NCBI RefSeq assembly: GCF_900182615.1
Contig: NZ_FXTE01000002.1
Location: 248,001 to 312,000, forward strand
Reading direction: 5' to 3'
DNA length: 64,000 bases
Source of the DNA: Ruegeria faecimaris
GTDB lineage: Bacteria > Pseudomonadota > Alphaproteobacteria > Rhodobacterales > Rhodobacteraceae
Of this stretch, positions 1 through 64,000 are shown one piece after another. Under the pieces are notes generated by a model that did no database searches, was not told the DNA's origin, and saw only the letters and a list, made by a program, of their open reading frames with translations. The position numbers were made by a program, and so were the translations under genes. The stretch's first letter is position 1. Each line of letters opens with the position of its first letter.

Positions 1-162
1 CAACCTGCATAAATTGGTGCAAGAACCAAGTAACTTGGTCGTGCGCGAAGGGAACGTGCGTCGGTAGTTTCAGAAAAGTTAACTTTTGCGAGACTGAAGC
101 AATGAGAGTGAATAGGTACGCGGGCGCGATATGGAAGGTTCGCAAATAGATATCTTCTCAGC
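1..162. other. Intergenic sequence downstream of uvrB
   Basis: No convincing gene is visible. A perfect 14-base palindrome (AAAAGTTAACTTTT) lies at 74-87 and could be a protein-binding site or a weak hairpin, but nothing near it decides this. A short open frame from base 2 to 67 on the plus strand could be the last 21 codons of a gene that starts before the window, but it matches nothing I recognise. Confidence 0.4.
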
Positions 163-2349
163 CTACCTCTTCCGCCGCTTCACATTCCCGCCCCGCTGCC
201 CTGGTCTCCCAGCCGTTGACCGGCCCTTCGATTTCACCGCGTCTTCCGAGGCTTTCTCGACCGCCCATTGGCGCGCCATGGGGTCGTCGGCGATGGCAAG
301 ATCGACCGCTTCCAGGCGTTTGATCTCGTCCCTAATATTGGCGGCCTCTTCGAATTCCAGGTTCTCGGCAGCTTTGCGCATCTTGTCGCGCAGCCCGTCC
401 AGATGCGCCTCAAGATTCGCGCCGTGCATCGGTTTGTCGATGGTGGCGGTGACGCGGTTCATGTCGACGTCGCCCTTGTAGAGACCGGCCAGAACATCCT
501 CGACGTTTTTCTTCACCGTTGCTGGGGTGATGCCGTGTTCCTCGTTATAGGCGATCTGCTTGGCGCGGCGGCGATCGGTTTCGTTCAGCGCGCGCTCCAT
601 GGAACCGGTGATCTTGTCGGCATACATGATCACCCGCCCGTCGGCGTTGCGCGCGGCGCGGCCAATGGTCTGAACCAGTGAGGTTTCCGAGCGCAGGAAG
701 CCTTCTTTGTCGGCGTCCAGAATGGCCACCAGCCCGCATTCCGGGATGTCGAGCCCCTCGCGCAGCAGGTTGATGCCGATCAGAACGTCGAAGGCCCCCA
801 ACCGCAGGTCACGCAGAATCTCGATGCGCTCCAGCGTGTCGATATCCGAGTGCATGTAACGGACCCTGATGCCCTGTTCGTGCATGTATTCGGTCAGGTC
901 CTCAGCCATGCGTTTGGTCAGGGTGGTGACCAGCGTGCGATAGCCACCGGCGGCGACCTTGCGCACCTCGTCCAGCAGATCGTCGACCTGCATGCCGACA
1001 GGGCGGATTTCGACCTCGGGATCCAGCAGGCCGGTGGGGCGGATCACCTGTTCGGTGAAGACGCCGCCGGTCTGTTCGATCTCCCACTTGGCAGGCGTGG
1101 CCGAGACGAACACGGATTGCGGGCGCATGGCGTCCCATTCCTCGAACTTGAGGGGGCGGTTGTCCATGCAGGATGGCAGGCGGAACCCGTGTTCGGCCAG
1201 GGTGAATTTGCGCCGATAGTCGCCCCGGTACATGCCGCCGATCTGCGGTACGCTGACGTGGGATTCATCGGCGAAGACGATGGCGTTATCGGGGATGAAT
1301 TCGAACAGGGTCGGGGGCGGCTCGCCCGGTGCGCGGCCTGTCAGATAGCGCGAGTAGTTTTCGATTCCGTTACAGACGCCGGTGGCCTCCAACATCTCCA
1401 GATCGAAATTCGTGCGTTGTTCCAGACGTTGCGCTTCCAGCAGTTTGCCCTCTCCGACCAGTTGATCCAGTCGGATGCGGAGTTCCTTCTTGATGCCGAT
1501 GATCGCCTGGTTCATCGTTGGCTTCGGGGTCACGTAGTGCGAGTTGGCGTAAACCCGCACCTGTTCCATATTCGCGGCGCGTTCGCCGGTCAGCGGGTCG
1601 AACTCGGTGATGGTTTCCAATTCCTCACCGAAGAACGAGAATTTCCAAGCGCGATCTTCAAGGTGGGCGGGCCAGATTTCCAGGCTGTCACCCCGCACCC
1701 GGAACGAGCCCCGTTGGAATGCCTGATCATTTCGACGGTATTGCTGGGCGACCAGATCGGCCATGATCTGGCGCTGGTTGTATTCACCGCCGACCTTCAG
1801 GTCCTGCGTCATCGCCCCATAGGTTTCGACCGAGCCGATACCGTAGATGCACGACACTGAGGCGACGATGATTACGTCATCGCGTTCCAACAGCGCCCGC
1901 GTGGCCGAGTGGCGCATCCGGTCGATCTGTTCGTTGATCTGGGATTCTTTCTCGATATAGGTGTCGCTGCGCGCGACATAGGCCTCGGGTTGGTAGTAGT
2001 CGTAGTAAGACACGAAATACTCGACCGAGTTTTCCGGGAAGAAACCTTTGAACTCACCATAGAGCTGCGCCGCCAGTGTCTTGTTGGGCGCAAGGATGAT
2101 GGCGGGTCGCTGGGTTTCCTCGATCACTTTGGCCATTGTGAAGGTCTTGCCCGTCCCGGTCGCGCCCAGCAGGACCTGTTCTCTTTCGCCGTCGAAGATA
2201 CCGTTGGTCAGCTCTTTGATCGCGGTGGGCTGGTCGCCTGCCGGTGAGAACTCGGTATGCATGACGAATTCCTTACCGCCTTCCAGTTTCAGGCGGGCGC
2301 GGACGTCATCAGCAGTCAGCTGAGTCTTGTCGGAATGGGCGTAAGGCAT
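163..2349 (-). CDS. uvrB: Excinuclease ABC subunit B (UvrB)
   Basis: DNA damage recognition helicase of nucleotide excision repair. It loads from UvrA2B onto damaged DNA and hands over to UvrC for dual incision; it acts in the cytoplasm. The 728-residue length is close to the family norm with a short C-terminal extension. Visible motifs are the Walker A motif GATGTGKT at residues 62-69, the tyrosine-rich beta-hairpin [11 protein letters not shown] at about 115-125 that inserts behind the lesion, a DESH-type Walker B in the middle, helicase motifs V and VI (REGLDIPE, then QTIGRAARN), and a C-terminal UVR domain around 655-685 that contacts UvrC. The start is supported by GGAG about seven bases upstream. 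It appears to be a single-gene unit. Confidence 0.98.
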
Positions 2350-2430
2350 GGGCAGGCTCCGGGTCAGGCCCCTACATTTGTTCTTATTTTGTCCAACTGC
2401 AAGACCTGATCCGATCTAGAAACGGCAGTT

Positions 2431-2910
2431 TCAGTAATACGCAAACCGATGATCCGGAATTTGATCCGAACGCACCTTTTCTTCAAGCGCTTTCAGGTTG
2501 TCACCCAGGACACGCCCCATCATCGCTTTCAGCACAGTCTGCCCCATCAGCCATCCCAATGGACCAAACTTCATTTGATAATCCATGCTCCAGACTACTC
2601 TGGATTGGTTGTTGGCAAGGGGTTCAACGGCGATTGCTGCATGTGCTTGGGTCAGAGGCAGTGCAGACATCTCAGACAAGCGGACACGGTAGCCCCGGTT
2701 GATTTGCCAATCCGTGACTTCTTCGACCAGAGACGTCCCATTTTCAAAATGGCATCGTCGTTTCGATCCCACCCCATCCGCACCTTGTGTTAGCGCATCT
2801 ACTGATGTCACCTGCGGGGCGAAATCGTCGATATGCATGAACCGGCTCAAAATGGCCCAGATATCTTCGGGTCGGGTATCAATGTCGAGGCTGCGTTCGT
2901 GGTGGATCAT
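2431..2910 (-). CDS. SRPBCC (START-like fold) family protein
   Basis: A 159-residue protein with the pattern of the polyketide cyclase/SRPBCC superfamily, which bind hydrophobic ligands in a helix-grip fold. Features seen are an N-terminal beta strand followed by PEDIWAILSRF (helix 1), a middle run of beta strands with a W-x-I-N-R-G-Y turn, and a long C-terminal helix with MMGRVLGDNLKALEEKV. There is no signal peptide or membrane segment. The substrate cannot be inferred. It lies 81 bases upstream of uvrB on the same strand, so cotranscription is possible, but a functional link to repair is not indicated. Confidence 0.8.
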   Translation of the reverse strand: MIHHERSLDIDTRPEDIWAILSRFMHIDDFAPQVTSVDALTQGADGVGSKRRCHFENGTSLVEEVTDWQINRGYRVRLSEMSALPLTQAHAAIAVEPLANNQSRVVWSMDYQMKFGPLGWLMGQTVLKAMMGRVLGDNLKALEEKVRSDQIPDHRFAYY

Positions 2911-3068
2911 CTTGCTGTCCTTGTTGTGGCGTTTGAATGATTATACCATTCCCCTAATGACAGTTTTCGTCATCAGAACATCCTTGTCCTCCGCGACATT
3001 TGCCACCTTGTCCCAGGCCTCGCTCTGACGCATAAACAACTTCAGCCAAGTGAGTACGGAGAGGCGAC

Positions 3069-3380
3069 ATGCGCGCACGGATCTACCAGCCTTCGCGGAA
3101 TGCGATGACATCGGGTACGGCCAAGACCCGGCATTGGGTGTTGGAATATGCCCCAGCATCCACGCGCGAGGTTGATCCGTTGATGGGCTGGACGTCTTCC
3201 AGTGACACCCAGACCCAGGTGCGTCTGAATTTCGACACCAAGGAAGAGGCGCTGGATTACGCCAAGGACAACGGTATCGACGCACAGGTCAGTGAACCGC
3301 ATAAACGCAAGCCGAACCTGCGCGCGCGCGGTTATGGCGAGAATTTTGCCACCGATCGGCGCGCACCCTGGACGCATTAA
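3069..3380 (+). CDS. NADH dehydrogenase accessory subunit, NDUFS4-like (ETC complex I subunit)
   Basis: A 103-residue protein matching the ETC complex I subunit conserved region, the bacterial counterpart of mitochondrial NDUFS4 (18 kDa). That accessory subunit stabilises the NADH-oxidising arm of complex I at the membrane. Seen are the N-terminal [14 protein letters not shown], the central [12 protein letters not shown] element and the C-terminal RRAPWTH ending typical of the family. Such homologues are largely restricted to Alphaproteobacteria, which helps place the organism. The upstream GGAGAGG supports this start. The GNAT gene follows directly after the stop codon with no spacer, so they are probably cotranscribed. 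Confidence 0.92.
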
Positions 3381-3857
3381 ATGATCGACATTCGCGAGGC
3401 TGACCCAACCTCCGACGCATTGCGCCCGGTGGTCGAGGCGCATTTTGCCCATAGCGAAACCGCCGGGCCAGCCGAGAGCAATCACACGATGGATGCCAGT
3501 GCCTTGGCCGGGCCCGGAATGCGGTTCTGGGCTTTGTATGAGGGTAACAAGGTGCTGGGCTGCGGCGCGCTCAAGGCGCTGCCGGATGGGACCGCCGAAG
3601 TCAAATCCGTGCATATCCTTGCAACCGCACGTGGCCGCGGTCTGGCGCGAGTGATGATGACCCATCTTGCTGATCACGCACGGGTCGAAGGGACCTCGGC
3701 GCTGGTTCTTGAGACGGGCGCCGATCATCTGTCCTACTACGACGCCGCGCGCAGGCTGTATGAAGCGCTGGGCTATTCCTATTGCGGCCCGATCTACGGC
3801 TATGAGGCCGACCCCAACAGCGCCTTCATGCGATTGGATCTAAAGCCCGCAGAATAG
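3381..3857 (+). CDS. GNAT family N-acetyltransferase
   Basis: A 158-residue GCN5-related N-acetyltransferase, predicted to transfer an acetyl group from acetyl-CoA to an amine. The acetyl-CoA pyrophosphate-binding motif A is visible as VHILATARGRGLARVMM (R/Q-x-x-G-x-G/A pattern), followed by LVLETGADHLSYYDAARRLYEALGY (motif B, aromatic-rich). The start codon follows the stop of the complex I subunit without a gap. The substrate (protein N-terminus, small molecule or peptide) cannot be determined from sequence. Confidence 0.88.
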   Translation: MIDIREADPTSDALRPVVEAHFAHSETAGPAESNHTMDASALAGPGMRFWALYEGNKVLGCGALKALPDGTAEVKSVHILATARGRGLARVMMTHLADHARVEGTSALVLETGADHLSYYDAARRLYEALGYSYCGPIYGYEADPNSAFMRLDLKPAE

Positions 3858-3865
3858 GCCGGTTG

Positions 3866-4744
3866 TTAGGCACTACCTTCGTTCAGCAATGCCACGACCT
3901 GTTGCGTTTCGGGCCTTTGCCGCGTTGCGCCAGGTATGTGGACGAACAGAAAGCGGCCCGTTGGGCAGGTGTATTCGCTTGCAGACTTAAGAGCGCCGCT
4001 TGCCAGGGCATCCTCAAGCAAACATAGATGCCCCATCAGAATACCCGCACCTGCCTTCGCTTCCTCCACGGCCAGGCTGTACAGAGAAAACTGCGGCCCG
4101 GTCTGCGCATCCTGCAGTTCAATTCCCGTGTTCTGTGACCAGATTGTCCAATCGTCGTTCCAGGTCTGGTCATGCAGAAGGACGGTGTCGACAAAGTGGT
4201 TCATATGTTCAATCAGGCTAGGCGCGCCGACCGGAGAGATGAGATCGGGGCAAATGCAAATCTGCTCGGGCTCAGCATTGGGTTCGCCAATGAATATGGC
4301 CAGATCGAACAATTCCCGATCAAGACTGGGTGGGTTTTCCATCGCGGTCACCGAAAAATTGATATGCGGAAACTGCGCCCTAACCCGGCTTAGCCGTTTC
4401 GGCAGCCAAAGCTGCGCAACAGATGGCAAGGCGGCGATATGAAAATCGGCGTTGGGTTTAAGGTTGCGGAGGGCACGCGTCGCCTCGGCCAACCCGTCGA
4501 AGGCCGCAGAGAATTCAGCCACCAGCGAAGCCCCGGCCTTGGTTAGTTCCACCCCCTGCGCGTTGCGCCGAAACAACGCGGTACCTGCCCAGCCCTCCAA
4601 TGTCTTGATGTGCTGCGAAATCGCTCCGGGCGTGACGCTCAATTCCTCAGCGGCGGCGACAAAGCTGACATGACGTGCGGCAGCTTCAAAGGCGCGCATT
4701 GCATTCAGCGGGGGCCCTTTCGGGCGTTTGGGCATGACACTCAT
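3866..4744 (-). CDS. LysR family transcriptional regulator (GcvA-like)
   Basis: A 292-residue LysR-type regulator. The N-terminal winged helix-turn-helix is clear (LNAMRAFEAAARHVSFVAAAEELSV is its start, then GAISQHIKTLE), followed by a periplasmic-binding-protein-like effector domain. The opening RPKGPPLNAMRAFEAAARH resembles the GcvA subgroup. The start chosen is the ATG that gives MSVMPKRPKG; a longer frame exists upstream but adds unconserved residues and would reach into the promoter. It is divergent from the SHMT-like gene at 4839 across 94 bases. This is the classic layout for a LysR protein that controls its neighbour, so it probably regulates that gene, though the effector is unknown. 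Confidence 0.9.
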   Translation of the reverse strand: MSVMPKRPKGPPLNAMRAFEAAARHVSFVAAAEELSVTPGAISQHIKTLEGWAGTALFRRNAQGVELTKAGASLVAEFSAAFDGLAEATRALRNLKPNADFHIAALPSVAQLWLPKRLSRVRAQFPHINFSVTAMENPPSLDRELFDLAIFIGEPNAEPEQICICPDLISPVGAPSLIEHMNHFVDTVLLHDQTWNDDWTIWSQNTGIELQDAQTGPQFSLYSLAVEEAKAGAGILMGHLCLLEDALASGALKSASEYTCPTGRFLFVHIPGATRQRPETQQVVALLNEGSA

Positions 4745-4838
4745 TTCAAGCCTTAGTTTTTCTACGCCAAGAAATAGCAAATCTGCTTTGCGCTGTCACG
4801 GAATGGCTGCCACCATGCTGCAAAACGGAGGACGTCCA

Positions 4839-6146
4839 ATGACGCTTGCACAACGAGATTGGGTGCCGAGCACCAGTGAAACCCTGATTCAGGACATAGC
4901 GGCCACGACGGCGTCCGCAACGTCTGCCGATCTGCTGGCCCGTATCGAGCAGCTGGCGGAGCAGAACCGAGTGATCCATGAGGAAGAGTGCTTTAACCTC
5001 AACCCTGCGACCAATGTGATGAACCCGAAAGCCGAAGCGCTATTATCCTCTGGCATCGGGTCGCGCCCCTCTTTGGGGTATCCCGGCGACAAATACGAAA
5101 TGGGACTGGAAGCGATCGAGGAAATCGAAGTGATCGCGGCCCAGCTTTGCGCGGATGTGTTCGATGCCAAATTCGCCGAGGTTCGTGTGCCTTCTGGTGC
5201 GATTGCCAACCTCTATGGCTTTATGGCCACATGCAAACCGGGCGACACAATCATTGCGCCGCCCGCATCCATTGGCGGGCATGTGACTCATCATGTCGAT
5301 GGCTGCGCCGGCTTATACGGCTTGCGCACCATAGAGGCCCCGGTGAATGCCGATGGCTATACCGTTGATCTGGACCAACTGCGGGCGCTGGCACGGGCCG
5401 AGCGGCCCAAGTTGATTACGATTGGTGGCAGCCTGAACCTGTTCGAGCATCCCGTGTCCGAAGTGCGGTCCATCGCCGATGAGGTCGGGGCCAAGGTCAT
5501 GTTCGATGCGGCCCATCAATGCGGCATTATTGCCGGGCGCGCCTGGTCCAACCCGCTGGCCGAGGGCGCGCATTTCATGACGATGAGCACCTATAAAAGC
5601 CTTGGTGGCCCTGCAGGTGGGCTGATCGTTTCGAATGATGCAGAAATCGCCAAAACGCTGGACGCTATCGCCTTTCCCGGCATGACGGCCAATTTTGATG
5701 CGGCGAAAACTGCCGCGCTTGCGGTCACGATGCTGGACTGGAAAGACTTTGGCGCGGCCTATGCGAAAGAGATGATCGCTATGGCGCAGGCATTGGCTGC
5801 GGCTTTGGATGCACAAAATGTGCCTGTGTTCGCTGGGGCCGAGGGCTTTACCAACTCTCACCAGTTCGCTGTGCTGGCCGAGCCATTCGGGGGCGGGCAG
5901 GCGGCCTCAAAAACCTTACGCCAAGCTGGGTTCCTTGCCTGCGGCATCGGTCTGCCCGTGGCGGCGGTTGAGGGTGATATGAACGGTTTGCGGATTGGCA
6001 CGCCCGAGCTTATCCGTTGGGGGATGACCGCAGGCGATGCGGGTCGTCTGGCGGGCTTGATCAAACAAGGTCTGCAAGGCGCGCCGATTGCCTCCGAGGT
6101 TTCAGCCTGGAGACGCGCGTTCAACACGCTCTGCTTTGTCCATTAG
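4839..6146 (+). CDS. Divergent serine hydroxymethyltransferase-like PLP enzyme
   Basis: A 435-residue fold-type I PLP enzyme of the SHMT family, which interconverts serine or related beta-hydroxy amino acids and glycine with tetrahydrofolate. The PLP aspartate (D223 in FDAAHQCG) and a Schiff-base lysine (K253 in STYKSLGGPAGG) are present. However, the active-site loop departs from the canonical TTTHKTLRGPRGG: His becomes Tyr before the lysine and both Arg positions are lost. The substrate-side HPDGGHLTHG motif is also altered, to ASIGGHVTHH. It is therefore probably a paralogue with a modified substrate, not the housekeeping GlyA. The start is set by GGAGGA at 4827-4832, six bases before the ATG. 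It is divergent from a LysR regulator and convergent with hutU. Confidence 0.82.
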   Translation: MTLAQRDWVPSTSETLIQDIAATTASATSADLLARIEQLAEQNRVIHEEECFNLNPATNVMNPKAEALLSSGIGSRPSLGYPGDKYEMGLEAIEEIEVIAAQLCADVFDAKFAEVRVPSGAIANLYGFMATCKPGDTIIAPPASIGGHVTHHVDGCAGLYGLRTIEAPVNADGYTVDLDQLRALARAERPKLITIGGSLNLFEHPVSEVRSIADEVGAKVMFDAAHQCGIIAGRAWSNPLAEGAHFMTMSTYKSLGGPAGGLIVSNDAEIAKTLDAIAFPGMTANFDAAKTAALAVTMLDWKDFGAAYAKEMIAMAQALAAALDAQNVPVFAGAEGFTNSHQFAVLAEPFGGGQAASKTLRQAGFLACGIGLPVAAVEGDMNGLRIGTPELIRWGMTAGDAGRLAGLIKQGLQGAPIASEVSAWRRAFNTLCFVH

Positions 6147-6198
6147 ATCACCGTTTCTGAAAGCAACCGGCGCGCACGGTGTTTTGTGATCGTTCAAA

Positions 6199-6225
6199 CC
6201 CGGCCTTCACAAATGAATGGCCGGG
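6199..6225. terminator. Hairpin between convergent SHMT-like gene and hutU
   Basis: CCCGGCC (6199-6205) pairs perfectly with GGCCGGG (6219-6225), and the stem can be extended inward by TTCA/TGAA. It sits midway between two convergent stop codons and so may end transcription in both directions. There is no clear T-run on either side, so its strength as an intrinsic terminator is uncertain. Confidence 0.5.
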
Positions 6226-6247
6226 ATCTGTTCCGGTTGATCCGGGC

Positions 6248-7921
6248 TTAGTTTCCCAGAATTCCAGGCAGGCGCAGCCCGTGTTCACGAGCGCAATCCT
6301 TGGCTAGGTCATAACCAGCATCGGCGTGACGCCACACGCCCGAGGCAGGGTCGTTCCACAAAACGCGCTCCAGGCGTTTGGCAGCATCATCGGTGCCGTC
6401 GGCGCAGATCACCACACCCGCATGCTGGGAAAAGCCCATGCCAACGCCGCCGCCATGGTGCAGAGATACCCAAGTCGCGCCCGAGGCGGTGTTGACCAGT
6501 GCATTTAGCAGAGGCCAGTCCGAGACCGCGTCAGACCCGTCCTTCATCGCTTCGGTCTCGCGGTTGGGCGAGGCGACTGAACCGGAATCCAGATGGTCAC
6601 GACCAATGACCACCGGCGCGCTTAGCTCGCCCGCTCTGACCATCTCGTTAAACGCCAGACCCAGGCGATGTCGGTCACCCAGACCAACCCAGCAGATACG
6701 CGCAGGAAGGCCTTGGAATGCGATCCGTTCGCGCGCCATATCCAGCCAGTTGTGCAGATGCGTGTTATCGGGCAGCAGTTCTTTGACCTTTTGATCGGTC
6801 TTGTAGATGTCCTCGGGGTCCCCCGACAAGGCCGCCCAGCGGAACGGGCCAATGCCACGGCAGAATAGCGGACGGATATAGGCAGGCACAAAGCCCGGGA
6901 AGGCGAAGGCGTCTTCCAGACCTTCCTCAAGCGCCATTTGCCGGATGTTGTTGCCATAGTCGACGGTTGGAATACCGTCATTGTGAAAGGCGACCATCGC
7001 CGCGACCTGCACCTTCATCGAGGCGCGGGCTGCCTTTTCCACTTCCTTCGGAGCGGTTTCAGCCTTGGATCGCCACTCGGCTACGGTCCAACCTTGAGGC
7101 AGGTATCCGTTGATCGGGTCATGCGCGCTAGTCTGATCGGTGACGATGTCGGGCTTGACGCCGCGCTTGTGCATTTCGGGGAAGATATCGGCGGCGTTTC
7201 CGATCAGCGCCACGGATTTGGCTTCGCCCGCCTTGGTCCAGCGGTCGATCATGTCCAGCGCCTCGTCCAGACTGTGGGTTTTTTCGTCGACATAGCGCGT
7301 GCGCAGCCGGAAATCGGCGGATTTCTCGTCGCACTCCACGGCCAGACAGCAGGCACCCGCCATCACAGCAGCCAGTGGCTGAGCACCGCCCATACCACCC
7401 AGACCCCCGGTCAGGATCCAACGGCCTTTCAGACTGCCACCATAGTGCTGACGTCCTGCTTCCATGAAGGTCTCATAGGTGCCTTGGACGATGCCCTGCG
7501 ACCCGATGTAAATCCAGGAACCCGCAGTCATCTGGCCATACATCGCCAGACCTTTCTTATCCAACTCGTTGAAGTGATCCCAATTCGCCCAATGCGGCAC
7601 CAGGTTCGAGTTGGCAATCAGCACGCGCGGTGCGTCCTTGTGGGTTTTGACGATGGCGACGGGCTTTCCCGACTGCACGACCAGGGTTTCGTCCGCTTCC
7701 AGGTCTTTCAGGCTGTCGACGATCAGGTCGAAATCCTTCCAGGTTCGCGCGGCCCGGCCAATGCCGCCATATACTACCAGCTCGTGCGGGTTTTCTGCCA
7801 CGTCAGGATGCAGGTTGTTCATCAGCATCCGCAGTGGTGCTTCGGTCAGCCAGCTTTTGGCATTCAGTTCGGTCCCGGTTGGCGGATAGATGTCCCGGCT
7901 GTTCTTACGAGGATCGCTCAT
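6248..7921 (-). CDS. hutU: Urocanate hydratase
   Basis: Second step of histidine degradation: urocanate plus water gives 4-imidazolone-5-propionate, using tightly bound NAD+ as electrophile. The 557-residue length is standard for bacterial HutU. The glycine-rich NAD-binding stretch [11 protein letters not shown] and the C-terminal catalytic block with [18 protein letters not shown] and [17 protein letters not shown] are intact. It is the last gene of the minus-strand hutI-hutH-hutU run, 105 bases after hutH, with AAGGGA ahead of the ATG. It probably shares the HutC-controlled promoter upstream of hutI. Confidence 0.98.
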
Positions 7922-8026
7922 CGGTCATTCCCTTCAGATTGGATAGAGCCCGACAGGGCAAGGGCATTGAAGTTTTCAATCATGTGTCTCGGCTGCGGTC
8001 GCGCGCCATCATGGCAAAGGCCGCCA

Positions 8027-9562
8027 TCAGGTAAGGCCCGGCAAAGAGGCGTTCAGCGCGTTCAGCAACGCACCCGACGCGACCAATTCCTTTGCCGCTT
8101 TCAGATCGGGCGCCATATAGCGATCCTCTTGCAGGCTCGAAACATCCTCGCGCAGCCGTGCGATGGCCTGTTGCAGCAACGGGCTCGTCTGGAGGGGGGC
8201 GCGGAATTCGATGCCACGCGCGGCGCAGAGCAGCTCGACCCCAAGGATGTGGTTGAGGTTTTCGACCATCCGGGCCAGCCGCCGCGCACCATGCGCTGCC
8301 ATCGAGACGTGATCTTCCTGATTGGCGGAGGTGGGTGTTGAATCGGTGACACAAGGGTTGGCCAGATGCTTGTTCTCGCTCATCAAAGCGGCTGTCGTCA
8401 CCTCGGCGATCATCAGGCCGGAATTCAATCCGGGTTCAGGTGTCAGGAAGGGCGGAAGATCGAAGCTGAGCGTTGGATCGACCATCAGAGCGATACGCCG
8501 TTGACTGATCGCGCCAATCTCGGACAATGCCAGCGCAATCATGTCAGCAGCGAACCCTACGGGTTCCGCGTGAAAATTACCACCGGACACGATCATATCC
8601 GCCTCGGTCAGCACAAGCGGGTTGTCTGTTGCAGCATTCGCTTCGATCAAAAGGGTCTGTGCGGCCTGTCGCAGGACATCCATCGCCGCACCAGTCACCT
8701 GCGGCTGACAGCGGATGCAATAGGGATCCTGAACACGTGTATCATCATCCCGGTGGCTTTCTCGAATTTCGGATTGCGCCAGTATCTCACGCATCGAACC
8801 TGCCGCTTCGATCTGGCCACGATGTCCTCGTAGCGCATGGATTTCGGGCTGCAGCGGAGCGGTAGATCCCATGATGGCATCGGTGGACATGGCCGAGATG
8901 ACCAGCGCATTGCGCACAGCACGCCAGACTTCGAACAGACCGGCAAGCGCATAGGCCGTTGAAAACTGTGTGCCATTGATAAAGGCCAAACCTTCCTTGG
9001 GGCCTAGCTCGATCGGGGACAGGCCAGCCTTTGCAAGCGCCTCGGCACCCGGAAGAATTTCGCCTTTATATTCCGCCTCTCCCTCACCGATCACTACTGC
9101 GGTCATATGTGAAAGAGGTGCCAGATCGCCTGACGCGCCAACCGATCCTTGATTTGGAACAACAGGGGTGACGCCTTTTTCCAGCATGCCTTGCATAAGT
9201 TCGACCAGTTGCCAGCGGACGCCAGATGCGCCACGGCCAAAACTCAATAGCTTAAGAGACATCATAAGCCGAACCATCCGGCGGGGCATCGCGTTTCCTA
9301 CGCCGCAGCAATGGCTGAGGATCAGGTTTCGCTGCAAAGTGGCGGTGTCTTCAGATTTGATCTTGAGGCTGGCCAATTTGCCAAAACCCGTGTTGACGCC
9401 ATAAACCGGTACATCACCCGCAGCGGCGATAGCGATCCGTTTCGCGGCCGCCTCGACCGCAGGACGACACATCGGATCAAGTATGACCGAGGCTTCATCC
9501 CAATAGATGGTTTCAAGCTGAGGCAGAGTAGCCTGCCCGGGCGCCAGAGTGAGAGTTGTCAC
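8027..9562 (-). CDS. hutH: Histidine ammonia-lyase (histidase)
   Basis: First step of histidine degradation: non-oxidative deamination of L-histidine to trans-urocanate and ammonia. The 511-residue protein carries the Ala143-Ser144-Gly145 triad in [14 protein letters not shown], which cyclises to the MIO electrophilic cofactor. Later it has the active-site FNGTQ-type loop ([14 protein letters not shown]) and [14 protein letters not shown], both typical of the family. The start codon is GTG, overlapping the stop of hutI by four bases (GTGA), with a strong GGAGGT ribosome binding site. This indicates translational coupling within the hutIHU unit. Confidence 0.98.
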
Positions 9563-10767
9563 GCTTGACCTCCAAAGATGCGTTTGTGAAGCGGGTTGAA
9601 CCCGATACGATAAGAAAGCTCGGCCGGTCGGCCCACATTCCAGACCGCCAGGTCGGCCCGCTGACCCGCGGCGATCATACCGCGATCACTCAAACCAAGG
9701 GCACGCGCTGCGTTACAGGTTACGCCCGCAAGTGTTTCCTCTGGCGTCATGCGGAACAGGGTGCAGCCCATATTCATGGTCAGAAGAAGAGATGTCAGGG
9801 GGGATGATCCCGGATTGCAATCGGTTGCCAGTGCCATTGGGACATCGTGTTTGCGCAGCAGCTCAATCGGAGGCTGACGCGTTTCACGCAGAGTATAGAA
9901 CGCACCGGGCAGGATTACGCCCGCTGTTCCCGCCTGGGCCATGGTGATCACGCCGTCTTCGTCAAGATACTCGATATGATCCGCAGACAATGCGCCATAG
10001 GAGGCGGCAAGCTGCGCCCCGCCCAGATTAGAAAGCTGCTCGGCATGCAGTTTAACCGGAAGGCCAAGCGCTGCGGCGGCGTCAAAGACACGGGCGATCT
10101 GTTTGGGCTGAAAGGCGATCCCTTCGCAGAATCCGTCAACCGCATCGATCAGCCCTTCTACATGGGCGGCCCGCAAGGTCGGAATGACGACCTCGTCGAT
10201 ATAGGCGTCATCGCGCCCCTTGTACTCTGGCGGAGTCGCGTGGGCGCCCAGATATGTGGTTTGAACAGAAACCGGGCGACGTTTTCCAATTTCGCGCGCG
10301 GCGCGCAGCATGTTCAGCTCTGTCTGTTGTTCTAGCCCATAGCCGGACTTGATTTCGATAGTGGTCATGCCCTCTTGGATCATCGCGTCGACGCGGGGCA
10401 ATGCACTTTCTATCAGCTCTTCCAGGCTGGCGGCCCGTGTCGCTTGAACGGTTGCGTTAATACCGCCTCCGGCGCGCGCAACCTGTTCATAGCTTGCACC
10501 ATTCAGGCGCATTTCAAACTCTTGGGCGCGGTCGCCGCCAAATACAACATGGGTGTGGCAGTCGATCAAACCGGGCGTCACAAGGCGTCCGTTCAGATCC
10601 TCGGCCTCAAGCTCGGTATATTCATCGGGCAGATCGCGTCTGGGTCCGACCCATTCGATAAACTCACCTGATATTACGATGATGCCATCCTCGATTAGCC
10701 CATAAGGGCCCTGCTGGCTGGCTTGTGTTGCAATTTTTGCGCCACGAAGGGTTGTTTTACCAGTCAT
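9559..10767 (-). CDS. hutI: Imidazolonepropionase
   Basis: Third step of histidine degradation: hydrolysis of 4-imidazolone-5-propionate to N-formimino-L-glutamate. It is a 402-residue amidohydrolase-superfamily enzyme. The metal-binding H71-T-H73 follows TPGLIDC, further metal and substrate His residues lie in [11 protein letters not shown] and [12 protein letters not shown], and the metal Asp is in [13 protein letters not shown] frame continues 37 codons upstream, but the start at [11 protein letters not shown] matches family length. It is the first gene of the minus-strand hut unit, facing the intergenic region it shares with hutC. Confidence 0.96.
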
Positions 10768-10824
10768 GAGAATCTGATCCCAAGTTGCAATGCTTCTGAA
10801 ATAGGTATACTGATTACTGCATAA

Positions 10825-10834
10825 TGTGTACACA
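10825..10834. promoter_or_regulatory. Candidate HutC operator 1 (palindrome)
   Basis: A perfect 10-base palindrome, TGTGTACACA, lies between the divergent hutI and hutC, 58 bases upstream of the hutI start. HutC-type GntR regulators are known to bind TGTA-containing palindromes, so it is a plausible operator. No binding data are available here. Confidence 0.45.
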
Positions 10835-10931
10835 AAATAATGAAAGGCATCGCGCCGAAGCCGCCTTCTTGGAGTCAAATTAGGTGGAGGTCTTAGGTGC
10901 GGGGCAGAGTTACATGCTTCATTGCAGATGT

Positions 10932-10949
10932 CTTATGTGTATGTATAAG
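10932..10949. promoter_or_regulatory. Candidate HutC operator 2 (inverted repeat)
   Basis: An inverted repeat with arms CTTAT (10932-10936) and ATAAG (10945-10949) around GTGTATGT lies 35 bases upstream of the hutC start. Its centre resembles the TGTA-containing palindromes bound by HutC proteins and could serve autoregulation of hutC-hutG-hutF. Confidence 0.4.
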
Positions 10950-10983
10950 CCAAATAAGGCTGGTTTTTGAGTTGGGGAGTTTT

Positions 10984-11688
10984 ATGGCAAGACCTCAGGG
11001 GAACATGAGCTTTCGGGACATCAAGCAGGTGGTTTTGGATCGAATCCAAACCGGTATCTGGAGCCCGGATTCCATTTTGCCAAGCGAGATGGATTTGGCC
11101 GCTGAATTCTCAAGTACACGAACAACGGTCAACCGGGCGTTGAGAGAGCTTGCCGAAGAAGGATACCTGGAAAGAAAACGCAAGGCCGGCACGCGGGTTC
11201 TGAATTCTCCCATCAGAAAGGCGCAATTTGCGATCCCTTTGGTGCGTGACGAGATAACGGCCACCGGTGCGGCCTATCGGTACTCTTTGGTGGACCGAGA
11301 GGTGCAACCCGCACCGTCCTGGCTGGCATCACGCCTCGACCTGAAAAAAGAGCAGGACGTCTTGCACCTGCGATGTATGCATTATGCCGACAACGTAGCG
11401 TTTCAGCTTGAGGTGCGATGGATTGTTGCCGACGTTGTACCTGAAGTGTTGGAGGAAAGTTTCGAACAATCGGGGCCGAATGACTGGTTGGTTAACAGGG
11501 TGCCATTCAGCAATCTGGAGCTTAGTTTCATGGCGACCAAGGCTGATGGTGAAATCTCCAAGTTCCTGGACACGCCACCTGGCGACCCGATCTTTACTGC
11601 CGAACGCATTACCTGGCTGCGTCGCGCGCCGGTGACATATGCCAAGCTTTACTTTGCGCCGGGATACCGGATGACGACGCATCTCTGA
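10984..11688 (+). CDS. hutC: Histidine utilisation repressor HutC (GntR family)
   Basis: A 234-residue GntR/HutC-family regulator, expected to repress hut genes until urocanate binds. Residues 1-70 form the winged helix-turn-helix (PSEMDLAAEFSSTRTTVNRALRELAEEGYL region, ending in a KAGTRV wing). Residues 90-230 form the UTRA effector domain, with LDLKKEQDVLHLRCMHYADN and the RITWLRRAPVTYAKLYFAPGYRM ending that is characteristic of HutC. The start MARPQGNMSF is preceded by GGGGAG; a longer frame upstream is not conserved. It is divergent from hutI and leads a plus-strand unit with hutG and hutF. Confidence 0.93.
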   Translation: MARPQGNMSFRDIKQVVLDRIQTGIWSPDSILPSEMDLAAEFSSTRTTVNRALRELAEEGYLERKRKAGTRVLNSPIRKAQFAIPLVRDEITATGAAYRYSLVDREVQPAPSWLASRLDLKKEQDVLHLRCMHYADNVAFQLEVRWIVADVVPEVLEESFEQSGPNDWLVNRVPFSNLELSFMATKADGEISKFLDTPPGDPIFTAERITWLRRAPVTYAKLYFAPGYRMTTHL

Positions 11689-11784
11689 TCTGACCGGAGT
11701 CCAGCTTTTGGGGCGGTAAAAAATGTCGGTTTTCGTCGGTCCGCCGAATTATGGGCTGACAGAACATCAAACAAAGGGAACGCG

Positions 11785-12588
11785 ATGGCTGTTCAGAATC
11801 TGATGACGTTTAAGGCGGGTTCAACGCCGATTTTGCTGAATGTCCCACATGCCGGAACCTTGCTGCATCCGGAGGTAGAACGCCGTTTGCGACCCGCCGC
11901 GCTGGAGCTGAAGGATACGGATTGGCACATGGACAAGCTGGCGCTGCCTTGTGCCGAATTGGGTGTGGGTGTCATGGCGGCGCAGTATTCGCGCTATGTG
12001 GTGGACCTGAACCGTTCAGCTGATGACGCGCCGCTTTATTCCGGTCCGACAACCGGCCTGATATCGCAAATCGATTTTGACGGTCAGCCGCTTTATCTGG
12101 AAGGGCAAGAGCCAGATGGGCAAGAGACAAAGGCGCGCATCCAATCCTATTGGGCACCGTATCATCAGGCGCTCAAGGCTGAGATTCTGCGGATCAGGGC
12201 GCAGTTTGGCACCTGCATACTGTTGGATCTGCATTCCATCCGTTCCGAGGTGCCAAGGCTGTTTGATGGGGTGCTGCCGGATTTGAATCTGGGCACAAAT
12301 AGCGGGGCCAGCACAGCCGCGCGCTTTGAGGCCTGCGCCGAAAGATCGCTGGGGTCCGGCCAATACAGCTTTGTCAAAAACGGCCGCTTTAAGGGAGGCT
12401 ATATTACCCGGCACTATGGCCAACCCGACCAGAACATTCATGCGCTGCAACTCGAAATTGCACAGTCCACCTATATGATCGAGCACGCCCCTTGGGACCT
12501 TGTGCCCCCTAAGGCAGAGATGCTTGGCGCCGCGATCAAGAACCTTGTTACCGCGTTGCTGGATGAGGTTAACACCACCCGTGGATGA
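11785..12588 (+). CDS. hutG: N-formylglutamate deformylase
   Basis: Last step of the five-enzyme histidine pathway: hydrolysis of N-formyl-L-glutamate to glutamate and formate. It is a 267-residue member of the N-formylglutamate amidohydrolase family. Conserved blocks are ILLNVPHAGTLLHPEVERRL, the DTDWHMDKL segment, the zinc-site LDLHSIRSEVPRLFDG and GGYITRHYGQPDQNIHALQLEI near the C-terminus. AAAGGGAA precedes the ATG. It lies 96 bases after hutC and 44 bases before hutF. Having both HutG of this type and HutF means the formate-releasing branch is used, not direct formamide release. Confidence 0.95.
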   Translation: MAVQNLMTFKAGSTPILLNVPHAGTLLHPEVERRLRPAALELKDTDWHMDKLALPCAELGVGVMAAQYSRYVVDLNRSADDAPLYSGPTTGLISQIDFDGQPLYLEGQEPDGQETKARIQSYWAPYHQALKAEILRIRAQFGTCILLDLHSIRSEVPRLFDGVLPDLNLGTNSGASTAARFEACAERSLGSGQYSFVKNGRFKGGYITRHYGQPDQNIHALQLEIAQSTYMIEHAPWDLVPPKAEMLGAAIKNLVTALLDEVNTTRG

Positions 12589-12632
12589 CCCAAACAGACT
12601 CGCCGATACGGCATCCAAGTAAAGGAAAGTGG

Positions 12633-14009
12633 ATGACAACTGGATTTCATTTCAAACAGGCACTGACGGACCAGGGCTGGCTTAGCAATATCTCCGTAAC
12701 CGTTACGGAATCTGGTGAGTTCGGAGCACTGGTCGCGGACGACAATCCCAACGCCTATCCGGTGATTGAAAGCCCGGTTGTGCCAGGCATGCCCAACCTG
12801 CACAGTCATTCCTTTCAATACGCGATGGCGGGGTTATCAGAAGTGCGCCGGAATCCGGTCGACAGCTTCTGGTCCTGGCGCGAAATGATGTATTATTTCG
12901 CTCATAACGTATCGCCCGAGGACCTGCAGGCAATCACTGCCAAGCTGTATATGGAATTGCTCAAAGGCGGCTATACCGAGATTGTCGAGTTTCATTATCT
13001 GCACAACGAAGAGGATGGAGCGTACTACGCCCGACCTGAGGAGCTGTCTTCTGCTATTGTCTCTGCTGCAGATCGAACGAGCCTCAGCCTGACGCATCTT
13101 CCGGTGTTTTATGCACACGCAAATTTCGGTGGCGTGTCTCCGCAAGATGCTCAGAGGCGTTTCACCAATGCACGTGATCAATACGCTTTGCTGATCGAAA
13201 CCCTGAAGCAGCAGCATGAAAAGCTTAACCTCGGAATCGCGCCGCATTCCCTGCGCGCCGTAACCGAGGATGAAATGTCATGGCTTATGGAGCTTCGGCA
13301 AGACCAGTTGCCGAGGTGTCCAGTTCACATCCATGTGGCCGAACAGACTAAAGAGGTGGAAGACAGTATCGCCCATAGTGGCAAACGCTCTGTTTCGGCG
13401 CTGATGGACCAGGTCCAGATTGACGCCGCGTGGTGCCTGATCCATGCCACCCATCTGGATGACGCCGAGGTTGCGGCCATTGCCGCTTCGGGCGCGACCG
13501 TAGGTCTGTGCCCGCTGACGGAATCAAATCTTGGAGACGGGATTTTCCGGGCGGTCGATTTCGTGGCAGCAAATGGCCATTTTGGTATCGGCTCGGACAG
13601 CAACATCTGTACCCAGGCAGTTCAGGAGTTGCGCACACTGGAATATAGTCAGCGCCTGCTGCACCGGCAGCGCAATGTTATGTGCTCCAAGGACATGCCC
13701 AATGTTGGCGGTTATCTCTGGCAGACCGCCGCCCAGGGAGGAGCGCGTGCAGCCGGGCGCAATATCGGCCGTATCGCAGAAGGGTGCCGTGCCGATTTTG
13801 TAGAACTGTCTTACGATAGGAATGGTCTGATGGCGGCGGTGTCGCCCGGAGCCTTGCTGGATTTCCACATGTTCTCGGGTCAGCAGGCAGAAATCATTGC
13901 CGTCTATGTTGCTGGTCAAAAGGTCATTGAAGATGGTCAGCACCCCGATCACGAGTCCATCGACGCCGGATATATTTCCACCATACTTCGGTTGGCGCAA
14001 AAACTATGA
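12633..14009 (+). CDS. hutF: Formimidoylglutamate deiminase
   Basis: Fourth step of histidine degradation: N-formimino-L-glutamate plus water gives N-formyl-L-glutamate and ammonia. It is a 458-residue amidohydrolase with metal ligands H57-S-H59 in PGMPNLHSHSFQ, GIAPHSLRAV, VHIHVAEQTKEVED and the GIGSDSNICTQAVQELRTLEY block carrying the metal Asp. The start chosen, MTTGFHF, has AAAGGAAA upstream. An alternative in-frame ATG at 12585 overlaps the hutG stop, but it lacks a comparable ribosome binding site and adds unconserved residues. Confidence 0.95.
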   Translation: MTTGFHFKQALTDQGWLSNISVTVTESGEFGALVADDNPNAYPVIESPVVPGMPNLHSHSFQYAMAGLSEVRRNPVDSFWSWREMMYYFAHNVSPEDLQAITAKLYMELLKGGYTEIVEFHYLHNEEDGAYYARPEELSSAIVSAADRTSLSLTHLPVFYAHANFGGVSPQDAQRRFTNARDQYALLIETLKQQHEKLNLGIAPHSLRAVTEDEMSWLMELRQDQLPRCPVHIHVAEQTKEVEDSIAHSGKRSVSALMDQVQIDAAWCLIHATHLDDAEVAAIAASGATVGLCPLTESNLGDGIFRAVDFVAANGHFGIGSDSNICTQAVQELRTLEYSQRLLHRQRNVMCSKDMPNVGGYLWQTAAQGGARAAGRNIGRIAEGCRADFVELSYDRNGLMAAVSPGALLDFHMFSGQQAEIIAVYVAGQKVIEDGQHPDHESIDAGYISTILRLAQKL

Positions 14010-14051
14010 TGAAGGGTGAATAGAACCAACGGAACTCATTACTGCGCGAGC

Positions 14052-14445
14052 TTAAGAACCTTGGGGCACTTGGTGCTGGTCAGGCTGAATACATTGTCCG
14101 AGATCGCCGAGGAATTTTCTGTCACCCAGCCCATTGGTTTCGAACATTCCAGTTGGTTCGCGCCTTCCGTACCTTGTCACATCAATGGCGCGCGTGATGC
14201 TGGCGGATCTGAGCGAAACGGAACTGGATCACCGTACCCCCCATGACGGGTCTGGGCATGTGTGCGGTGCTATTAACAATTCCGGCCACCGCAATCAGCT
14301 GGGATCTGCAGAAGATCTGATCAAACAGGTTTGCCACTGCGCGGCACAATATCAAATTGCAGTGATGCAGGTGGCGGCATCCCAGTTTGCCGATGTATTC
14401 CGTCATCGTGACAGGCTGCATATGCGGCCTGAATTAGTCTGGTAA
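14052..14445 (+). pseudogene. Remnant of an IclR-family regulator
   Basis: No intact gene fills the 624 bases between hutF and the tRNA, but two plus-strand frames hold fragments of an IclR-type regulator in the right order. In one frame, LRTLGHLVLVRLNTLSEIAEEFSVTQP at 14052 onwards resembles the IclR helix-turn-helix (SEIA motif). In the next frame, from about 14134, VGSRLPYLVTSMARVMLADLSETELD resembles the start of the effector domain. GSGHVCGAINNSG with AEDLIKQVCHCAAQ resembles its end. The frame change and the missing central effector region indicate decay with internal deletion. The assignment rests on motif similarity only. Confidence 0.5.
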
Positions 14446-14633
14446 GTTCGACTCGGTTAGGGCCTTTTGAGGCATGGCTTCGAGGTGCAGTCCACCCAGC
14501 AATCAAGGTACCTGTATAAGCTTGCTCCGGTCAGAGATAATGCTGAAATCAGAGAGGTTTTTTGCCCCAAAACCTCATCTCTCCATCAAGTTGACAAGGC
14601 GAGGGATTTGGCTGATACAGCCAGAATATGAGC

Positions 14634-14711
14634 GGGCCGTTAGCTCAGCTGGATTAGAGCAGGGAACTTCTAATTCTCAGGTCGGGGGTTCGAGTCCTCC
14701 ACGGCTCGCCA
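14634..14711 (+). tRNA. tRNA-Arg (anticodon UCU), CCA encoded
   Basis: A complete cloverleaf can be drawn. The acceptor stem GGGCCGT (14634-14640) pairs with ACGGCTC (14701-14707), with discriminator G14708 and encoded CCA at 14709-14711. The D stem is GCTC/GAGC, and the anticodon stem GGGAA/TTCTC has loop CTTCTAA giving anticodon TCT. A five-base variable loop follows, and the T arm is GGGGG-TTCGAGT-CCTCC. It is 78 bases long. It lies 37 bases from the stop codon of the last gene of the unusual six-gene cluster. tRNA 3' ends are common insertion sites for genomic islands, but no integrase or second copy of the 3' end was seen. Confidence 0.97.
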
Positions 14712-14748
14712 AATGCACAATTCCTAATTGAGTATACATCCGCCACCC

Positions 14749-16731
14749 TCAGATTACGACGTTGGCAAAGCTCTCGACTGTGACGATCGGACGTGGTTGT
14801 CCCGCCAGGCTTTCTGCATCGGTCAGACGCTGCGCCAATGGGTCGGCATCGCTAAGGGGGCCAAAGTTCAGCCCGGTTAATTTTTCCAAATCCCGGACGC
14901 GGATCTGGAATGTCTTATAGGCACCAAACTCAAATCCACCGACAGATTCCACGCTCCCCTGGTTCGAGAGCATCTGTTGGATGACCTCAACCTGGCTGAG
15001 CACATAGGCGGTGGAATGAAGGCGAAGAATGCCTTCGCTGCCATCCTCTTCGGCCAGCATGGTCACGAGCTTGAAGAACTTCAGGGGTACCGGCGATCCG
15101 GTATCTTTCAACATCGGCTCGTCACCGGTCAGGATTGGTCCGGTGAACACACAGGCCTTGAATCCATGTGTGCGCACATTTGTCATGATAAAGTTCTCAA
15201 GACCCAACCATTGCGCGTGGCTCCGGTTAAAGGCCCGGTGCTGTGGGGCAGCAGCGGTATAGTGAAAGCTGTCATCATTGGCCTGTTTGGCCTGTGCATC
15301 ATCGACACCCCAATTTGTCGCCGCACGGCGAACCAGGTGGCCCCGGTCAATATCCGCGTGATCATAATCCTCTTTGCCGAGTTGGACATTTGCCGGGATG
15401 CGCAGGTCAGCGAACCACTTGTCGCTACCTCGTTTTTGCGGTCGGGTCTTGGCACCATCGATATTCAGCGCGGCAATGATCGGTGTTTTGAAAGTCGCAG
15501 AATAGAGAATGCCGAAATTCTGATAGCGCAATTCGTTGGGGCGTTCCGGGGTCGCATCCGACGGAGTGGCAAGCCCAAACGCATTCGGTACCATCGGCAG
15601 AGGGACCTCTGCCACTTGAAGGAAGTCCGGGTTGTACCCGTCGCGCGGTTCAAAATGGTCTGCGTCATGGTTTCCGTCAGGTCGTTCTGGCCGGACGATT
15701 TCAGTTCCGGGGATCGAGGTCGGCACCGCCCCGTCCAACAATGCGTTGACCGTGCTGATCCTGACCGCCGAGTTTCCGACGCCGAAGGTACCTGCATAAT
15801 GCAGACCAACCGCTTTGCCGCTGTCCAACGAGATCACAGGCGAGCCCGAGTTGCCGCCCAAAGTCGTGCAGTCATGGCGCAGGATCGTCACGCCGCCATC
15901 TTCGATGAGAAATCCGGGCGAAAAGCGTTTCACGTCATACAGGTCGTTGAAATAGTTGGACATCTGCGTGGGGTCATTGCGCAGGGAATCCTTGGCGGGA
16001 TACCCGATCACCGCGACGCATTCGCCGTGCTGGGCATCCGTATCGGCGCGCGGGATCGGCGTAGGCGTGAAATTGGCCGTATCTGCGGGCAGGTCGATCT
16101 TTCCAAGCGCGATATCTGCGGCCGCATCTTCGGCGATATAGGTGAACTTGCGAATGTCGAAAAGCCGTTCGGGGTCTTGTGCCGCGCCGACCTCTTCCAG
16201 GAAATCTATCCGGGCGCCATAGCGGGCATTGCCGGGGGCAAACATGAAGACACCATCGCCCAGGAAACTGCGCCGCGCGACCAGCTTGGCAACATGGCGA
16301 TTGGTGATGATCAGCAGATGGTCGTCCTTCTTTTCGATCACCCAGCCAGTGCCACCCCAGCTAAAGTCATGATTGATAAACTCGATCCGCCCGACCGAGG
16401 CGATATTGTCTTCGGCCTTGCCAATACGAATGTCGATATCCGGCGGAAAGTCGGATGACAGCGATTGTTTGCCTTCAACCTTGCCGCCGCGCACGATCAG
16501 GGGAGGGCGTCCGACCGCGCGCACGATGGCTTCAAGTTGCGAGGGCGTAGAGCCAAAGCTTTCCAGCTTATTCATCTGCGCGCCCATCAATTCACGGGCA
16601 CGATCCGGTGTCAGGCCCATTTCACCAAGAATGCCCGGACTGGTATCCAGAGCCTCACGCGCCTTGTCGATTGTTCCGGCATTTCCAAGGCCTTCCAGCC
16701 GGCTGAATGTTTCCTTTTCGAAATCGCTCAT
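14749..16731 (-). CDS. Trypsin-like protease fused to a NUC1 (DNA/RNA non-specific) endonuclease
   Basis: A 660-residue two-effector protein. Residues 1-100 are a charged helical region of unknown role. Residues 105-340 form a trypsin-fold protease with an intact triad: His146 (ITNRHV), Asp206 (ADIALGK) and Ser295 (GGNSGSP). Residues 400-640 form a DNA/RNA non-specific endonuclease (NUC1 type) with the signature DRGH at 462-465, where His465 is the general base, and a downstream FNRSHAQWLGLENFIMTNV stretch carrying the expected Asn region. No signal peptide is visible, so it would act in the cytosol unless released. It is last in the minus-strand run, 51 bases after the NTPase. A plausible role, by inference, is an effector cutting nucleic acid after protease-dependent or NTPase-dependent activation. 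Confidence 0.88.
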   Translation of the reverse strand: MSDFEKETFSRLEGLGNAGTIDKAREALDTSPGILGEMGLTPDRARELMGAQMNKLESFGSTPSQLEAIVRAVGRPPLIVRGGKVEGKQSLSSDFPPDIDIRIGKAEDNIASVGRIEFINHDFSWGGTGWVIEKKDDHLLIITNRHVAKLVARRSFLGDGVFMFAPGNARYGARIDFLEEVGAAQDPERLFDIRKFTYIAEDAAADIALGKIDLPADTANFTPTPIPRADTDAQHGECVAVIGYPAKDSLRNDPTQMSNYFNDLYDVKRFSPGFLIEDGGVTILRHDCTTLGGNSGSPVISLDSGKAVGLHYAGTFGVGNSAVRISTVNALLDGAVPTSIPGTEIVRPERPDGNHDADHFEPRDGYNPDFLQVAEVPLPMVPNAFGLATPSDATPERPNELRYQNFGILYSATFKTPIIAALNIDGAKTRPQKRGSDKWFADLRIPANVQLGKEDYDHADIDRGHLVRRAATNWGVDDAQAKQANDDSFHYTAAAPQHRAFNRSHAQWLGLENFIMTNVRTHGFKACVFTGPILTGDEPMLKDTGSPVPLKFFKLVTMLAEEDGSEGILRLHSTAYVLSQVEVIQQMLSNQGSVESVGGFEFGAYKTFQIRVRDLEKLTGLNFGPLSDADPLAQRLTDAESLAGQPRPIVTVESFANVVI

Positions 16732-16782
16732 GGCATTGGTTCCTCAGCTAATATGAAGTTTTCAAACTCAGTCGATCTGCCT

Positions 16783-19700
16783 CTAGGGATCGAGGTATTT
16801 TGGCCCCCGCCCTGTTTCGGCAAACATGGTCAGTGCCGGATGAAACACCACGGGCGCCCGGCTTTTGGTAAGCCAACCAAGGATTTCCTCTGTTCCTGAA
16901 CCATGGGTGAGCCCCCGAGCAACTGGTGCAAGGCGGCGTTGCAGGGTTTGAGTGGACTTACCGCGCCCTTCGTTCAAAGGATCCGCCCAGAAGTTTAGAA
17001 CTCGGTCTGCCAGACCATGACTGCCGCGTTCCAAAAGGTCGACGGTTCGACTTGATGTCAGGTCGCTCCATTTCCGTGTGGAATTCCATTCTGGTGGCGG
17101 TGGTGAGGGGAAGGCCCAATAGCCGCCGATGACTTGCTGCCAACGTCTTGCCGCGCGTGCGAGCGTTGGCAAGTCAGGGATCGGGTGGTAAAAACTGTAC
17201 CCCTCGGCCCAATCAGCGGTAAGGCCCATCGCGCGCAGCAATGACAGCACGTCGGTGGGCCGGTCGGACATCTGGGCCATTGCGTCATCGATCCCCTGCA
17301 GGCCCGGGGCAAAGATGTCAGCCGCCTCATACAGGCCGGTGGCAAGGTTGGACAAATCGCTCAGAACACGACCCCGGCCGCTCACCTGAAACTCTTCGAC
17401 AAGTGCCAGCATCCGGTCGAAATAGGGGTTCAACGGGGCCAGGGCGAGCCCGTAATCATCCGTCGGTAAGTCTGGGTTGGGCATGTCTGGTTCCGAATAC
17501 TCCAACCCGAATTCCTGACGGATACCCCCCGCGAAGCGCAGTCTTTCATAGGTCAGTTCACGCGGGCCGTGATCCAGATAGGGGGCGATCAGGCCCAGAA
17601 CCTCATGATCACCCTCAAAGCTCATACCCGTTGCCAGAAGAGCGAATTCAAGCGCTGCTGACTGCATTCCAATTCGAGACGAGCTGTTCACGACGCGAAG
17701 AGCTATGTCGCGAAAGTCCTTATCGCGGAGTCGGTTAACGAGCTCTTCGAATTCAAACTCGGCATAAATCTCTAGGAGCATCCGGCCTTCCAGTTCGGGC
17801 CTTTGTTGTGCCTCTCTCAGCAAGGTATCTGCTGGCAACAAATTGAATAGGCTTCGCGCCATGGACCAATGACCGCTCTGCCAGTTGTGACACAGGATCA
17901 GGATGCCAACTTCGCTTGCCGGATCATAGGCGCCTTTCAATCCTTCGCGTATGATATGTGTTGCCTCGCGGCGCTGGCCCTGCTCCAACATCGCTCGCAG
18001 GTCTTTGACTGCGCGACTATCTGGTGCGGCCACATAACCGCGACCTTTGACGATCCGTGCTCGTGCCGTCGCGGCCTTGGACTCAACCTGTACAAGGTTT
18101 TCGGGGGGAAGTTCAGAACCGCTGTCCAGCCCAGTGGCGCCGTATTCCCGTTGTTTGGTTTCTTGCACCGGGGCCGAGCGCTGGCCGCGAGCTTGACGGA
18201 TCAGGTCCTGCGCGTCGATTGGCAGCTCTTTCAACAGCTGTTCGGGGAAGCGTTCAGCCAGTGAGGGATTGATGCTTGGAGGGGCTTCTCCGACGCGCAT
18301 AAGCTGAAGCGAATGATAAAGGAACAACAGTGGATCGCGGTCAGCGTAATAGTCACAAGCTGCACGGTTTACCTCTGCGGTTTCGACGGGGCTTTGGTTG
18401 TAGGTGGGTTCTAGCAGGTCCCGCCGCATGTCGGCCTTATGGGTCAGTTGACCATCAGTGGCGGCGTCCATCAGCCAGGATTGCAGGCCAAGATCCGCGA
18501 CGATTGTGCCTGCTTCGCTGCTGAGGTCACCCAGCCCAAGCGCCGGTGCAACGATGCCGTTCAGGTTGTCGGCGTTTATCTCGCTTAGAACCAAGCCGTA
18601 ATTGGCAATGCCACGCAGGTGCACTGGCAGGCGCGATGTGATGGCCCGGTTCACGATGCCCGCGGCAATCGGGTCATTCTCGTCTTCGGTGACTTCGGCC
18701 AATCGGCCCTCGGTCTGCACCTCGTCAATCAGCAGCCGCAATTTCAACGGATTGCCCTGACAGCGCAAAATGATCTGATCGCGGAATTCCTCGGGGATTC
18801 CGGCCTCATCCAGCGTTTGATTGACCAACTCGTCTTCGATCTGGTCGAGCTTGATGTATTCGCCCCGTCTTGGGTGATCTTCGCCGAAAATCGGCCCGCG
18901 ACCGGCTGAGATGATCGATACTTCGATCTGTTCCTTTTCGACAAAGCGATCCAAATCGTTCATGAGGTTGTTCACGAAGGTCGCGCCCTGACCATGCAAT
19001 ACTTCGAGCGTATCCAGCAGGATAACCAGGCGCAGACCGGCATCAGCCACCGCATTGATCATCGCCCGGATCAACTGACGCGGTGTAAGGTCCGAGCTTT
19101 CGTATATCTCCCGTGTGACCTGTTCGGAATAGCGCAACCGCAATTTGCGGAGTTCGGGGGCCGCTTGGGGTATTGCGGTACCGATCTGACGCGAGATCTC
19201 TTCAAAGATTGGACCGGTCTGCAATGAAGGCTGATCGAAATCCAGCCGGATCAGGATGACGTCTTCGCGTTCGCTTGTAATCTGGATGATGCGTTCCAGC
19301 AGGTAGGATTTTCCGATCCCGTACTGACCTTCGATATGCAGGGTTTTCAAAGGGGCCGAGCGCATAGGGTGGTCGATCCAGCGTTGAATCTTGTCGATTT
19401 CGCTGACACGCCCCACGAATTTTTCACCCAGGCGCTCTTTTGACCGGCGCTCGCGTCTGAGCAGGTTCAATCGGCTGCGCAGCCTGAACAGGCGGTCATA
19501 TCCCGGCGCTTTTTGGCCTGCACGCTCTAACGTGACAAGGTGCTGCGACAGGTTTTGTTCATCTGTTTCCGCCTCGATAAGGTGATCCAGAGCGCCCGGT
19601 GCGAAACCTTCTCGTCCCGACAGAGCCTGCACGATATCGGTCTGCGTTGCCGCCGAGTCGAACTCTTCGATCCCGGACAATTCGCGATGTCGTGCAGTCA

Positions 19701-19905
19701 GGCGCAGTATCCATTTCGTAGAGCTGCCCGACTTATCAACATGGCTCAACTCGCGCAGGGATGACATCAGCCGGGCCCGTAGCACCCGGTTGCCGTACTC
19801 ATCTTCGCTAAGCACCTCGCGCATAAGCTGCCGTGGTTCAAATGCCCCGCGAAGGGCTGCGGCGCGCAGCAGACGCGAACGGAGTTCTTCCTGCGCCTGG
19901 TTCAT
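16783..19905 (-). CDS. Large STAND-like P-loop NTPase
   Basis: A 1040-residue predicted NTP-dependent switch. An N-terminal region (1-160) of helical and winged-helix character precedes the NTPase at about 163-450. That domain opens with FVGRVSEIDKIQRWI, has Walker A GQYGIGKS (193-200), Walker B LRLVILLDTLE (Asp298), a sensor-like VSIISAGRGP, and LRCQGNPLKLRLLI, matching the GNPL-type helical module of STAND proteins. The C-terminal 550 residues are helical and probably form a sensing or scaffold region; no known repeat is obvious. It overlaps the preceding protease gene by four bases (ATGA), so the two are translationally coupled. In STAND families such proteins oligomerise on ligand sensing and activate linked effectors; that role here is inference. 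Confidence 0.8.
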   Translation of the reverse strand: MNQAQEELRSRLLRAAALRGAFEPRQLMREVLSEDEYGNRVLRARLMSSLRELSHVDKSGSSTKWILRLTARHRELSGIEEFDSAATQTDIVQALSGREGFAPGALDHLIEAETDEQNLSQHLVTLERAGQKAPGYDRLFRLRSRLNLLRRERRSKERLGEKFVGRVSEIDKIQRWIDHPMRSAPLKTLHIEGQYGIGKSYLLERIIQITSEREDVILIRLDFDQPSLQTGPIFEEISRQIGTAIPQAAPELRKLRLRYSEQVTREIYESSDLTPRQLIRAMINAVADAGLRLVILLDTLEVLHGQGATFVNNLMNDLDRFVEKEQIEVSIISAGRGPIFGEDHPRRGEYIKLDQIEDELVNQTLDEAGIPEEFRDQIILRCQGNPLKLRLLIDEVQTEGRLAEVTEDENDPIAAGIVNRAITSRLPVHLRGIANYGLVLSEINADNLNGIVAPALGLGDLSSEAGTIVADLGLQSWLMDAATDGQLTHKADMRRDLLEPTYNQSPVETAEVNRAACDYYADRDPLLFLYHSLQLMRVGEAPPSINPSLAERFPEQLLKELPIDAQDLIRQARGQRSAPVQETKQREYGATGLDSGSELPPENLVQVESKAATARARIVKGRGYVAAPDSRAVKDLRAMLEQGQRREATHIIREGLKGAYDPASEVGILILCHNWQSGHWSMARSLFNLLPADTLLREAQQRPELEGRMLLEIYAEFEFEELVNRLRDKDFRDIALRVVNSSSRIGMQSAALEFALLATGMSFEGDHEVLGLIAPYLDHGPRELTYERLRFAGGIRQEFGLEYSEPDMPNPDLPTDDYGLALAPLNPYFDRMLALVEEFQVSGRGRVLSDLSNLATGLYEAADIFAPGLQGIDDAMAQMSDRPTDVLSLLRAMGLTADWAEGYSFYHPIPDLPTLARAARRWQQVIGGYWAFPSPPPPEWNSTRKWSDLTSSRTVDLLERGSHGLADRVLNFWADPLNEGRGKSTQTLQRRLAPVARGLTHGSGTEEILGWLTKSRAPVVFHPALTMFAETGRGPKYLDP

Positions 19906-21710
19906 TCTTCTATCTCCAGAAAGCGTTTGGCCTCTTGGCGAACACGGGTGACAACGGTTTCCAGATGTTCGCCATCGAATTCACCTGTGTTGTCAGGGCT
20001 CAACCCGGCCAGAGCAGAGTCCACCATTGCCCGTCGAGCAGCCGGTGTCAGCTCTTTTGCCGGGTCAAGCGAAGTGATCATGCTGTTAATTGTAGCCTCA
20101 ACATCGCTACGTGTGAATGGTCCCAGCTCTTCCACCAATAGGCCGCTGCGCTGCGCGCCGTCGACAGCGCCGACATTGGCAAAACGCAGGGGCGACAGGC
20201 GATAGGTCTCATAGCCTGCGAGGATCAGGCGCAGATTCTCGGATGTGGGCAAGCATTTGGCGATGTGCTCGAACTGTACCTGGGCACGTGGTGAGAGCCC
20301 TTCGGGCGGGTTGTCGAAATAGATCCACCATGTTTGCCCTGCGGTTTTGGCGGCCTGATCCATGTCAGCAATCAGGGTCTCCGCGCGGCTGCCTTCGTAT
20401 GCAACATCGGTAGTCTGGGCGGCGGTTGTTCCAGCAGCAGCGTCTGGCGAGGCGACGGTCCCGTTGGCCTTCTCGGCAAGATCAGCAAGCAAATCGTCCG
20501 TATTCAGGGTCGGCCCCAATCGGATGCAACGATGTTGCGGCGCGGCGTTAGGTGCTTCTTGCATCAGCAGATAGGATTCCAGCATGTCATAGCTGAATCC
20601 GAGACCACGAATAGACGTCGTATCCTCGCGCCTGATCCAGATCCCACGCAGTTTGGATTTGGGATGATCCAGCATATGGGCAAGCCCGGTTACGAATTGG
20701 TTGCGGCCGATGATGATGGTTCCGTCAATGTCGCGGCTCAGCGACCACATGTCCCGCTGGTTCGAGTTCTTGCTGATCAGATCTTGGAAGTCGGGGTCAT
20801 CGTGGAACTGCTCGAAAGGGACAAGCCGTTTGGTCGTCTCCCATTTGCCCTGGTGGATGCCCAGAAACCTGAACTGGCTGTCAAAACCGGGGCCACCCGA
20901 TGACCCGCCGGATGTGTCGATGTCATGAGGGAACCGCTTGGCGCCAGGTTCTCGGTGCACTTTGCCGGGCATGAACCCCTTGGTGACACCTTCGGGGTAG
21001 TGGACCAATGTGAACAGGTCTGCACCCTCAAAATCGGGGGGATCGCCGGTCACATCGACACTGCCATAGGTATGCCCCAGCGGCAGGAATATCCGCAGCA
21101 GCGCGATATCCACCTCATCGCCCGGCGGCAGGTTCCCTGCCTTTTCACTGTCGTGATAGGGCCAGAGCTTTACGCATTTTGCCCGGTACCGCTTTTCGTC
21201 CGAGGCCAGTATTTCAAGCCGAGGGTCGACCCCGGCGGGCACGGCGTTTAGCGGGTCCAGAACATGGGCTGCGGTCAGCACCAGGTTTGGGGCCACAAAC
21301 GCGCCGGATCCTTCGAATGTGTTGTTGATCCAGATCTGACAGCGAAAGCTTTCCGCGCGCGGGGCAAAATCGCCCAATGCAGCAAAGTCGAACGAATTAT
21401 TCGCCGGTGTGCCGATCAGGGTGCCGTCAAACCGAGCGATGTTTTCGGCAAAAATCAGGTTACGGTCGCGCGGCACAGGGTCCGCGCCGCGCGCGCGCAG
21501 AAAATTGAGGAACTGTTTGACCTTCGCAGCGTCGACCAGAATTTCCAGCAAGACATCGGCAAGCGTTTCGCCGATATCTTCGTCTACACTTTCCTCGACG
21601 GCTTCATAATTCACCGGGTCATCAGGGTCGGGAAACAGCGCAGTCAAAGCATGACGCACAATCGGTTCATGCTTTCGGATTGCAATCCGGATATGCGCTG
21701 CATTCACCAT
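19902..21710 (-). CDS. Trypsin-like protease with helical N-terminal domain and possible pseudo-ATPase C-terminal domain
   Basis: A 602-residue protein in three parts. Residues 1-80 are an all-helical acidic domain, resembling in size and position the effector-associated (adaptor) domains of bacterial conflict systems. Residues 85-310 form a trypsin-fold protease with triad His149 (LVLTAAHV), Asp201 (EVDIALLRI) and Ser271 (GSSGGPG). Residues 350-600 contain alternating strands and helices: WWIYFDNPP could be a Walker B-like strand and LRLILAGYETYRL a following strand, but there is no P-loop, as in inactive STAND-like modules. A longer frame exists upstream inside the subtilase gene; the ATG at 21710, seven bases after that gene's stop, is preferred. 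It overlaps the NTPase start by four bases. Confidence 0.82.
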   Translation of the reverse strand: MVNAAHIRIAIRKHEPIVRHALTALFPDPDDPVNYEAVEESVDEDIGETLADVLLEILVDAAKVKQFLNFLRARGADPVPRDRNLIFAENIARFDGTLIGTPANNSFDFAALGDFAPRAESFRCQIWINNTFEGSGAFVAPNLVLTAAHVLDPLNAVPAGVDPRLEILASDEKRYRAKCVKLWPYHDSEKAGNLPPGDEVDIALLRIFLPLGHTYGSVDVTGDPPDFEGADLFTLVHYPEGVTKGFMPGKVHREPGAKRFPHDIDTSGGSSGGPGFDSQFRFLGIHQGKWETTKRLVPFEQFHDDPDFQDLISKNSNQRDMWSLSRDIDGTIIIGRNQFVTGLAHMLDHPKSKLRGIWIRREDTTSIRGLGFSYDMLESYLLMQEAPNAAPQHRCIRLGPTLNTDDLLADLAEKANGTVASPDAAAGTTAAQTTDVAYEGSRAETLIADMDQAAKTAGQTWWIYFDNPPEGLSPRAQVQFEHIAKCLPTSENLRLILAGYETYRLSPLRFANVGAVDGAQRSGLLVEELGPFTRSDVEATINSMITSLDPAKELTPAARRAMVDSALAGLSPDNTGEFDGEHLETVVTRVRQEAKRFLEIEE

Positions 21711-21717
21711 CCGTGGC

Positions 21718-23325
21718 TTATCCCATGCCCAAATAGGCGCTGAGGGCCGGTTTGTCCGACAATGCGGTGTCCAGCCCCGAGGTCGGGGCGTCTTCGCCAA
21801 CCATGGCCTCGGCCCCACCATCGCTTTCGGCGATGCGTTTGCGGGCCCCACGGCGATAGCTGAGCCAGATGATCTCATTGGCGTAATCGGCCATGTCAGG
21901 GGTAACCTCTCCGGCGGCGGTGCTGTCTGTTCCCGCAAGATGCGAGACCAGAATGTTCAATGTTGGGGTCGCATTCGGATCGGGTGCCGCCGGGCTTTCG
22001 GCGCCTGTGGGTAGCGGCGCGTCCAGGACCGCCTGAGCGTTGATGATGCCCGCGCCAAGATCGGTGGCCCCGTTCCAGACGGCTGGCTTGTTCATCCCGT
22101 GTTTGGCACAGTGCAACCACATCGCCTGAACGGTTGTTCCTGCATTCTGGGCCTTTTGCAACAGCGCCGCCCGACCGCCGTGATGCGCGACCCAAAGTGC
22201 AGCGACACCGCCTGTCATCGAGGTGGCAAGCGTGGTGCCCTGGCTGGCGCGGATACCCGAGTTTGGGTCGGTCGCCTTGTTCTTGGCCGCGCCCCAAACG
22301 TTTTCGCCATAGGCCGAAAAGCTGACCTCGGGGCCACGCCCAGTTTTGCGCCAGGGGCGTCTGTCGGGCTGCAGTGCAGCGACCGCTGTGCAGATTTCCA
22401 GTGATGCATAGGCGGCGGGAAAGACCACGTTCGGATAACAGTTGCCCGCCGCGCAGACGATGACCAGCCCGGCCTGTACCGCATTGCGCAGCGCCTGTTC
22501 GGTTGAAGAGACCCGCACCGGCCCGCCAAGCGCCATCACGATGACATCGGCGTTTTGGTTGACCGCATGAGAGATTGCCGCAGGAATACGCAGCTGTGTC
22601 ATGTCGATCACCGATTTGATCGCCCGGATTGGCAGAACCTTGGCCGCAGGGGCCGTACCGGTTATCGCCCCCGGCGAGGTGGTATCGCCATTCATATCGG
22701 CCCCGCCCCGCGATCCGACGACCGAGGTGACAAGCGTGCCATGACCAGGATGTTTTAGGACGCCGCCTGAAAACCGGTCACGCGCATCCCCGTTCCCTTC
22801 GACAAAATTCCACATGCCGTTGGTTTCGATCACGCCGGCCAGTTCGCTATGGTCGGAATAGCCCGTGTCGATCACCGCGACCTTGCTACCCTGACCCCGG
22901 GTGTGCTGCCAGGCCAGCGGTGTCTTGATCCGTTTGTGGTGCCAGCCATAGGGCCGAGAGTTGTCGCGCTTGGTTTCGCAGAAACTGAGAAAGCTTTCCG
23001 TACCCACATGTGCAGCCCCGTACAGGCTGTCTGGCAAGACCGGGTTGGCCTCGGCTAAGTCCAGCGCCATACGGAGGGCACGGCCAAATGCAAAAACCTC
23101 ACGCTCTTGGCCTTTTGGATCGATCTCGGGGAATTCAACAAAGAAAAATCGATCCGCATCTGCGTCGAAGACCGCTTGGGTACTGGTGGCAACATCAGGA
23201 AGTGCACTACCCACACGTTCTTGAATAGCCGACAACGATTGCGGTGTATCCGAGACCACTTCAATGACTAGCGGATCGCCGTCGAGCGAGACATCGGACC
23301 TTGTTAGGGCGTCATATTCCTGCAT
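21718..23325 (-). CDS. Subtilisin-like (S8) peptidase with Thr at the nucleophile position
   Basis: A 535-residue S8-family protein. After a roughly 120-residue N-terminal region comes the subtilase domain with Asp153 (VAVIDTGYSDH), His195 (HPGHGTLV) and the oxyanion Asn295 (CAAGNC). The nucleophile box, usually GTSxA, reads GTTLATSMTGGVAAL, so position 365 is Thr instead of Ser. The protein is thus either a pseudo-protease, a Thr-nucleophile enzyme or a scaffold. There is no signal peptide. The C-terminal 100 residues are low-complexity and then helical. The start at MQEYDALTR overlaps the DUF2182 gene by 14 bases. It sits between the copper genes and the trypsin gene. Confidence 0.85.
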   Translation of the reverse strand: MQEYDALTRSDVSLDGDPLVIEVVSDTPQSLSAIQERVGSALPDVATSTQAVFDADADRFFFVEFPEIDPKGQEREVFAFGRALRMALDLAEANPVLPDSLYGAAHVGTESFLSFCETKRDNSRPYGWHHKRIKTPLAWQHTRGQGSKVAVIDTGYSDHSELAGVIETNGMWNFVEGNGDARDRFSGGVLKHPGHGTLVTSVVGSRGGADMNGDTTSPGAITGTAPAAKVLPIRAIKSVIDMTQLRIPAAISHAVNQNADVIVMALGGPVRVSSTEQALRNAVQAGLVIVCAAGNCYPNVVFPAAYASLEICTAVAALQPDRRPWRKTGRGPEVSFSAYGENVWGAAKNKATDPNSGIRASQGTTLATSMTGGVAALWVAHHGGRAALLQKAQNAGTTVQAMWLHCAKHGMNKPAVWNGATDLGAGIINAQAVLDAPLPTGAESPAAPDPNATPTLNILVSHLAGTDSTAAGEVTPDMADYANEIIWLSYRRGARKRIAESDGGAEAMVGEDAPTSGLDTALSDKPALSAYLGMG

Positions 23326-24013
23326 GGCAAATATCCTTATACAAAAGCAAAAGATGGTGGGGCGCATGGGCCAACGCCGTAAGCGCCAGCGCGGTCAGCA
23401 ACAGGGTGAATGCGCTGGCGCGGGGGTCGGGGCGAAGAACGGCGCGCTCCGACAGGATGATCACTGTCAAAAAGATCATGACGGCAAAGTCGTGGGTCCC
23501 CAGCATGACAAGCATCATCGGCAAGCAAGAGGTGATGCAATCGCGCGCATAGGTCAGCCCAAAGATCAGCACATCGCGGTCGGCACTTGGACCAAAGGCG
23601 GCCAGGACCGGACGGCTGTGGCATTTCCTTAATGCGCTGCGTTTTTGCGGGCTGAACTGCCATACTGCGGCGCACAGGCAAGCCAACGGTGCAAACACGG
23701 TTTGGTGCAGAACCGGCGCCAGAAGAAACGCAGCAAGCGCGCCTGCGACCAGCCAGGCCAACAGATATGGCAGAACAAACAGAAGTGCCGCGCGTGATCT
23801 TCGATCTGCGAAGCTGCGCGCGCGGACATGTGCGATCTGCGGAACAAGCGTTGGAAGCATCATCGCCAGAACCATCGCCGGCCAATGCAATGAGGGCGCG
23901 GGCACCAAAGCAAGCCAAAGCCATGCAAGCGCGGCCACGCCAAGTGTCGTGCGTATTTCGATATCGGCCCGTCCAAACAGGCGAGGGCGATCTATTCCGG
24001 TAGCCGACGCCAT
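23312..24013 (-). CDS. DUF2182 predicted metal-binding integral membrane protein
   Basis: A 233-residue membrane protein with about five hydrophobic segments. It shows the DUF2182 signatures: MMLPTLVP with a following His, WQFSPQKRSALRKCHS, and a C-x3-C near-membrane motif (CITSCLPMMLVM). The family is described as a predicted metal-binding membrane protein and its biochemical role is not settled. The start lies six bases after the tyrosinase stop and the end overlaps the subtilase gene, so it is certainly in the same transcript. Pairing with a type-3 copper enzyme suggests a part in copper supply or in membrane coupling of the system, which is inference. Confidence 0.85.
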   Translation of the reverse strand: MASATGIDRPRLFGRADIEIRTTLGVAALAWLWLALVPAPSLHWPAMVLAMMLPTLVPQIAHVRARSFADRRSRAALLFVLPYLLAWLVAGALAAFLLAPVLHQTVFAPLACLCAAVWQFSPQKRSALRKCHSRPVLAAFGPSADRDVLIFGLTYARDCITSCLPMMLVMLGTHDFAVMIFLTVIILSERAVLRPDPRASAFTLLLTALALTALAHAPHHLLLLYKDICHAGI

Positions 24014-24019
24014 GGGCGA

Positions 24020-25447
24020 TCAGTCGAAATAAAGGTTTATGCGGCCGATCTCAATGTCTGGCTGCTGTTCTGTTGGGGCGATCTGTTCCAACCCTGGTAC
24101 TTGGCCAAAGGCCTCGCTGTCATCAAACATCCGTTGAAACCGGATTTGCAACCTGTTGGCGTCGCCTTGGCTCAGCCCCAGTGCAAAGGCCAGCTTTGTG
24201 ATCTCGTAAGTCACCGCAAGGCCGTTGCCGCCATGTGGGCCGTCCGGGTTGCTTGCCTGTTCAAGGCCAAACGGCGACAAGGTGCCGATAATCGCTGGCG
24301 GCAAAGCGTCATCCGGAAGATCCAGCATGACGCGGTAAGATCCGGGCATGCCACGGCCCTTGATCCCCTCAAGATGCAGGTGAACGCGCCGGGTGGTGCC
24401 GGGGGCCTCGGCGCCGGAAATCAACGCGACTGAAGTGTCGAGCTTTACGCCGGCAGTGGTCATTGCACCACGCAACTTGACCGGAGCTTCGCTTGCGCCG
24501 GCAAGCTCGGGTTCCTTGCCTGCCATGACGAACTCCTCTGCTGGAATGGCGGGTTCTACTGCTGGTGGAACGCCGTCATATTGAAACCCGTGCAGGACGC
24601 TTGTGCTGTCCAGCATTTCTTCGCTGTTGAAGGTGAATGCCGCGCCATCGCCATCATGCATCGAGAATGTTTGGCCTGTGCGCCACAGTGGCGAGGGTGG
24701 GGAGACATGGCTCGGGTCGGCGTTGCGCCAGACTTCCCATAGCCGATCAATGTTGCAATGGTGCAGCCAGAAAATCGGATCAAAGGCTGCAGTGGCCGGA
24801 TTTGCCATAAAACCGCCAGAGCCCCCAATCCAAACGTGTATGTCGTTATGGGGCGTGCTTTCCAATGCGCCATTGTCCCCACCGCCGGGGTGAAACCCGG
24901 TTTGCGGGCCACCAAACCCTGATGAGAATCCGGGCGTATCATTGGTGAAATCTTCATGATCCAACGCATCCAGCGACACCACGTCGTCCGGAAATCCGAA
25001 ATCTCCATTCACCACTACACGTCGGCGGGAAAACAGGAAGTTGCGCGTGCCGTCTGACTTGGTCGGCTCACGGAACGCCACAGGAAGGCGGCGCGCATTC
25101 GGGTTTTCTGACAGGGGTTGGGAATAGTCCCAATAAGGCAGCGCCCAATCCTGCGGCCCGCCCAGATCGGCGACGGCTTTGCCGACGACGGCCTCAAATG
25201 CGGTGATATATCCGCGGTGCCAGGGCAGGAAGAACCAGCTTTGGTGCTGGCATTGGTTCCAGAATTGTCCGGAACCGGGAATGTCCGGAAAATTCTGCGG
25301 CTGCCCATGAACTGCGCCCATGAAAAACCACGATGTCGGGTCTTCCAGATCTCGGTCCCAGAGAGCTTCGACAGCACGCTCATACCAGATCAGAGTTTCG
25401 TCGTTGGCTGGCAGGGTCCAAACGTTTTTGCGGATTCTTGTGGCCAT
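24020..25447 (-). CDS. Tyrosinase-family copper oxidase with C-terminal extension
   Basis: A 475-residue type-3 copper protein, expected to hydroxylate monophenols or oxidise o-diphenols to reactive quinones with O2. CuA ligands are H47, H68 (QCQHQSW) and H77 (LPWHRGY). CuB ligands are H200 and H204 (HNDIHVWIGG) and one of H229/H230 in DPIFWLHHCNIDRLW. The core ends near residue 250, and about 220 further residues follow, which is longer than small bacterial tyrosinases. In plant and fungal enzymes such extensions cover the active site and are removed by proteases. There is no secretion signal. GAGGT precedes the ATG. It is the first gene of the six-gene minus-strand cluster. Confidence 0.92.
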   Translation of the reverse strand: MATRIRKNVWTLPANDETLIWYERAVEALWDRDLEDPTSWFFMGAVHGQPQNFPDIPGSGQFWNQCQHQSWFFLPWHRGYITAFEAVVGKAVADLGGPQDWALPYWDYSQPLSENPNARRLPVAFREPTKSDGTRNFLFSRRRVVVNGDFGFPDDVVSLDALDHEDFTNDTPGFSSGFGGPQTGFHPGGGDNGALESTPHNDIHVWIGGSGGFMANPATAAFDPIFWLHHCNIDRLWEVWRNADPSHVSPPSPLWRTGQTFSMHDGDGAAFTFNSEEMLDSTSVLHGFQYDGVPPAVEPAIPAEEFVMAGKEPELAGASEAPVKLRGAMTTAGVKLDTSVALISGAEAPGTTRRVHLHLEGIKGRGMPGSYRVMLDLPDDALPPAIIGTLSPFGLEQASNPDGPHGGNGLAVTYEITKLAFALGLSQGDANRLQIRFQRMFDDSEAFGQVPGLEQIAPTEQQPDIEIGRINLYFD

Positions 25448-25752
25448 AACAATACCTCAAACTGCAAATAAATCTTGGAATCTAATAATGCGCCGAGTGT
25501 AACACTTGCGTGGTTTTATGTTAACCAAAATGAATCCAAGCCATAGCAGGGTAGGCCTAGACAGGTGTTGACAGTGCCGATGTGCGTTTCCCAGATAAGG
25601 TGATTTCAGAGTGACGCGCGGCCTTTCGCTTGCATTCTAAGTCAGAGGCGCCAGTTACTGTTTATTTGTGAATTGGACGGCCGCAGCTGCAGTGGGCACA
25701 CTTGCCGAGTACCCGAAAACAAGGGTGAATTCACGTAACTGTGAAATAATTC
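25448..25752. other. Divergent promoter region between tyrosinase operon and iolG
   Basis: A 305-base stretch without a gene, noticeably AT-richer than its surroundings. It should hold the promoter of the minus-strand six-gene cluster on its left side and the iolG promoter on its right side, just before the LacI-type operator at 25753. I could not define -35/-10 boxes with confidence, and no repeat of the tRNA-Arg 3' end was found here. Confidence 0.5.
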
Positions 25753-25768
25753 TTGCAACCGGTTGCAA
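25753..25768. promoter_or_regulatory. LacI-family operator upstream of iolG
   Basis: A perfect 16-base palindrome, TTGCAACCGGTTGCAA, lies 44 bases upstream of the iolG start. It has the even length and central CG typical of LacI/GalR operators. Near-identical copies lie at 26806, 38292 and 41680, all in the inositol region, and the last is upstream of the LacI-type regulator itself. Confidence 0.85.
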
Positions 25769-25812
25769 AGAGAATCATTGTGGTGTCGAAAAAAGGGAAT
25801 CGGGGGCGCGGG

Positions 25813-26826
25813 ATGCTAAAAGTAGGATTGCTGGGGGCTGGGCGCATTGGGCGTGTTCACGCGCAGGCTATTGCAGCGCATCCTTACAGTGAACTGAGCG
25901 CGGTGTCTGATGCACTGCCCGAAGCTTCGGCGCGTTTGGCTGAGGAATTCGGGGCCAATGCGCGACAGTCACAAGAGATTATTTCCGATCCTTCGATAAA
26001 TGCGGTGCTGATCGCCACGCCGACGGATACGCATTCCGACCTGATCGAAGCGGCCACCCAAGCCGGGAAAGCGGTATTGTGCGAGAAGCCGGTTGATTTG
26101 AGCCTTGAGAGGGCTTTTGCCTGTCAATCCGTTTCAAAAGCCACCGGCCAACCTGTCATGGTCGGTTTCAATCGTCGATTCGACCCGAATTTTGCTGCTT
26201 TGAAGGCTGCGTTTGAGGCTGGTGAGGTCGGCAAGGCCGAGTTGTTGTCCATTACATCTTTCGACCCAGCGCCGCCACCGGTGAGCTATGTCAAAGTATC
26301 AGGAGGGCTGTTTCGGGACATGATGATTCATGATTTCGACATGGCGAACTTCCTGATGGGTGACCTGCCGGAAGTAATCTCGGCAGTGGGCACATCGGTT
26401 GTTGACCCCGAAATCGGTGCCGCAGGTGATGTGGACACGGCGGTCGTGACAATGACTTATGCAGATGGCCGGATCGCTGTGATCAAAAACTCTCGGCGTG
26501 CGGCTTATGGGTATGATCAGAGGGTTGAACTGCTGGGATCAGAAGGGATGCTTCAGGCGCAAAATATCCTTGAAAACTCAGTGGTTAAGTCAACTTCGAA
26601 TGGCGTGACCGGTGCCAAGCCGACTTACTTTTTCCTTGAACGCTACATGTCTGCCTATCGCGCAGAATGGGATGCATTCGTTAGGTCAGTAAATTCTGGA
26701 TCAGGGGTGCCTGTAACTCTGGACGACGGTGTCGCCGCGCTTGCTATGGCCGAGGCCGCAACCCGTTCTGCGCAGTCCGGACAGTCGATGGTTTTGGCCA
26801 AAGTTTTGAAACCGGTTGCAAAATGA
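25813..26826 (+). CDS. iolG: myo-Inositol 2-dehydrogenase
   Basis: A 337-residue Gfo/Idh/MocA oxidoreductase that oxidises myo-inositol to scyllo-inosose with NAD+, the entry step of the pathway. The Rossmann motif GLLGAGRIGRVHA is at the N-terminus, the catalytic CEKPVDLS follows, and DMMIHDFDMANFLMG carries the catalytic Asp/His pair. The start chosen, MLKVGLLGAG, places the Rossmann strand at residue 2; an upstream in-frame extension would run through the operator. It is the first gene of a plus-strand unit that continues with the inositol importer and iolD-iolE. Confidence 0.9.
   Translation: MLKVGLLGAGRIGRVHAQAIAAHPYSELSAVSDALPEASARLAEEFGANARQSQEIISDPSINAVLIATPTDTHSDLIEAATQAGKAVLCEKPVDLSLERAFACQSVSKATGQPVMVGFNRRFDPNFAALKAAFEAGEVGKAELLSITSFDPAPPPVSYVKVSGGLFRDMMIHDFDMANFLMGDLPEVISAVGTSVVDPEIGAAGDVDTAVVTMTYADGRIAVIKNSRRAAYGYDQRVELLGSEGMLQAQNILENSVVKSTSNGVTGAKPTYFFLERYMSAYRAEWDAFVRSVNSGSGVPVTLDDGVAALAMAEAATRSAQSGQSMVLAKVLKPVAK
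26806..26821. promoter_or_regulatory. LacI-family operator before the inositol importer
   Basis: TTGAAACCGGTTGCAA differs at one base from the perfect palindrome at 25753. It overlaps the last codons of iolG, 122 bases ahead of the binding-protein gene. This suggests either a second regulated promoter for the importer or a looping partner for the upstream site. Confidence 0.7.
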
Positions 26827-26851
26827 TCGGATATGCGGAAACTTGGGGCAG

Positions 26852-26914
26852 CTTCGCCCCGGATCGGGGCGAAGAAGATTCGGTTTAATCGGAAGATTGG
26901 GGCCAAGACCCCAA
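26852..26914 (+). other. Two tandem hairpins between iolG and the importer
   Basis: CTTCGCCCC (26852-26860) pairs with GGGGCGAAG (26866-26874), giving a nine-base stem. TTGGGG (26897-26902) pairs with CCCCAA (26909-26914), giving a second. They lie between iolG and the binding-protein gene, with no T-run, so they more likely act as mRNA processing or stability elements than as full terminators. Confidence 0.5.
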
Positions 26915-26943
26915 CACACTGTTCAAACGGGAGGAGAAACCAT

Positions 26944-27864
26944 ATGAATAATTTCTTTAAAGGCGCACTGGCAGCTGGTGCACTGGCGATGGCCACGCCT
27001 GCATTCGCGCAGGAGATAGTCGTTGTGTCTCATGGTCAGGCCAATGACGCCTTCTGGAACGTCGTGAAAAACGGCGTTGAGCAAGCGGGCAAGGATGTCG
27101 GCGTGAACGTGGAATACCGCGCACCCGAGACCTTTGACATGGTTGCGATGTCACAGCTGATCGACGCCGCCGTGAACCAGGAACCGGACGGGTTGATTGT
27201 CTCGATCCCGGATGCCGATGCGCTTGGCCCGTCAATCGAACGTGCTGTTGCTGCCGGAATTCCAGTGATCTCGATCAACTCGGGTTCGGACGTGTCCAAA
27301 CAGCTGGGCGCATTGCTGCATGTCGGTCAGGACGAGTTTGATGCGGGCAAGGCCGCAGGCGAAAAGCTGGCTTCGATGGGTGGCGCGAATGCGATCTGTG
27401 TGAACCACGAAGTCGGAAACGTGGCGCTTGACCTGCGTTGCGCCGGTTTTGCCGAAGGCTTTGGTGGCAGCGTAGAAGTTCTGCCGACCTCGAACGATCC
27501 TTCAGAAATCGAAGCGAAGGTCTCGGCCGCTCTGGCCGCGAATGACGCTGTCGACACAGTCATGGCGCTGGGTGCAAGTTCGGCTGGTGAACCCACGGTA
27601 GCGGCTGTGAAAGCATCGGGCCGTGATGTGAACGTGGCCTCGTTCGACCTGTCTGCGAACTTCCTGCAGTCCATCGCCGATGGAGATGCGGCATTTGCCA
27701 TCGACCAGCAGCAGTATCTGCAAGGCTATCTGTCAGTGAACTTCATGGGCCTGCATGCCAAATACGGCCTGATGCCAGGTGGCAACGTGCCATCGGGTCC
27801 GAACCTGATCACACAGGACAAGGCAGCCCAGGTTATCGACCTGTCGGCACAGGGTATCCGCTGA
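26944..27864 (+). CDS. Inositol-type sugar ABC transporter, periplasmic binding protein
   Basis: A 306-residue solute-binding protein of the ribose/galactose (CUT2) class, with a Sec signal peptide ending at ATPAFA-QE, so it is periplasmic. The mature part begins EIVVVSHGQANDAFW, the usual strand and ligand loop of this class. A sugar ABC importer embedded between iolG and iolD is most likely specific for myo-inositol, like the IbpA/IatP/IatA system of Caulobacter; this is inferred from context. The start is set by GGGAGGAG ahead of ATG; upstream codons in the same frame do not form a signal peptide. A hairpin follows the stop. Confidence 0.88.
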   Translation: MNNFFKGALAAGALAMATPAFAQEIVVVSHGQANDAFWNVVKNGVEQAGKDVGVNVEYRAPETFDMVAMSQLIDAAVNQEPDGLIVSIPDADALGPSIERAVAAGIPVISINSGSDVSKQLGALLHVGQDEFDAGKAAGEKLASMGGANAICVNHEVGNVALDLRCAGFAEGFGGSVEVLPTSNDPSEIEAKVSAALAANDAVDTVMALGASSAGEPTVAAVKASGRDVNVASFDLSANFLQSIADGDAAFAIDQQQYLQGYLSVNFMGLHAKYGLMPGGNVPSGPNLITQDKAAQVIDLSAQGIR

Positions 27865-27887
27865 TCCGTTTGGGACAGTGAAAAACA

Positions 27888-27912
27888 GAAACGGCGCCAG
27901 GTGCGCCGTTTC
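27888..27912 (+). other. Intercistronic hairpin after the binding-protein gene
   Basis: GAAACGGCGC (27888-27897) pairs perfectly with GCGCCGTTTC (27903-27912) around loop CAGGT. There is no T-run, so readthrough to the permease is expected. Stems in this position often protect the binding-protein message from 3' decay and so raise its level relative to the membrane components. Confidence 0.65.
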
Positions 27913-27932
27913 AACCGAATTGGGAGGGAAAC

Positions 27933-29039
27933 ATGAGTGAGTCAGCGCCCGTCACTACGGACGAACGCGTAAAGAAAGAACCGTTTCTGACCAAGCTGAT
28001 GAAACGTCCAGAGCTTGGTGCCATGGCCGGTGTGGTCCTGGTGGTCATTTTCTTCGCGCTCACGGCAGACGATTCCATGTTCACGCTGGCTGGAGTTATG
28101 AACTTCATGACGCCCGCGGCACAGCTGGGTATCCTGGCTATCGGAGCGGCGCTGCTGATGATCGGGGGTGAGTTTGACCTGTCGATCGGTTCGATGGTTG
28201 CCTTTGCAGGCTTGTTCTTTGGTGTCTGCGTGGTGACTTGGCAGTTACCTCTGATCATTGCGATCCCGATGACATTTGTTTTTGCGGCCTTTGTTGGGGC
28301 GGTGAACGGCAATATCGTCATACGGTCGGGCCTACCTTCTTTTATTGTAACTCTGGCTTTCCTTTTCATTCTGCGCGGACTCTCATTGGTGGGTCTCAAA
28401 GCAGCCACTGGCGGGTCAACCCAGCTGCGTGGCGTGCGCGATGTAGTCGAAAACGACTGGCTGGCCCCGTTCTTCTCGGGCGAAGCTTTTGCCGGTTTGT
28501 TTGCCTGGCTGGCTGCAAACGGATTGATCGACACATTCAAAAACGGGGCGCCGAAAGTACCGGGCATTCCGGTCGAGATTTTGTGGTTTATCGTTCTGGC
28601 CCTAGCGGCGACCTATGTTTTGCTGCGGACCCCAGCTGGAAACTGGATTTTTGCCGCCGGTGGCGACAGTAATGCGGCGTCGAATTCTGGTGTGCCGGTG
28701 AGCCGTATCAAAGTGTCTTTGTTCATGCTAACTGCCTGCTGTGCGGCGCTGGTTGCAATCATCACTGTGATCGACGCGGGATCGACCGATGCGCGCCGTG
28801 GCTTCCAGAAAGAGTTTGAGGCCATCATTGCGGCGGTGATCGGGGGCTGTCTGCTGACCGGCGGCTATGGATCGGCCATCGGGGCGTTCTTTGGCGCGAT
28901 CATCTTTGGCATGGTGGTCATCGGGCTGACTTACACGGATTTCGATCAGGACTGGTTCCAGGTGTTCCTGGGCGCAATGCTTCTGATCGCGGTATTGTTC
29001 AACAACGCCATCCGCAAACGCGTAACCGGGGAGCGCTGA
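27933..29039 (+). CDS. Inositol-type sugar ABC transporter, permease
   Basis: A 368-residue inner-membrane permease of the RbsC/CUT2 family with about eight to ten hydrophobic segments. Seen are [23 protein letters not shown] (family hallmark [10 protein letters not shown]), [23 protein letters not shown] and, near the C-terminus, [26 protein letters not shown], the coupling-helix region. It follows the binding protein after a hairpin and precedes the ATPase by one base. It forms the channel of the predicted inositol importer. Confidence 0.92.
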
Positions 29040-29040
29040 T

Positions 29041-29862
29041 ATGACTGAAGACAGCAAGTTCCATCACGGGGATGCGGTAAAGGATGTCGCGCCGATCGTG
29101 CAAATGAAGAATATCGAAAAGCACTTTGGTAACATTATTGCCCTGGCAGGCGTCAGCTTTGACGTCAGGCCTGGCGAATGCCACTGCCTGCTGGGCGACA
29201 ACGGTGCCGGAAAGTCGACCTTCATCAAGACCATGTCCGGAGTTCACAAACCCACTAAGGGCGAGATCTTTTTCGAAGGCAAACCGCTGCAATTTGACAC
29301 GCCACGCGATGCGATGGAGGCGGGCATTGCGACCGTGTTTCAGGATCTGGCGATGATCCCGCTGATGAGTGTGACGCGGAATTTCTTCATGGGTCGCGAA
29401 CCGACCAAGGGCAAGGGATTGCTGAAACGGTTCGATATCGACCAGGCCAATGAGGTCTGTATGGCCGAGATGCGCAAGATGGGTATCAATCTGCGCGGGC
29501 CGGATCAGGCCGTTGGAACCCTGTCAGGGGGCGAGCGTCAGACGGTTGCTATTGCCCGGGCGGTTTACTTCGGGGCCAAGGTTTTGATCCTTGATGAGCC
29601 GACCTCGGCACTTGGGGTACGTCAGACATCGAATGTTTTGGCAACCATCGACAAGGTGCGTAATCAGGGCGTGGGTGTGGTGTTTATCAGCCATAACGTG
29701 CGCCATGCGCTGGCAGTGGGTGATCGCTTTACCGTGCTCAATCGTGGCAAGACGCTGGGCACGGCCACACGTGGAGAGATCACACCCGAGGAATTGCAGG
29801 ACCTGATGGCCGGAGGTCAGGAAATGGCCCAGCTGGAAGGCTCTTTGGGCGGAACGGTTTAA
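29041..29862 (+). CDS. Inositol-type sugar ABC transporter, ATP-binding protein
   Basis: A 273-residue ABC ATPase. Walker A is GDNGAGKST, the signature is LSGGERQ and Walker B is [12 protein letters not shown], followed by the switch His in [10 protein letters not shown]. It is a single-domain ATPase, about half the length of the tandem-domain RbsA/MglA proteins, so the active importer would need two copies. It starts one base after the permease stop (29041 versus 29039), indicating cotranslation. Confidence 0.92.
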
Positions 29863-29945
29863 CCGTTCCCCCGTCTGGGCCACAGGCCCGCTAATTTCGA
29901 AATTGCAGGAATGGCCGAGATGGCCTTGTGTTGAAAGGTATCACT

Positions 29946-31778
29946 ATGGGCAACACAGTCCGACTGACCGCAGCGCAAGCTTTGGTGCGCTATCTGGGCG
30001 CGCAGATGAACGAAGCGGGCGAGCCCTTTATCGCCGGTGTCTGGGCCATTTTTGGCCATGGCAATGTGGCCGGGCTGGGCGAAGCGCTGCACGGCGCGAA
30101 AGACAGCCTGCCAACCTATCGCGGGCAAAATGAACAGACAATGGCACATTGCGCGATTGCCTATGCCAAGCAGACGCGGCGGATGCGGGCGATGGCGGTG
30201 ACCTCATCCATTGGACCGGGGGCGACCAATATGGTCACCGCGGCGGCGTTGGCGCATGTGAATAGGTTGCCGGTTCTGATTATCCCCGGAGATGTGTTTG
30301 CCACCCGCGGGCCTGACCCTGTGTTGCAACAGATCGAAAGCTTTGGTGATGGTACGGTTAGTGCCAATGACTGTTTTCGCCCGGTCAGCCGGTACTATGA
30401 TCGCATCTCGCGGCCTGAACATCTGTTGACGGCCTTGCCTCGTGCCTTTCGCACCATGACCGATCCGGCCGATTGCGGGCCTGTGACGTTGGCCTTTTGC
30501 CAGGATGTTCAGGCCGAAGCCTATGACTATCCCGAGAGTTTCTTCGAGCCGAGGGTCTGGTATCAGCGCCGCATTCGCCCGGATGAGGCGGAGTTGGCCC
30601 GTGCGGTGGCTGCGATCAGATCAGCCAAACGTCCCGTTATCGTTTCCGGAGGTGGCGTGCATTACTCCGGAGCGACGGATGTGCTGCAGAGCTTTGTGGA
30701 ATCCCACAATATCCCGATCACCGAGACGCAAGCCGGGAAATCGGCGCTGGCCTGGGATCATCCGTTGAACCTTGGCCCGGTTGGTGTAACCGGTGGTGAA
30801 CCGGCCAACGCCACCTGCGCCGAGGCCGATCTGGTGCTTGCTGTTGGGACGCGGTTGCAGGACTTTACCACCGGGTCCTGGGGGCTGTTTTCCAATCCGA
30901 ACCGCGAGATGATCTGCCTGAACACAGCCGCCTATGACGCCGAAAAACACGGCGCAATGCCGCTGCAAAGCGATGCGCGTGTCGGGTTAGAGGAACTTGG
31001 CGAAGCCTTGCACGGCTACCGGGCCGACCCGGTGGCGGACACGCTGAAGGCAGATTGGTTTGGCAAGGTGGATGCACTGACCGACGCGCCCGGTGATGGA
31101 AACGCGTTGCCTACGGATATGCAGGTGGTGGGCGCGGTACAACGCGCCTCGGACAATAACACTGTGGTCATGTGCGCCGCGGGCACCATGCCGGGTGAGC
31201 TGCACAAACTGTGGAAAGCGCCGCGCCCCGGTGCCTATCACATGGAATACGGGTTCAGTTGCATGGGCTACGAGATCGCCGGTGCAATGGGGATCAAGAT
31301 GGCCCAGCCCGATCGCGACGTGATCTGCTTTACCGGTGACGGCACCTATATGATGGCAAACTCGGAAATGGCGACGGCGGCGATGATGGGGGTCTCTTTC
31401 ACCGTGGTGATCACCGACAATAGGGGCTTTGGCTGCATCAACCGTCTGCAAATGGGCACTGGCGGAGCCGAGTTTAACAATCTGCTGGATCATGCGGTGC
31501 ACGAAACGCCCTCGGCCATAGACTTCGCTGCGCATGCGGCGGCGATGGGAGCGACCTCGGTCAAGGTGGGCTCGATCGTTGAGCTGGAGCAGGCATTGGC
31601 CAAACGTGGCGAGGTCACCGGCCCCTATGTGGTCGTCATAGACACCGATCCGTACCCGTCGACCGAATATGGCGGCACCTGGTGGGAAGTGGCCGTGCCC
31701 GAGGTCAGCATCCACCCGGAAGTGAATGAAAAGCGCGCAGCCTATGAGGTTGCCATCAAGGAAAGAAACACGAAATGA
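29946..31778 (+). CDS. iolD: 3D-(3,5/4)-trihydroxycyclohexane-1,2-dione hydrolase
   Basis: A 610-residue ThDP-dependent enzyme that opens the inositol ring, converting the dione made by IolE to 5-deoxy-glucuronate. The N-terminal ThDP PYR domain has the catalytic Glu region (YRGQNEQTMAHCAIAYAK). The C-terminal PP domain has the Mg-ThDP motif GDGTYMMANSEMATAAMM ending in ITDNRGFG. Its length fits the family. The start MGNTVRLTAAQ has GAAAGG upstream and gives the usual N-terminus; a frame from 29928 adds six residues. It overlaps iolE by four bases. Confidence 0.95.
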   Translation: MGNTVRLTAAQALVRYLGAQMNEAGEPFIAGVWAIFGHGNVAGLGEALHGAKDSLPTYRGQNEQTMAHCAIAYAKQTRRMRAMAVTSSIGPGATNMVTAAALAHVNRLPVLIIPGDVFATRGPDPVLQQIESFGDGTVSANDCFRPVSRYYDRISRPEHLLTALPRAFRTMTDPADCGPVTLAFCQDVQAEAYDYPESFFEPRVWYQRRIRPDEAELARAVAAIRSAKRPVIVSGGGVHYSGATDVLQSFVESHNIPITETQAGKSALAWDHPLNLGPVGVTGGEPANATCAEADLVLAVGTRLQDFTTGSWGLFSNPNREMICLNTAAYDAEKHGAMPLQSDARVGLEELGEALHGYRADPVADTLKADWFGKVDALTDAPGDGNALPTDMQVVGAVQRASDNNTVVMCAAGTMPGELHKLWKAPRPGAYHMEYGFSCMGYEIAGAMGIKMAQPDRDVICFTGDGTYMMANSEMATAAMMGVSFTVVITDNRGFGCINRLQMGTGGAEFNNLLDHAVHETPSAIDFAAHAAAMGATSVKVGSIVELEQALAKRGEVTGPYVVVIDTDPYPSTEYGGTWWEVAVPEVSIHPEVNEKRAAYEVAIKERNTK

Positions 31779-32674
31779 GCGTGAAGATCGGCATCTCTCC
31801 GATTGCCTGGCAGAACGATGATCTGCCGGACCTGACCGCGGCTTACACGATGGAACAGGCCCTGAAAGAGGCGCGCGAGATCGGCTATACCGGCGTCGAA
31901 CGCGGTCAGCGGATGCCCGGCGATACCGAAGGTCTGCGCGCCTATCTCGACACCAATGATATCGTCCTGTGTGGCGGTTGGTGTTCTGGGGCTTCTCTGG
32001 TTAACGATTTTGCCACCGAGCGCGAGGCCGTGCGCGCGCAGGTCGAACAATTCGTAGCGCTCGACAGCCCGTGCATCGTCTATGCCGAATGTTCGAACAC
32101 CGTGCAGGGGCAGATCGGGGTCGCGGTTAATGACCGGGTGAAACTATCCCGGGATGAGGTGTTGGCCTATGCCGCCAAAATCACCGAGCTGGCCAAATGG
32201 ATGGCTGATCAGGGCATGCCGATGGCCTATCACCACCACATGGGCACGATTATCGAAAGCGAAGAGGATGTGAACTGGTTGATGGAAGGGTCGGGCCCCG
32301 AGGTTGGCTTGTGCTTTGATACCGGCCACTTGCTGTTTGGTGGGGGCAATGTAATGGCGACGCTCAATCGGTGGGGCGACCGGGTGCGCCATGTGCATTT
32401 CAAGGACATCCGCCCGGCCGTTGTCCAGGATGTGCGCGAGAATAACCGCAGTTTCCTGGATGCTGTCGTCGCGGGCGCGTTCACCGTGCCTGGCGATGGT
32501 TGCATTGATTTTCAAGCCGTGGCGAATGCGTTGAAATCTATGGGTTATAGCGGCTGGATCGTGGTCGAGGCCGAACAGGACCCCGCCAAGGCCCCACCCC
32601 AAGAGTATTCCAAGATGGGTTACGACCACATTGTCGATGTCTGCGCTCAGGCAAGATTGGAGATCACCAACTAA
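31775..32674 (+). CDS. iolE: myo-Inosose-2 dehydratase
   Basis: A 299-residue TIM-barrel protein of the xylose-isomerase-like family that dehydrates 2-keto-myo-inositol to the trihydroxycyclohexane dione, needing Co or Mn. The N-terminus VKIGISPIAWQNDDLPDL is typical of IolE. Metal-binding residues are in MAYHHHMGTIIES, LCFDTGHL, VRHVHFKDIRP and the final VVEAEQDP. The start codon overlaps the iolD stop (ATGA), so the two enzymes acting in sequence are translationally coupled. Confidence 0.95.
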   Translation: MSVKIGISPIAWQNDDLPDLTAAYTMEQALKEAREIGYTGVERGQRMPGDTEGLRAYLDTNDIVLCGGWCSGASLVNDFATEREAVRAQVEQFVALDSPCIVYAECSNTVQGQIGVAVNDRVKLSRDEVLAYAAKITELAKWMADQGMPMAYHHHMGTIIESEEDVNWLMEGSGPEVGLCFDTGHLLFGGGNVMATLNRWGDRVRHVHFKDIRPAVVQDVRENNRSFLDAVVAGAFTVPGDGCIDFQAVANALKSMGYSGWIVVEAEQDPAKAPPQEYSKMGYDHIVDVCAQARLEITN

Positions 32675-32722
32675 CAAACCGCCCCAAGGGGCAACACCAA
32701 GGCCATGAAGAAGGAGAAAATC

Positions 32723-33904
32723 ATGGTAAGTCAAAGAATTGGATATGTCGGGTATTTTGACCGGGAATCCTGTGATCTGGACGAATTCAAGGTGTTGACC
32801 TCTCGGAAACTGACCTCGGACATGGTTCCGCAGGCCGCGATGATCGAAAAGAACGTCCCCGTCTATGACATGAATGCCCTGCGTCCCGCGCTGGAAGATA
32901 CAGGGCAACGGCGCGCTTTGATGGCGGAATGGGGCCATGTGCTGAACCAATCCGCCGGGGTGATCGCGCTGAAAGGGGCCTATCAGGATCTGTCGGTGAT
33001 CGACCGGGCGACCGAGGTTTTTCGGCAGATCATCGACGAGGAACGCCAAAGCGGCGAAGGCGAGGGTGATCATTTTGCCGCCTCGGGTGCGAATGACCGG
33101 ATCTGGAATGCGCTGCAAAAGCACTGCCTGCGCGATCCGGAAGGTTTCTCAAAATACTTCGGCAACGCTGCTGTTGCCACCGCCGGCGAGGCATGGCTGG
33201 GGCCGAACTATCAGGTCACGGCTCAGGTCAATCAGGTCCGCCCCGGCGGTAAGGCACAGCAGGCGCATAGGGACTACCATCTGGGCTTTCAGACCGCTGA
33301 AAGCGCTGCCCGGTACCCGGTGCATGCACATCAGCTGACGGCGGCGCTGACCTTGCAGGGGGCAGTGGCACATTGTGACATGCCGGTGGAAAGCGGGCCC
33401 ACCAAACTGTTGCCGTTTTCACAGCTATATCCAGCCGGATATATTGGCTTTCACGACCCCGCGCACAGGGACCACTTTGAGAAGAGCTATGTTCAGGTGC
33501 CGTTGAACAAAGGCGACGCGGTGTTCTTCAACCCCGCACTGTTCCACTCGGCCGGCGAGAACCGCAGCACGGATATCGACCGTATGGCGAACTTGTTGCA
33601 GATCTCATCCGCTTTTGGTCGTGCGATGGAGGCCATCGACCGCCGGTCCATGGCGCAGGCCGTACTGCCGTCACTGGTGGCCTTGAAGCGAAGCGGCGAG
33701 CTGACTGGGTCCGAGCTGGACGCGGCCATCGCGGCGACTGCCGAAGGCTATCCGTTTCCGACAAATCTGGACACAGATCCCCCGATTGGCGGTAATGCTC
33801 CGGAAAGCCAGGCGGATATCTTGCGGCGTGCGGTCGCCGAAGAATGGACGTCAGAGCAACTGACCTCGGCACTTTCGGCGTTGAAAACCCGACAATCCGC
33901 CTGA
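32723..33904 (+). CDS. PhyH-family Fe(II)/2-oxoglutarate dioxygenase
   Basis: A 393-residue protein of the phytanoyl-CoA dioxygenase family. The iron facial triad is visible as H182-x-D184 (QAHRDYH) and H275 (FFNPALFHSAGENRS), with R281 in the expected place to bind 2-oxoglutarate. The ATG at 32723 is chosen because AAGGAG lies just ahead of it; a frame starting at 32705 would swallow that site. It lies inside the inositol gene run, between iolE and iolB, and this is not a standard iol enzyme. A hydroxylation or oxidative demethylation of an inositol derivative is a reasonable guess from context. Sequence alone does not give the substrate. Confidence 0.85.
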   Translation: MVSQRIGYVGYFDRESCDLDEFKVLTSRKLTSDMVPQAAMIEKNVPVYDMNALRPALEDTGQRRALMAEWGHVLNQSAGVIALKGAYQDLSVIDRATEVFRQIIDEERQSGEGEGDHFAASGANDRIWNALQKHCLRDPEGFSKYFGNAAVATAGEAWLGPNYQVTAQVNQVRPGGKAQQAHRDYHLGFQTAESAARYPVHAHQLTAALTLQGAVAHCDMPVESGPTKLLPFSQLYPAGYIGFHDPAHRDHFEKSYVQVPLNKGDAVFFNPALFHSAGENRSTDIDRMANLLQISSAFGRAMEAIDRRSMAQAVLPSLVALKRSGELTGSELDAAIAATAEGYPFPTNLDTDPPIGGNAPESQADILRRAVAEEWTSEQLTSALSALKTRQSA

Positions 33905-33943
33905 CGTTACGAACCGGGCCAGCGCGCCCAGAAAGGAGGCCCC

Positions 33944-34750
33944 ATGGCCAACCTGCTCAGGAAACCACGCGGCCCCTATGGCAAGGTGCATGACATCACC
34001 CCTGCCTCTGCGGGATGGCGCTATGTCGGGTTCGGTCTTTACCACCTACGCGCAGGCGACAGGGCGACCGAAGAAACCGGTGACAATGAGGTCATACTGG
34101 TCATGGTCGAGGGCAAGGCGCATATCACCGGGGCCGGGCAGGATTGGGGTGTGCTGGGTGACCGCATGGATGTCTTTGAAAAGACGCCGCCGCATTGTCT
34201 GTACCTGCCCAACGGAACCGATTGGCAGGCCGTGGCGGAAACCGATTGTGTTGTGGCCGTGTGTTCGGCCCCCGGCACAGGTGGCCACCCGGCGCGACGG
34301 ATCGGGCCGGGTGGCATCACACTGACCGAACGCGGGAAGGGTGTGAATACCCGCTATATCAACAATATCGCGATGGAGGCCGAAGACGTCGCTGACAGCC
34401 TGCTGGTGACCGAGGTCTTCACGCCCAATGGCCACTGGTCCTCCTACCCCAGCCATCGCCATGATGAGGATGACTTTCCTCGCATAACCTACCTGGAAGA
34501 GACCTATTACCACCGTCTGAACCCCTCGAACGGGTTCGGCATTCAGCGGGTCTATACCGATGGTGGCGATCTGGACGAGGCTATGGCTGTATCTGATGGC
34601 GATGTCGTGATCGTCCCGCGCGGGCATCATCCCTGCGGTGCGCCCTATGGGTTTGAGATGTACTATCTGAACGTCATGGCCGGCCCATTGCGGAAATGGC
34701 GCTTTGTTGCCGCCCCGGAAGTTGAATGGATCATGGAGCGTGACGCATGA
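33944..34750 (+). CDS. iolB: 5-deoxy-glucuronate isomerase, copy 1
   Basis: A 268-residue bicupin of the IolB family, converting 5-deoxy-glucuronate to 2-deoxy-5-keto-gluconate. The metal-binding motif is SYPSHRHDEDD, with a Glu-rich ETYYHRL strand and GHHPCGAPYGFEMYYLNVMAG near the C-terminus, matching the family. AAAGGAGG precedes the ATG. It overlaps the following SDR gene by four bases. The protein differs considerably from the second IolB at 36391, which has FPSHKHD at the same site, so this is not a recent duplication. Confidence 0.88.
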   Translation: MANLLRKPRGPYGKVHDITPASAGWRYVGFGLYHLRAGDRATEETGDNEVILVMVEGKAHITGAGQDWGVLGDRMDVFEKTPPHCLYLPNGTDWQAVAETDCVVAVCSAPGTGGHPARRIGPGGITLTERGKGVNTRYINNIAMEAEDVADSLLVTEVFTPNGHWSSYPSHRHDEDDFPRITYLEETYYHRLNPSNGFGIQRVYTDGGDLDEAMAVSDGDVVIVPRGHHPCGAPYGFEMYYLNVMAGPLRKWRFVAAPEVEWIMERDA

Positions 34751-35505
34751 GCGCGAATTTTGCGAATTACCCCGGTCTTGCGGGAAAAACAGTTTTTATC
34801 ACCGGCGGGGCCGGGGGGATCGGCGCCGAAACGGTTCGCGCCTTCGCCGCCCAGGGGGCCAGGGTCGGGTTTGTTGATCTGAACGCAGATGCGGGCCAAG
34901 CGCTGCTGGCAGAACTGGATGGGCAGCATGCCTTTGCCCAATGCGATTTGCGCGACATTGAGGCATTGCAGGCCGCCTTCGAGCGGCTGGTCGCCGCGCT
35001 GGGCGAGGCGGATGTTCTGGTCAACAACGCTGCCCATGACGAACGCCACGACTGGCGCGAGGTAACGCCGGAGTATTGGGATGACCGAATGGCAACCAAT
35101 ATCCGCCATATGTTCTTTGCCATCCAGTCGGTGGCCCCGGGCATGATCGCTAAGGGCAAGGGGGCCATCGTCAACCTAGGCTCGAATTCCTGGTGGGAAT
35201 GCGGGGCGGGGTTCCCGGCCTATGCCACCGCCAAATCTGCCGTTCATGGCCTGACCCGCACCATGGCGCGCGAGCTGGGCGACCATCGCATCAGGGTGAA
35301 CACGGTAGTTCCGGGCTGGATCATGACGGAGAGGCAAAAAGAGTTATGGGTGACACCCGAGGCGCTGGCCAAGCAGGTGGATCGTCAATGTCTGCCGGAC
35401 CCGATTGAGCCGGTCTATGTGGCGCGCATGGTCCTGTTTCTGGCCTCGGACGACGCGGCCATGTGCAGCGCAGGGAACTTCATGGTCGAAGGCGGCTCGA
35501 TCTGA
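34747..35505 (+). CDS. SDR family oxidoreductase in the inositol cluster
   Basis: A 252-residue short-chain dehydrogenase/reductase of the classical type. The NAD(P)-binding motif is TGGAGGIGAET, followed by VLVNNAAHD, the catalytic Ser in NLGSNSWW and YATAK carrying the Tyr-x3-Lys pair. The C-terminus EGGSI is usual for the family. The acidic D in VDLNADAG after strand 2 favours NAD over NADP. It is coupled to iolB copy 1 by an ATGA overlap and is the last plus-strand gene of this unit. It may oxidise another inositol isomer or sugar, but the substrate is unknown. Confidence 0.88.
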   Translation: MSANFANYPGLAGKTVFITGGAGGIGAETVRAFAAQGARVGFVDLNADAGQALLAELDGQHAFAQCDLRDIEALQAAFERLVAALGEADVLVNNAAHDERHDWREVTPEYWDDRMATNIRHMFFAIQSVAPGMIAKGKGAIVNLGSNSWWECGAGFPAYATAKSAVHGLTRTMARELGDHRIRVNTVVPGWIMTERQKELWVTPEALAKQVDRQCLPDPIEPVYVARMVLFLASDDAAMCSAGNFMVEGGSI

Positions 35506-35554
35506 GGTGATGCCGCTTGGCGATGCGCTCCCGGTCGACTGGTAGCATGACGAC

Positions 35555-36394
35555 CTAGCGCTGCGGCGGGGCGCCAAAGGCACGGATCACGGTGCGGGCA
35601 GCAGCCTCAACCGGGTCGTGCGTTTCCTTCAGGATCGTGACGCGGTCAAACCGTTCAGGATCACGATTGACGGCTTCACGCATGGCATTTCCGAATGCCA
35701 TACGCAGCTCGGTTCCTATGTTGAACTTGCAGATCGAGGTCTCGCGCGCCAGCTTCATACGCTGCTCTACCGGCACACCGGACCCGCCATGAATGACCAA
35801 AGGCACTTCGGTCACGGCATCGATTTCGGCGATACGCGCCTCATCCAGGCCACCTTCTTTGTTTTGCTGCAAGTGAACATTGCCAACCGAAATCGCCATC
35901 GCGTCGACGCCGCTTTCGCGTGCAAACTTCGCGGCTTCCTCGGGGTCGGTGCCATTTGAGCCTTCGCCACCGGAATACCCCACAAAGCCGATCTCCCCCT
36001 CGCATGAAATCCCTGCCGCATGGGCCATTTCGGCAATGGCCGCGGTCTCATCGATGTTTTGCTGCAGTGGCTTGCGCGACCCGTCGAACATCAGCGAGGT
36101 AAAGCCGCTGTCCAACGCGATTTTGCAGTCCTCGAACGTGTACCCATGGTCCAGGTGGGCGACGACGGGGACAGAGGCGTTTTCGGCCAGATAGCGGAAC
36201 ATCTTTCCCAGAATGGGCAGGGGTGTGTGCTCGCGACAACTGGGACCGGCCTGCAGGATCAGAGGCGCGTTTTCGGCTTCGGCTGCGGCCACATAGGCGC
36301 GCATGTCTTCCCAGCCCAGGGTCACCAGACCACCGACGGCATAGCCCTGATCATAGGCAGGTTGCAGAACGTCTTTCAGTGTGGCGAGGGTCAT
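35555..36394 (-). CDS. iolJ: Class II aldolase, 6-phospho-5-dehydro-2-deoxy-gluconate aldolase type
   Basis: A 279-residue zinc-dependent class II fructose-bisphosphate-aldolase-family protein. VVAHLDHGYTFEDC carries the zinc His and catalytic Asp, CEGEIGFVGYSGGEG is the central loop, AISVGNVHLQQN and LVIHGGSGVP carry later zinc and phosphate ligands, and CKFNIGTELRMAF ends the barrel. In this setting it would split the phosphorylated product of IolC into dihydroxyacetone phosphate and malonate semialdehyde. The start overlaps the second iolB stop, so it is last in the iolC-iolB-iolJ minus-strand unit. Confidence 0.87.
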   Translation of the reverse strand: MTLATLKDVLQPAYDQGYAVGGLVTLGWEDMRAYVAAAEAENAPLILQAGPSCREHTPLPILGKMFRYLAENASVPVVAHLDHGYTFEDCKIALDSGFTSLMFDGSRKPLQQNIDETAAIAEMAHAAGISCEGEIGFVGYSGGEGSNGTDPEEAAKFARESGVDAMAISVGNVHLQQNKEGGLDEARIAEIDAVTEVPLVIHGGSGVPVEQRMKLARETSICKFNIGTELRMAFGNAMREAVNRDPERFDRVTILKETHDPVEAAARTVIRAFGAPPQR

Positions 36395-37227
36395 TTGAAT
36401 TTTGCAATCATGTCTTTGATGCCCGGTATGGTTTCGATCTGATAGGCATGGGTGGGTTGGAAATACTGGACTAGCGAGCGTTGGGTCAGGCCGCCGAGGA
36501 TCGTGAAATAATACATCTCATACCCCGGCAGGACGCAGCAGGGGTGATAACCCTTGTCGATACAGACGGTCGATCCGTCCATGATATGATAGGCGTCGCC
36601 CGGTTCGTTATCCTCGCGCTGCAGCATCTGCAGGCCAGAGCCCCAGTTGGGTTTGAAACGGAAATTATAGGTCTCGTCATGGCGGGTCTCATCCGGCAGG
36701 CGGTTGGTATCGTGTTTGTGGCTGGGAAATCCCGACCAGCCGCCCTGACCCACGGTGAACAGCTCACTCACCAGCAGACGGCCCACCTTGTCATGCTGTT
36801 TCTGGCCCAGGATGTGCTTGATCTTGCGGTGGGTTTTGGTGTCGTCGCTGCCGTATTGCACCAGATCGTGCTGGCGGACATCGAACGGGTCCAGCACCTT
36901 GTCGTATCTGGCGCCCGCGATGAAGACTTCGGTGTGGTCCGAGGCGCAGACGATCTGTACCTTGGCGCCAACGGGTGCATAAACGCCCTCTGGCTCTCCA
37001 TCCCAGACATCCTCTCCTCGGTTGCCCAGCATGGCAAATTGCACGCCTTCGACATCCACATCGACCGTACCTGTGGCCGGGACGATGCAGGTCTCATACC
37101 CCGGCACTTGATATTCGAACGCCTCGCCCTGTTTCAGTTTGACGATGTTGAAATAGTTCAGGGGCACCATTGGGTCATCGGCATCCACGATGGGTTTGTT
37201 CTGGTTCTCATAGGGGGCGATATGCAT
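36391..37227 (-). CDS. iolB: 5-deoxy-glucuronate isomerase, copy 2
   Basis: A 278-residue IolB-family bicupin. The metal motif is GFPSHKHDTNR, followed by RHDETYNFRFKPN, DGSTVCIDKGYHPCCVLPGYEMYYF and a C-terminal LVQYFQPTHAYQIE. The N-terminus is unlike copy 1. It sits between iolC and iolJ, which hold the next two pathway steps, and overlaps iolJ by four bases, so this may be the main isomerase of the pathway. The gene starts nine bases after iolC. Confidence 0.87.
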   Translation of the reverse strand: MHIAPYENQNKPIVDADDPMVPLNYFNIVKLKQGEAFEYQVPGYETCIVPATGTVDVDVEGVQFAMLGNRGEDVWDGEPEGVYAPVGAKVQIVCASDHTEVFIAGARYDKVLDPFDVRQHDLVQYGSDDTKTHRKIKHILGQKQHDKVGRLLVSELFTVGQGGWSGFPSHKHDTNRLPDETRHDETYNFRFKPNWGSGLQMLQREDNEPGDAYHIMDGSTVCIDKGYHPCCVLPGYEMYYFTILGGLTQRSLVQYFQPTHAYQIETIPGIKDMIAKFK

Positions 37228-37236
37228 TGGGATCTC

Positions 37237-38217
37237 CTATGCCGTGGGGCCGGGATGGGTGGCCAGAAACGTGTCCAGCTGTTCGGTGGTCGGCATTGCA
37301 GGCGCGCAGCCGGGTTGAGACACGACGATCGAGGCGCAGGCCGAACCGCGCATCACCGCGTCCTTCAGCGAGTACCCCGCTGCAACCGAGGCCAGTAACC
37401 CGGCCATGAAACTGTCACCTGCGCCATTCGGCTTGACGGCAGTCACCGGATAGATGCCTGTCTGAAATTCCTGCCCGTCCATCAGCGTGATGGCGCCTTT
37501 TTCACCCATTTTATAGATCACCACGCGGCCTGGTTTGGCCGCCAGTTCCTGCGCCTTGGCAAACCCTTTGTTTATCCCGCCCGCCATGAAACCGAATTCT
37601 TCGTCATTGCCTACGATCAGATCACTGGCGTCACCGGCGCGGGACAGGACCTCGGACGCGACTTCGGTTGAGGGCCAACTGTAAGGGCGATAGTCTATGT
37701 CAAATATTACGGGCACACCGGCCTTACGGGCCGTGTCGATGGCCCGGAATGTGGCGCTGCGCGAAGGCTCGGCCGCAAAGACGGTTCCGGCCGAGATCAC
37801 AGCCGAGAAGGAGTTGAAATCGACCTGGTCCATATCCTCTTCGGTGACTTGGAAATCGACTGCGCCATTGCGGTAGATGACATTCTGGAAATCTTCTGTC
37901 CGGCTTTCGTAGATTGCCAGCGACATGCGGTATTCGCCCCTTACAACCCGTATGTTGGACGTATCGACGCCGTAATGCGCCAGCCGATTCAGGCAGAACC
38001 GCGCGACCGCGTCGTCAGATACCGAGGTGATCAGCGACGCTCGACTGCCCAGCTTGACCAGACCCACGCATATATTTGCCGATGAACCGCCCAGATCGGC
38101 CCGGAACGCGTCGGCATCCTCACTTTTCTCGCCGATGGGATCGGCAAACAGGTCCATGCCCGCACGACCCAAGACGCCAAAGCGGTTTCCTTTGATACCG
38201 TCCATCAAAGCGGTCAA
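37237..38217 (-). CDS. iolC: 5-dehydro-2-deoxygluconokinase (PfkB family)
   Basis: A 326-residue PfkB/ribokinase-family sugar kinase that phosphorylates 2-deoxy-5-keto-gluconate. RAGMDLFADPIG near the N-terminus is typical of IolC, and DLGGSSANICVGLVKLG and the anion-hole/ATP motif KPNGAGDSFMAGLLA are clear. The start is judged to be TTG at 38217 because GGAGGA lies at an ideal six-base spacing; the next ATG, four codons in, lacks a ribosome binding site, and the frame further upstream would cross the operator. It leads the minus-strand iolC-iolB-iolJ unit and faces a LacI-type operator. Confidence 0.9.
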   Translation of the reverse strand: MTALMDGIKGNRFGVLGRAGMDLFADPIGEKSEDADAFRADLGGSSANICVGLVKLGSRASLITSVSDDAVARFCLNRLAHYGVDTSNIRVVRGEYRMSLAIYESRTEDFQNVIYRNGAVDFQVTEEDMDQVDFNSFSAVISAGTVFAAEPSRSATFRAIDTARKAGVPVIFDIDYRPYSWPSTEVASEVLSRAGDASDLIVGNDEEFGFMAGGINKGFAKAQELAAKPGRVVIYKMGEKGAITLMDGQEFQTGIYPVTAVKPNGAGDSFMAGLLASVAAGYSLKDAVMRGSACASIVVSQPGCAPAMPTTEQLDTFLATHPGPTA

Positions 38218-38290
38218 GTCATTTCCTCCGGCGAAAAGGGTCGGCAAGGTGTGTTGATCCTTGCGTTGAATCGATTCACACGATACTGAT

Positions 38291-38308
38291 TTTGCAACCG
38301 GTTGCAAA
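38291..38308. promoter_or_regulatory. LacI-family operator between iolC and the next dehydrogenase
   Basis: A perfect 18-base palindrome, TTTGCAACCGGTTGCAAA, sits in the 114-base gap between the divergent iolC and the Gfo/Idh gene at 38332. It contains the same 16-base core as the site upstream of iolG and could control both directions at once. Confidence 0.85.
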
Positions 38309-38331
38309 TGATATGTGCGAGGCCGCGGCAG

Positions 38332-39435
38332 ATGCCTGAAATTGGAATTGGAATTGTTGGCGGCGGCTATATGGGCAAGGCCCACTCCGTCGCGATGTCA
38401 GCGGTAGGTGCGGTGTTCGACACCGCGCTGCGGCCGCGACTTGAGGTGATCTGTGCCTCGACATCTGCAAGCGCGGAAGTCTATCGCGCCGCCTACGGGT
38501 TCCAGCGCGCCGCCGATGACTGGCGCATGTTGGTCGAGGATCCAAAGGTCGAGGCCATTGTGATCGCCTCACCTCAGTCGACACACCGTCAAATCGCTGA
38601 GGCGGCGTTTGCCCTTGGTAAACCGGTGCTGTGCGAAAAACCCTTGGGGGCGTCCTTGGACGACAGCCGCGCGATGGTGGCGGCAGCCGAGGCCACAGGT
38701 GCAATCAACATGGTTGGGTTCAACTATATCCGCACCCCCGCCAGCCAATATGCGCGTCAGCTTATTGTTGAAGGGGAAATCGGTCAGGTCACATGGTTCC
38801 GTGGCGAACATACCGAGGATTTCTATGCCGACCCCGAGGCCCCGGCAACCTGGCGCACAACGGGAATGGCCAATGGAACCATCGGCGATCTTGCTCCGCA
38901 TATGGTGAATGGTGCGTTGGCGCTGATCGGGCCGATCACTCAGGTTATGGCCGATGTGGAGACGGTGCACCGACATCGCCCCGGCGGCGAAGTTACCAAT
39001 GATGATCACGCGCAGATGATGTGCCGTTTTGAAAGCGGGGTCATGGGAAACCTCTATTTCAGCCGTGTCGCAACGGGTCGCAAGATGGGCTACGCCTATG
39101 AAGTCTCGGGTACCAAAGGTGCGATCCGGTTCGATCAAGAGGATCAGAACGCTCTGTGGCTGTATCGCCGCGAAGGCCCCGAGGCCACGCGCGGGTTCAC
39201 CAAGATCCTGACCGGCCCCGCGCATCCGGATTACGAACCTTTTTGCCAGGGTCCGGGGCACGGCACAGGTTATCAGGATCAGATCATTATCGAGGCCAAG
39301 GATTTCCTGCAGGCCATCCATTCCGGACAGAATACCTGGCCCACCTTCCGCGATGGGCACGAGGTGAACCGCGTTCTGGCGGCTGCATTGGCATCGTCAG
39401 ACGGGCGGCAATGGACAGATATCAGCGATTTCTGA
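38332..39435 (+). CDS. Gfo/Idh/MocA family oxidoreductase
   Basis: A 367-residue NAD(P)-dependent sugar or inositol dehydrogenase. GIVGGGYMGKAHS is the Rossmann motif and CEKPLGAS holds the catalytic Lys; a long C-terminal GFO domain includes GDLAPHMVNGAL. The start MPEIGIGIVGGG is preceded by GAGG. It is divergent from iolC across the LacI operator and 37 bases ahead of a second dehydrogenase of the same superfamily. It may act on another inositol isomer (for example scyllo or chiro) or on a derived sugar. The exact substrate cannot be read from sequence. Confidence 0.88.
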   Translation: MPEIGIGIVGGGYMGKAHSVAMSAVGAVFDTALRPRLEVICASTSASAEVYRAAYGFQRAADDWRMLVEDPKVEAIVIASPQSTHRQIAEAAFALGKPVLCEKPLGASLDDSRAMVAAAEATGAINMVGFNYIRTPASQYARQLIVEGEIGQVTWFRGEHTEDFYADPEAPATWRTTGMANGTIGDLAPHMVNGALALIGPITQVMADVETVHRHRPGGEVTNDDHAQMMCRFESGVMGNLYFSRVATGRKMGYAYEVSGTKGAIRFDQEDQNALWLYRREGPEATRGFTKILTGPAHPDYEPFCQGPGHGTGYQDQIIIEAKDFLQAIHSGQNTWPTFRDGHEVNRVLAAALASSDGRQWTDISDF

Positions 39436-39472
39436 AAGCTCACCACCCAATTTCCAAAGAGAGACTAAGACC

Positions 39473-40606
39473 ATGACAAAGCTGAAATGGGGCATGATCG
39501 GTGGCGGTGAAGGCAGCCAGATTGGCCCCGCGCACCGCCTTGGCGCACAGGCCGATGGGCTGTTTGAGTTCGCTGCCGGAGCGTTGGACCACCGCCCCGG
39601 CGTGGGACGTGAATATGCACAGCGTCTGGGCGTTGCAACTGATCGCGCCTATGGCGACTGGCAAGAGATGCTAGCCGGTGAAAAAGACCGTAGCGACCGC
39701 ATCGATCTGGTTACAATCGCGACACCGAACTCGACCCATTTTGAAATTGCCAAGGCCTATCTCGAGGCGGGTTTTAACGTTCTGTGCGAAAAGCCGATGA
39801 CGATGACCGTGGAAGAAGGCGAAGAGATCGTGCGCATCGCCGAAGCATCGGGCAAGCTATGCGCCGTGAATTATTGCTATTCGGCTTATCCGATGGTGCG
39901 CCAGGCACGTGCAATGGTGAGGGTCGGGGATATCGGCAAGGTGCGTCTGGTCGTGACGAATTTCAGCCACGGCCACCACGGGGATGCCACTGACGCCGAC
40001 AATCCACGCGTGCGCTGGCGGTATGATCCGGCGATGGCCGGTGTCTCGGGGCAGTTCGCGGATTGCGGTATACACGCGCTGCATATGGCCAGCTTCATTT
40101 GCGATGATGAGGTCACGTCGCTGTCCGCCGACATGGCCTCGACCATCTCAAGCCGCGTGCTGGAGGATGATGCCATGGTCAACTTCCGGACAGAGCGTGG
40201 CACCGTCGGGCGCTTGTGGACCTCGTCCGTTGCGATCGGGCGCCAACATGGGTTCGACATTCAGGTCTTTGGTGAAACCGGCGGTCTGCGCTGGACCTCG
40301 GAACAGCCCAACCAGTTGCTCTATACACCGGTCGGCGGCCGCACACAGATCATTGAAAAGGGCGAAGGTGGCTTGTACGAGGACGCCCAGCGCCTGTCGC
40401 GGGTGGCCATCGCACATCCTGAAGGGTTTCCCTTGGCTGTGGCTAACATCTATTGCGATCTGGCCGATGCCATTCGTGGCGAAACCCGCGACGGGTTGCC
40501 AGGCGCAGCGGATGGGGTGCGGTCTATCGCAGCGGTCCATGCTGCCGTTGCGTCGGGCAATGAAGACGGAGCCTGGAAGGATGCGCGCCCCCCTATGTTC
40601 CGCTGA
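39473..40606 (+). CDS. Gfo/Idh/MocA family oxidoreductase, second
   Basis: A 377-residue dehydrogenase with the unusual glycine-rich N-terminus GMIGGGEGSQIGPAHR seen in a distinct subgroup of the family. CEKPMTMTVEEGEEI holds the catalytic Lys, and SGQFADCGIHALHMASF holds the His pair. It follows the previous dehydrogenase by 37 bases and so shares its LacI-type operator. Its stop codon abuts the stop codon of the convergent LacI regulator with no base between them. Its role in the inositol regulon is inferred from position. Confidence 0.88.
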   Translation: MTKLKWGMIGGGEGSQIGPAHRLGAQADGLFEFAAGALDHRPGVGREYAQRLGVATDRAYGDWQEMLAGEKDRSDRIDLVTIATPNSTHFEIAKAYLEAGFNVLCEKPMTMTVEEGEEIVRIAEASGKLCAVNYCYSAYPMVRQARAMVRVGDIGKVRLVVTNFSHGHHGDATDADNPRVRWRYDPAMAGVSGQFADCGIHALHMASFICDDEVTSLSADMASTISSRVLEDDAMVNFRTERGTVGRLWTSSVAIGRQHGFDIQVFGETGGLRWTSEQPNQLLYTPVGGRTQIIEKGEGGLYEDAQRLSRVAIAHPEGFPLAVANIYCDLADAIRGETRDGLPGAADGVRSIAAVHAAVASGNEDGAWKDARPPMFR

Positions 40607-41605
40607 CTAGGCGCGGGGGCGCAGCGTGCCTCTTTCGACTACGCGGCAGGGGAAAATGCGGGCCTCGGGATAACGCTCGGGGTCTTTCAGCATCTCTTCC
40701 ACCAGATCCACAGACGAGGTGATGATTTGCTTGATCGGTTGGTGGATGGTTGTCAGATTTACGCTTTCCCAACGCGACATCTCCATGTCATTCAGGCCGA
40801 TAATCCCGATATCCTTGCCCGGTTTCAGCCCGTGATCCGACAGGGCGGACAGCGCACCGACGGACAGAATGTCATCGCCGCAGAAATAGCTTTCGGCTGG
40901 TTGACCCTTTAGCAGATCCAGCATTTCCGCGCGCCCCGCCTCAAATGAATAGGCCCCGGCGAAAGAGTATGTCACCTCAAGATCGGAGTGCTTTTCCGCC
41001 TCTTCCATAAAGCCCTGATATCGATCCATGGCCGAGGTCGCATCTTTTGGCCCGCCCAAATATCCAACGCGCCGATAACCCCGCGCCTGCAGCTCGCGGG
41101 CTGCCATGCGACCACATTCGACATTGTCGATCCCGACGACATGTACCTCTGGTGAGGTCGCCGAGCGCCCGAACGTATGCACAACCGGGACGCCAGCGTC
41201 GTGAAAGGCCTTGGCGAAACTTGGCGGCAGGGTCGAAGAGGCCACGATGGCAGCGTCAACAGAATACTGGCGCAGCATCCGAACGGAATTGGCAGGCTCG
41301 GTCTCATCGGTCAGGTTCACGATCAACGGGCGCAGACCGCGTTCCTGCAAGGCGCGCGTGAATTGATCGAAGACTTCAAGGAAAATCGGGTTGTGAAAGT
41401 TGTTCGAGATCAACCCAATCAGTTTTGTCCGCCCCGTGGTCAGGGACGAGGCCAGGGCGTTTGGGCTGTAACCCAGTTCCGCCGCGGCCTTTTCCACCTT
41501 GCTTCGGGTTTTTGCCGAAACCGAGGCACCCTCGGTAAAGGTGCGCGACACGGCAGAGCGCGACACCCCGGCCAGAGCTGCGACGTCTTTTAGGGTGACG
41601 CTCAT
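40607..41605 (-). CDS. LacI-family regulator of the inositol regulon
   Basis: A 332-residue LacI/GalR repressor-type protein. The N-terminal helix-turn-helix is TLKDVAALAGVSRSAVSRTF, followed by the hinge helix region YSPNALASSLTTGRT and a periplasmic-binding-like core (IGLISNNFHNPIFLEVFD, YFCGDDILSVGALSAL, IIGLNDMEMSRW). The start at MSVTLKDVA matches the family; a longer frame upstream is not conserved. A copy of the TTGCAAnCGGTTGCAA palindrome lies 75 bases upstream of its start, and three more lie at inositol promoters. This strongly suggests it binds them and controls itself, with an inositol-pathway intermediate as likely inducer. Confidence 0.92.
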   Translation of the reverse strand: MSVTLKDVAALAGVSRSAVSRTFTEGASVSAKTRSKVEKAAAELGYSPNALASSLTTGRTKLIGLISNNFHNPIFLEVFDQFTRALQERGLRPLIVNLTDETEPANSVRMLRQYSVDAAIVASSTLPPSFAKAFHDAGVPVVHTFGRSATSPEVHVVGIDNVECGRMAARELQARGYRRVGYLGGPKDATSAMDRYQGFMEEAEKHSDLEVTYSFAGAYSFEAGRAEMLDLLKGQPAESYFCGDDILSVGALSALSDHGLKPGKDIGIIGLNDMEMSRWESVNLTTIHQPIKQIITSSVDLVEEMLKDPERYPEARIFPCRVVERGTLRPRA

Positions 41606-41679
41606 GTTTCGTACCTGCAGAAGAAAGGTGGGATGACAGACATTTTCATGTCGTGATACTAAGCCAGTTAGTCTAGTGG

Positions 41680-41695
41680 CTGCAATCGGTTGCAA
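41680..41695. promoter_or_regulatory. LacI-family operator upstream of its own regulator gene
   Basis: CTGCAATCGGTTGCAA differs at two bases from the perfect 16-base palindrome. It lies 75 bases upstream of the LacI gene start, consistent with autoregulation through a weaker site. Confidence 0.7.
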
Positions 41696-41986
41696 ATGAT
41701 TGCTCGTTTGACGCGGGGCCCGGTTTTTTGACCCCGAGCAGCTTTTCACCAATCGATTCTTTCTGACGGGAGATCAGGTAAATCTGCCGCCGCGCACCGT
41801 AAATCGGTCCGCGATTTGACACATTTCAGCCCAAAATGATCGAAAATTCGCCCTAAGCGGGAATTTCTTTTCGTTTGTGGGGAGGTTTCGGCACCGCCTC
41901 ATCGGTAACGATTTAGTTAACGGGGGTGTGTTCCTCGTGTCAGTGCGGGATTTCGCACTTTGGTAAAACAGTCTGGAGTTCAAGTA
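41696..41986. other. Promoter region of flp
   Basis: A gene-free stretch between the LacI regulator and the Flp pilin. A hairpin-forming GTGCGG/CGCAC repeat lies shortly before the pilin ribosome binding site. I could not identify a clear promoter motif. Confidence 0.4.
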
Positions 41987-42175
41987 ATGTTGAATGGAAT
42001 TCGCAAAGTATTTCTGAAGCTACGCAAAGACGAGCGCGGCGCAACCCTTGTTGAATATGGCATCGCGCTGTTTGTTGCGATTGTCGTCGGCGGGACAATT
42101 CTGACCAATTTGGCTGGCACGACCAGCAGCAACTTTAGTGATGCAAACTCGTCAGCCAAGCGGACAACGCCTTAA
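41987..42175 (+). CDS. flp: Flp-type IVb major pilin
   Basis: A 62-residue prepilin. A short positively charged leader ends in DERG, and the cleavage site G-A-TLVEYGIAL has the Glu-Tyr pair typical of Flp pilins. One hydrophobic helix (IALFVAIVVGGTIL) and a small Ser/Thr-rich tail follow. CpaA at 50518 would cleave after the Gly, and the mature protein would polymerise into the pilus. The start MLNGIRK has GGAG upstream; a frame beginning at 41960 is longer but unlikely. A hairpin follows the gene, so the pilin can be made in excess over the machinery. Confidence 0.95.
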   Translation: MLNGIRKVFLKLRKDERGATLVEYGIALFVAIVVGGTILTNLAGTTSSNFSDANSSAKRTTP

Positions 42176-42206
42176 GCTGCGCGCCAATTTCCTAAGTGAA
42201 AAAAAC

Positions 42207-42241
42207 CTGACTTCCCATTCGCAAGCGTGGGGCGTCAGTTT
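42207..42241 (+). terminator. Attenuating hairpin after flp
   Basis: CTGAC (42207-42211) pairs with GTCAG (42234-42238), and inside it CCCA (42214-42217) pairs with TGGG (42228-42231). TTT follows. The short T-run suggests partial termination, which would give high pilin and lower cpaB expression. Confidence 0.6.
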
Positions 42242-42338
42242 CCTACCAGACCACCTTTGATTTGCATAAGCGGTCTGTTTGGCCATTCAGGCCCAATTAA
42301 GTAATTATCCTGAGTTTTCCCGGGAATTGGAGGATACC

Positions 42339-43166
42339 ATGCGTATTAAATCATTTTTGATGACTTTCCTGGGAATAGGTTTGGCGGGTGGCGCAGTCAT
42401 TCTGGCACAGGATCAGATCCGACGGAATCAGTCAGCGGGTGAACCAACCATAGTTCGTGTTGTGGCCGTGGCCGAAGATATCGCGTTCGGAACGCCGATC
42501 GAAGGGCACAAGCTGACGACCATTGATTGGCCTACTGCATCTGTGCCTGCAGGTGTTTTTACAAGTTTTGATGATGTCCTGCCTGCCGCCGGCATAGAAC
42601 CTCGCCGGGCCAAGCGCGCTTTGGCGCAGGGTGAAATTCTTTTGACCTCGAAAGTTTCCGATTTTGGTGAAAAAGTGACAATCGTTCAGACGATTGGCGA
42701 GAATAACCGCGCGATGGCGATCAATGTCGACGCGCAGACAGGGGTAGGCGGATTTGTTACGCCTGGCGACTTTGTCGACATTGTTCTGACCCGCGGCACC
42801 AATGATACACTGCGTGCAGTGACGATCCTGCAGAATATCCGGGTCATCGGCGTGGACCAAACCGCGGATGAAGAGCTTGACCAACCCGGCATTGCCCGCA
42901 CGGTTACGATCGAGGTCACCCCGGATGAAGGTCAGAAGTTGGCTCTGGCGCAGAAGGCTGGGCAGCTCAGCCTGTCTCTGCGGTCTCTGCAAACAGAAGA
43001 GGATAAGCCGCTGGAAGCGGTTCGCCTCAGCGACATCCTCCTTGAAAAATCACCGCTAGAAGAGGGCACGCCCAGGCCGATTGTGAAAGTTCGCCGTGGG
43101 GCAACCGACGTTCAGGAAATTCAGGTCTTTGGGAACACCAGTGCAACAACTGAGCCGGTGAACTGA
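42339..43166 (+). CDS. cpaB: Flp pilus assembly protein CpaB/RcpC
   Basis: A 275-residue periplasmic Tad component anchored by one N-terminal segment (FLMTFLGIGLAGGAVILA), with a SAF domain (residues 40-110: VVAVAEDIAFGTPIEGHKLT, then RALAQGEILLTSKVS) and the RcpC domain containing VGGFVTPGDFVDIVLTRG. In Tad systems it supports the secretin and channel. The start MRIKSFLM has TTGGAGG ahead. It is followed 30 bases later by the tadG-like gene, not by cpaC as is usual. Confidence 0.92.
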   Translation: MRIKSFLMTFLGIGLAGGAVILAQDQIRRNQSAGEPTIVRVVAVAEDIAFGTPIEGHKLTTIDWPTASVPAGVFTSFDDVLPAAGIEPRRAKRALAQGEILLTSKVSDFGEKVTIVQTIGENNRAMAINVDAQTGVGGFVTPGDFVDIVLTRGTNDTLRAVTILQNIRVIGVDQTADEELDQPGIARTVTIEVTPDEGQKLALAQKAGQLSLSLRSLQTEEDKPLEAVRLSDILLEKSPLEEGTPRPIVKVRRGATDVQEIQVFGNTSATTEPVN

Positions 43167-43196
43167 GGTCAGGTTGGTCTTTCGAGGGAGGTTGAT

Positions 43197-44681
43197 ATGA
43201 CTTCGCTACGCAAAATCAGGGACAAAGAAGACGGCACAATTCTGGTTTTTGTCGGCATGTTCATGGTCGTCATGATCGGAATGGCTGCACTGACTTTTGA
43301 TCTGGGGCGTATCGCCTCTACCCAAACTGACATGCAAGCCTATACCGACCACGTGGCGCTTGCCGCCGCAGGAGAGCTGGATGGCAATGCTGACGCCATT
43401 ACACGTGCAACAGCTGCGGCATCCGGCATGATCGACGACGAACAGTTTTTCGCTGATGGCAGCCAAAGCCTTGGAACTTCTGCGGATTTTTCGCTTCGTT
43501 TTCTGACCGGATTGCCTACTCCGGGGGCAGACCCAGACGATAACGACTCGGTTACGCCCTTTGTGACGACAGACCCGGCGCGTGCTGTCTTGGTCGAGGT
43601 GACCGCGACACCACGGACTGTTTTCCTGCCTTTTGGCCGATCGCTGGCCAGCTTGCTGGGCGTCGCCAGCCCGTCCGGAGAGGTGAATTCAGTCTCGATC
43701 GCTGGGTATTCAGCATATGCCTGTGACGTAACGCCGTTGATGTTCTGCATCCCGTCGGGCTGGACCTCCAGCGCCAATATCGGCGCTTCCATCAAATTGC
43801 GTACTGGCGGCAACAACTCGGCCTGGGGGCCGGGGAATTTCGGATTTCTGGATCCAACGGATATCGGGATCAATCCAAACGGGCCATGCGCCGGTCTGAC
43901 TGGTTCAAAGCTGTATATCTGCCTCATTGCTGCGAATGGGAACCTGACCAAATGCGTGTCTCAGCGCGGTGTCGACACCGAACCCGGTCAGCGGAACGGG
44001 ATTGGCAGCGCGATCTACAATTCGCGGTTCGATATGTTCCAGGCGACCATGAACCAACTGAAGAACGATCCAGACTATGCACCGGGCCCAAATGTGATCT
44101 CGGGCTGGGACCATACTGGTGGGGGATGTTTGAACAACAATCCGACCCTGTCGACCAATACTATTCCAATGCCGCCGGATGATTGCTTTGACCCGGTGAG
44201 TGGTCTTTGCAATGGCAGCCGTTTTGGCGATGGCAACTGGACGTCAGGGCAAGCAGCTTACAACCTTATGAATTATGGCGTTGGACCGGACGGTACGCTG
44301 ACACCGCATGCGCAGGGTGCACCGACAGGAAACACCCGGTATCAGGTATATCTGGACGAGGTCAGCCGGGCCGGGTCAGGCGATATCGTCACCGGACGGG
44401 ACGAGACCGGCCGCGCCCAATGTTCAAGCCAGCCCAGCACCGACCCCGACCGCCGGACATTTATCGCCGCAGCGATTGACTGCACCGCGAACCCGGTTTC
44501 CGGGCGGGCCACCGATGTGCCGGTGAAGGAGTTCGTAAAAGTCTTTCTGTTTCAGCCGCTTGAAGAATCCACAGGCTCGGATTTCGACATCTTCGTCGAG
44601 GTGGTCAAACAGGTTGGCGGCGGAGTTGGCGGCAGTGCCGTTGATGGCATTTTCCGCGATGTTGTGAGGCTGTACCGATGA
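43197..44681 (+). CDS. TadG-like Flp pilus assembly protein
   Basis: A 494-residue protein with a TadE/TadG-like N-terminus: DKEDGTILVFVGMFMVVMIGMAALTFDLGR, in which a charged segment precedes a single transmembrane helix. The remainder is a large extracytoplasmic domain with many Asn, Gly and several Cys residues (CDVTPLMFC, CAGLTGSKLYIC, CLNNNP) that could form disulfides. There is no obvious von Willebrand fold motif. GGGAGG precedes the ATG. It overlaps the next gene by four bases. Its role is probably in pilus surface anchoring, as for TadG. Confidence 0.8.
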   Translation: MTSLRKIRDKEDGTILVFVGMFMVVMIGMAALTFDLGRIASTQTDMQAYTDHVALAAAGELDGNADAITRATAAASGMIDDEQFFADGSQSLGTSADFSLRFLTGLPTPGADPDDNDSVTPFVTTDPARAVLVEVTATPRTVFLPFGRSLASLLGVASPSGEVNSVSIAGYSAYACDVTPLMFCIPSGWTSSANIGASIKLRTGGNNSAWGPGNFGFLDPTDIGINPNGPCAGLTGSKLYICLIAANGNLTKCVSQRGVDTEPGQRNGIGSAIYNSRFDMFQATMNQLKNDPDYAPGPNVISGWDHTGGGCLNNNPTLSTNTIPMPPDDCFDPVSGLCNGSRFGDGNWTSGQAAYNLMNYGVGPDGTLTPHAQGAPTGNTRYQVYLDEVSRAGSGDIVTGRDETGRAQCSSQPSTDPDRRTFIAAAIDCTANPVSGRATDVPVKEFVKVFLFQPLEESTGSDFDIFVEVVKQVGGGVGGSAVDGIFRDVVRLYR

Positions 44682-45169
44682 AGCCGCTGGGTCGCTTCCT
44701 CTCACGCTTTCGGCGCTGCGAGTCTGGCGCGCCGATGGTCGAGTTCGCCATGGTTCTGCCGGTTATCTTGCTGTTCTTTGTTGTGATCATCGAGGGCAGC
44801 CGGATCACCTGGATACATCAGGCGACATCTGCCGGCGTACGGGATGCGTCGCGCATGATCGCTCGCATCGCACCGCTGGATCTATGCAGCGCGGGAGGCG
44901 TCGCAAGCTATGATGCAATGGCCACAGATATTGTCGCCAACCGACTGGGCGGTGGGGCGCATTTGCCGGTCGGAACAACGCTGGTGGATGTAACCCCGAC
45001 CTGCATCTCGCGGTCTGGCAGCTATCGTATTGACCCGACCTCAGTGGTCGAAGTGACCGCGAAAATCCAGATTGATTTTATCCTAGGCAATGTTCTGGGC
45101 CTGTTCGGCGGGGCTGTTAGCACGCTTGACACGGTGATTTCGGATCAGAGCCGGGTGTTCGGCGTATGA
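44678..45169 (+). CDS. TadE-like pseudopilin
   Basis: A 163-residue minor pilin-like protein. A short leader ending in RRCESG precedes PMVEFAMVLPVILLFFVVIIEGSR, the TadE hydrophobic helix with the conserved Glu. The domain after it has two Cys (C71-region LDLCSAGG and TPTCISRSG) and ends with a beta-rich stretch. It is coupled to the gene before and the gene after by four-base overlaps. TadE-like proteins are cut by the prepilin peptidase and take part in assembly. Confidence 0.87.
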   Translation: MKPLGRFLSRFRRCESGAPMVEFAMVLPVILLFFVVIIEGSRITWIHQATSAGVRDASRMIARIAPLDLCSAGGVASYDAMATDIVANRLGGGAHLPVGTTLVDVTPTCISRSGSYRIDPTSVVEVTAKIQIDFILGNVLGLFGGAVSTLDTVISDQSRVFGV

Positions 45170-45804
45170 CCCGGGTGTCGCATATCCTGCGGACCTTCCG
45201 GCGTCAGGAGCGTGGCGCCGCCCTGGTCGAATTGGGGATGGTCATTCCACTGTTCCTGTTGCTGATGTTCGGCATTGTGGATTATGGCCGGTTGTTCTGG
45301 TCGACAACCATGGCGCAGAAGGCGATGCAAAAAGCATCCAGGCTGGCAACTCTTGGGCCTCCGCTTTGCGGTGCGTTGCCGACCGAGCACACGCTGGCAA
45401 GCGGCGCTCCTACAAGTACGAAATTTGGGGTGCTCTGCCGCAGTGGCAATGTCTGTGCCGTGCCTGCCCTGCCTGCGCCCTGCCCTTTGAATACCGCGAC
45501 GGATTACGGCGCACGTGTCTGGAATGATATCCGCATGTTGCTGCCACCGGGAACGACTGCCGCCAACGTACAGATCGGATATTCGCATGACGCGCGCCTT
45601 GGATTTTTAGGGGGGCCATATACGCCGGTCGTTACCGCCGAACTTGTTAACGTAAACTTTAACTTCATGATGCCAATCGCCGGTCTGGCCGCTCTTGCGT
45701 CGAACGGCACAACACCTGCGTCAAATACCCCCAACAGTATTTCTCTTCCCGCGATGAGCACATCGGTTCCCGCCGAAGATCTGGCGGCCGGGGCGAGTGA
45801 GTAA
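45166..45804 (+). CDS. TadE/TadF-like pseudopilin
   Basis: A 212-residue minor pilin-like protein. The leader RQERG is followed by AALVELGMVIPLFLLLMFGIVDYGRLFW, a TadE helix with the conserved Glu, and a soluble part with a cysteine cluster (GPPLCGAL, VLCRSGNVCAVPALPAPC). It overlaps the previous gene by four bases and ends 11 bases before cpaE, so it belongs to the same transcript. Confidence 0.85.
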   Translation: MTRVSHILRTFRRQERGAALVELGMVIPLFLLLMFGIVDYGRLFWSTTMAQKAMQKASRLATLGPPLCGALPTEHTLASGAPTSTKFGVLCRSGNVCAVPALPAPCPLNTATDYGARVWNDIRMLLPPGTTAANVQIGYSHDARLGFLGGPYTPVVTAELVNVNFNFMMPIAGLAALASNGTTPASNTPNSISLPAMSTSVPAEDLAAGASE

Positions 45805-45815
45805 GGAGAAACATA

Positions 45816-47021
45816 ATGAGTGCCAAGCAGATTTCAGTATTGTTGATTTCACCGGACGAGCAGATTTACTCGGCCATCGAAGGCTCTTTGCGGGGGCAGG
45901 CGAACTGCCGGTTCACCGGTCGTCAGGACACCGTTGCGGGGGTAAACGGCTCTGCGATCTCGCTGACTGCAGAGCATGATGTTGTTCTGTTCGATGTGGA
46001 TGAGAATTCCGGGGACCTACTGCAAACCGCACGGAAAATCTGTGATGCCCGTATGCCAAATGCGATCATCATTGCGTTGGCCCACGAGGATCTGCCCTTG
46101 GAAAAGGCGCGCCAGCTGAAAAAGCTTGGTGTCGACGACGTTCTTCCGAGAAAGTGGATCGACGAGGAAATTGTGCCGCAGGTGGACGCAATCCGGGCCC
46201 GCCGTCAGGCGCAGTTGCCGGCCGTGTGGGGCGGTCAGGCAACCCTGGGCAAAGTAATCGCCGTGGCGAAATCCCGTGGTGGGGTTGGATCGTCTATCGT
46301 CGCTGCCAATCTGGCCAACGAGCTACAGGCCAAGGAAGGGTTCTTCAAGAAGAAAGCCGCCAACGAAGTCGCGGTTGTCGATTTGGATTTTCAGTTCGGA
46401 TCTATTGCCGCCCTGATGGATGTTGAGGAAAGTGACGCCATGTGGCGGATGGCGATGGATGAGAGCATTCCCGATGGCGCCTTTCTGGAACAGGCCATGA
46501 CCAAATCCCCCTGTGGGGTTGATGTTCTGGCTGCACCGTCGCGCTTTGGTCCTCTCAGTGCCATTAATGAAGAACAGATCTCGGCCATTTTGGACAGCCT
46601 TAAGCGCAGCCATGATTATGTGATTATTGATCTGCCGCGAGCTCTGGTCGAGTGGATCACGCCGGTGTTGTCGCAAGCCGACCGGCTGCTTTTGGTAACG
46701 GATGTCGCAGTGCCTTCGATCCGGTCAGCGCGGAAATTGATGGATTTCTATCACGCCGAAAACCCGGCCTTGGAAATCCAGCTGGTTGCGAGCCTGGAAA
46801 AGAAACCCCTGATCCCGGCCGCGCACCACCGCGCAGCGGCAAAGCTGTTGGAACAGGATTTCGCCCACTGGATCCCCAAGGATGAGCGAACCGTTCGTGA
46901 ATGCGTGGATCGGGGCGTACCTCTGCAAGAGGTCTCAAACCGGGCGCCTCTGACACGGGCCATCCGCCGCATCGCGCAGGAAACCACAGTTTCTCTGCCG
47001 CCACGCGTGGGCAAACAGTAA
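45816..47021 (+). CDS. cpaE: Pilus assembly ATPase-like localisation protein CpaE/TadZ
   Basis: A 401-residue protein with an N-terminal receiver-like domain (ISVLLISPDEQIYSAIEG) and a MinD/ParA-type ATPase domain from about residue 145. The Walker A region reads SRGGVGSS and lacks the usual catalytic lysine pattern, a known feature of the TadZ group. The conserved DLDFQFGS and the DYVIIDLPRALVEW strand are present. TadZ/CpaE proteins position the pilus machine at the pole. GTAAGGAG precedes the ATG. Confidence 0.93.
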   Translation: MSAKQISVLLISPDEQIYSAIEGSLRGQANCRFTGRQDTVAGVNGSAISLTAEHDVVLFDVDENSGDLLQTARKICDARMPNAIIIALAHEDLPLEKARQLKKLGVDDVLPRKWIDEEIVPQVDAIRARRQAQLPAVWGGQATLGKVIAVAKSRGGVGSSIVAANLANELQAKEGFFKKKAANEVAVVDLDFQFGSIAALMDVEESDAMWRMAMDESIPDGAFLEQAMTKSPCGVDVLAAPSRFGPLSAINEEQISAILDSLKRSHDYVIIDLPRALVEWITPVLSQADRLLLVTDVAVPSIRSARKLMDFYHAENPALEIQLVASLEKKPLIPAAHHRAAAKLLEQDFAHWIPKDERTVRECVDRGVPLQEVSNRAPLTRAIRRIAQETTVSLPPRVGKQ

Positions 47022-47069
47022 ATCGAAGTCCGAAGATGTGAAGATCAGTTAAGTAAAAGGTAAAGCAGA

Positions 47070-48467
47070 ATGTTTCGTGAATTTGACAGAACGGGTCGCA
47101 CAACATCCCAATCCCCAAAAGTTGTGCCGTTGGACACGAAACAGCCGAACGGAAATGTTGCTGATATCGAGGTCAAGAACGCCGAACGCCGTGCCATGGA
47201 GCGCGAGCGCGAGATGGACCGTATCGACCTCAAGGCCCGGATGCACAACTCGTTGCTTGATAAGCTGAATCTGGCTGTGATCGACAAGGTCGAAGAAGAC
47301 ACATTGCGGGGCGAAATCGGCAAACACGCAACTGATCTGTTGCGGTCCGAGGGCCGGGCCATGCGGTCTGAGGAAATCAAGCTTTTGGTCGAAGAACTGA
47401 TGCACGAGGTGCTTGGGCTTGGGCCACTGGAGCCTTTGCTGGCCGACCCTTCGATCAACGATATTCTGGTGAACGGTCACAAGCAGATTTTCGTCGAACG
47501 TTCAGGTATTCTGGAAAAAACCTCGGCGCGTTTTCGGGATGAACGTCATTTGCTTCGGATCATCGACAAGATTGTCAGTCGTGTCGGCCGTCGTATTGAT
47601 GAACGCCAACCCTGGGTGGATGCGCGGCTTGAGGATGGCAGCCGTGTAAACGCGATCATTCGGCCCTGCGCGCTGGACGGGCCGGCCTTGTCGATCCGTA
47701 AATTCGCGCGCGTACCGCTGACGATGGAGCGGTTGGTTAAGAACGATGCATTGAATGACAGTGCTGCGGCGTTGTTGCGCGGTCTGGTCGAGGCAAAGAT
47801 GAATGTCCTGATTTCCGGAGGAACCGGATCAGGTAAAACGACAATGCTGAATGCCCTGTCTTCCTATATCGGCGGCAACGAACGGGTCGTGACCATCGAA
47901 GACGCTGCTGAACTGCAACTGCAGCAGGAACATGTTCTCCGCATGGAGACCCGCCCAGCCGGTTTGGACGGGACCGGCGCTGTGGCCCAGCGTGATCTTG
48001 TCCGCAACGCGCTGCGGATGCGCCCTGACCGTATTGTGGTCGGCGAGGTGCGCGGATCAGAGGCCTTCGACATGCTGCAGGCGATGAATACCGGCCATGA
48101 CGGTTCGATGACGACCGTTCATGCCAACAGTCCACGCGATGCGCTGTCTCGGGTCGAACAGATGGTACAGATGGGCGGGATGGAGCTGCCGCATTCGGCG
48201 ATCCGGGCCACCATCGCTTCGGCCATCCACTTTGTGCTTCAGTTGAACCGACTGTCAGACGGGACGCGCCGGGTTACTTCGATCTCGGAAGTGACTGGAA
48301 TGGAAGGCGACATCATCACCATGCAGGACATCTTTGTTTTCAAGCGCGAAGGCAAGGATGAAGACGGCAAGGTTCTGGGCCGGTTCATGCCCACGGGAAT
48401 TCGGCCAAAATCCAGTGATGCACTGGCGGCTGCCGGGGTCGACCTGTCCACCGTCAAGTTCAACTAA
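47070..48467 (+). CDS. cpaF: Pilus assembly secretion ATPase CpaF/TadA
   Basis: A 465-residue type II/IV secretion-family ATPase powering pilus extension and retraction. Walker A is GGTGSGKTT at 250-258, the Asp box EDAAELQL and the Walker [15 protein letters not shown] are clear, and the His box is [12 protein letters not shown]. The N-terminal 80 residues are charged and helical. It is the expected partner of the TadB and TadC platform proteins that follow by 11 and 13 bases. AAGGTAAAG precedes the start. Confidence 0.96.
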
Positions 48468-48478
48468 GGAGGTCCGGG

Positions 48479-49507
48479 ATGTTCGAGAAAATCAGGTCAT
48501 ATCTGGCCAATCTGAACATCAACAACCTGATCGGCCCGGAAATGGAAGTTGCCGGGTTCGATGTCAGGTTTGTTCTGGCGCTTGCGGTTTTCCTGGGTGC
48601 GCTGATTGCTTTTGAAGGGCTGCGTCAGTTTATGCGGCGTGGCGAAAACCGCGAAGAGGCGATCAACCGCCGAATTCAGATGCTGTCCGAGGGGAAGTCG
48701 GGTGAGGATGTCCTCAGCCTGTTGAAACCGCAGGAAGCCAAGCCACTGTTGCGGAGTTTCCCGCTGGTGGGGGATTTGCCTCTGGCGTTGAAGGTTTCGG
48801 GCCTGAACATGGTTCCCGAAATGTTTCTGGCCGGTTGTGGCGCAGCCTTTCTGATCTCGGCCATTGGTGGGTCTATGGTGGCTGATCCATTGAAAGTGGT
48901 CCCCACCTGCGCCCTTGTTTTCTTGATTGCGCCACTGGTTGCGTTGGGGGTGACGTTGCGCAAGCGCAAGGCGGCGTTGATCAAGCAGTTGCCCGATGCG
49001 CTGGACCTGATGTCCCGTGGATTGAAGGTGGGGCACCCACTGAACACAACCTTACAAAGTGTCGCCGAAGAAATGCCTGACCCAATTGGAACTGAGTTTG
49101 GGCTGGTCGTTGATCAGGTCTCTTATGGCGAAGAACTGACGACTGCGATCAAAAGCATGGCTGACCGCATCGATGAAGAAGATATCCAGTATCTAGCTGT
49201 TGCGCTGATGATGCAGCACGGCACAGGTGGTGACCTGGCCGGCATCTTGCGCACGCTGGCCCGCGTGATCCGAGCGCGAATGTCATTGCGTCGCAAGGTC
49301 AAGGCCATCTCGGCCGAAGGCCGCATGACGGCTTATATCCTGTCATCCATTCCCGTTGGCATTGCCGTGTTCATGACCATCATGACGCCGACATATTATG
49401 GCGATGTCGCGGACTCTCCGGCCTTTGTGCCAGTCATGAGCGTTATCGCAGTGACCATCGTCCTGAACGCGATTGTGATGTTCAAGCTTGTGAATTTCCG
49501 GATTTGA
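48479..49507 (+). CDS. tadB: Tad platform protein TadB
   Basis: A 342-residue inner-membrane protein of the GspF family. An N-terminal segment (FVLALAVFLGALIAFEGL) is followed by two hydrophobic segments, then the cytoplasmic GspF fold (LPDALDLMSRGLKVGHPLNTTLQSVAEEM and YGEELTTAIKSMADRI), and a closing membrane pair near residues 290-340. It forms the membrane platform with TadC for the CpaF motor. The start codon follows cpaF after 11 bases, with AAGGAGG ahead. Confidence 0.95.
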   Translation: MFEKIRSYLANLNINNLIGPEMEVAGFDVRFVLALAVFLGALIAFEGLRQFMRRGENREEAINRRIQMLSEGKSGEDVLSLLKPQEAKPLLRSFPLVGDLPLALKVSGLNMVPEMFLAGCGAAFLISAIGGSMVADPLKVVPTCALVFLIAPLVALGVTLRKRKAALIKQLPDALDLMSRGLKVGHPLNTTLQSVAEEMPDPIGTEFGLVVDQVSYGEELTTAIKSMADRIDEEDIQYLAVALMMQHGTGGDLAGILRTLARVIRARMSLRRKVKAISAEGRMTAYILSSIPVGIAVFMTIMTPTYYGDVADSPAFVPVMSVIAVTIVLNAIVMFKLVNFRI

Positions 49508-49520
49508 AGAGGCGTATTCG

Positions 49521-50504
49521 ATGGAGTATTTGAGTTCGATTTTTGATAGCGAATTATCAACGCAGATCCTGGTTCTGGGTTGTGTGCTGATAGGTGCGGT
49601 CGTAGCGTTTCTTGGTATCTCGTCCTCGCTTAGCGAACGGTCCACAGCCGCAGAGCGCATGGTGTCAAGCCGACCACGTCAGGCTTTGTCACGGGCAGTT
49701 CCTGAAAAAGTCGAGGGCGAAGCGCCGACAGGGTTGAGTGCGGCCCTGATACCCAGCGATGCCAGTGTACGTTTCGAAGTTGGGCAGGTGTTGGCGCGTT
49801 CCGGATTTCGCAGCAAAAACGCAATCGTGAATTTCTATCTTATCCGTTTGGGGCTGGCGACGTTCCTGCCGCTGGCCTTCCTCTTCCTGATGTCCTGGCA
49901 ACCGGCAAACAACTTGGGTGCGCGGATCGCGGAATATACGTCCAGCCTGAACGCGTTCGAGATTATCCGGAATGTCGGCGTATTGTGCGGGATCGGGTAT
50001 CTCATACCGCAGTTATGGATGGGCGCCCGGATCAAAGAGCGCAAGCGTCTGATGGAAAATGCGTTTCCGAACATGCTGGATCTGCTTCAGATCGGTATCG
50101 AGGCTGGCCTCGGTTTTGATCAGGCCTTACTGAAAGTGGCGGTCGAAATGCAGCTTGTCGCGCCGGAAATGTCCGAAGAGATGCTGATTGCGCTTTCCGA
50201 GATTCAGGCAGGGCGTGACCGAGATACCGCGCTGATGCGTATGGCGCGTCGAACAGGTATCGAGGAAATGAGCTCATTCGTAAGCGTTGTGCTGCAATCG
50301 ACCCGGTTTGGCGTTCCCCTGGCTGCGGCTTTGAACACCTATGCCGAAGAAATGCGTGAACTGCGCGAGGTGCGGGCACAGGAAAAGGCCAACAAGTTGC
50401 CTGTCCAAATGTCGGCGGTTATGGCCAGTTTTATGCTGCCTGCAATCGCCGGGCTGATCCTGGCCCCGATCGTGATCCGCTATATGGATGCGTTTGGCCC
50501 CTAA
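49521..50504 (+). CDS. tadC: Tad platform protein TadC
   Basis: A 327-residue GspF-family protein paired with TadB. Membrane segments occur at the N-terminus (ILVLGCVLIGAVVAFLGIS), around 110-160 and at the C-terminus (VMASFMLPAIAGLILAPIVIRYMDAF), with the GspF motif FPNMLDLLQIGIEAGLGFDQALLKVA in between. It is the last plus-strand gene of the locus and ends 13 bases from the convergent cpaA stop. Confidence 0.95.
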   Translation: MEYLSSIFDSELSTQILVLGCVLIGAVVAFLGISSSLSERSTAAERMVSSRPRQALSRAVPEKVEGEAPTGLSAALIPSDASVRFEVGQVLARSGFRSKNAIVNFYLIRLGLATFLPLAFLFLMSWQPANNLGARIAEYTSSLNAFEIIRNVGVLCGIGYLIPQLWMGARIKERKRLMENAFPNMLDLLQIGIEAGLGFDQALLKVAVEMQLVAPEMSEEMLIALSEIQAGRDRDTALMRMARRTGIEEMSSFVSVVLQSTRFGVPLAAALNTYAEEMRELREVRAQEKANKLPVQMSAVMASFMLPAIAGLILAPIVIRYMDAFGP

Positions 50505-50517
50505 GGCGCTGACATGG

Positions 50518-51009
50518 TCAGAACCAAAGCGCTGTAGCCGACCAGATTGCAAGGATCACCCCGGATGATCCGATAGCGATTCCAAGAGGAAATTCGCGCG
50601 ACTGGGCGGTCGACTTGATATGCGGGGAAGTTTGTCGGGCGAGACGCCGAAACAGCGACATTCCGATCAGCCCCGCTGCCATGCAGCCTGCCAGTATTAG
50701 CAGATAGGTCGATACGACCGGGACCGGAATTGCGGCAAATACGATTGGCAATATCTTGGCGTCGCCACCGCCCAGCCAACCCGCTGCAAACAGACCGAAA
50801 CAAATCGCAAAACACGCTGCGGCCACAAGAAGGCGCAGCAGCAGTTGGTTCCAATCCGGAAACGGCGCGGTCACAAGCACGACTGCACCGCCCAGCAGGC
50901 AGTACAGGTTAGGGATGCGCATTTGGGTGAAATCCGTCCAGGCGATCATTACGAACAGCGGTGTGAATACCCACAATGTCAGCCAGGACTGCCAGTCCAG
51001 TTCTGGCAT
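50518..51009 (-). CDS. cpaA: Prepilin peptidase CpaA/TadV
   Basis: A 163-residue aspartic membrane peptidase that cleaves prepilin leaders. The catalytic GxGD-type motif is GGGDAK in WLGGGDAKILPIV, and the first catalytic Asp lies in IAWTDFTQMRIPN. It has about five membrane segments and lacks the N-terminal methylase domain of PilD, as is typical for CpaA. The start overlaps the LuxR gene stop by one base (TGATG), so the two genes are translationally coupled on the minus strand, opposite to the rest of the locus. Confidence 0.92.
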   Translation of the reverse strand: MPELDWQSWLTLWVFTPLFVMIAWTDFTQMRIPNLYCLLGGAVVLVTAPFPDWNQLLLRLLVAAACFAICFGLFAAGWLGGGDAKILPIVFAAIPVPVVSTYLLILAGCMAAGLIGMSLFRRLARQTSPHIKSTAQSREFPLGIAIGSSGVILAIWSATALWF

Positions 51010-51854
51010 CAGGCACGTGCCTGGCCAGGTTTCCCAAAAAGGGCCTCGCGCTCTTCTACCGATACCAAGCGCCGGGCCAGCATGTGGAAGGTGTCCAGCG
51101 CCGTTTTTGAATAGATATGCTTGAGATGCGTGCGAACTGTCGCTGGTCCGATCTCAAGTTCGGCACCAATGGACTGAGGCGACAGCCCGCGTGAAACAAG
51201 AACGCAAACACGCCATTCGGCACGGGTCAGGCCCGTAGGGTTCTCGGTGCTGAGAATAGGTGCTTCACTGTATGATTTTCTGAGTGCGGTGACTGATTGC
51301 CGAGACAATGATTCAGTGATCAGTCCGGCTCGGCGGGCCTGATAGGTCTCGGATAGTTGCGGAGCCACCTGTTCAATCGCTTCGCGGTAACCGGGTTCGG
51401 AACTCTGCCCGAAATGAAGTTCCAGAAAGTCGATTTCGCCGCCGTTATGGTCCAGGCATATGAACAGAATGTCATCCAGCTTGCGGTGCGACATCCAATC
51501 TAACAAAACTGCGGAGATATCACTGGGGTCTGCCCCGTCATCTCGCAGACTAAACACCGAGGCGCGTTTTGGTTTGTTCCGAAACGGGCCGAGGGCGTCG
51601 TTGGCGAAAGAATGAAACAATGGTCTTTGGAATTTTGGATCCCGTGTGTCAGCCCGTGCGGCAACACGATGGGCCCCTTTGTTCAGCCACACACGGCTGA
51701 TGACAGCACAATCGGCGCCAAATGCTTTGACGATACCTTCAAGCGCGGCATCAAGAACGACGCCTGCCTGGCTCCAATGAATGAAATTAATGATGGCTCT
51801 GGCATGAAGCGCGTTTGGCAACCACGCAGCGCTCTGAGCATTCCCCCGGACCAT
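51009..51854 (-). CDS. LuxR-type helix-turn-helix regulator
   Basis: A 281-residue regulator. The C-terminal LuxR/NarL helix-turn-helix is clear: LTRAEWRVCVLVSRGLSPQSIGAELEIGPATVRTHLKHIYSKTAL. The N-terminal 190 residues do not show autoinducer-binding or response-receiver motifs, so the signal is unknown. The ATG at 51854 is preferred over a TTG 24 bases upstream. It is coupled to cpaA and so may regulate the Tad pilus. Confidence 0.85.
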   Translation of the reverse strand: MVRGNAQSAAWLPNALHARAIINFIHWSQAGVVLDAALEGIVKAFGADCAVISRVWLNKGAHRVAARADTRDPKFQRPLFHSFANDALGPFRNKPKRASVFSLRDDGADPSDISAVLLDWMSHRKLDDILFICLDHNGGEIDFLELHFGQSSEPGYREAIEQVAPQLSETYQARRAGLITESLSRQSVTALRKSYSEAPILSTENPTGLTRAEWRVCVLVSRGLSPQSIGAELEIGPATVRTHLKHIYSKTALDTFHMLARRLVSVEEREALFGKPGQARA

Positions 51855-52635
51855 AGATAACAACCTGTACTCGAACAAACATAAACGCGCATTTGCAATA
51901 TAAGAGTGCGCAACCTCCTACCGATTCTTTACATTCCTATAGTTCTATATAATCGTCTAAAACTCATCTAAAAAATCATTAACCTAATTATGTACGATCA
52001 ATTCGTCGCGTTTCAGTAAACAAACTGCACAAAATCCGCGGACTATTTCTTTGACCTATTCGCGGAATGCGGGGTGAAGCGTAGTGGTTTATGCCTTTTT
52101 TGTAAGGTTATTGCGCTTGTTTGGTCGTCGGTTGGTCGGGCGGTTGCCTGTATTCACCGATGCAGCCGTGGAGGGATTAACCGTTTTTCAATTTGTCACA
52201 ATTCTTGATTTGCACGATGCTTCGGGTTTGAGAACCCAGGTTCAAACGGCTTGATCTCCAGGGGAAGTCAGCTCGTCCCGGTGACCATCTGAGCTGTATC
52301 ATACGGCCCGGGCTCTCCTTTAGATTTAGCAACAACTTCTTGTAGATTTAGCAACAACTTCTTGCTTGCCGAGCAGAGCGGCACTGCCTGCATGGCGATC
52401 ACCGGCATGTTTTCAAATAATACCTTTTAATTTCAATTCTTAAGAAGCATAAGATGTTTAAGAATTTACAAGAATCCGCACCTAGGTGTTCATTTGTTTA
52501 CATAACATAGCTGCTTTTTGAATAGGTTATTGAGAAATTTTCAGAACCCCCGCCATACTCGCGGTGCGTAAACCTGCGCAATCGTTTGCTGGAAGAGGAG
52601 CCAACAGACGTAAAACAGGGAACTGGGAGGAATGA
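51855..52635. other. Long AT-rich intergenic region
   Basis: About 780 bases without a convincing gene between the LuxR regulator and the binding-protein gene. It is clearly AT-richer than the rest of the window. It holds the tandem repeat at 52321-52364 and presumably the promoters of both flanking genes; candidate boxes are too degenerate to assign. It contains no tRNA. A small RNA cannot be excluded. Confidence 0.5.
52321..52364. repeat. Perfect tandem duplication of a 22-base unit
   Basis: Two identical, directly adjacent 22-base units (52321-52342 and 52343-52364, starting TAGATTTAGC) lie in the AT-rich gap upstream of the Liv-type operon. There are only two copies and no spacers, so it is not CRISPR. 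It could be a replication-slippage product or a pair of sites bound on the same DNA face. Confidence 0.9.
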
Positions 52636-53982
52636 ATGACTAATAAATCTGTCACACGCCGCGGCGTGCTGAAGTCTGGTGCTGTTGCCGGTACCGGTCT
52701 GGCCCTACCTACGATTTTTACCGCATCGTCGGCTGCTGCATATACTAACGAACCTTCTGGGTCGTCTGTCACATTGGGTTTCAATGTTCCGCAGACCGGG
52801 CCTTATGCAGAAGAGGGTAATGATGAACTGCTGGCACAGCAGCTTGCAGTCGAGCATCTGAATGGTGAGGGCGATGGCGGTTGCCTGAACACCTTTACGT
52901 CCAAGGCCCTGAAAGGGAACGGGATTCTTGGTAAAAAGGTCGGGTTCGTAACCGGCGACACCCAGACCAAATCGGACGCCGCACGCGCATCGGCCAAGTC
53001 GATGATCGAAAAAGACGGTGCGATCATGATCAACGGCGGCTCGTCCTCGGGCGTGGCTGTCGCAGTTCAGGGTCTGTGTCAGGAAGCGGGCGTGATCTTC
53101 ATGGCTGGCCTGACCCATGCCAACGACACGACCGGTAAGGACAAGAAGGCGAACGGTTTCCGCCATTTCTTCAATGCTTACATGTCGGGCGCTGCTCTGG
53201 CGCCGGTTCTTGCTGCCGAAATGGGCAGTGAACGCCGGGCCTATCATCTGACCGCTGACTACAACTGGGGCTGGACTCAGGAAGAGTCGATTGTGGCCTC
53301 GACCGAAGCCCTGGGATGGGAAACGGTCAACACGGTCAAAACACCGCTCGCGTCGACGGACTTCTCGTCCTATATCGCGCCGGTTCTGAACTCGGGCGCG
53401 GATGTGCTGGTTCTGAACCACTATGGCGGTAACATGGTGAACTCGTTGACCAATGCGATTCAGTTCGGCCTGCTCGACAAGGTGGCCAACGGCAAAGACT
53501 TTAAGATTGTCGTGCCGCTGTATTCCGAATTGATGGCTGCTGGTGCTGGCGAGAACATCAAGGGCGTGCTGGGTTCGATGAACTGGAACTGGCAGCTGCA
53601 AGACGAAGGCACCAAGGCCTTTGTGAAGTCCTTTGGTGAGAAATACGGCAAGCCGCCGTCCAATTCGGCTCAGACCTGCTATGCACAGGTTCTGCTCTAT
53701 GCAGATGCGTGCGAACGAGCGGGTACCTTCAACCCCTGTGGTGTCGCCGAAGCGCTGGAAGATTTCGAGTTCGACGGTCTGGGCAACGGGCCGACCTGGT
53801 ATCGTGGTGCAGATCATCAGTGCTTTAAGGATGTGCTGGTGGTGCGGGGCAACGAGAACCCGACCAACGCCTATGACACGCTGGAGATCGTCGAGATCAC
53901 CCCACGCGCGCAGGTCGAATACGATCCCGAGCACCCGATGTTTGCCGGTGGCGAACTGGGTAAATGCAATCCGGGCGCGTAA
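52636..53982 (+). CDS. HAAT-family ABC transporter, substrate-binding protein
   Basis: A 448-residue periplasmic binding protein of the branched-chain amino acid/amide class. The N-terminus carries a twin-arginine motif (VTRRGVLKSGAVAGTGLALP) with a cleavage region after SSAAA, so it is probably exported folded through Tat, which is unusual but known in this group. The ligand domain opens with VTLGFNVPQTGPYAEEG and has the ING-G-SSSGVAVAVQ loop. The substrate is unknown; amino acids, amides or urea are possible in this family. GGGAGG precedes the ATG. A hairpin separates it from the permease gene. Confidence 0.9.
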   Translation: MTNKSVTRRGVLKSGAVAGTGLALPTIFTASSAAAYTNEPSGSSVTLGFNVPQTGPYAEEGNDELLAQQLAVEHLNGEGDGGCLNTFTSKALKGNGILGKKVGFVTGDTQTKSDAARASAKSMIEKDGAIMINGGSSSGVAVAVQGLCQEAGVIFMAGLTHANDTTGKDKKANGFRHFFNAYMSGAALAPVLAAEMGSERRAYHLTADYNWGWTQEESIVASTEALGWETVNTVKTPLASTDFSSYIAPVLNSGADVLVLNHYGGNMVNSLTNAIQFGLLDKVANGKDFKIVVPLYSELMAAGAGENIKGVLGSMNWNWQLQDEGTKAFVKSFGEKYGKPPSNSAQTCYAQVLLYADACERAGTFNPCGVAEALEDFEFDGLGNGPTWYRGADHQCFKDVLVVRGNENPTNAYDTLEIVEITPRAQVEYDPEHPMFAGGELGKCNPGA

Positions 53983-53991
53983 CACAAGCGC

Positions 53992-54014
53992 GAGAATTTT
54001 CGACGAAAATTCTC
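53992..54014 (+). other. Intercistronic hairpin after the binding-protein gene
   Basis: GAGAATTTT (53992-54000) pairs perfectly with AAAATTCTC (54006-54014) around loop CGACG. No T-run follows. As in the inositol importer at 27888, it sits between the binding-protein and permease genes and may stabilise the upstream message. Confidence 0.65.
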
Positions 54015-54078
54015 TGACCTAGAAAACGGGCTCTCCCGCCTATGGGGGAGTCCACTGGACAGGCCAAAGGTGGGGACT

Positions 54079-55110
54079 ATGGACGCCATTCTTCTGCAAA
54101 TTCTGAACGGGTTGGACAAGGGGTCGGCTTATGCGCTGATCGCGCTTGGCCTGACGCTGATTTTCGGAACGCTTGGAGTTGTGAACTTTGCCCATGGGGC
54201 GCTGTTCATGATTGGTGCGTTCTGCGCGGTGTCTTTGCAAAAACTCTTTAACTTGAGCTACGTGACCCTTGATGAAAGTCAGAAAGATTTTCTGGGCAAC
54301 CCGCTGAAGGTTGAAACCCCGTATATAGAGGCCTGGTTCGGCCCCGAGATTGGCGCGTCAATCATAGATTGGTCCGTTCCTCTGGCTGTCCTGTTCGCGA
54401 TCCCGATCATGTTGTTTGTCGGCTACGTGATGGAGCGCGGGCTGATCAAACATTTTTACAAGCGCCCTCATGCGGATCAGATCCTTGTGACTTTTGGCCT
54501 GGCGATCGTGCTGCAGGAGATCATCAAATATTTCTTCGGTGCCAATCCGATCCAGACCCCGCCCCCCGATATGCTGAGTGGGTCTGTTGATCTTGGCATC
54601 ATGGTTGGATTCGATCCCAACGCCATCATCTATCCGATCTGGCGGCTGGTCTATTTCGGGTTTGCCGTTGGCATTATCGGAGCGGTGTTCTCGTTCCTGC
54701 AATTCACAACCTTTGGCATGGTCGTGCGGGCTGGCATGGCAGATCGTGAAACGGTGGGCCTGCTGGGGATAAATATCGACAGGCGGTTTACCATCATGTT
54801 CGGGATTGCGGCCGCGGTCGCGGGTCTTGCCGGGGTGATGTACGGGCCGCTCAACCCCCCAAATTATCACATGGGCATGGACTTTCTGGTTCTCAGCTTT
54901 GTGGTTGTGGTTGTGGGGGGGATGGGCTCATTGCCGGGCGCGGTTCTGGCCGGGTTCCTGCTGGGCGTGCTCGAAAGCTTTGCGTCGACCACCTGGGCCA
55001 CGACCACGATCCCTGGCATCAACCAGATCATCATCTACCTTGTCGCCATCATCGTGCTTTTGACCCGTCCACGCGGGTTGATGGGGCGCAAAGGCGTGAT
55101 GGAGGAATAA
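54079..55110 (+). CDS. HAAT-family ABC transporter permease LivH-type
   Basis: A 343-residue inner-membrane permease with about eight segments. The LivH hallmark is DKGSAYALIALGLTLIFGTLGVVNFAHGALFMIGAF at the start; MADRETVGLLGINIDRRFTIMFG is the coupling loop. It has an insert of about 40 residues after the second helix. The ATG at 54079 (AAAGG ahead) is preferred over a GTG nine bases upstream. It is the first of two permeases; LivM-type follows after three bases. Confidence 0.93.
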   Translation: MDAILLQILNGLDKGSAYALIALGLTLIFGTLGVVNFAHGALFMIGAFCAVSLQKLFNLSYVTLDESQKDFLGNPLKVETPYIEAWFGPEIGASIIDWSVPLAVLFAIPIMLFVGYVMERGLIKHFYKRPHADQILVTFGLAIVLQEIIKYFFGANPIQTPPPDMLSGSVDLGIMVGFDPNAIIYPIWRLVYFGFAVGIIGAVFSFLQFTTFGMVVRAGMADRETVGLLGINIDRRFTIMFGIAAAVAGLAGVMYGPLNPPNYHMGMDFLVLSFVVVVVGGMGSLPGAVLAGFLLGVLESFASTTWATTTIPGINQIIIYLVAIIVLLTRPRGLMGRKGVMEE

Positions 55111-55113
55111 GCC

Positions 55114-56319
55114 ATGTTGGGACTGAACAAGAGAGATACCAGCCTGCTGATCATCGTCGCCATACTGACCCTGTTGGCGCCCTTTATCCTGAACCCGTTC
55201 CCCGAAGGCAGCGCCATGGCGCAGTTCAACGCGGGCTATCCCGATTTGATGCAGCGGTTCGTGATCTTTGGGATCTTTGCGATCGGCTTCAACATTCTGT
55301 TTGGATTGACCGGATACCTGTCCTTTGGCCATGCGGCCTTTCTTGGGGTGGGGTCGTATTCCGCAGTGTGGATGTTCAAACTGCTCAGCTATAACGTCGT
55401 TCCGGCCATCGCGCTCAGCGTTCTTGTCGCCGGGGTGTTTTCGCTGCTGATCGGATTTGTCAGCCTGCGTCGGTCGGGCATCTATTTCTCGATCCTGACG
55501 CTGGCTTTTGCACAGATGAGCTTTGCTCTGGCCTATTCGGTGCTTTCGAACCCAAAATTCAACCTGACAAATGGTGAGACCGGCTTGCAGGTCTATGCGG
55601 ACGATCCGCAGATCCTGCAATCGGCCAGCGCGCCGAACCTACCGCATCTGTTCGGCATTCCCATGCGCGCGACCTATACGTTGGATGTGGGTGCCTGGAG
55701 CTTTGACTTTAACGCGGGCTATTACCTGTGTGCGGTGATCATGATGGCGGTGTTCTATCTCTCTATCCGCATATTCCGCTCGCCCTTTGGCATGATGCTG
55801 CGGGCGGTGAAATCCAACCAGCAGCGGATGAATTATACCGGTCTAAATTCGAAACCCTACACACTGGCAGCCTTTGTGATTTCGGGCATGTATGCCGGTC
55901 TGGCGGGGGGGCTGATGGCCGCCATGGACCCGCTGGCCGGGGCCGAACGGATGCAGTGGACTGCCTCGGGCGAGGTGGTGCTGATGACAATTCTGGGCGG
56001 TACAGGGACCCTGATCGGGCCGGTACTGGGAGCAGGCTTTATCAAGTATTTCGAAAACATCTTCTCGAAGATCAACGACAATGTTCTGCACAGCTGGTTC
56101 GCTTTCCTGCCCGATGGGCTTGAGGACGCGGTTGTGTTCCTGATCCATCCGTTCATCGGCAAGGGTTGGCATTTGACGCTGGGTATCCTGTTCATGCTGG
56201 TGGTGATCTATCTGCCGGGTGGGCTGGTTGAAGGTGGTCAGCGGCTGATGGGTTGGTTCAAGCGTAAGAAACCGGGCGCCGATGATGCCCCGAAGGGCAA
56301 AACCGAGCCAGCGGAATAA
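55114..56319 (+). CDS. HAAT-family ABC transporter permease LivM-type
   Basis: A 401-residue inner-membrane permease. [24 protein letters not shown] is the LivM hallmark, with the coupling loop [38 protein letters not shown]. The C-terminus is a charged cytoplasmic tail rich in Lys and Asp. GGAGGAAT precedes the ATG. It forms the translocation pore with the LivH-type protein. Its stop lies nine bases before the first ATPase gene. Confidence 0.93.
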
Positions 56320-56328
56320 GGGGGCACC

Positions 56329-57084
56329 ATGGCAATTCTACGAGTCAAAGACGTCAGCAAACGCTTCGGTGGCCTCAAGGCGCTGTCGGATGTGAACCTC
56401 AACGTCGAAGAAAACTCGGTCCACGCGATCATCGGCCCGAACGGTGCGGGCAAGTCAACCTTGCTGAACTGTTTGGTGGGAAAGCTGATGCCGGATACCG
56501 GTTCTGTTTTGTTCGACAACAATTCTGTTCTGGGGTTGGAACCCTATCAGATCAACCAGATGGGTATCAGCCGTGTGTTCCAGACGCCCGAGATTTTCGG
56601 CGATTTGACTGTGATGGAGAACATGTTGATCCCGATCTTTGCGATGCGGGACGGCGCGTTTCGGATGCACGCCTATGAAACCATCTCCAGTGAAAAGGCG
56701 ATTGTCGAGCAGGCCGAGGCGATGCTGTTAGAGATGAACATGGCTGACAAACGCGAGATGCACGCGGCATCGCTGTCACGCGGGGACAAGCGACGACTTG
56801 AGATCGGCATGTGCCTCAGCCAGAACCCGCGCCTGCTTTTGCTGGACGAACCCACCGCCGGGATGGCCCGGGCAGATACCAACAACACGATCGACCTGCT
56901 CAAACAGATCAAGGACGAGCGTGACATTACCATCGCCATCATTGAACATGACATGCATGTGGTGTTCAGCCTGGCCGAGCGCATCACCGTTCTGGCGCAG
57001 GGAACACCTCTGGTCGAAGATACGCCAGAAAACATCCGCGGGCATCCCAAGGTTCGCGAAGCTTATCTGGGTGAGGCCGCGTAA
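56329..57084 (+). CDS. HAAT-family ABC transporter ATPase LivG-type
   Basis: A 251-residue ATPase. Walker A is GPNGAGKST and Walker B is LLLLDEPTAGM. The signature is SRGDKRRLEIG, which departs from the usual LSGGQ and resembles the UrtD-like subgroup. The switch His is in IIEHDMHVVFSLAER. It is followed after nine bases by the LivF-type partner, which has a canonical signature, so the pair may hydrolyse ATP asymmetrically. Confidence 0.93.
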   Translation: MAILRVKDVSKRFGGLKALSDVNLNVEENSVHAIIGPNGAGKSTLLNCLVGKLMPDTGSVLFDNNSVLGLEPYQINQMGISRVFQTPEIFGDLTVMENMLIPIFAMRDGAFRMHAYETISSEKAIVEQAEAMLLEMNMADKREMHAASLSRGDKRRLEIGMCLSQNPRLLLLDEPTAGMARADTNNTIDLLKQIKDERDITIAIIEHDMHVVFSLAERITVLAQGTPLVEDTPENIRGHPKVREAYLGEAA

Positions 57085-57093
57085 GGAAAAGCA

Positions 57094-57849
57094 ATGAACG
57101 AGAAACCTGACTTTTCGAAAAACGCCAATATGGCCAGCACCGCCCCTGCGTTTTTGTCGGTGTGGGACATGCATTCATACTATGGCGAAAGCTATATCGT
57201 GCAGGGCGTCAGCTTTAACGTGCACGAAGGTGAAATTCTGGCCCTGCTGGGCCGGAATGGTGCTGGCAAGACCTCGACGCTCAGATCCATCGCGCGGGTC
57301 AGTGACCCCGAGGTGCGTCATGGTGAAATCTGGCTGGATCACAAGCCGCTGCACAAAATGACCAGCTATGAGGCCGCCGCCGCAGGCCTTGGCCTTGTGC
57401 CAGAGGATCGCCGTATCATCCCCGGTCTGACGGTCGAAGAGAACCTGCAACTCGCCCAGATCGCTCCACCTGTCGGCTGGTCGCTGGAACGGCTTTATGA
57501 GCTGTTCCCAAGGCTGGGTGAGCGCCGCAAGCAAGAAGGAATTACCCTGTCTGGCGGAGAGCAGCAGATGCTGTCGATTGCGCGGGCTTTGGCACGGGAC
57601 ATCAAGGTGTTGCTTCTGGATGAACCCTATGAGGGGCTTGCCCCGGTGATTGTGGATGAGATCGAAAAGACTCTGCTTCACGTCAAACAGCAGGGTATGA
57701 CCACGATCATTGTCGAGCAGAACGCGGTGCGCGCCCTGGAATTGGCGGACCGTGCGATCATTCTGGATACGGGCAGCATCGTGTTTGATGGAGCCGCCAG
57801 CGAGGTGTTAGAGAATCCACAGCTGCGCGAGGAATATCTGGCAATCTGA
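57094..57849 (+). CDS. HAAT-family ABC transporter ATPase LivF-type
   Basis: A 251-residue ATPase with Walker A GRNGAGKTS, signature LSGGEQQ and Walker B VLLLDEPYEGLAP, followed by the switch His region IIVEQNAVRALE in which the usual His is Gln or Asn. GLVPEDRRIIPGLTVEENL is typical of LivF. It is the last gene of the operon and is closed by a strong terminator 32 bases downstream. Confidence 0.93.
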   Translation: MNEKPDFSKNANMASTAPAFLSVWDMHSYYGESYIVQGVSFNVHEGEILALLGRNGAGKTSTLRSIARVSDPEVRHGEIWLDHKPLHKMTSYEAAAAGLGLVPEDRRIIPGLTVEENLQLAQIAPPVGWSLERLYELFPRLGERRKQEGITLSGGEQQMLSIARALARDIKVLLLDEPYEGLAPVIVDEIEKTLLHVKQQGMTTIIVEQNAVRALELADRAIILDTGSIVFDGAASEVLENPQLREEYLAI

Positions 57850-57881
57850 ACATGCGGATTCAGCAATTGTTCTGAACCGTC

Positions 57882-57909
57882 GGGCGGGGTGTTCATCCCC
57901 GCCCTTTTT
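57882..57909 (+). terminator. Rho-independent terminator of the Liv-type operon
   Basis: GGGCGGGG (57882-57889) pairs perfectly with CCCCGCCC (57897-57904) around a seven-base loop and is followed directly by five T residues (57905-57909). This is a textbook intrinsic terminator for the upstream plus-strand operon. Confidence 0.93.
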
Positions 57910-58122
57910 CGTTGTTCAGCTTTCGATTGGCGGTGTCCTGGGGCCGGGTCACCAACGGAAAATGACAATATTCAACGAATTTCTGGAATTTACGGATAGT
58001 TTATTATGTAATTTCAATACCCTATCTAGGGCTACGGGAAACCCCCTATATCTTTGATTGGAGCGATTCGTTAACTTCAAATCATCCAAGGAGTTTCCAA
58101 GGACCTACCACTTTTCCCCCTT

Positions 58123-58158
58123 GAGGGGCTGGCTACTTACCCCCTCGGCCGGCCCCTC
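58123..58158. other. Long GC-rich hairpin
   Basis: GAGGGGCTGGC (58123-58133) pairs with GCCGGCCCCTC (58148-58158) with one G-U position. It sits downstream of the gph stop on the minus strand and may end that transcript, though no T-run is seen. A second stem (TTGGGGG 58164-58170 with CCCCCAA 58185-58191) straddles the gph stop. Confidence 0.5.
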
Positions 58159-58173
58159 ACTAGTTGGGGGACA

Positions 58174-58839
58174 TCAACCCAATTCCCCCAAAAGCTCACT
58201 TACAAGCGCAGGCACTTCGTGCCAGTCGGCGAAGTTACGGGTATGATACAGTTCAGAAACCGGGCTTTTCCGATAACCTTCCGTGAATAGCAAAAATGGC
58301 ACCTGGGCCCGTTCAGCGGTTTCTGCATCGACCTCACTGTCACCCACGAACAGGCGCGGACCTATAGCGGCCACTGCTCTAAAACTTGCCTCAAGATGGG
58401 CTGGGTCTGGTTTGCGCGTGGCCAGGCTGTCACCACCCAGGGTGGCATCGAAATGATGGGTCAGGCCCATCGACTTCAGAACATGGTCAGCCGGTGCTTT
58501 GGGTTTGTTTGTACAAACACCCAGAACACATCCCATCTGGCGCAGCTGTTCAAGCGCTTCGGCCACGCCGGGGTAGACGACGGTTTTGTCGCTGGAGGCT
58601 GCGTTGTAGTGGGTCAGCGTCAGTTCCGATAGCTCGGCATGGCGATCCATAGGCAGGTCGCAATGAAACATCATGCGTTCTACCAATTTCGGGAGGCCAT
58701 TGCCGACGAATTGTTTGATCGTGTCCTGGGGCAGGGGCGAGACACCAGTGTCCCGCAGCATTGCATTCGCAGCGGCGGTGATGTCCGGAAGGCTGTCGAC
58801 CAGTGTTCCGTCCAAATCGAACATAATTGTAGCGCTCAT
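58174..58839 (-). CDS. gph: Phosphoglycolate-phosphatase-like HAD hydrolase
   Basis: A 221-residue HAD-superfamily phosphatase. Motif I is FDLDGTLVDS, motif II CTNKPKAP, motif III the Lys in ATRKPDPAHL and motif IV VGDSEVDAETA, with a helical cap between motifs I and II. It most likely removes phosphate from 2-phosphoglycolate formed during DNA repair or photorespiratory-type metabolism, although HAD specificity cannot be fixed from sequence. The start MSATIMFDLDG has AAGGA upstream; a frame extending 20 codons beyond is not conserved. Confidence 0.87.
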   Translation of the reverse strand: MSATIMFDLDGTLVDSLPDITAAANAMLRDTGVSPLPQDTIKQFVGNGLPKLVERMMFHCDLPMDRHAELSELTLTHYNAASSDKTVVYPGVAEALEQLRQMGCVLGVCTNKPKAPADHVLKSMGLTHHFDATLGGDSLATRKPDPAHLEASFRAVAAIGPRLFVGDSEVDAETAERAQVPFLLFTEGYRKSPVSELYHTRNFADWHEVPALVSELLGELG

Positions 58840-58941
58840 TGAAATCCTTGCCTCTGAAGCTGCACCGCAAGTCCTAACTGGTGTGTTCAGGCAGTGCAAT
58901 TCAACCCGGTTGCGAGAGTGGGATATTGAGGCTTGACATAC

Positions 58942-58958
58942 CTGACTAAAATAATCAG
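58942..58958. promoter_or_regulatory. Possible iron-regulator site upstream of hemP
   Basis: An imperfect inverted repeat (CTGACT at one end, AATCAG at the other, AT-rich centre) lies 102 bases upstream of hemP, just after a TTGACA that could be a -35 box. hemP genes are commonly iron-controlled, but the motif does not exactly match a Fur, RirA or Irr consensus I know. Confidence 0.3.
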
Positions 58959-59059
58959 ATTATATTTCAAGCCATCAGCAACCCCAGAAACGGGCCAGCC
59001 AGATACCTGAAAAGTAAACCGATAAGGCGCATTGCCCGAAACCTTCCGGAGTGATCCTG

Positions 59060-59227
59060 ATGAATGTTCAGAACCCAAATCCCAGCCAGTCTTTTGCCGT
59101 ATCAATGCTGCCTGCACATAAGGCTGAAGATCTGACCAAAGGGGGCAATCTGGCCCATATCGAGCTGGGCGATCAGCTGTACACCTTGCGCATCACGCGC
59201 GCGGGCAAACTGATCTTGACGAAATGA
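59060..59227 (+). CDS. hemP: Hemin uptake protein HemP
   Basis: A 55-residue protein with the conserved HemP C-terminus: LTKGGNLAHIELGDQLYTLRITRAGKLILTK. HemP proteins are small and are linked to haem uptake; they help activate or support expression of haem receptors in some bacteria. CGGAGTG lies just ahead of the ATG. It overlaps the next gene by four bases (ATGA), so the two are translationally coupled. No haem receptor or transporter gene is present in this window. Confidence 0.85.
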   Translation: MNVQNPNPSQSFAVSMLPAHKAEDLTKGGNLAHIELGDQLYTLRITRAGKLILTK

Positions 59228-59700
59228 GCGCGCCTGCAGCCCGGGGTGGCGCGACCGTTGGCCGTCTGTCCGACCTAAGCCCTGTCGAGGCCGGTGCGGT
59301 CATGTATCTGCGCCTCTGGGGGGACGGAATGCAAACGCGTATGGATGCGGCGCAGGACTTTCAAATCGCCCTGGGTACGGATCAGGGCCGGGCAGCGATG
59401 TTGACGCTGGACCGGCTGTGCTCGCTTTGTGCCCATCACGGGCGGCGCCCGCTGATCCGGCATGGGTTGGGCTGTGTCTGCCTTGGCGCGGATGAAAACT
59501 GTTTCGCCCAGATGATTGCGGCGGCATCAGAAGGCGCGCGCGAAGACGCTATGATGATGGCGTCCCTGATCGTCCGTCCCGATTTTGCCCCCGCATTGGC
59601 CGCTTTGTCTGAGGAATTAGGGCTGGCTTTGCGACGCATGACGGTCTCGATCCCGATGCCAACCCCAAGACATCAGAACCCCACTGCCACGCTGCACTAA
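59224..59700 (+). CDS. Small Cys-rich protein coupled to hemP
   Basis: A 158-residue protein I do not recognise. It has no signal peptide and no clear membrane segment. Residues 60-95 hold a cysteine cluster: C66-x2-C69 (LCSLCAHH, with His71/72), C84-x-C86 (GCVCLG) and C93, which could bind a metal, an Fe-S cluster or haem. The rest is helical and Ala-rich, with a run of Met residues (DAMMMASL). Its start overlaps hemP by four bases, so its job is probably tied to haem or iron handling; this is inference. Confidence 0.75.
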   Translation: MSAPAARGGATVGRLSDLSPVEAGAVMYLRLWGDGMQTRMDAAQDFQIALGTDQGRAAMLTLDRLCSLCAHHGRRPLIRHGLGCVCLGADENCFAQMIAAASEGAREDAMMMASLIVRPDFAPALAALSEELGLALRRMTVSIPMPTPRHQNPTATLH

Positions 59701-59752
59701 GCAGCAGGGCAGGTGCAGAACCCCGGCGAATGCGCGCCGGGGTTCCGTGCCC

Positions 59753-62700
59753 TCAGCAGCAGCCGCACCCTGCGTGGTGATGGTCATGATCGCATGAGGG
59801 TGGCGGGCTGTAATCACCAACTTCTGCCAGCACATCCCGTAATGCCCACAGGATCATGTCCACATCTTCCGCCTCGATCGTCAGCGGCGGGCGAATTTTC
59901 AGGATGCTGTCCTTTGGGCCTTCGCTGCCAATAAGAATCCGGTGGTCGCGCATCCGGTTTTTGACATATTGGCAGATCTCACGGCCTTCAGAGCCATCGG
60001 GGTTGATCAGTTCGACTCCAACGAACAGGCCCATGCCGCGCACATCACCGACAGATCCGAAATCGGTCTCGATCTGACGCAGGCCTGTCATCAACCTGTC
60101 GCCCATCAGGCGGGCATTGTCCTGCAAGCCTTCATCATCGACGATATCCAGAACTTCTTTGCCGATGCGGCAGGACAGGGTCGATCCGCCAAAGGTCGAA
60201 AAGAACTCGATCCCGTTATCAAAGCTGCGGGCGATCTCTTTGGTAGTAACCAGAAGGCCCAATGGATGACCGTTGCCAATGGGTTTGCCCATGACCACGA
60301 TATCCGGCAGCGCGCCTTGATGCTCAAAGCCGAAATAATATTCGCCCAGACGCCCCAGACCTGTCTGCACCTCGTCGGCGATGCAGACACCACCAGCGGC
60401 GCGGATTTTATCATAAACCGCGGGCAGATAGCCTTTGGGTGGTATGATCTGCCCGCCAACTGAAGGGAAGGTCTCGGCAATGAAACCGGCAACGCCCTGA
60501 CCTTTGTCCTGTAGGGCTGCAATCGCTGGGTCCACTAGATCTGCAAACTTCTGGGCGCGATCGGGGTCGTCGCGCCGGAAAGACCCTCGGTAGTCATCCG
60601 CGACCTCAACCAGTTCCACCCAATCCGCCTGACCAACTCCGCCCGGTTTGTTGAACTTATAGGCCGAAATTGCCACGGCGGCGTTGGTATTGCCGTGATA
60701 CCCATGATCGGGCGTCACGATCCCTTTGGCGCCGGTATGGGCGCGGGCCAGCCGCAGGGCGAGCTCATTGGCTTCGGTGCCGGAATTCACAAAGAAGCAG
60801 ACCTCGAGGTGATCGGGCAGCTTGGACAGAACCTTATCGGCAAAAGCCGTCTGGGCCGGATGCAGATACCGGGTGTTGGAATTCATCCGCTTGAGCTGAT
60901 CTGCTGCGACAGCCTGAATGCGCGGGTGGGCGTGGCCCACATGGGGTACATTGTTATACGCATCCAGATAAGGGCGACCCCATTCGTCAAACAGGTGATG
61001 CTTCCAACCGCGTACCAGCATGACTGGATCGTCATAGGTCAGGGACAGGTTGCCTCCGAAGTGGTCCTGCCGTCCCTGCAGGATCGCCTGTTTATCGGTC
61101 GGCCGATAGAACACCTTGTCATCGGGAAGGTTCAGCAGAGCCGCCGGATTCGGGCAGACGGCGTGCCACAGTTCAAGCTCGTCAGGGTCGCCAACACCCG
61201 GCCAGTTGGCCCGCATCCCGTTCGTAGTCAGGGCCAGCTGGAAATGTACATGTGGGGCCCAGCCCCCGTTCTGTGTGACATCCCCAAGCCGTGCAAACGC
61301 CGCTCCCTGTGCGACTGGATCGCCCGGGTTCAGCCTGTCGCAGACCTCGGGGTCCAAATGTCCGTAGAGTGTATAGAACGGATCGCCTTGGGGTGTTTCG
61401 TGATGCAGGATCACCACCCCGCCATAGTCAAGGTGACTGTCGCGATTCTCGACCGCCTCGACCCGGCCACTGATCGGGGCATTCAGGACAGTGCCGGCAG
61501 GCGCGAACACATCCACCGCCAGATGCACGGTGCGTCGGTCCGAAGCTTTCCATGGCCCTTTGCGGAACCCCGGCTCTGCGTAAATCAGGCGGGGTTCATT
61601 GTAATATCCCAACCAGAAGTCTGTGCCATATTCCTCGCCAACACGTGCCGCCTCGGCCAGGGGCATGTGGAAAGGATTTTGCGGCCACACCGAGTTTTCG
61701 ACCGATAGCGAGCCAATGGGCACATCTTTTAGTCCCTGCCCAAACATCTCGGCGAATTGACCGCGATGCGCGGACAGATAGGCGTGGATGCGCTCGGCCC
61801 CATCGGTGACCGGTAGACTACAGGCGACGCGCAGGCGCGCTGGCATCAATCCGCCATTGACGCTTTGGTCCTCAAGAAACCGCCAGGCCGGCGCCTGACT
61901 GATGGTGACATAAGGATCATCCGGGTTTTCAAGGGCCATCAGGGTCGAGTTCACAACCGACACAGCCAGTCGCATACGCAAGAGAGGCCAGATCAGTTCG
62001 ACTTCGTCCGCGCGCAGGGGGTTTGCCGCCTGATAGCCGCGCACCAGTGCCGCCAATGCGCGTTCGGGTTGCGGATGATCCAATACGATATAGGCCCCGG
62101 CAATCGCCAGATCGCAAACGCGTGGCGCGGCACACATATCGCCAAGGTCAATCAAGCCCGACACCCCCGGGCGCTGGCCAGGCTCTGCTTCTACCAGAAC
62201 GTTATAGTCATTGGCGTCATTATGAATCGCCTGACTGGGCAAGCCTGCCAACTTGTCTGATATCGCATTGAATTCGGAACATATCTCGGCCAGCACTGCC
62301 TGCCGCGCTGGGCTACTAACGGTGTCCAGATGCTGTTCGATCCACCCTGCCTGCGTCAGATTCCATTTGAAATCGCCCCGGGCCAAACCCTCATGCGTGA
62401 ACCGCTCTAATGCGCGGTCTGTAGCACCCAGAACGCGACCCAGCTTTAGGATCAACTCTTCGGATTTGGGTGCCGATTTCGCATAGCATTGCCCAGGCAG
62501 GCATTCCAGCAACCAAACAAGGCGCGGTACCCCCTCGTGATCTTCGATTCGGGGCAGATAGCCCCTCTGCAAATCGGGAAACACTGTAGGAAATGGCAGC
62601 CCCGGTGCTTCTGAGGCGATATGTTCTAAGGCTTTGACCTGCAGGTCCACAAGCTCTGCTTCGCATCCGGGGCGCATGACTTTCAGCACATAATCCTGTC

Positions 62701-62818
62701 CGTTGGTTGCCCGGACCAGAAAATTAAGATCGTATTCGCCGTCCAATCGGGTCAGCCGCGCGTCCAGCCCCCAGTTTTGCCGCAAAGCATTAGCCCAAAA
62801 TGCGATGATGTCGTTCAT
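59753..62818 (-). CDS. Kinase / M23 peptidase-fold / class III aminotransferase fusion
   Basis: A 1021-residue three-domain protein. Residues 1-330 are an APH/hydroxylysine-kinase-like phosphotransferase (HNDANDYN 199-206, IDLGD 223-227). Residues 400-540 are an M23-type LytM fold with both zinc motifs (H432-x3-D436 and H523-x-H525). Residues 580-1005 are a class III PLP aminotransferase with NSGTEAN at 678-684, D815 and the PLP lysine K845 in VVMGKPIGNG. Kinase plus lyase-type aminotransferase pairs are known for hydroxylysine and ethanolamine phosphate. The last 17 residues form a His/Cys tail (CDHDHHHAGCGCC). There is no signal peptide, so the M23 domain probably acts on a cytosolic or non-peptidoglycan substrate, or has a structural role. 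Confidence 0.9.
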   Translation of the reverse strand: MNDIIAFWANALRQNWGLDARLTRLDGEYDLNFLVRATNGQDYVLKVMRPGCEAELVDLQVKALEHIASEAPGLPFPTVFPDLQRGYLPRIEDHEGVPRLVWLLECLPGQCYAKSAPKSEELILKLGRVLGATDRALERFTHEGLARGDFKWNLTQAGWIEQHLDTVSSPARQAVLAEICSEFNAISDKLAGLPSQAIHNDANDYNVLVEAEPGQRPGVSGLIDLGDMCAAPRVCDLAIAGAYIVLDHPQPERALAALVRGYQAANPLRADEVELIWPLLRMRLAVSVVNSTLMALENPDDPYVTISQAPAWRFLEDQSVNGGLMPARLRVACSLPVTDGAERIHAYLSAHRGQFAEMFGQGLKDVPIGSLSVENSVWPQNPFHMPLAEAARVGEEYGTDFWLGYYNEPRLIYAEPGFRKGPWKASDRRTVHLAVDVFAPAGTVLNAPISGRVEAVENRDSHLDYGGVVILHHETPQGDPFYTLYGHLDPEVCDRLNPGDPVAQGAAFARLGDVTQNGGWAPHVHFQLALTTNGMRANWPGVGDPDELELWHAVCPNPAALLNLPDDKVFYRPTDKQAILQGRQDHFGGNLSLTYDDPVMLVRGWKHHLFDEWGRPYLDAYNNVPHVGHAHPRIQAVAADQLKRMNSNTRYLHPAQTAFADKVLSKLPDHLEVCFFVNSGTEANELALRLARAHTGAKGIVTPDHGYHGNTNAAVAISAYKFNKPGGVGQADWVELVEVADDYRGSFRRDDPDRAQKFADLVDPAIAALQDKGQGVAGFIAETFPSVGGQIIPPKGYLPAVYDKIRAAGGVCIADEVQTGLGRLGEYYFGFEHQGALPDIVVMGKPIGNGHPLGLLVTTKEIARSFDNGIEFFSTFGGSTLSCRIGKEVLDIVDDEGLQDNARLMGDRLMTGLRQIETDFGSVGDVRGMGLFVGVELINPDGSEGREICQYVKNRMRDHRILIGSEGPKDSILKIRPPLTIEAEDVDMILWALRDVLAEVGDYSPPPSCDHDHHHAGCGCC

Positions 62819-62882
62819 TTGAAACCCTGTCCCAGTAAACCGGGGTCCTTTTCATCTGGCTAAAAATATCTTCGGGAGTGAA

Positions 62883-62918
62883 TTGGCCCTGCGGGCCAAG
62901 AGGGGGCAGACAGCCCCC
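62883..62918. terminator. Two tandem hairpins between the dehydrogenase and fusion genes
   Basis: TTGGCCC (62883-62889) pairs with GGGCCAA (62893-62899), and GGGGGC (62902-62907) pairs with GCCCCC (62913-62918). They lie just after the stop codon of the minus-strand dehydrogenase and may end its transcript before the downstream fusion gene. T residues follow only on the plus-strand side of the second stem. Confidence 0.55.
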
Positions 62919-62926
62919 TTTTCCCG

Positions 62927-63799
62927 TTACCCCAATGCGCGCAACCGTTTAATAAGCGAGGACGTATCCCACCGATTCCCGCCCATTTTCTGTACATCCT
63001 TATAGAACTGATCAACCAAAGCCGTCACCGGCAGGGATGCCCCTGTTTCATCTGCGGTATCCAAGCAAATTCCCAGATCCTTGCGCATCCAGTCCACCGC
63101 GAAACCGTGCTCAAAATGATCGTCCAACATGGTTTCATAGCGGTTCGCCATCTGCCAACTGCCTGCGGCCCCCTGACTGATCACTTCCACAACCGCCCGG
63201 CCATCCAGCCCGGCTTTTTCGGCAAAATGCAGTGCCTCGCTGAGGCCCTGAACCAGTCCGGCAATGGCGATCTGGTTGCACATCTTGGTCATCTGACCGG
63301 CGCCACTGTCCCCAATGCGGCGACAGATTTTGGAATAGACCTGCATAATGGGCTCGGCCGCGTCATAGGCAGCCTGATCCCCCCCGCACATGATCGACAG
63401 AACGCCGTTTTCAGCCCCGGCCTGACCGCCCGAAATCGGCGCGTCCACAAAGGCAATCCCTGCGGCTTTGCCCGCGCCATAAAGCTCTCGGGTTACCTTT
63501 GCCGAGACGGTCGTATGGTCGACGAAAACCGCGCCGCTTGACATTGCGCCGAAGGCACCATCGTCGCCGGCGCAGACCATGCGAAGGTCATCATCATTGC
63601 CCACACAAGCCATGACAAACTCGGCTCGCTCAGCCGCCTCGCGCGGGGTAGCGGCCATTGAGCCGCCATATTGGGCGACCCAAGCCTCGGCCTTAGCGGT
63701 GGTTCGGTTGAAAACCGTGACCTCATGACCTGCAGCCTGCAGGTGGCCGGCCATTGGATATCCCATGACACCCAAACCAAGGAACGCAACTTTTGCCAT
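62927..63799 (-). CDS. 3-hydroxyisobutyrate dehydrogenase family oxidoreductase
   Basis: A 290-residue NAD(P)-dependent beta-hydroxyacid dehydrogenase. The N-terminal Rossmann motif is FLGLGVMGYPMAGHL, the substrate-binding loop is DAPISGGQAGAENG, and the catalytic Lys lies in GAGQMTKMCNQ (K about 170), with the C-terminal all-helical domain ending in KDLGICLDTADE. It could act on 3-hydroxyisobutyrate, tartronate semialdehyde or a related acid. Gene context does not settle this. Confidence 0.9.
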   Translation of the reverse strand: MAKVAFLGLGVMGYPMAGHLQAAGHEVTVFNRTTAKAEAWVAQYGGSMAATPREAAERAEFVMACVGNDDDLRMVCAGDDGAFGAMSSGAVFVDHTTVSAKVTRELYGAGKAAGIAFVDAPISGGQAGAENGVLSIMCGGDQAAYDAAEPIMQVYSKICRRIGDSGAGQMTKMCNQIAIAGLVQGLSEALHFAEKAGLDGRAVVEVISQGAAGSWQMANRYETMLDDHFEHGFAVDWMRKDLGICLDTADETGASLPVTALVDQFYKDVQKMGGNRWDTSSLIKRLRALG

Positions 63800-63896
63800 T
63801 TGGTGAACCTCTCTGCTGTCCAGGCCCGGTCAGACGCCGCAAGCCGGATTGTTTGGCAGAGACAAAGCAAAGCTGAAGACAAAGGGCAACCCCGTG

Positions 63897-64000
63897 TCAG
63901 GGTTGTCCGCCCAAATCCTTCAGGATCGGACAATCAGGCCTGTCGTCGCCGGCGCAGGCGTCAATTAAATGACCCAACGTATCGCGCATCGCATTAAGGT
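63897..64000 (-). CDS. C-terminal end of a CueR-like copper-responsive MerR regulator (partial)
   Basis: Only the last 33 codons are in the window, with the stop at 63897-63899; the rest lies beyond base 64000. The readable part ends LGHLIDACAGDDRPDCPIL then DLGG. It carries the C-x7-C metal loop characteristic of Cu(I)-sensing CueR/HmrR proteins (C-A-G-D-D-R-P-D-C). This would be a cytosolic activator of copper-export genes. It is 98 bases upstream of the dehydrogenase gene on the same strand. Confidence 0.8.
   Translation of the reverse strand, partial: LNAMRDTLGHLIDACAGDDRPDCPILKDLGGQP

Follow-up and report, generated by a model that had tools for sequence, protein, structure and literature searches.

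The locus and its six genes

The DNA analyzed here is a 64,000-nt stretch of Ruegeria faecimaris (GCF_900182615.1, contig NZ_FXTE01000002.1, 248,001 to 312,000), referred to as the window; all positions are relative to this stretch. It carries six ORFs in the same direction (Table 1), all open on the minus strand, as a preliminary description of this DNA had reported. The spacings given there were confirmed as well (a 6-base gap, a 14-base overlap, a 7-base gap, a 4-base overlap, and a 51-base gap), assuming start codons at 23325 for the S8 protease and 21710 for the trypsin protein, which agree with the starts of homologs. We refer to the S8 protease, the trypsin-like protease, the P-loop NTPase, and the trypsin–NUC1 nuclease as the core; a tyrosinase and a PpoB2 protein precede it.

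Table 1. Features of the locus, with positions relative to the window
Feature	Position	Strand	Basis
Tyrosinase (PF00264) with C-terminal DUF7868	24020..25447	-	Pfam
PpoB2/DUF2182 (PF09948) membrane copper chaperone	23312..24013	-	Pfam, hydrophobic segments
P0003, S8 (subtilisin-family) protease with N- and C-terminal extensions	21718..23325	-	Pfam, motifs
P0004, N-terminal part of ~110 aa, trypsin-like protease, C-terminal part of ~300 aa	19902..21710	-	Pfam, motifs
P0005, AAA_16/STAND-type P-loop NTPase, N-terminal ~160 aa, long C-terminal part	16783..19905	-	Pfam, P-loop
P0006, N-terminal part of ~110 aa, trypsin-like (V8-like) protease, NUC1/NucA endonuclease	14749..16731	-	Pfam, motifs
tRNA-Arg (tct), one edge of the insertion	14634..14711	+	ARAGORN, at this site in 7 of 9 congener stretches
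Six-gene stretch, absent at the corresponding position of eight congener stretches	14712..25742	.	Congener comparison

The family assignments made earlier (tyrosinase, DUF2182, S8-like, trypsin, NTPase, trypsin–NUC1) were upheld by Pfam matches: Tyrosinase PF00264 (6e-36) plus DUF7868; PpoB2, formerly DUF2182 (PF09948, 4e-26); Peptidase_S8 in P0003 (1e-24); Trypsin_2 in P0004 (4e-15); a STAND-like AAA_16 in P0005 (8e-9); and Trypsin_2 (1e-14) with Endonuclease_NS (2e-40) in P0006. The STAND label of P0005 rests on AAA_16 and on weak NACHT and NPHP3_N matches. The motifs of these families are intact, and we take them to be marks of activity: the tyrosinase histidines (H47, H68, H77, H200, H204, H229, and H230), DTGYS, HGTLV, and GTTLATS in P0003, TAAHV, DIALL, and GGSSGGP in P0004, the P-loop GQYGIGKS in P0005, and the NUC1 motif DRGH in P0006. 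Hydropathy revealed no N-terminal hydrophobic stretch in the tyrosinase or the S8 protease; the PpoB2 protein has several hydrophobic segments. All eight distinct solved-chain sequences matched by the P0006 protease (E<=0.01) are glutamyl endopeptidases or V8 protease, the match being short and located around the active serine. The PADLOC 'nacht' model matches P0006 in its N-terminal half (residues 21-330; 1.7e-13). An inactive STAND domain was considered for the C-terminal part of P0004 and is unsupported, since profile comparison of this part with the NTPase gave no match.

In eight congener stretches the six genes are absent from the corresponding site, where an oxidoreductase (Gfo/Idh) gene follows the tRNA-Arg at a distance of 65 to 2,845 bases. 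Because the flanks stand close together in these stretches, the six genes look like one insertion, in which the tyrosinase pair is included with the core; the copper genes are thus part of the cluster, as had been supposed. A right-flank match was present in 21 other genomes; the nine congener stretches compared were hand-picked from these, mostly for a nearby tRNA. Match coordinates place both flanks within 2 kb in three further genomes (G525, G445, and G1284); in others, the listed flank matches are separated by 14 kb (G1282), are distant from each other (G1276), or fall on different contigs (G641, G414, and G1281). No empty site was recovered for L012, a six-gene locus of another genus, whose flanks were not found adjacent in relatives.

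Distribution of the core and of the tyrosinase pair

The core is a compact cassette of Rhodobacterales. Its order is complete in 14 of 18 Rhodobacterales loci, and the remaining four agree with it as far as their contigs extend; it is missing from three Caulobacterales S8 loci. The window and L012 carry all six genes, and L020 carries the first five before its contig ends; together with the four-gene order kept in 14 loci, this indicates that the arrangement is not a product of chance. Of 20 loci considered, L035-L037 were excluded for their distant S8, and L032-L034, which have S8 but not the gene order, were treated as non-core; L024 is the same place as L013, and the S8 proteins of L040 and L041 are identical to those of L019 and L026. 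The distribution of the core is rare and patchy, with a full-length core S8 in 4 of 394 sampled genomes of the family. A phage home for the cassette was considered and rejected: the NTPase had no match at E<=1e-5 among 50,697 phage records, and viral contigs yielded no relative of the tyrosinase.

Upstream DNA can be read at 17 core loci, and at three of these, in two lineages, the tyrosinase and PpoB2 genes precede the core; the 17 omit L031 (<0.2 kb upstream) and include L027 with only ~1.4 kb. The six-gene form is a minority. Conservation of gene order is nevertheless evident and is not confined to the copper genes, so neither observation that the preliminary description named as evidence against a cassette was made. 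L012 has the same order as the window at ~60% identity. The tyrosinase of the window is 60% identical to that of L012 and 58% to that of L020; the three form one clade (support 99/100) that is at most 38% identical, over at least 100 residues, to any other tyrosinase found. Divergence of tyrosinase and core S8 is comparable across these loci, with tree path lengths from the window of 0.76 and 0.79 for the tyrosinases and of 0.88 for S8 between the window and L020. Values of dN/dS between L012 and L020 are 0.08 for the tyrosinase, 0.08 for S8, 0.10 for the trypsin protein, and 0.26 for PpoB2; the tyrosinase is under purifying selection. A tyrosinase of this type (A4; E<=1e-20) occurs in 1 of the 394 sampled family genomes, namely that of the window, which also carries a full-length core S8; a search of this genome found no other PF00264 gene.

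The pair is absent from 14 of the 17 loci, including L018 and L019, the closest relatives of the window's core, and the S8 tree implies either two gains or one gain with several losses. Presence in the ancestor of all cores followed by decay was rejected, as no remnant was detected (nothing below E 0.2) in 15 core loci without tyrosinase, 13 of them distinct. DUF7868 occurs on all seven scanned PpoB2-paired tyrosinases from core-free loci, once below its cut-off; it is therefore a general feature of this tyrosinase branch and not a mark of protease coupling.

Proximity of tyrosinases to S8 or trypsin genes is not the rule elsewhere: across 17 other genomes, it held at 1 of 19 loci. Only these loci (L075-L093), some of whose stretches end early at a contig edge, constitute a test; the S8 profile was built from varied sequences including L065, L070, and L074, where hits arise by construction. 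Separate tyrosinase lineages include an S8–tyrosinase fusion (L065), a tyrosinase followed by S8 (L070), and a tyrosinase followed by trypsin, downstream of an EAD1–trypsin–NTPase set (L127). The tyrosinase proteins of L065 and L127 start, by eye, with export-signal-like stretches; these loci were therefore rejected as the same system and serve as leads only. Plasmid records with a tyrosinase match number 60, and the 10 viewed were chosen by hand, partly for a named protease, and so give no rate.

Relation to described systems

The set of parts had not been recognized as a described system. Judged by sequence, however, the core has a precedent: it corresponds to 'System 3' (NucA–trypsin) as set out by Kaur, Burroughs, Iyer and Aravind (eLife 2020; PMC7159879), where the system, a proteolytic cascade deploying a nuclease, is a prediction only. 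The likeness comprises a NUC1/NucA–trypsin fusion (P0006) and a second trypsin (P0004) in one operon, along with an S8 protease (P0003) and a STAND NTPase (P0005), which are further parts of some System 3 operons; System 3 is described mostly from alphaproteobacteria, as here (PMC7159879). This agrees with the earlier statement that coupled NTPase, trypsin-fold, and NUC1 parts are typical of conflict systems. EAD1 on the trypsin paralog marks a subset of System 3, cores also being described without it (PMC7159879); no EAD1 was among the Pfam matches of the six proteins, even at a cut-off of E=1. The cassette differs in that its NTPase is not fused to trypsin, and the words tyrosinase and copper have 0 hits each in the main text of PMC7159879. 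What is new is a tyrosinase and PpoB2-type copper chaperone heading a System 3 core.

The pair itself resembles the PpoB1–PpoB2 melanin operon of Marinomonas mediterranea, where a tyrosinase gene has a COG5486-type copper-transfer partner and PpoB2 is described as passing copper to the tyrosinase (PMC2855505). In the window the tyrosinase gene likewise adjoins a PF09948 gene, but genes for three proteases, an NTPase, and a nuclease come after the pair. Protease–nuclease pairs of Hachiman, AVAST, and Canu also place a protease beside a nuclease in an NTPase-containing setting, with possible proteolytic release of a pro-nuclease; activation by a trypsin-like protease is reported for Hachiman and AVAST (Tuck et al., Science 2025; PMC12799240). 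In those systems a separate gene encodes the nuclease, a member of the metallo-beta-lactamase superfamily (PMC12799240), whereas the one here is NUC1 (Endonuclease_NS), fused to the protease. The pro-tyrosinase of Verrucomicrobium spinosum also has a C-terminal domain after the tyrosinase core, described as an extension keeping that enzyme latent (PMC10526336), but differs in having a TAT signal. The insect prophenoloxidase cascade joins serine proteases to a type-3 copper phenol oxidase (PMC4700666), a likeness by analogy only; the arthropod enzyme acts outside the cell. Only PF00264 and DUF7868 matched the window's tyrosinase, which is therefore not of the arthropod hemocyanin type. Arthropod phenoloxidase belongs to that other family.

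Defense-island enrichment, which had been suggested as a check, was not seen: at an E<=0.001 threshold, PADLOC gave no hit for 18 of 20 flanking ORFs, hand-picked from the ORF list at seven other core loci. The other two were a gene of L014 that matched a pVip model and an ORF of L012 with a weak match to PD-T4-6; L011, whose core adjoins CBASS genes, is an exception. PADLOC models gave no complete known system for the six-gene set and no Avs match for P0005, which matched only SngB and PDC-S20 (E 0.03-0.06).

A possible conflict cassette and its alternatives

The reading that we tentatively prefer, at somewhat less than an even chance, is of a mobile protease-cascade conflict cassette with a cytosolic, perhaps latent, tyrosinase as an extra effector. 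The P-loop NTPase would sense a signal of invasion or damage and trigger three serine proteases acting as a cascade in the cytosol, and this cascade would free the NUC1 nuclease from its trypsin-fused form; we infer this cascade and nuclease release from the protein families and their precedents. The tyrosinase and its copper chaperone may provide, in this lineage, a second, chemical effector. PpoB2 would load the tyrosinase with copper, the C-terminal DUF7868 would hold it latent, and a cassette protease, predicted to be Glu-specific, would cut between the tyrosinase domain and DUF7868; quinones would then form in the cytosol and cross-link proteins, stopping cell and invader together. Tyrosinase latency, cleavage, quinone killing, and a phage trigger we only infer. 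In a stronger form of this reading, the cassette would be the intracellular, bacterial analog of the insect prophenoloxidase cascade, in which NTPase-started Glu-specific and subtilisin proteases would strip DUF7868 from a copper-loaded pro-tyrosinase and free the nuclease, quinones and DNA cutting together stopping infection; this we consider unlikely.

It is also quite possible, though we lean against it, that the tyrosinase and PpoB2 genes are an ordinary melanin module, co-mobilized as cargo and functionally unconnected to the proteases. Pairs with the same domains but no accompanying core are carried by plasmids (L067, L068, L069, and L073) and by two genomes (L046 and L047), and most core loci (14 of 17) do without the pair. 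Against this, the pair comes first in one tight operon within the core's insertion, and the same order is kept in another genus at ~60% identity; the core-linked tyrosinases fall into a single clade that turned up nowhere else in the 394 sampled family genomes, and selection on the tyrosinase is as strong as on the S8 gene.

Alternatively, the cassette may not be antiviral. It could be a programmed response to stress, copper, or phenolics, or a differentiation-linked cell death, with the tyrosinase detoxifying or polymerizing phenols; the near absence of PADLOC hits beside the core (18 of 20 flanking ORFs; L011 excepted) is consistent with this, and the sources consulted contain no antiviral experiment on this core. 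However, the rare, patchy distribution, the nuclease–protease fusion, and the predicted conflict family fit conflict better than housekeeping, and we regard this alternative as improbable. More improbable still is a tyrosinase that does not kill, and instead cross-links proteins, so that the infected cell or biofilm is walled off. Tyrosinases are known to cross-link through quinones. In favor of this view, too, physical containment has been proposed for some effectors by Kaur et al. (PMC7159879). Hydropathy, however, indicates no export signal on the window's tyrosinase, so that action outside the cell would need prior lysis.

By analogy, the block suggests that bacteria may have an equivalent of the melanin defense that proteases trigger in insects. 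Most known effectors of bacterial conflict systems cleave nucleic acid, consume nucleotides, or disrupt membranes; a protease-released copper oxidase, if real, would add small-molecule oxidation and quinone cross-linking to these types, and would mirror animal melanization defense at the level of logic. Protease-coupled tyrosinases might then be a recurring effector type (compare L065, L070, and L127). System 3, for its part, gains a compact six-gene set that is clonable and open to point-mutant tests.

The six-gene set and the predicted System 3

The six genes lie on the minus strand as the preliminary description placed them, confirmed by open reading frames and family matches, and their spacings of 6, -14, 7, -4 and 51 bases hold if the S8 and trypsin-protein frames start at 23325 and 21710. 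In order, the families are a tyrosinase with a C-terminal DUF7868 domain, the copper chaperone PpoB2 (formerly DUF2182), an S8 protease, a trypsin, an AAA_16/STAND-like NTPase, and a trypsin joined to Endonuclease_NS (P0006); the sequence motifs that active enzymes would show are in place. Because hydropathy gives a hydrophobic N-terminal stretch in PpoB2 only, the other five proteins are read as cytosolic.

The set had initially not been recognised as a described system, but its core, the last four genes, is already on record as the predicted System 3, mostly alphaproteobacterial, in which NucA has trypsin, S8, and STAND partners and a proteolytic cascade is proposed (Kaur et al., 2020, section 32; PMC7159879). 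The words "tyrosinase" and "copper" do not occur in the main text of that paper, nor "tyrosinase" and "phenoloxidase" in that of its 2021 sequel (PMC8195603). The best full-text matches in the open-licence literature likewise include no report linking tyrosinase to phage defence, conflict, or a protease operon. The core is therefore known as a prediction, and the tyrosinase link appears to be new.

Recurrence and setting of the core

Two short peptide patterns taken from aligned S8 sequences, scanned against one genome each of 84,980 species, gave 20 loci. On recount over 22 loci, the single-strand order S8, trypsin protein, NTPase, trypsin–NUC1 was found in 14 (the window, L010, L012, L013, L014, L018, L019, L021, L022, L023, L026, L029, L030, L031) and was consistent as far as the contig end in L020, L025, L027, and L028; L011 (Paraburkholderia) has the last three genes without S8, and L032, L033, and L034 (Phenylobacterium, Caulobacter) have S8 without the core order. 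Of the six-gene order envisaged as a conserved unit, then, the core four genes stand, but the tyrosinase–PpoB2 pair heads only 3 of the 17 core loci whose upstream DNA can be read (the window, L012, L020). Seven plasmid records hold relatives of the NTPase, two of which span 80% or more of it; among 390 genomes of the order six have a relative, two of these being weak partial matches, and among 289 genomes of the class there is one, its own. A Polaromonas locus (L129) has genes annotated as serine protease, ATP-binding protein, and endonuclease consecutively. Long frames in other family genomes (L042, L043, L044) match both S8 and the protease or nuclease parts of P0006, resembling fusions described for System 3 (PMC7159879). 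The NUC1 motif DRGH is retained in 14 of 15 copies examined and lost in L010, where the linker aromatic pair before GR.GY is SL, versus HF, YF, or FF in the 14 other core copies.

Neighbours of the core vary between loci. CBASS genes adjoin L011, but enrichment of defence genes beside the core, suggested as a check, was not seen: across seven other loci, only 2 of 20 flanking ORFs have a PADLOC match (E ≤ 0.001), one to a pVip model in L014, which may reflect merely general radical-SAM likeness, and a weak one to PD-T4-6 in L012. The N-terminal half of P0006 itself matches the PADLOC "nacht" model (1.7e-13), a sequence link to known defence proteins.

Right-flank DNA was found in 22 of 26 searched genomes of the genus, own included. 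Among nine congener stretches picked by hand, ARAGORN finds the tRNA-Arg in seven, and in an eighth (L114) 59 bases match it. Past the tRNA, at distances between 65 bases (L110) and 2,845 bases (L115), all eight take up homology to the window from 25739–25753 onward; the tract holding the six genes thus looks like a single insertion next to the tRNA gene, into a site that varies. The ninth stretch (L118) has no tRNA within it. The matches listed for some other congeners do not put the two flanks close together, and the site is thus not a fixed one across the genus. None of the six genes encodes an integrase. In L110–L113, L115, and L117 the DNA preceding the tRNA matches window 2991–3856; the histidine-utilisation genes are thus also missing there.

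Coordinates of features (window positions, or positions in loci of other genomes and plasmids, L)
Stretch	Position	Feature
Window	3857-14630	Histidine-utilisation cluster, left flank, on other side of same tRNA-Arg; absent there in six congener stretches, e.g. L110
Window	14634-14711	tRNA-Arg (tct)
Window	14712-25742	Putative insertion
Window	14749-16731 (-)	P0006
Window		Right flank: Gfo/Idh oxidoreductase gene, sugar-transport genes
Window	59753-62818	Single 1021-aa frame: APH phosphotransferase, M23 peptidase, class-III aminotransferase domains
L010 (Paracoccus sp. MA)	15192-17168	NUC1 domain without DRGH, protease motifs intact
L012	3268-4602	WD40-repeat protein, export-like N-terminus, directly before tyrosinase; absent in window
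L020	2094-3467	As L012
L014 (genome G513)	15742-17280	Downstream of core; PADLOC pVip (viperin) models match at 2e-10
L065 (Sinorhizobium americanum)	8474-11401	S8 protease–tyrosinase fusion, single open frame, 975 aa
L127 (Paracoccus sp. SMMA_5_TC plasmid)	513-26365	14-gene one-strand run
L128 (Ruegeria pomeroyi DSS-3 megaplasmid)	3665-11742	S8, trypsin, NTPase relative consecutive; no nuclease gene annotated beside them

History of the tyrosinase–PpoB2 pair

The L012 and L020 tyrosinases are 92% identical, and as near kin they reduce the three pair-bearing loci to two lineages. Of 394 sampled family genomes (393 genera), only the window's own holds an A4-type tyrosinase (E ≤ 1e-20), and four hold full-length core S8, with three additional S8 matches being long fusions; the other family member carrying the pair (G397, source of L012) lies outside this sample. 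Across the phylum, tyrosinase (E ≤ 1e-10) was found in 18 of 398 genomes, and in the other 17 an S8 or trypsin gene lies within ~8 kb at 1 of 19 loci.

The three core-linked tyrosinases form one clade (99/100). S8 phylogeny places the window together with L018, L019, and L040, and L012/L020 with L021, all four of these partners lacking tyrosinase, which requires at least two changes. The pair would have been gained twice, from the same source and at the same place, or else be old and lost several times; no tyrosinase remnant was found in any of the 15 core loci without the gene that were checked, 13 of them distinct. Either history would tie the pair to this core, and neither is proof of function. 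Between L012 and L020, dN/dS is 0.08 for tyrosinase and S8, 0.10 for the trypsin protein, and 0.26 for PpoB2. A domain scan of the L012 copy places a cytochrome c domain on the WD40-repeat protein preceding tyrosinase.

Other tyrosinase lineages also adjoin proteases, in three cases chosen by hand from 60 records. The Sinorhizobium fusion recurs at full length in one record of Sinorhizobium medicae (93% identity), and in Bradyrhizobium tyrosinase is followed by S8. The Paracoccus run starts with an EAD1–trypsin, an EAD1 protein, and a STAND-like NTPase related to that of the window (P0005), holds five proteins of ~750 aa that are related to one another and have no Pfam match, as well as a PLD-like protein, and ends with a Tat-signal-like tyrosinase, then a trypsin. 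Given export-like N-termini on the Sinorhizobium fusion and Paracoccus tyrosinase, and the 129 bases that separate the Paracoccus NTPase gene from the next one, the three are not counted as members of the system and are taken as hints of a wider theme of tyrosinase beside protease.

A possible proteolytic trigger

Against solved structures, all eight distinct sequences matched by the P0006 protease are glutamyl endopeptidases or V8 protease (E ≤ 0.01, ~40–55 residues). GLH is retained in 18 of 18 aligned sequences, and its His we take to mark Glu specificity. Where DUF7868 begins, all three core-linked tyrosinases carry Glu as the fourth residue of GASE, and eight further ones inspected (L046, L047, L066–L069, L073, L074) carry other residues there; in these small numbers, this Glu is a possible cut site. 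All seven PpoB2-paired tyrosinases scanned at loci that lack the core have DUF7868 too (L046, L047, L067, L068, L069, L074, and, below its cut-off, L073), which counts against a special role for the domain.

Precedents come from three reports. The tyrosinase of Verrucomicrobium spinosum is latent through a C-terminal extension (0.67 vs 213 U/mg for the core enzyme), whose proteolytic removal activates it (PMC10526336); Marinomonas PpoB2 takes part in copper transfer to its partner tyrosinase (PMC2855505); and in Hachiman and AVAST a pro-nuclease is activated by trypsin-like proteases (PMC12799240). Joined by analogy, these suggest a cassette in which PpoB2 would transfer copper to the tyrosinase, the C-terminal part would keep that enzyme latent until proteolysis, and a trypsin-like protease would activate the nuclease.
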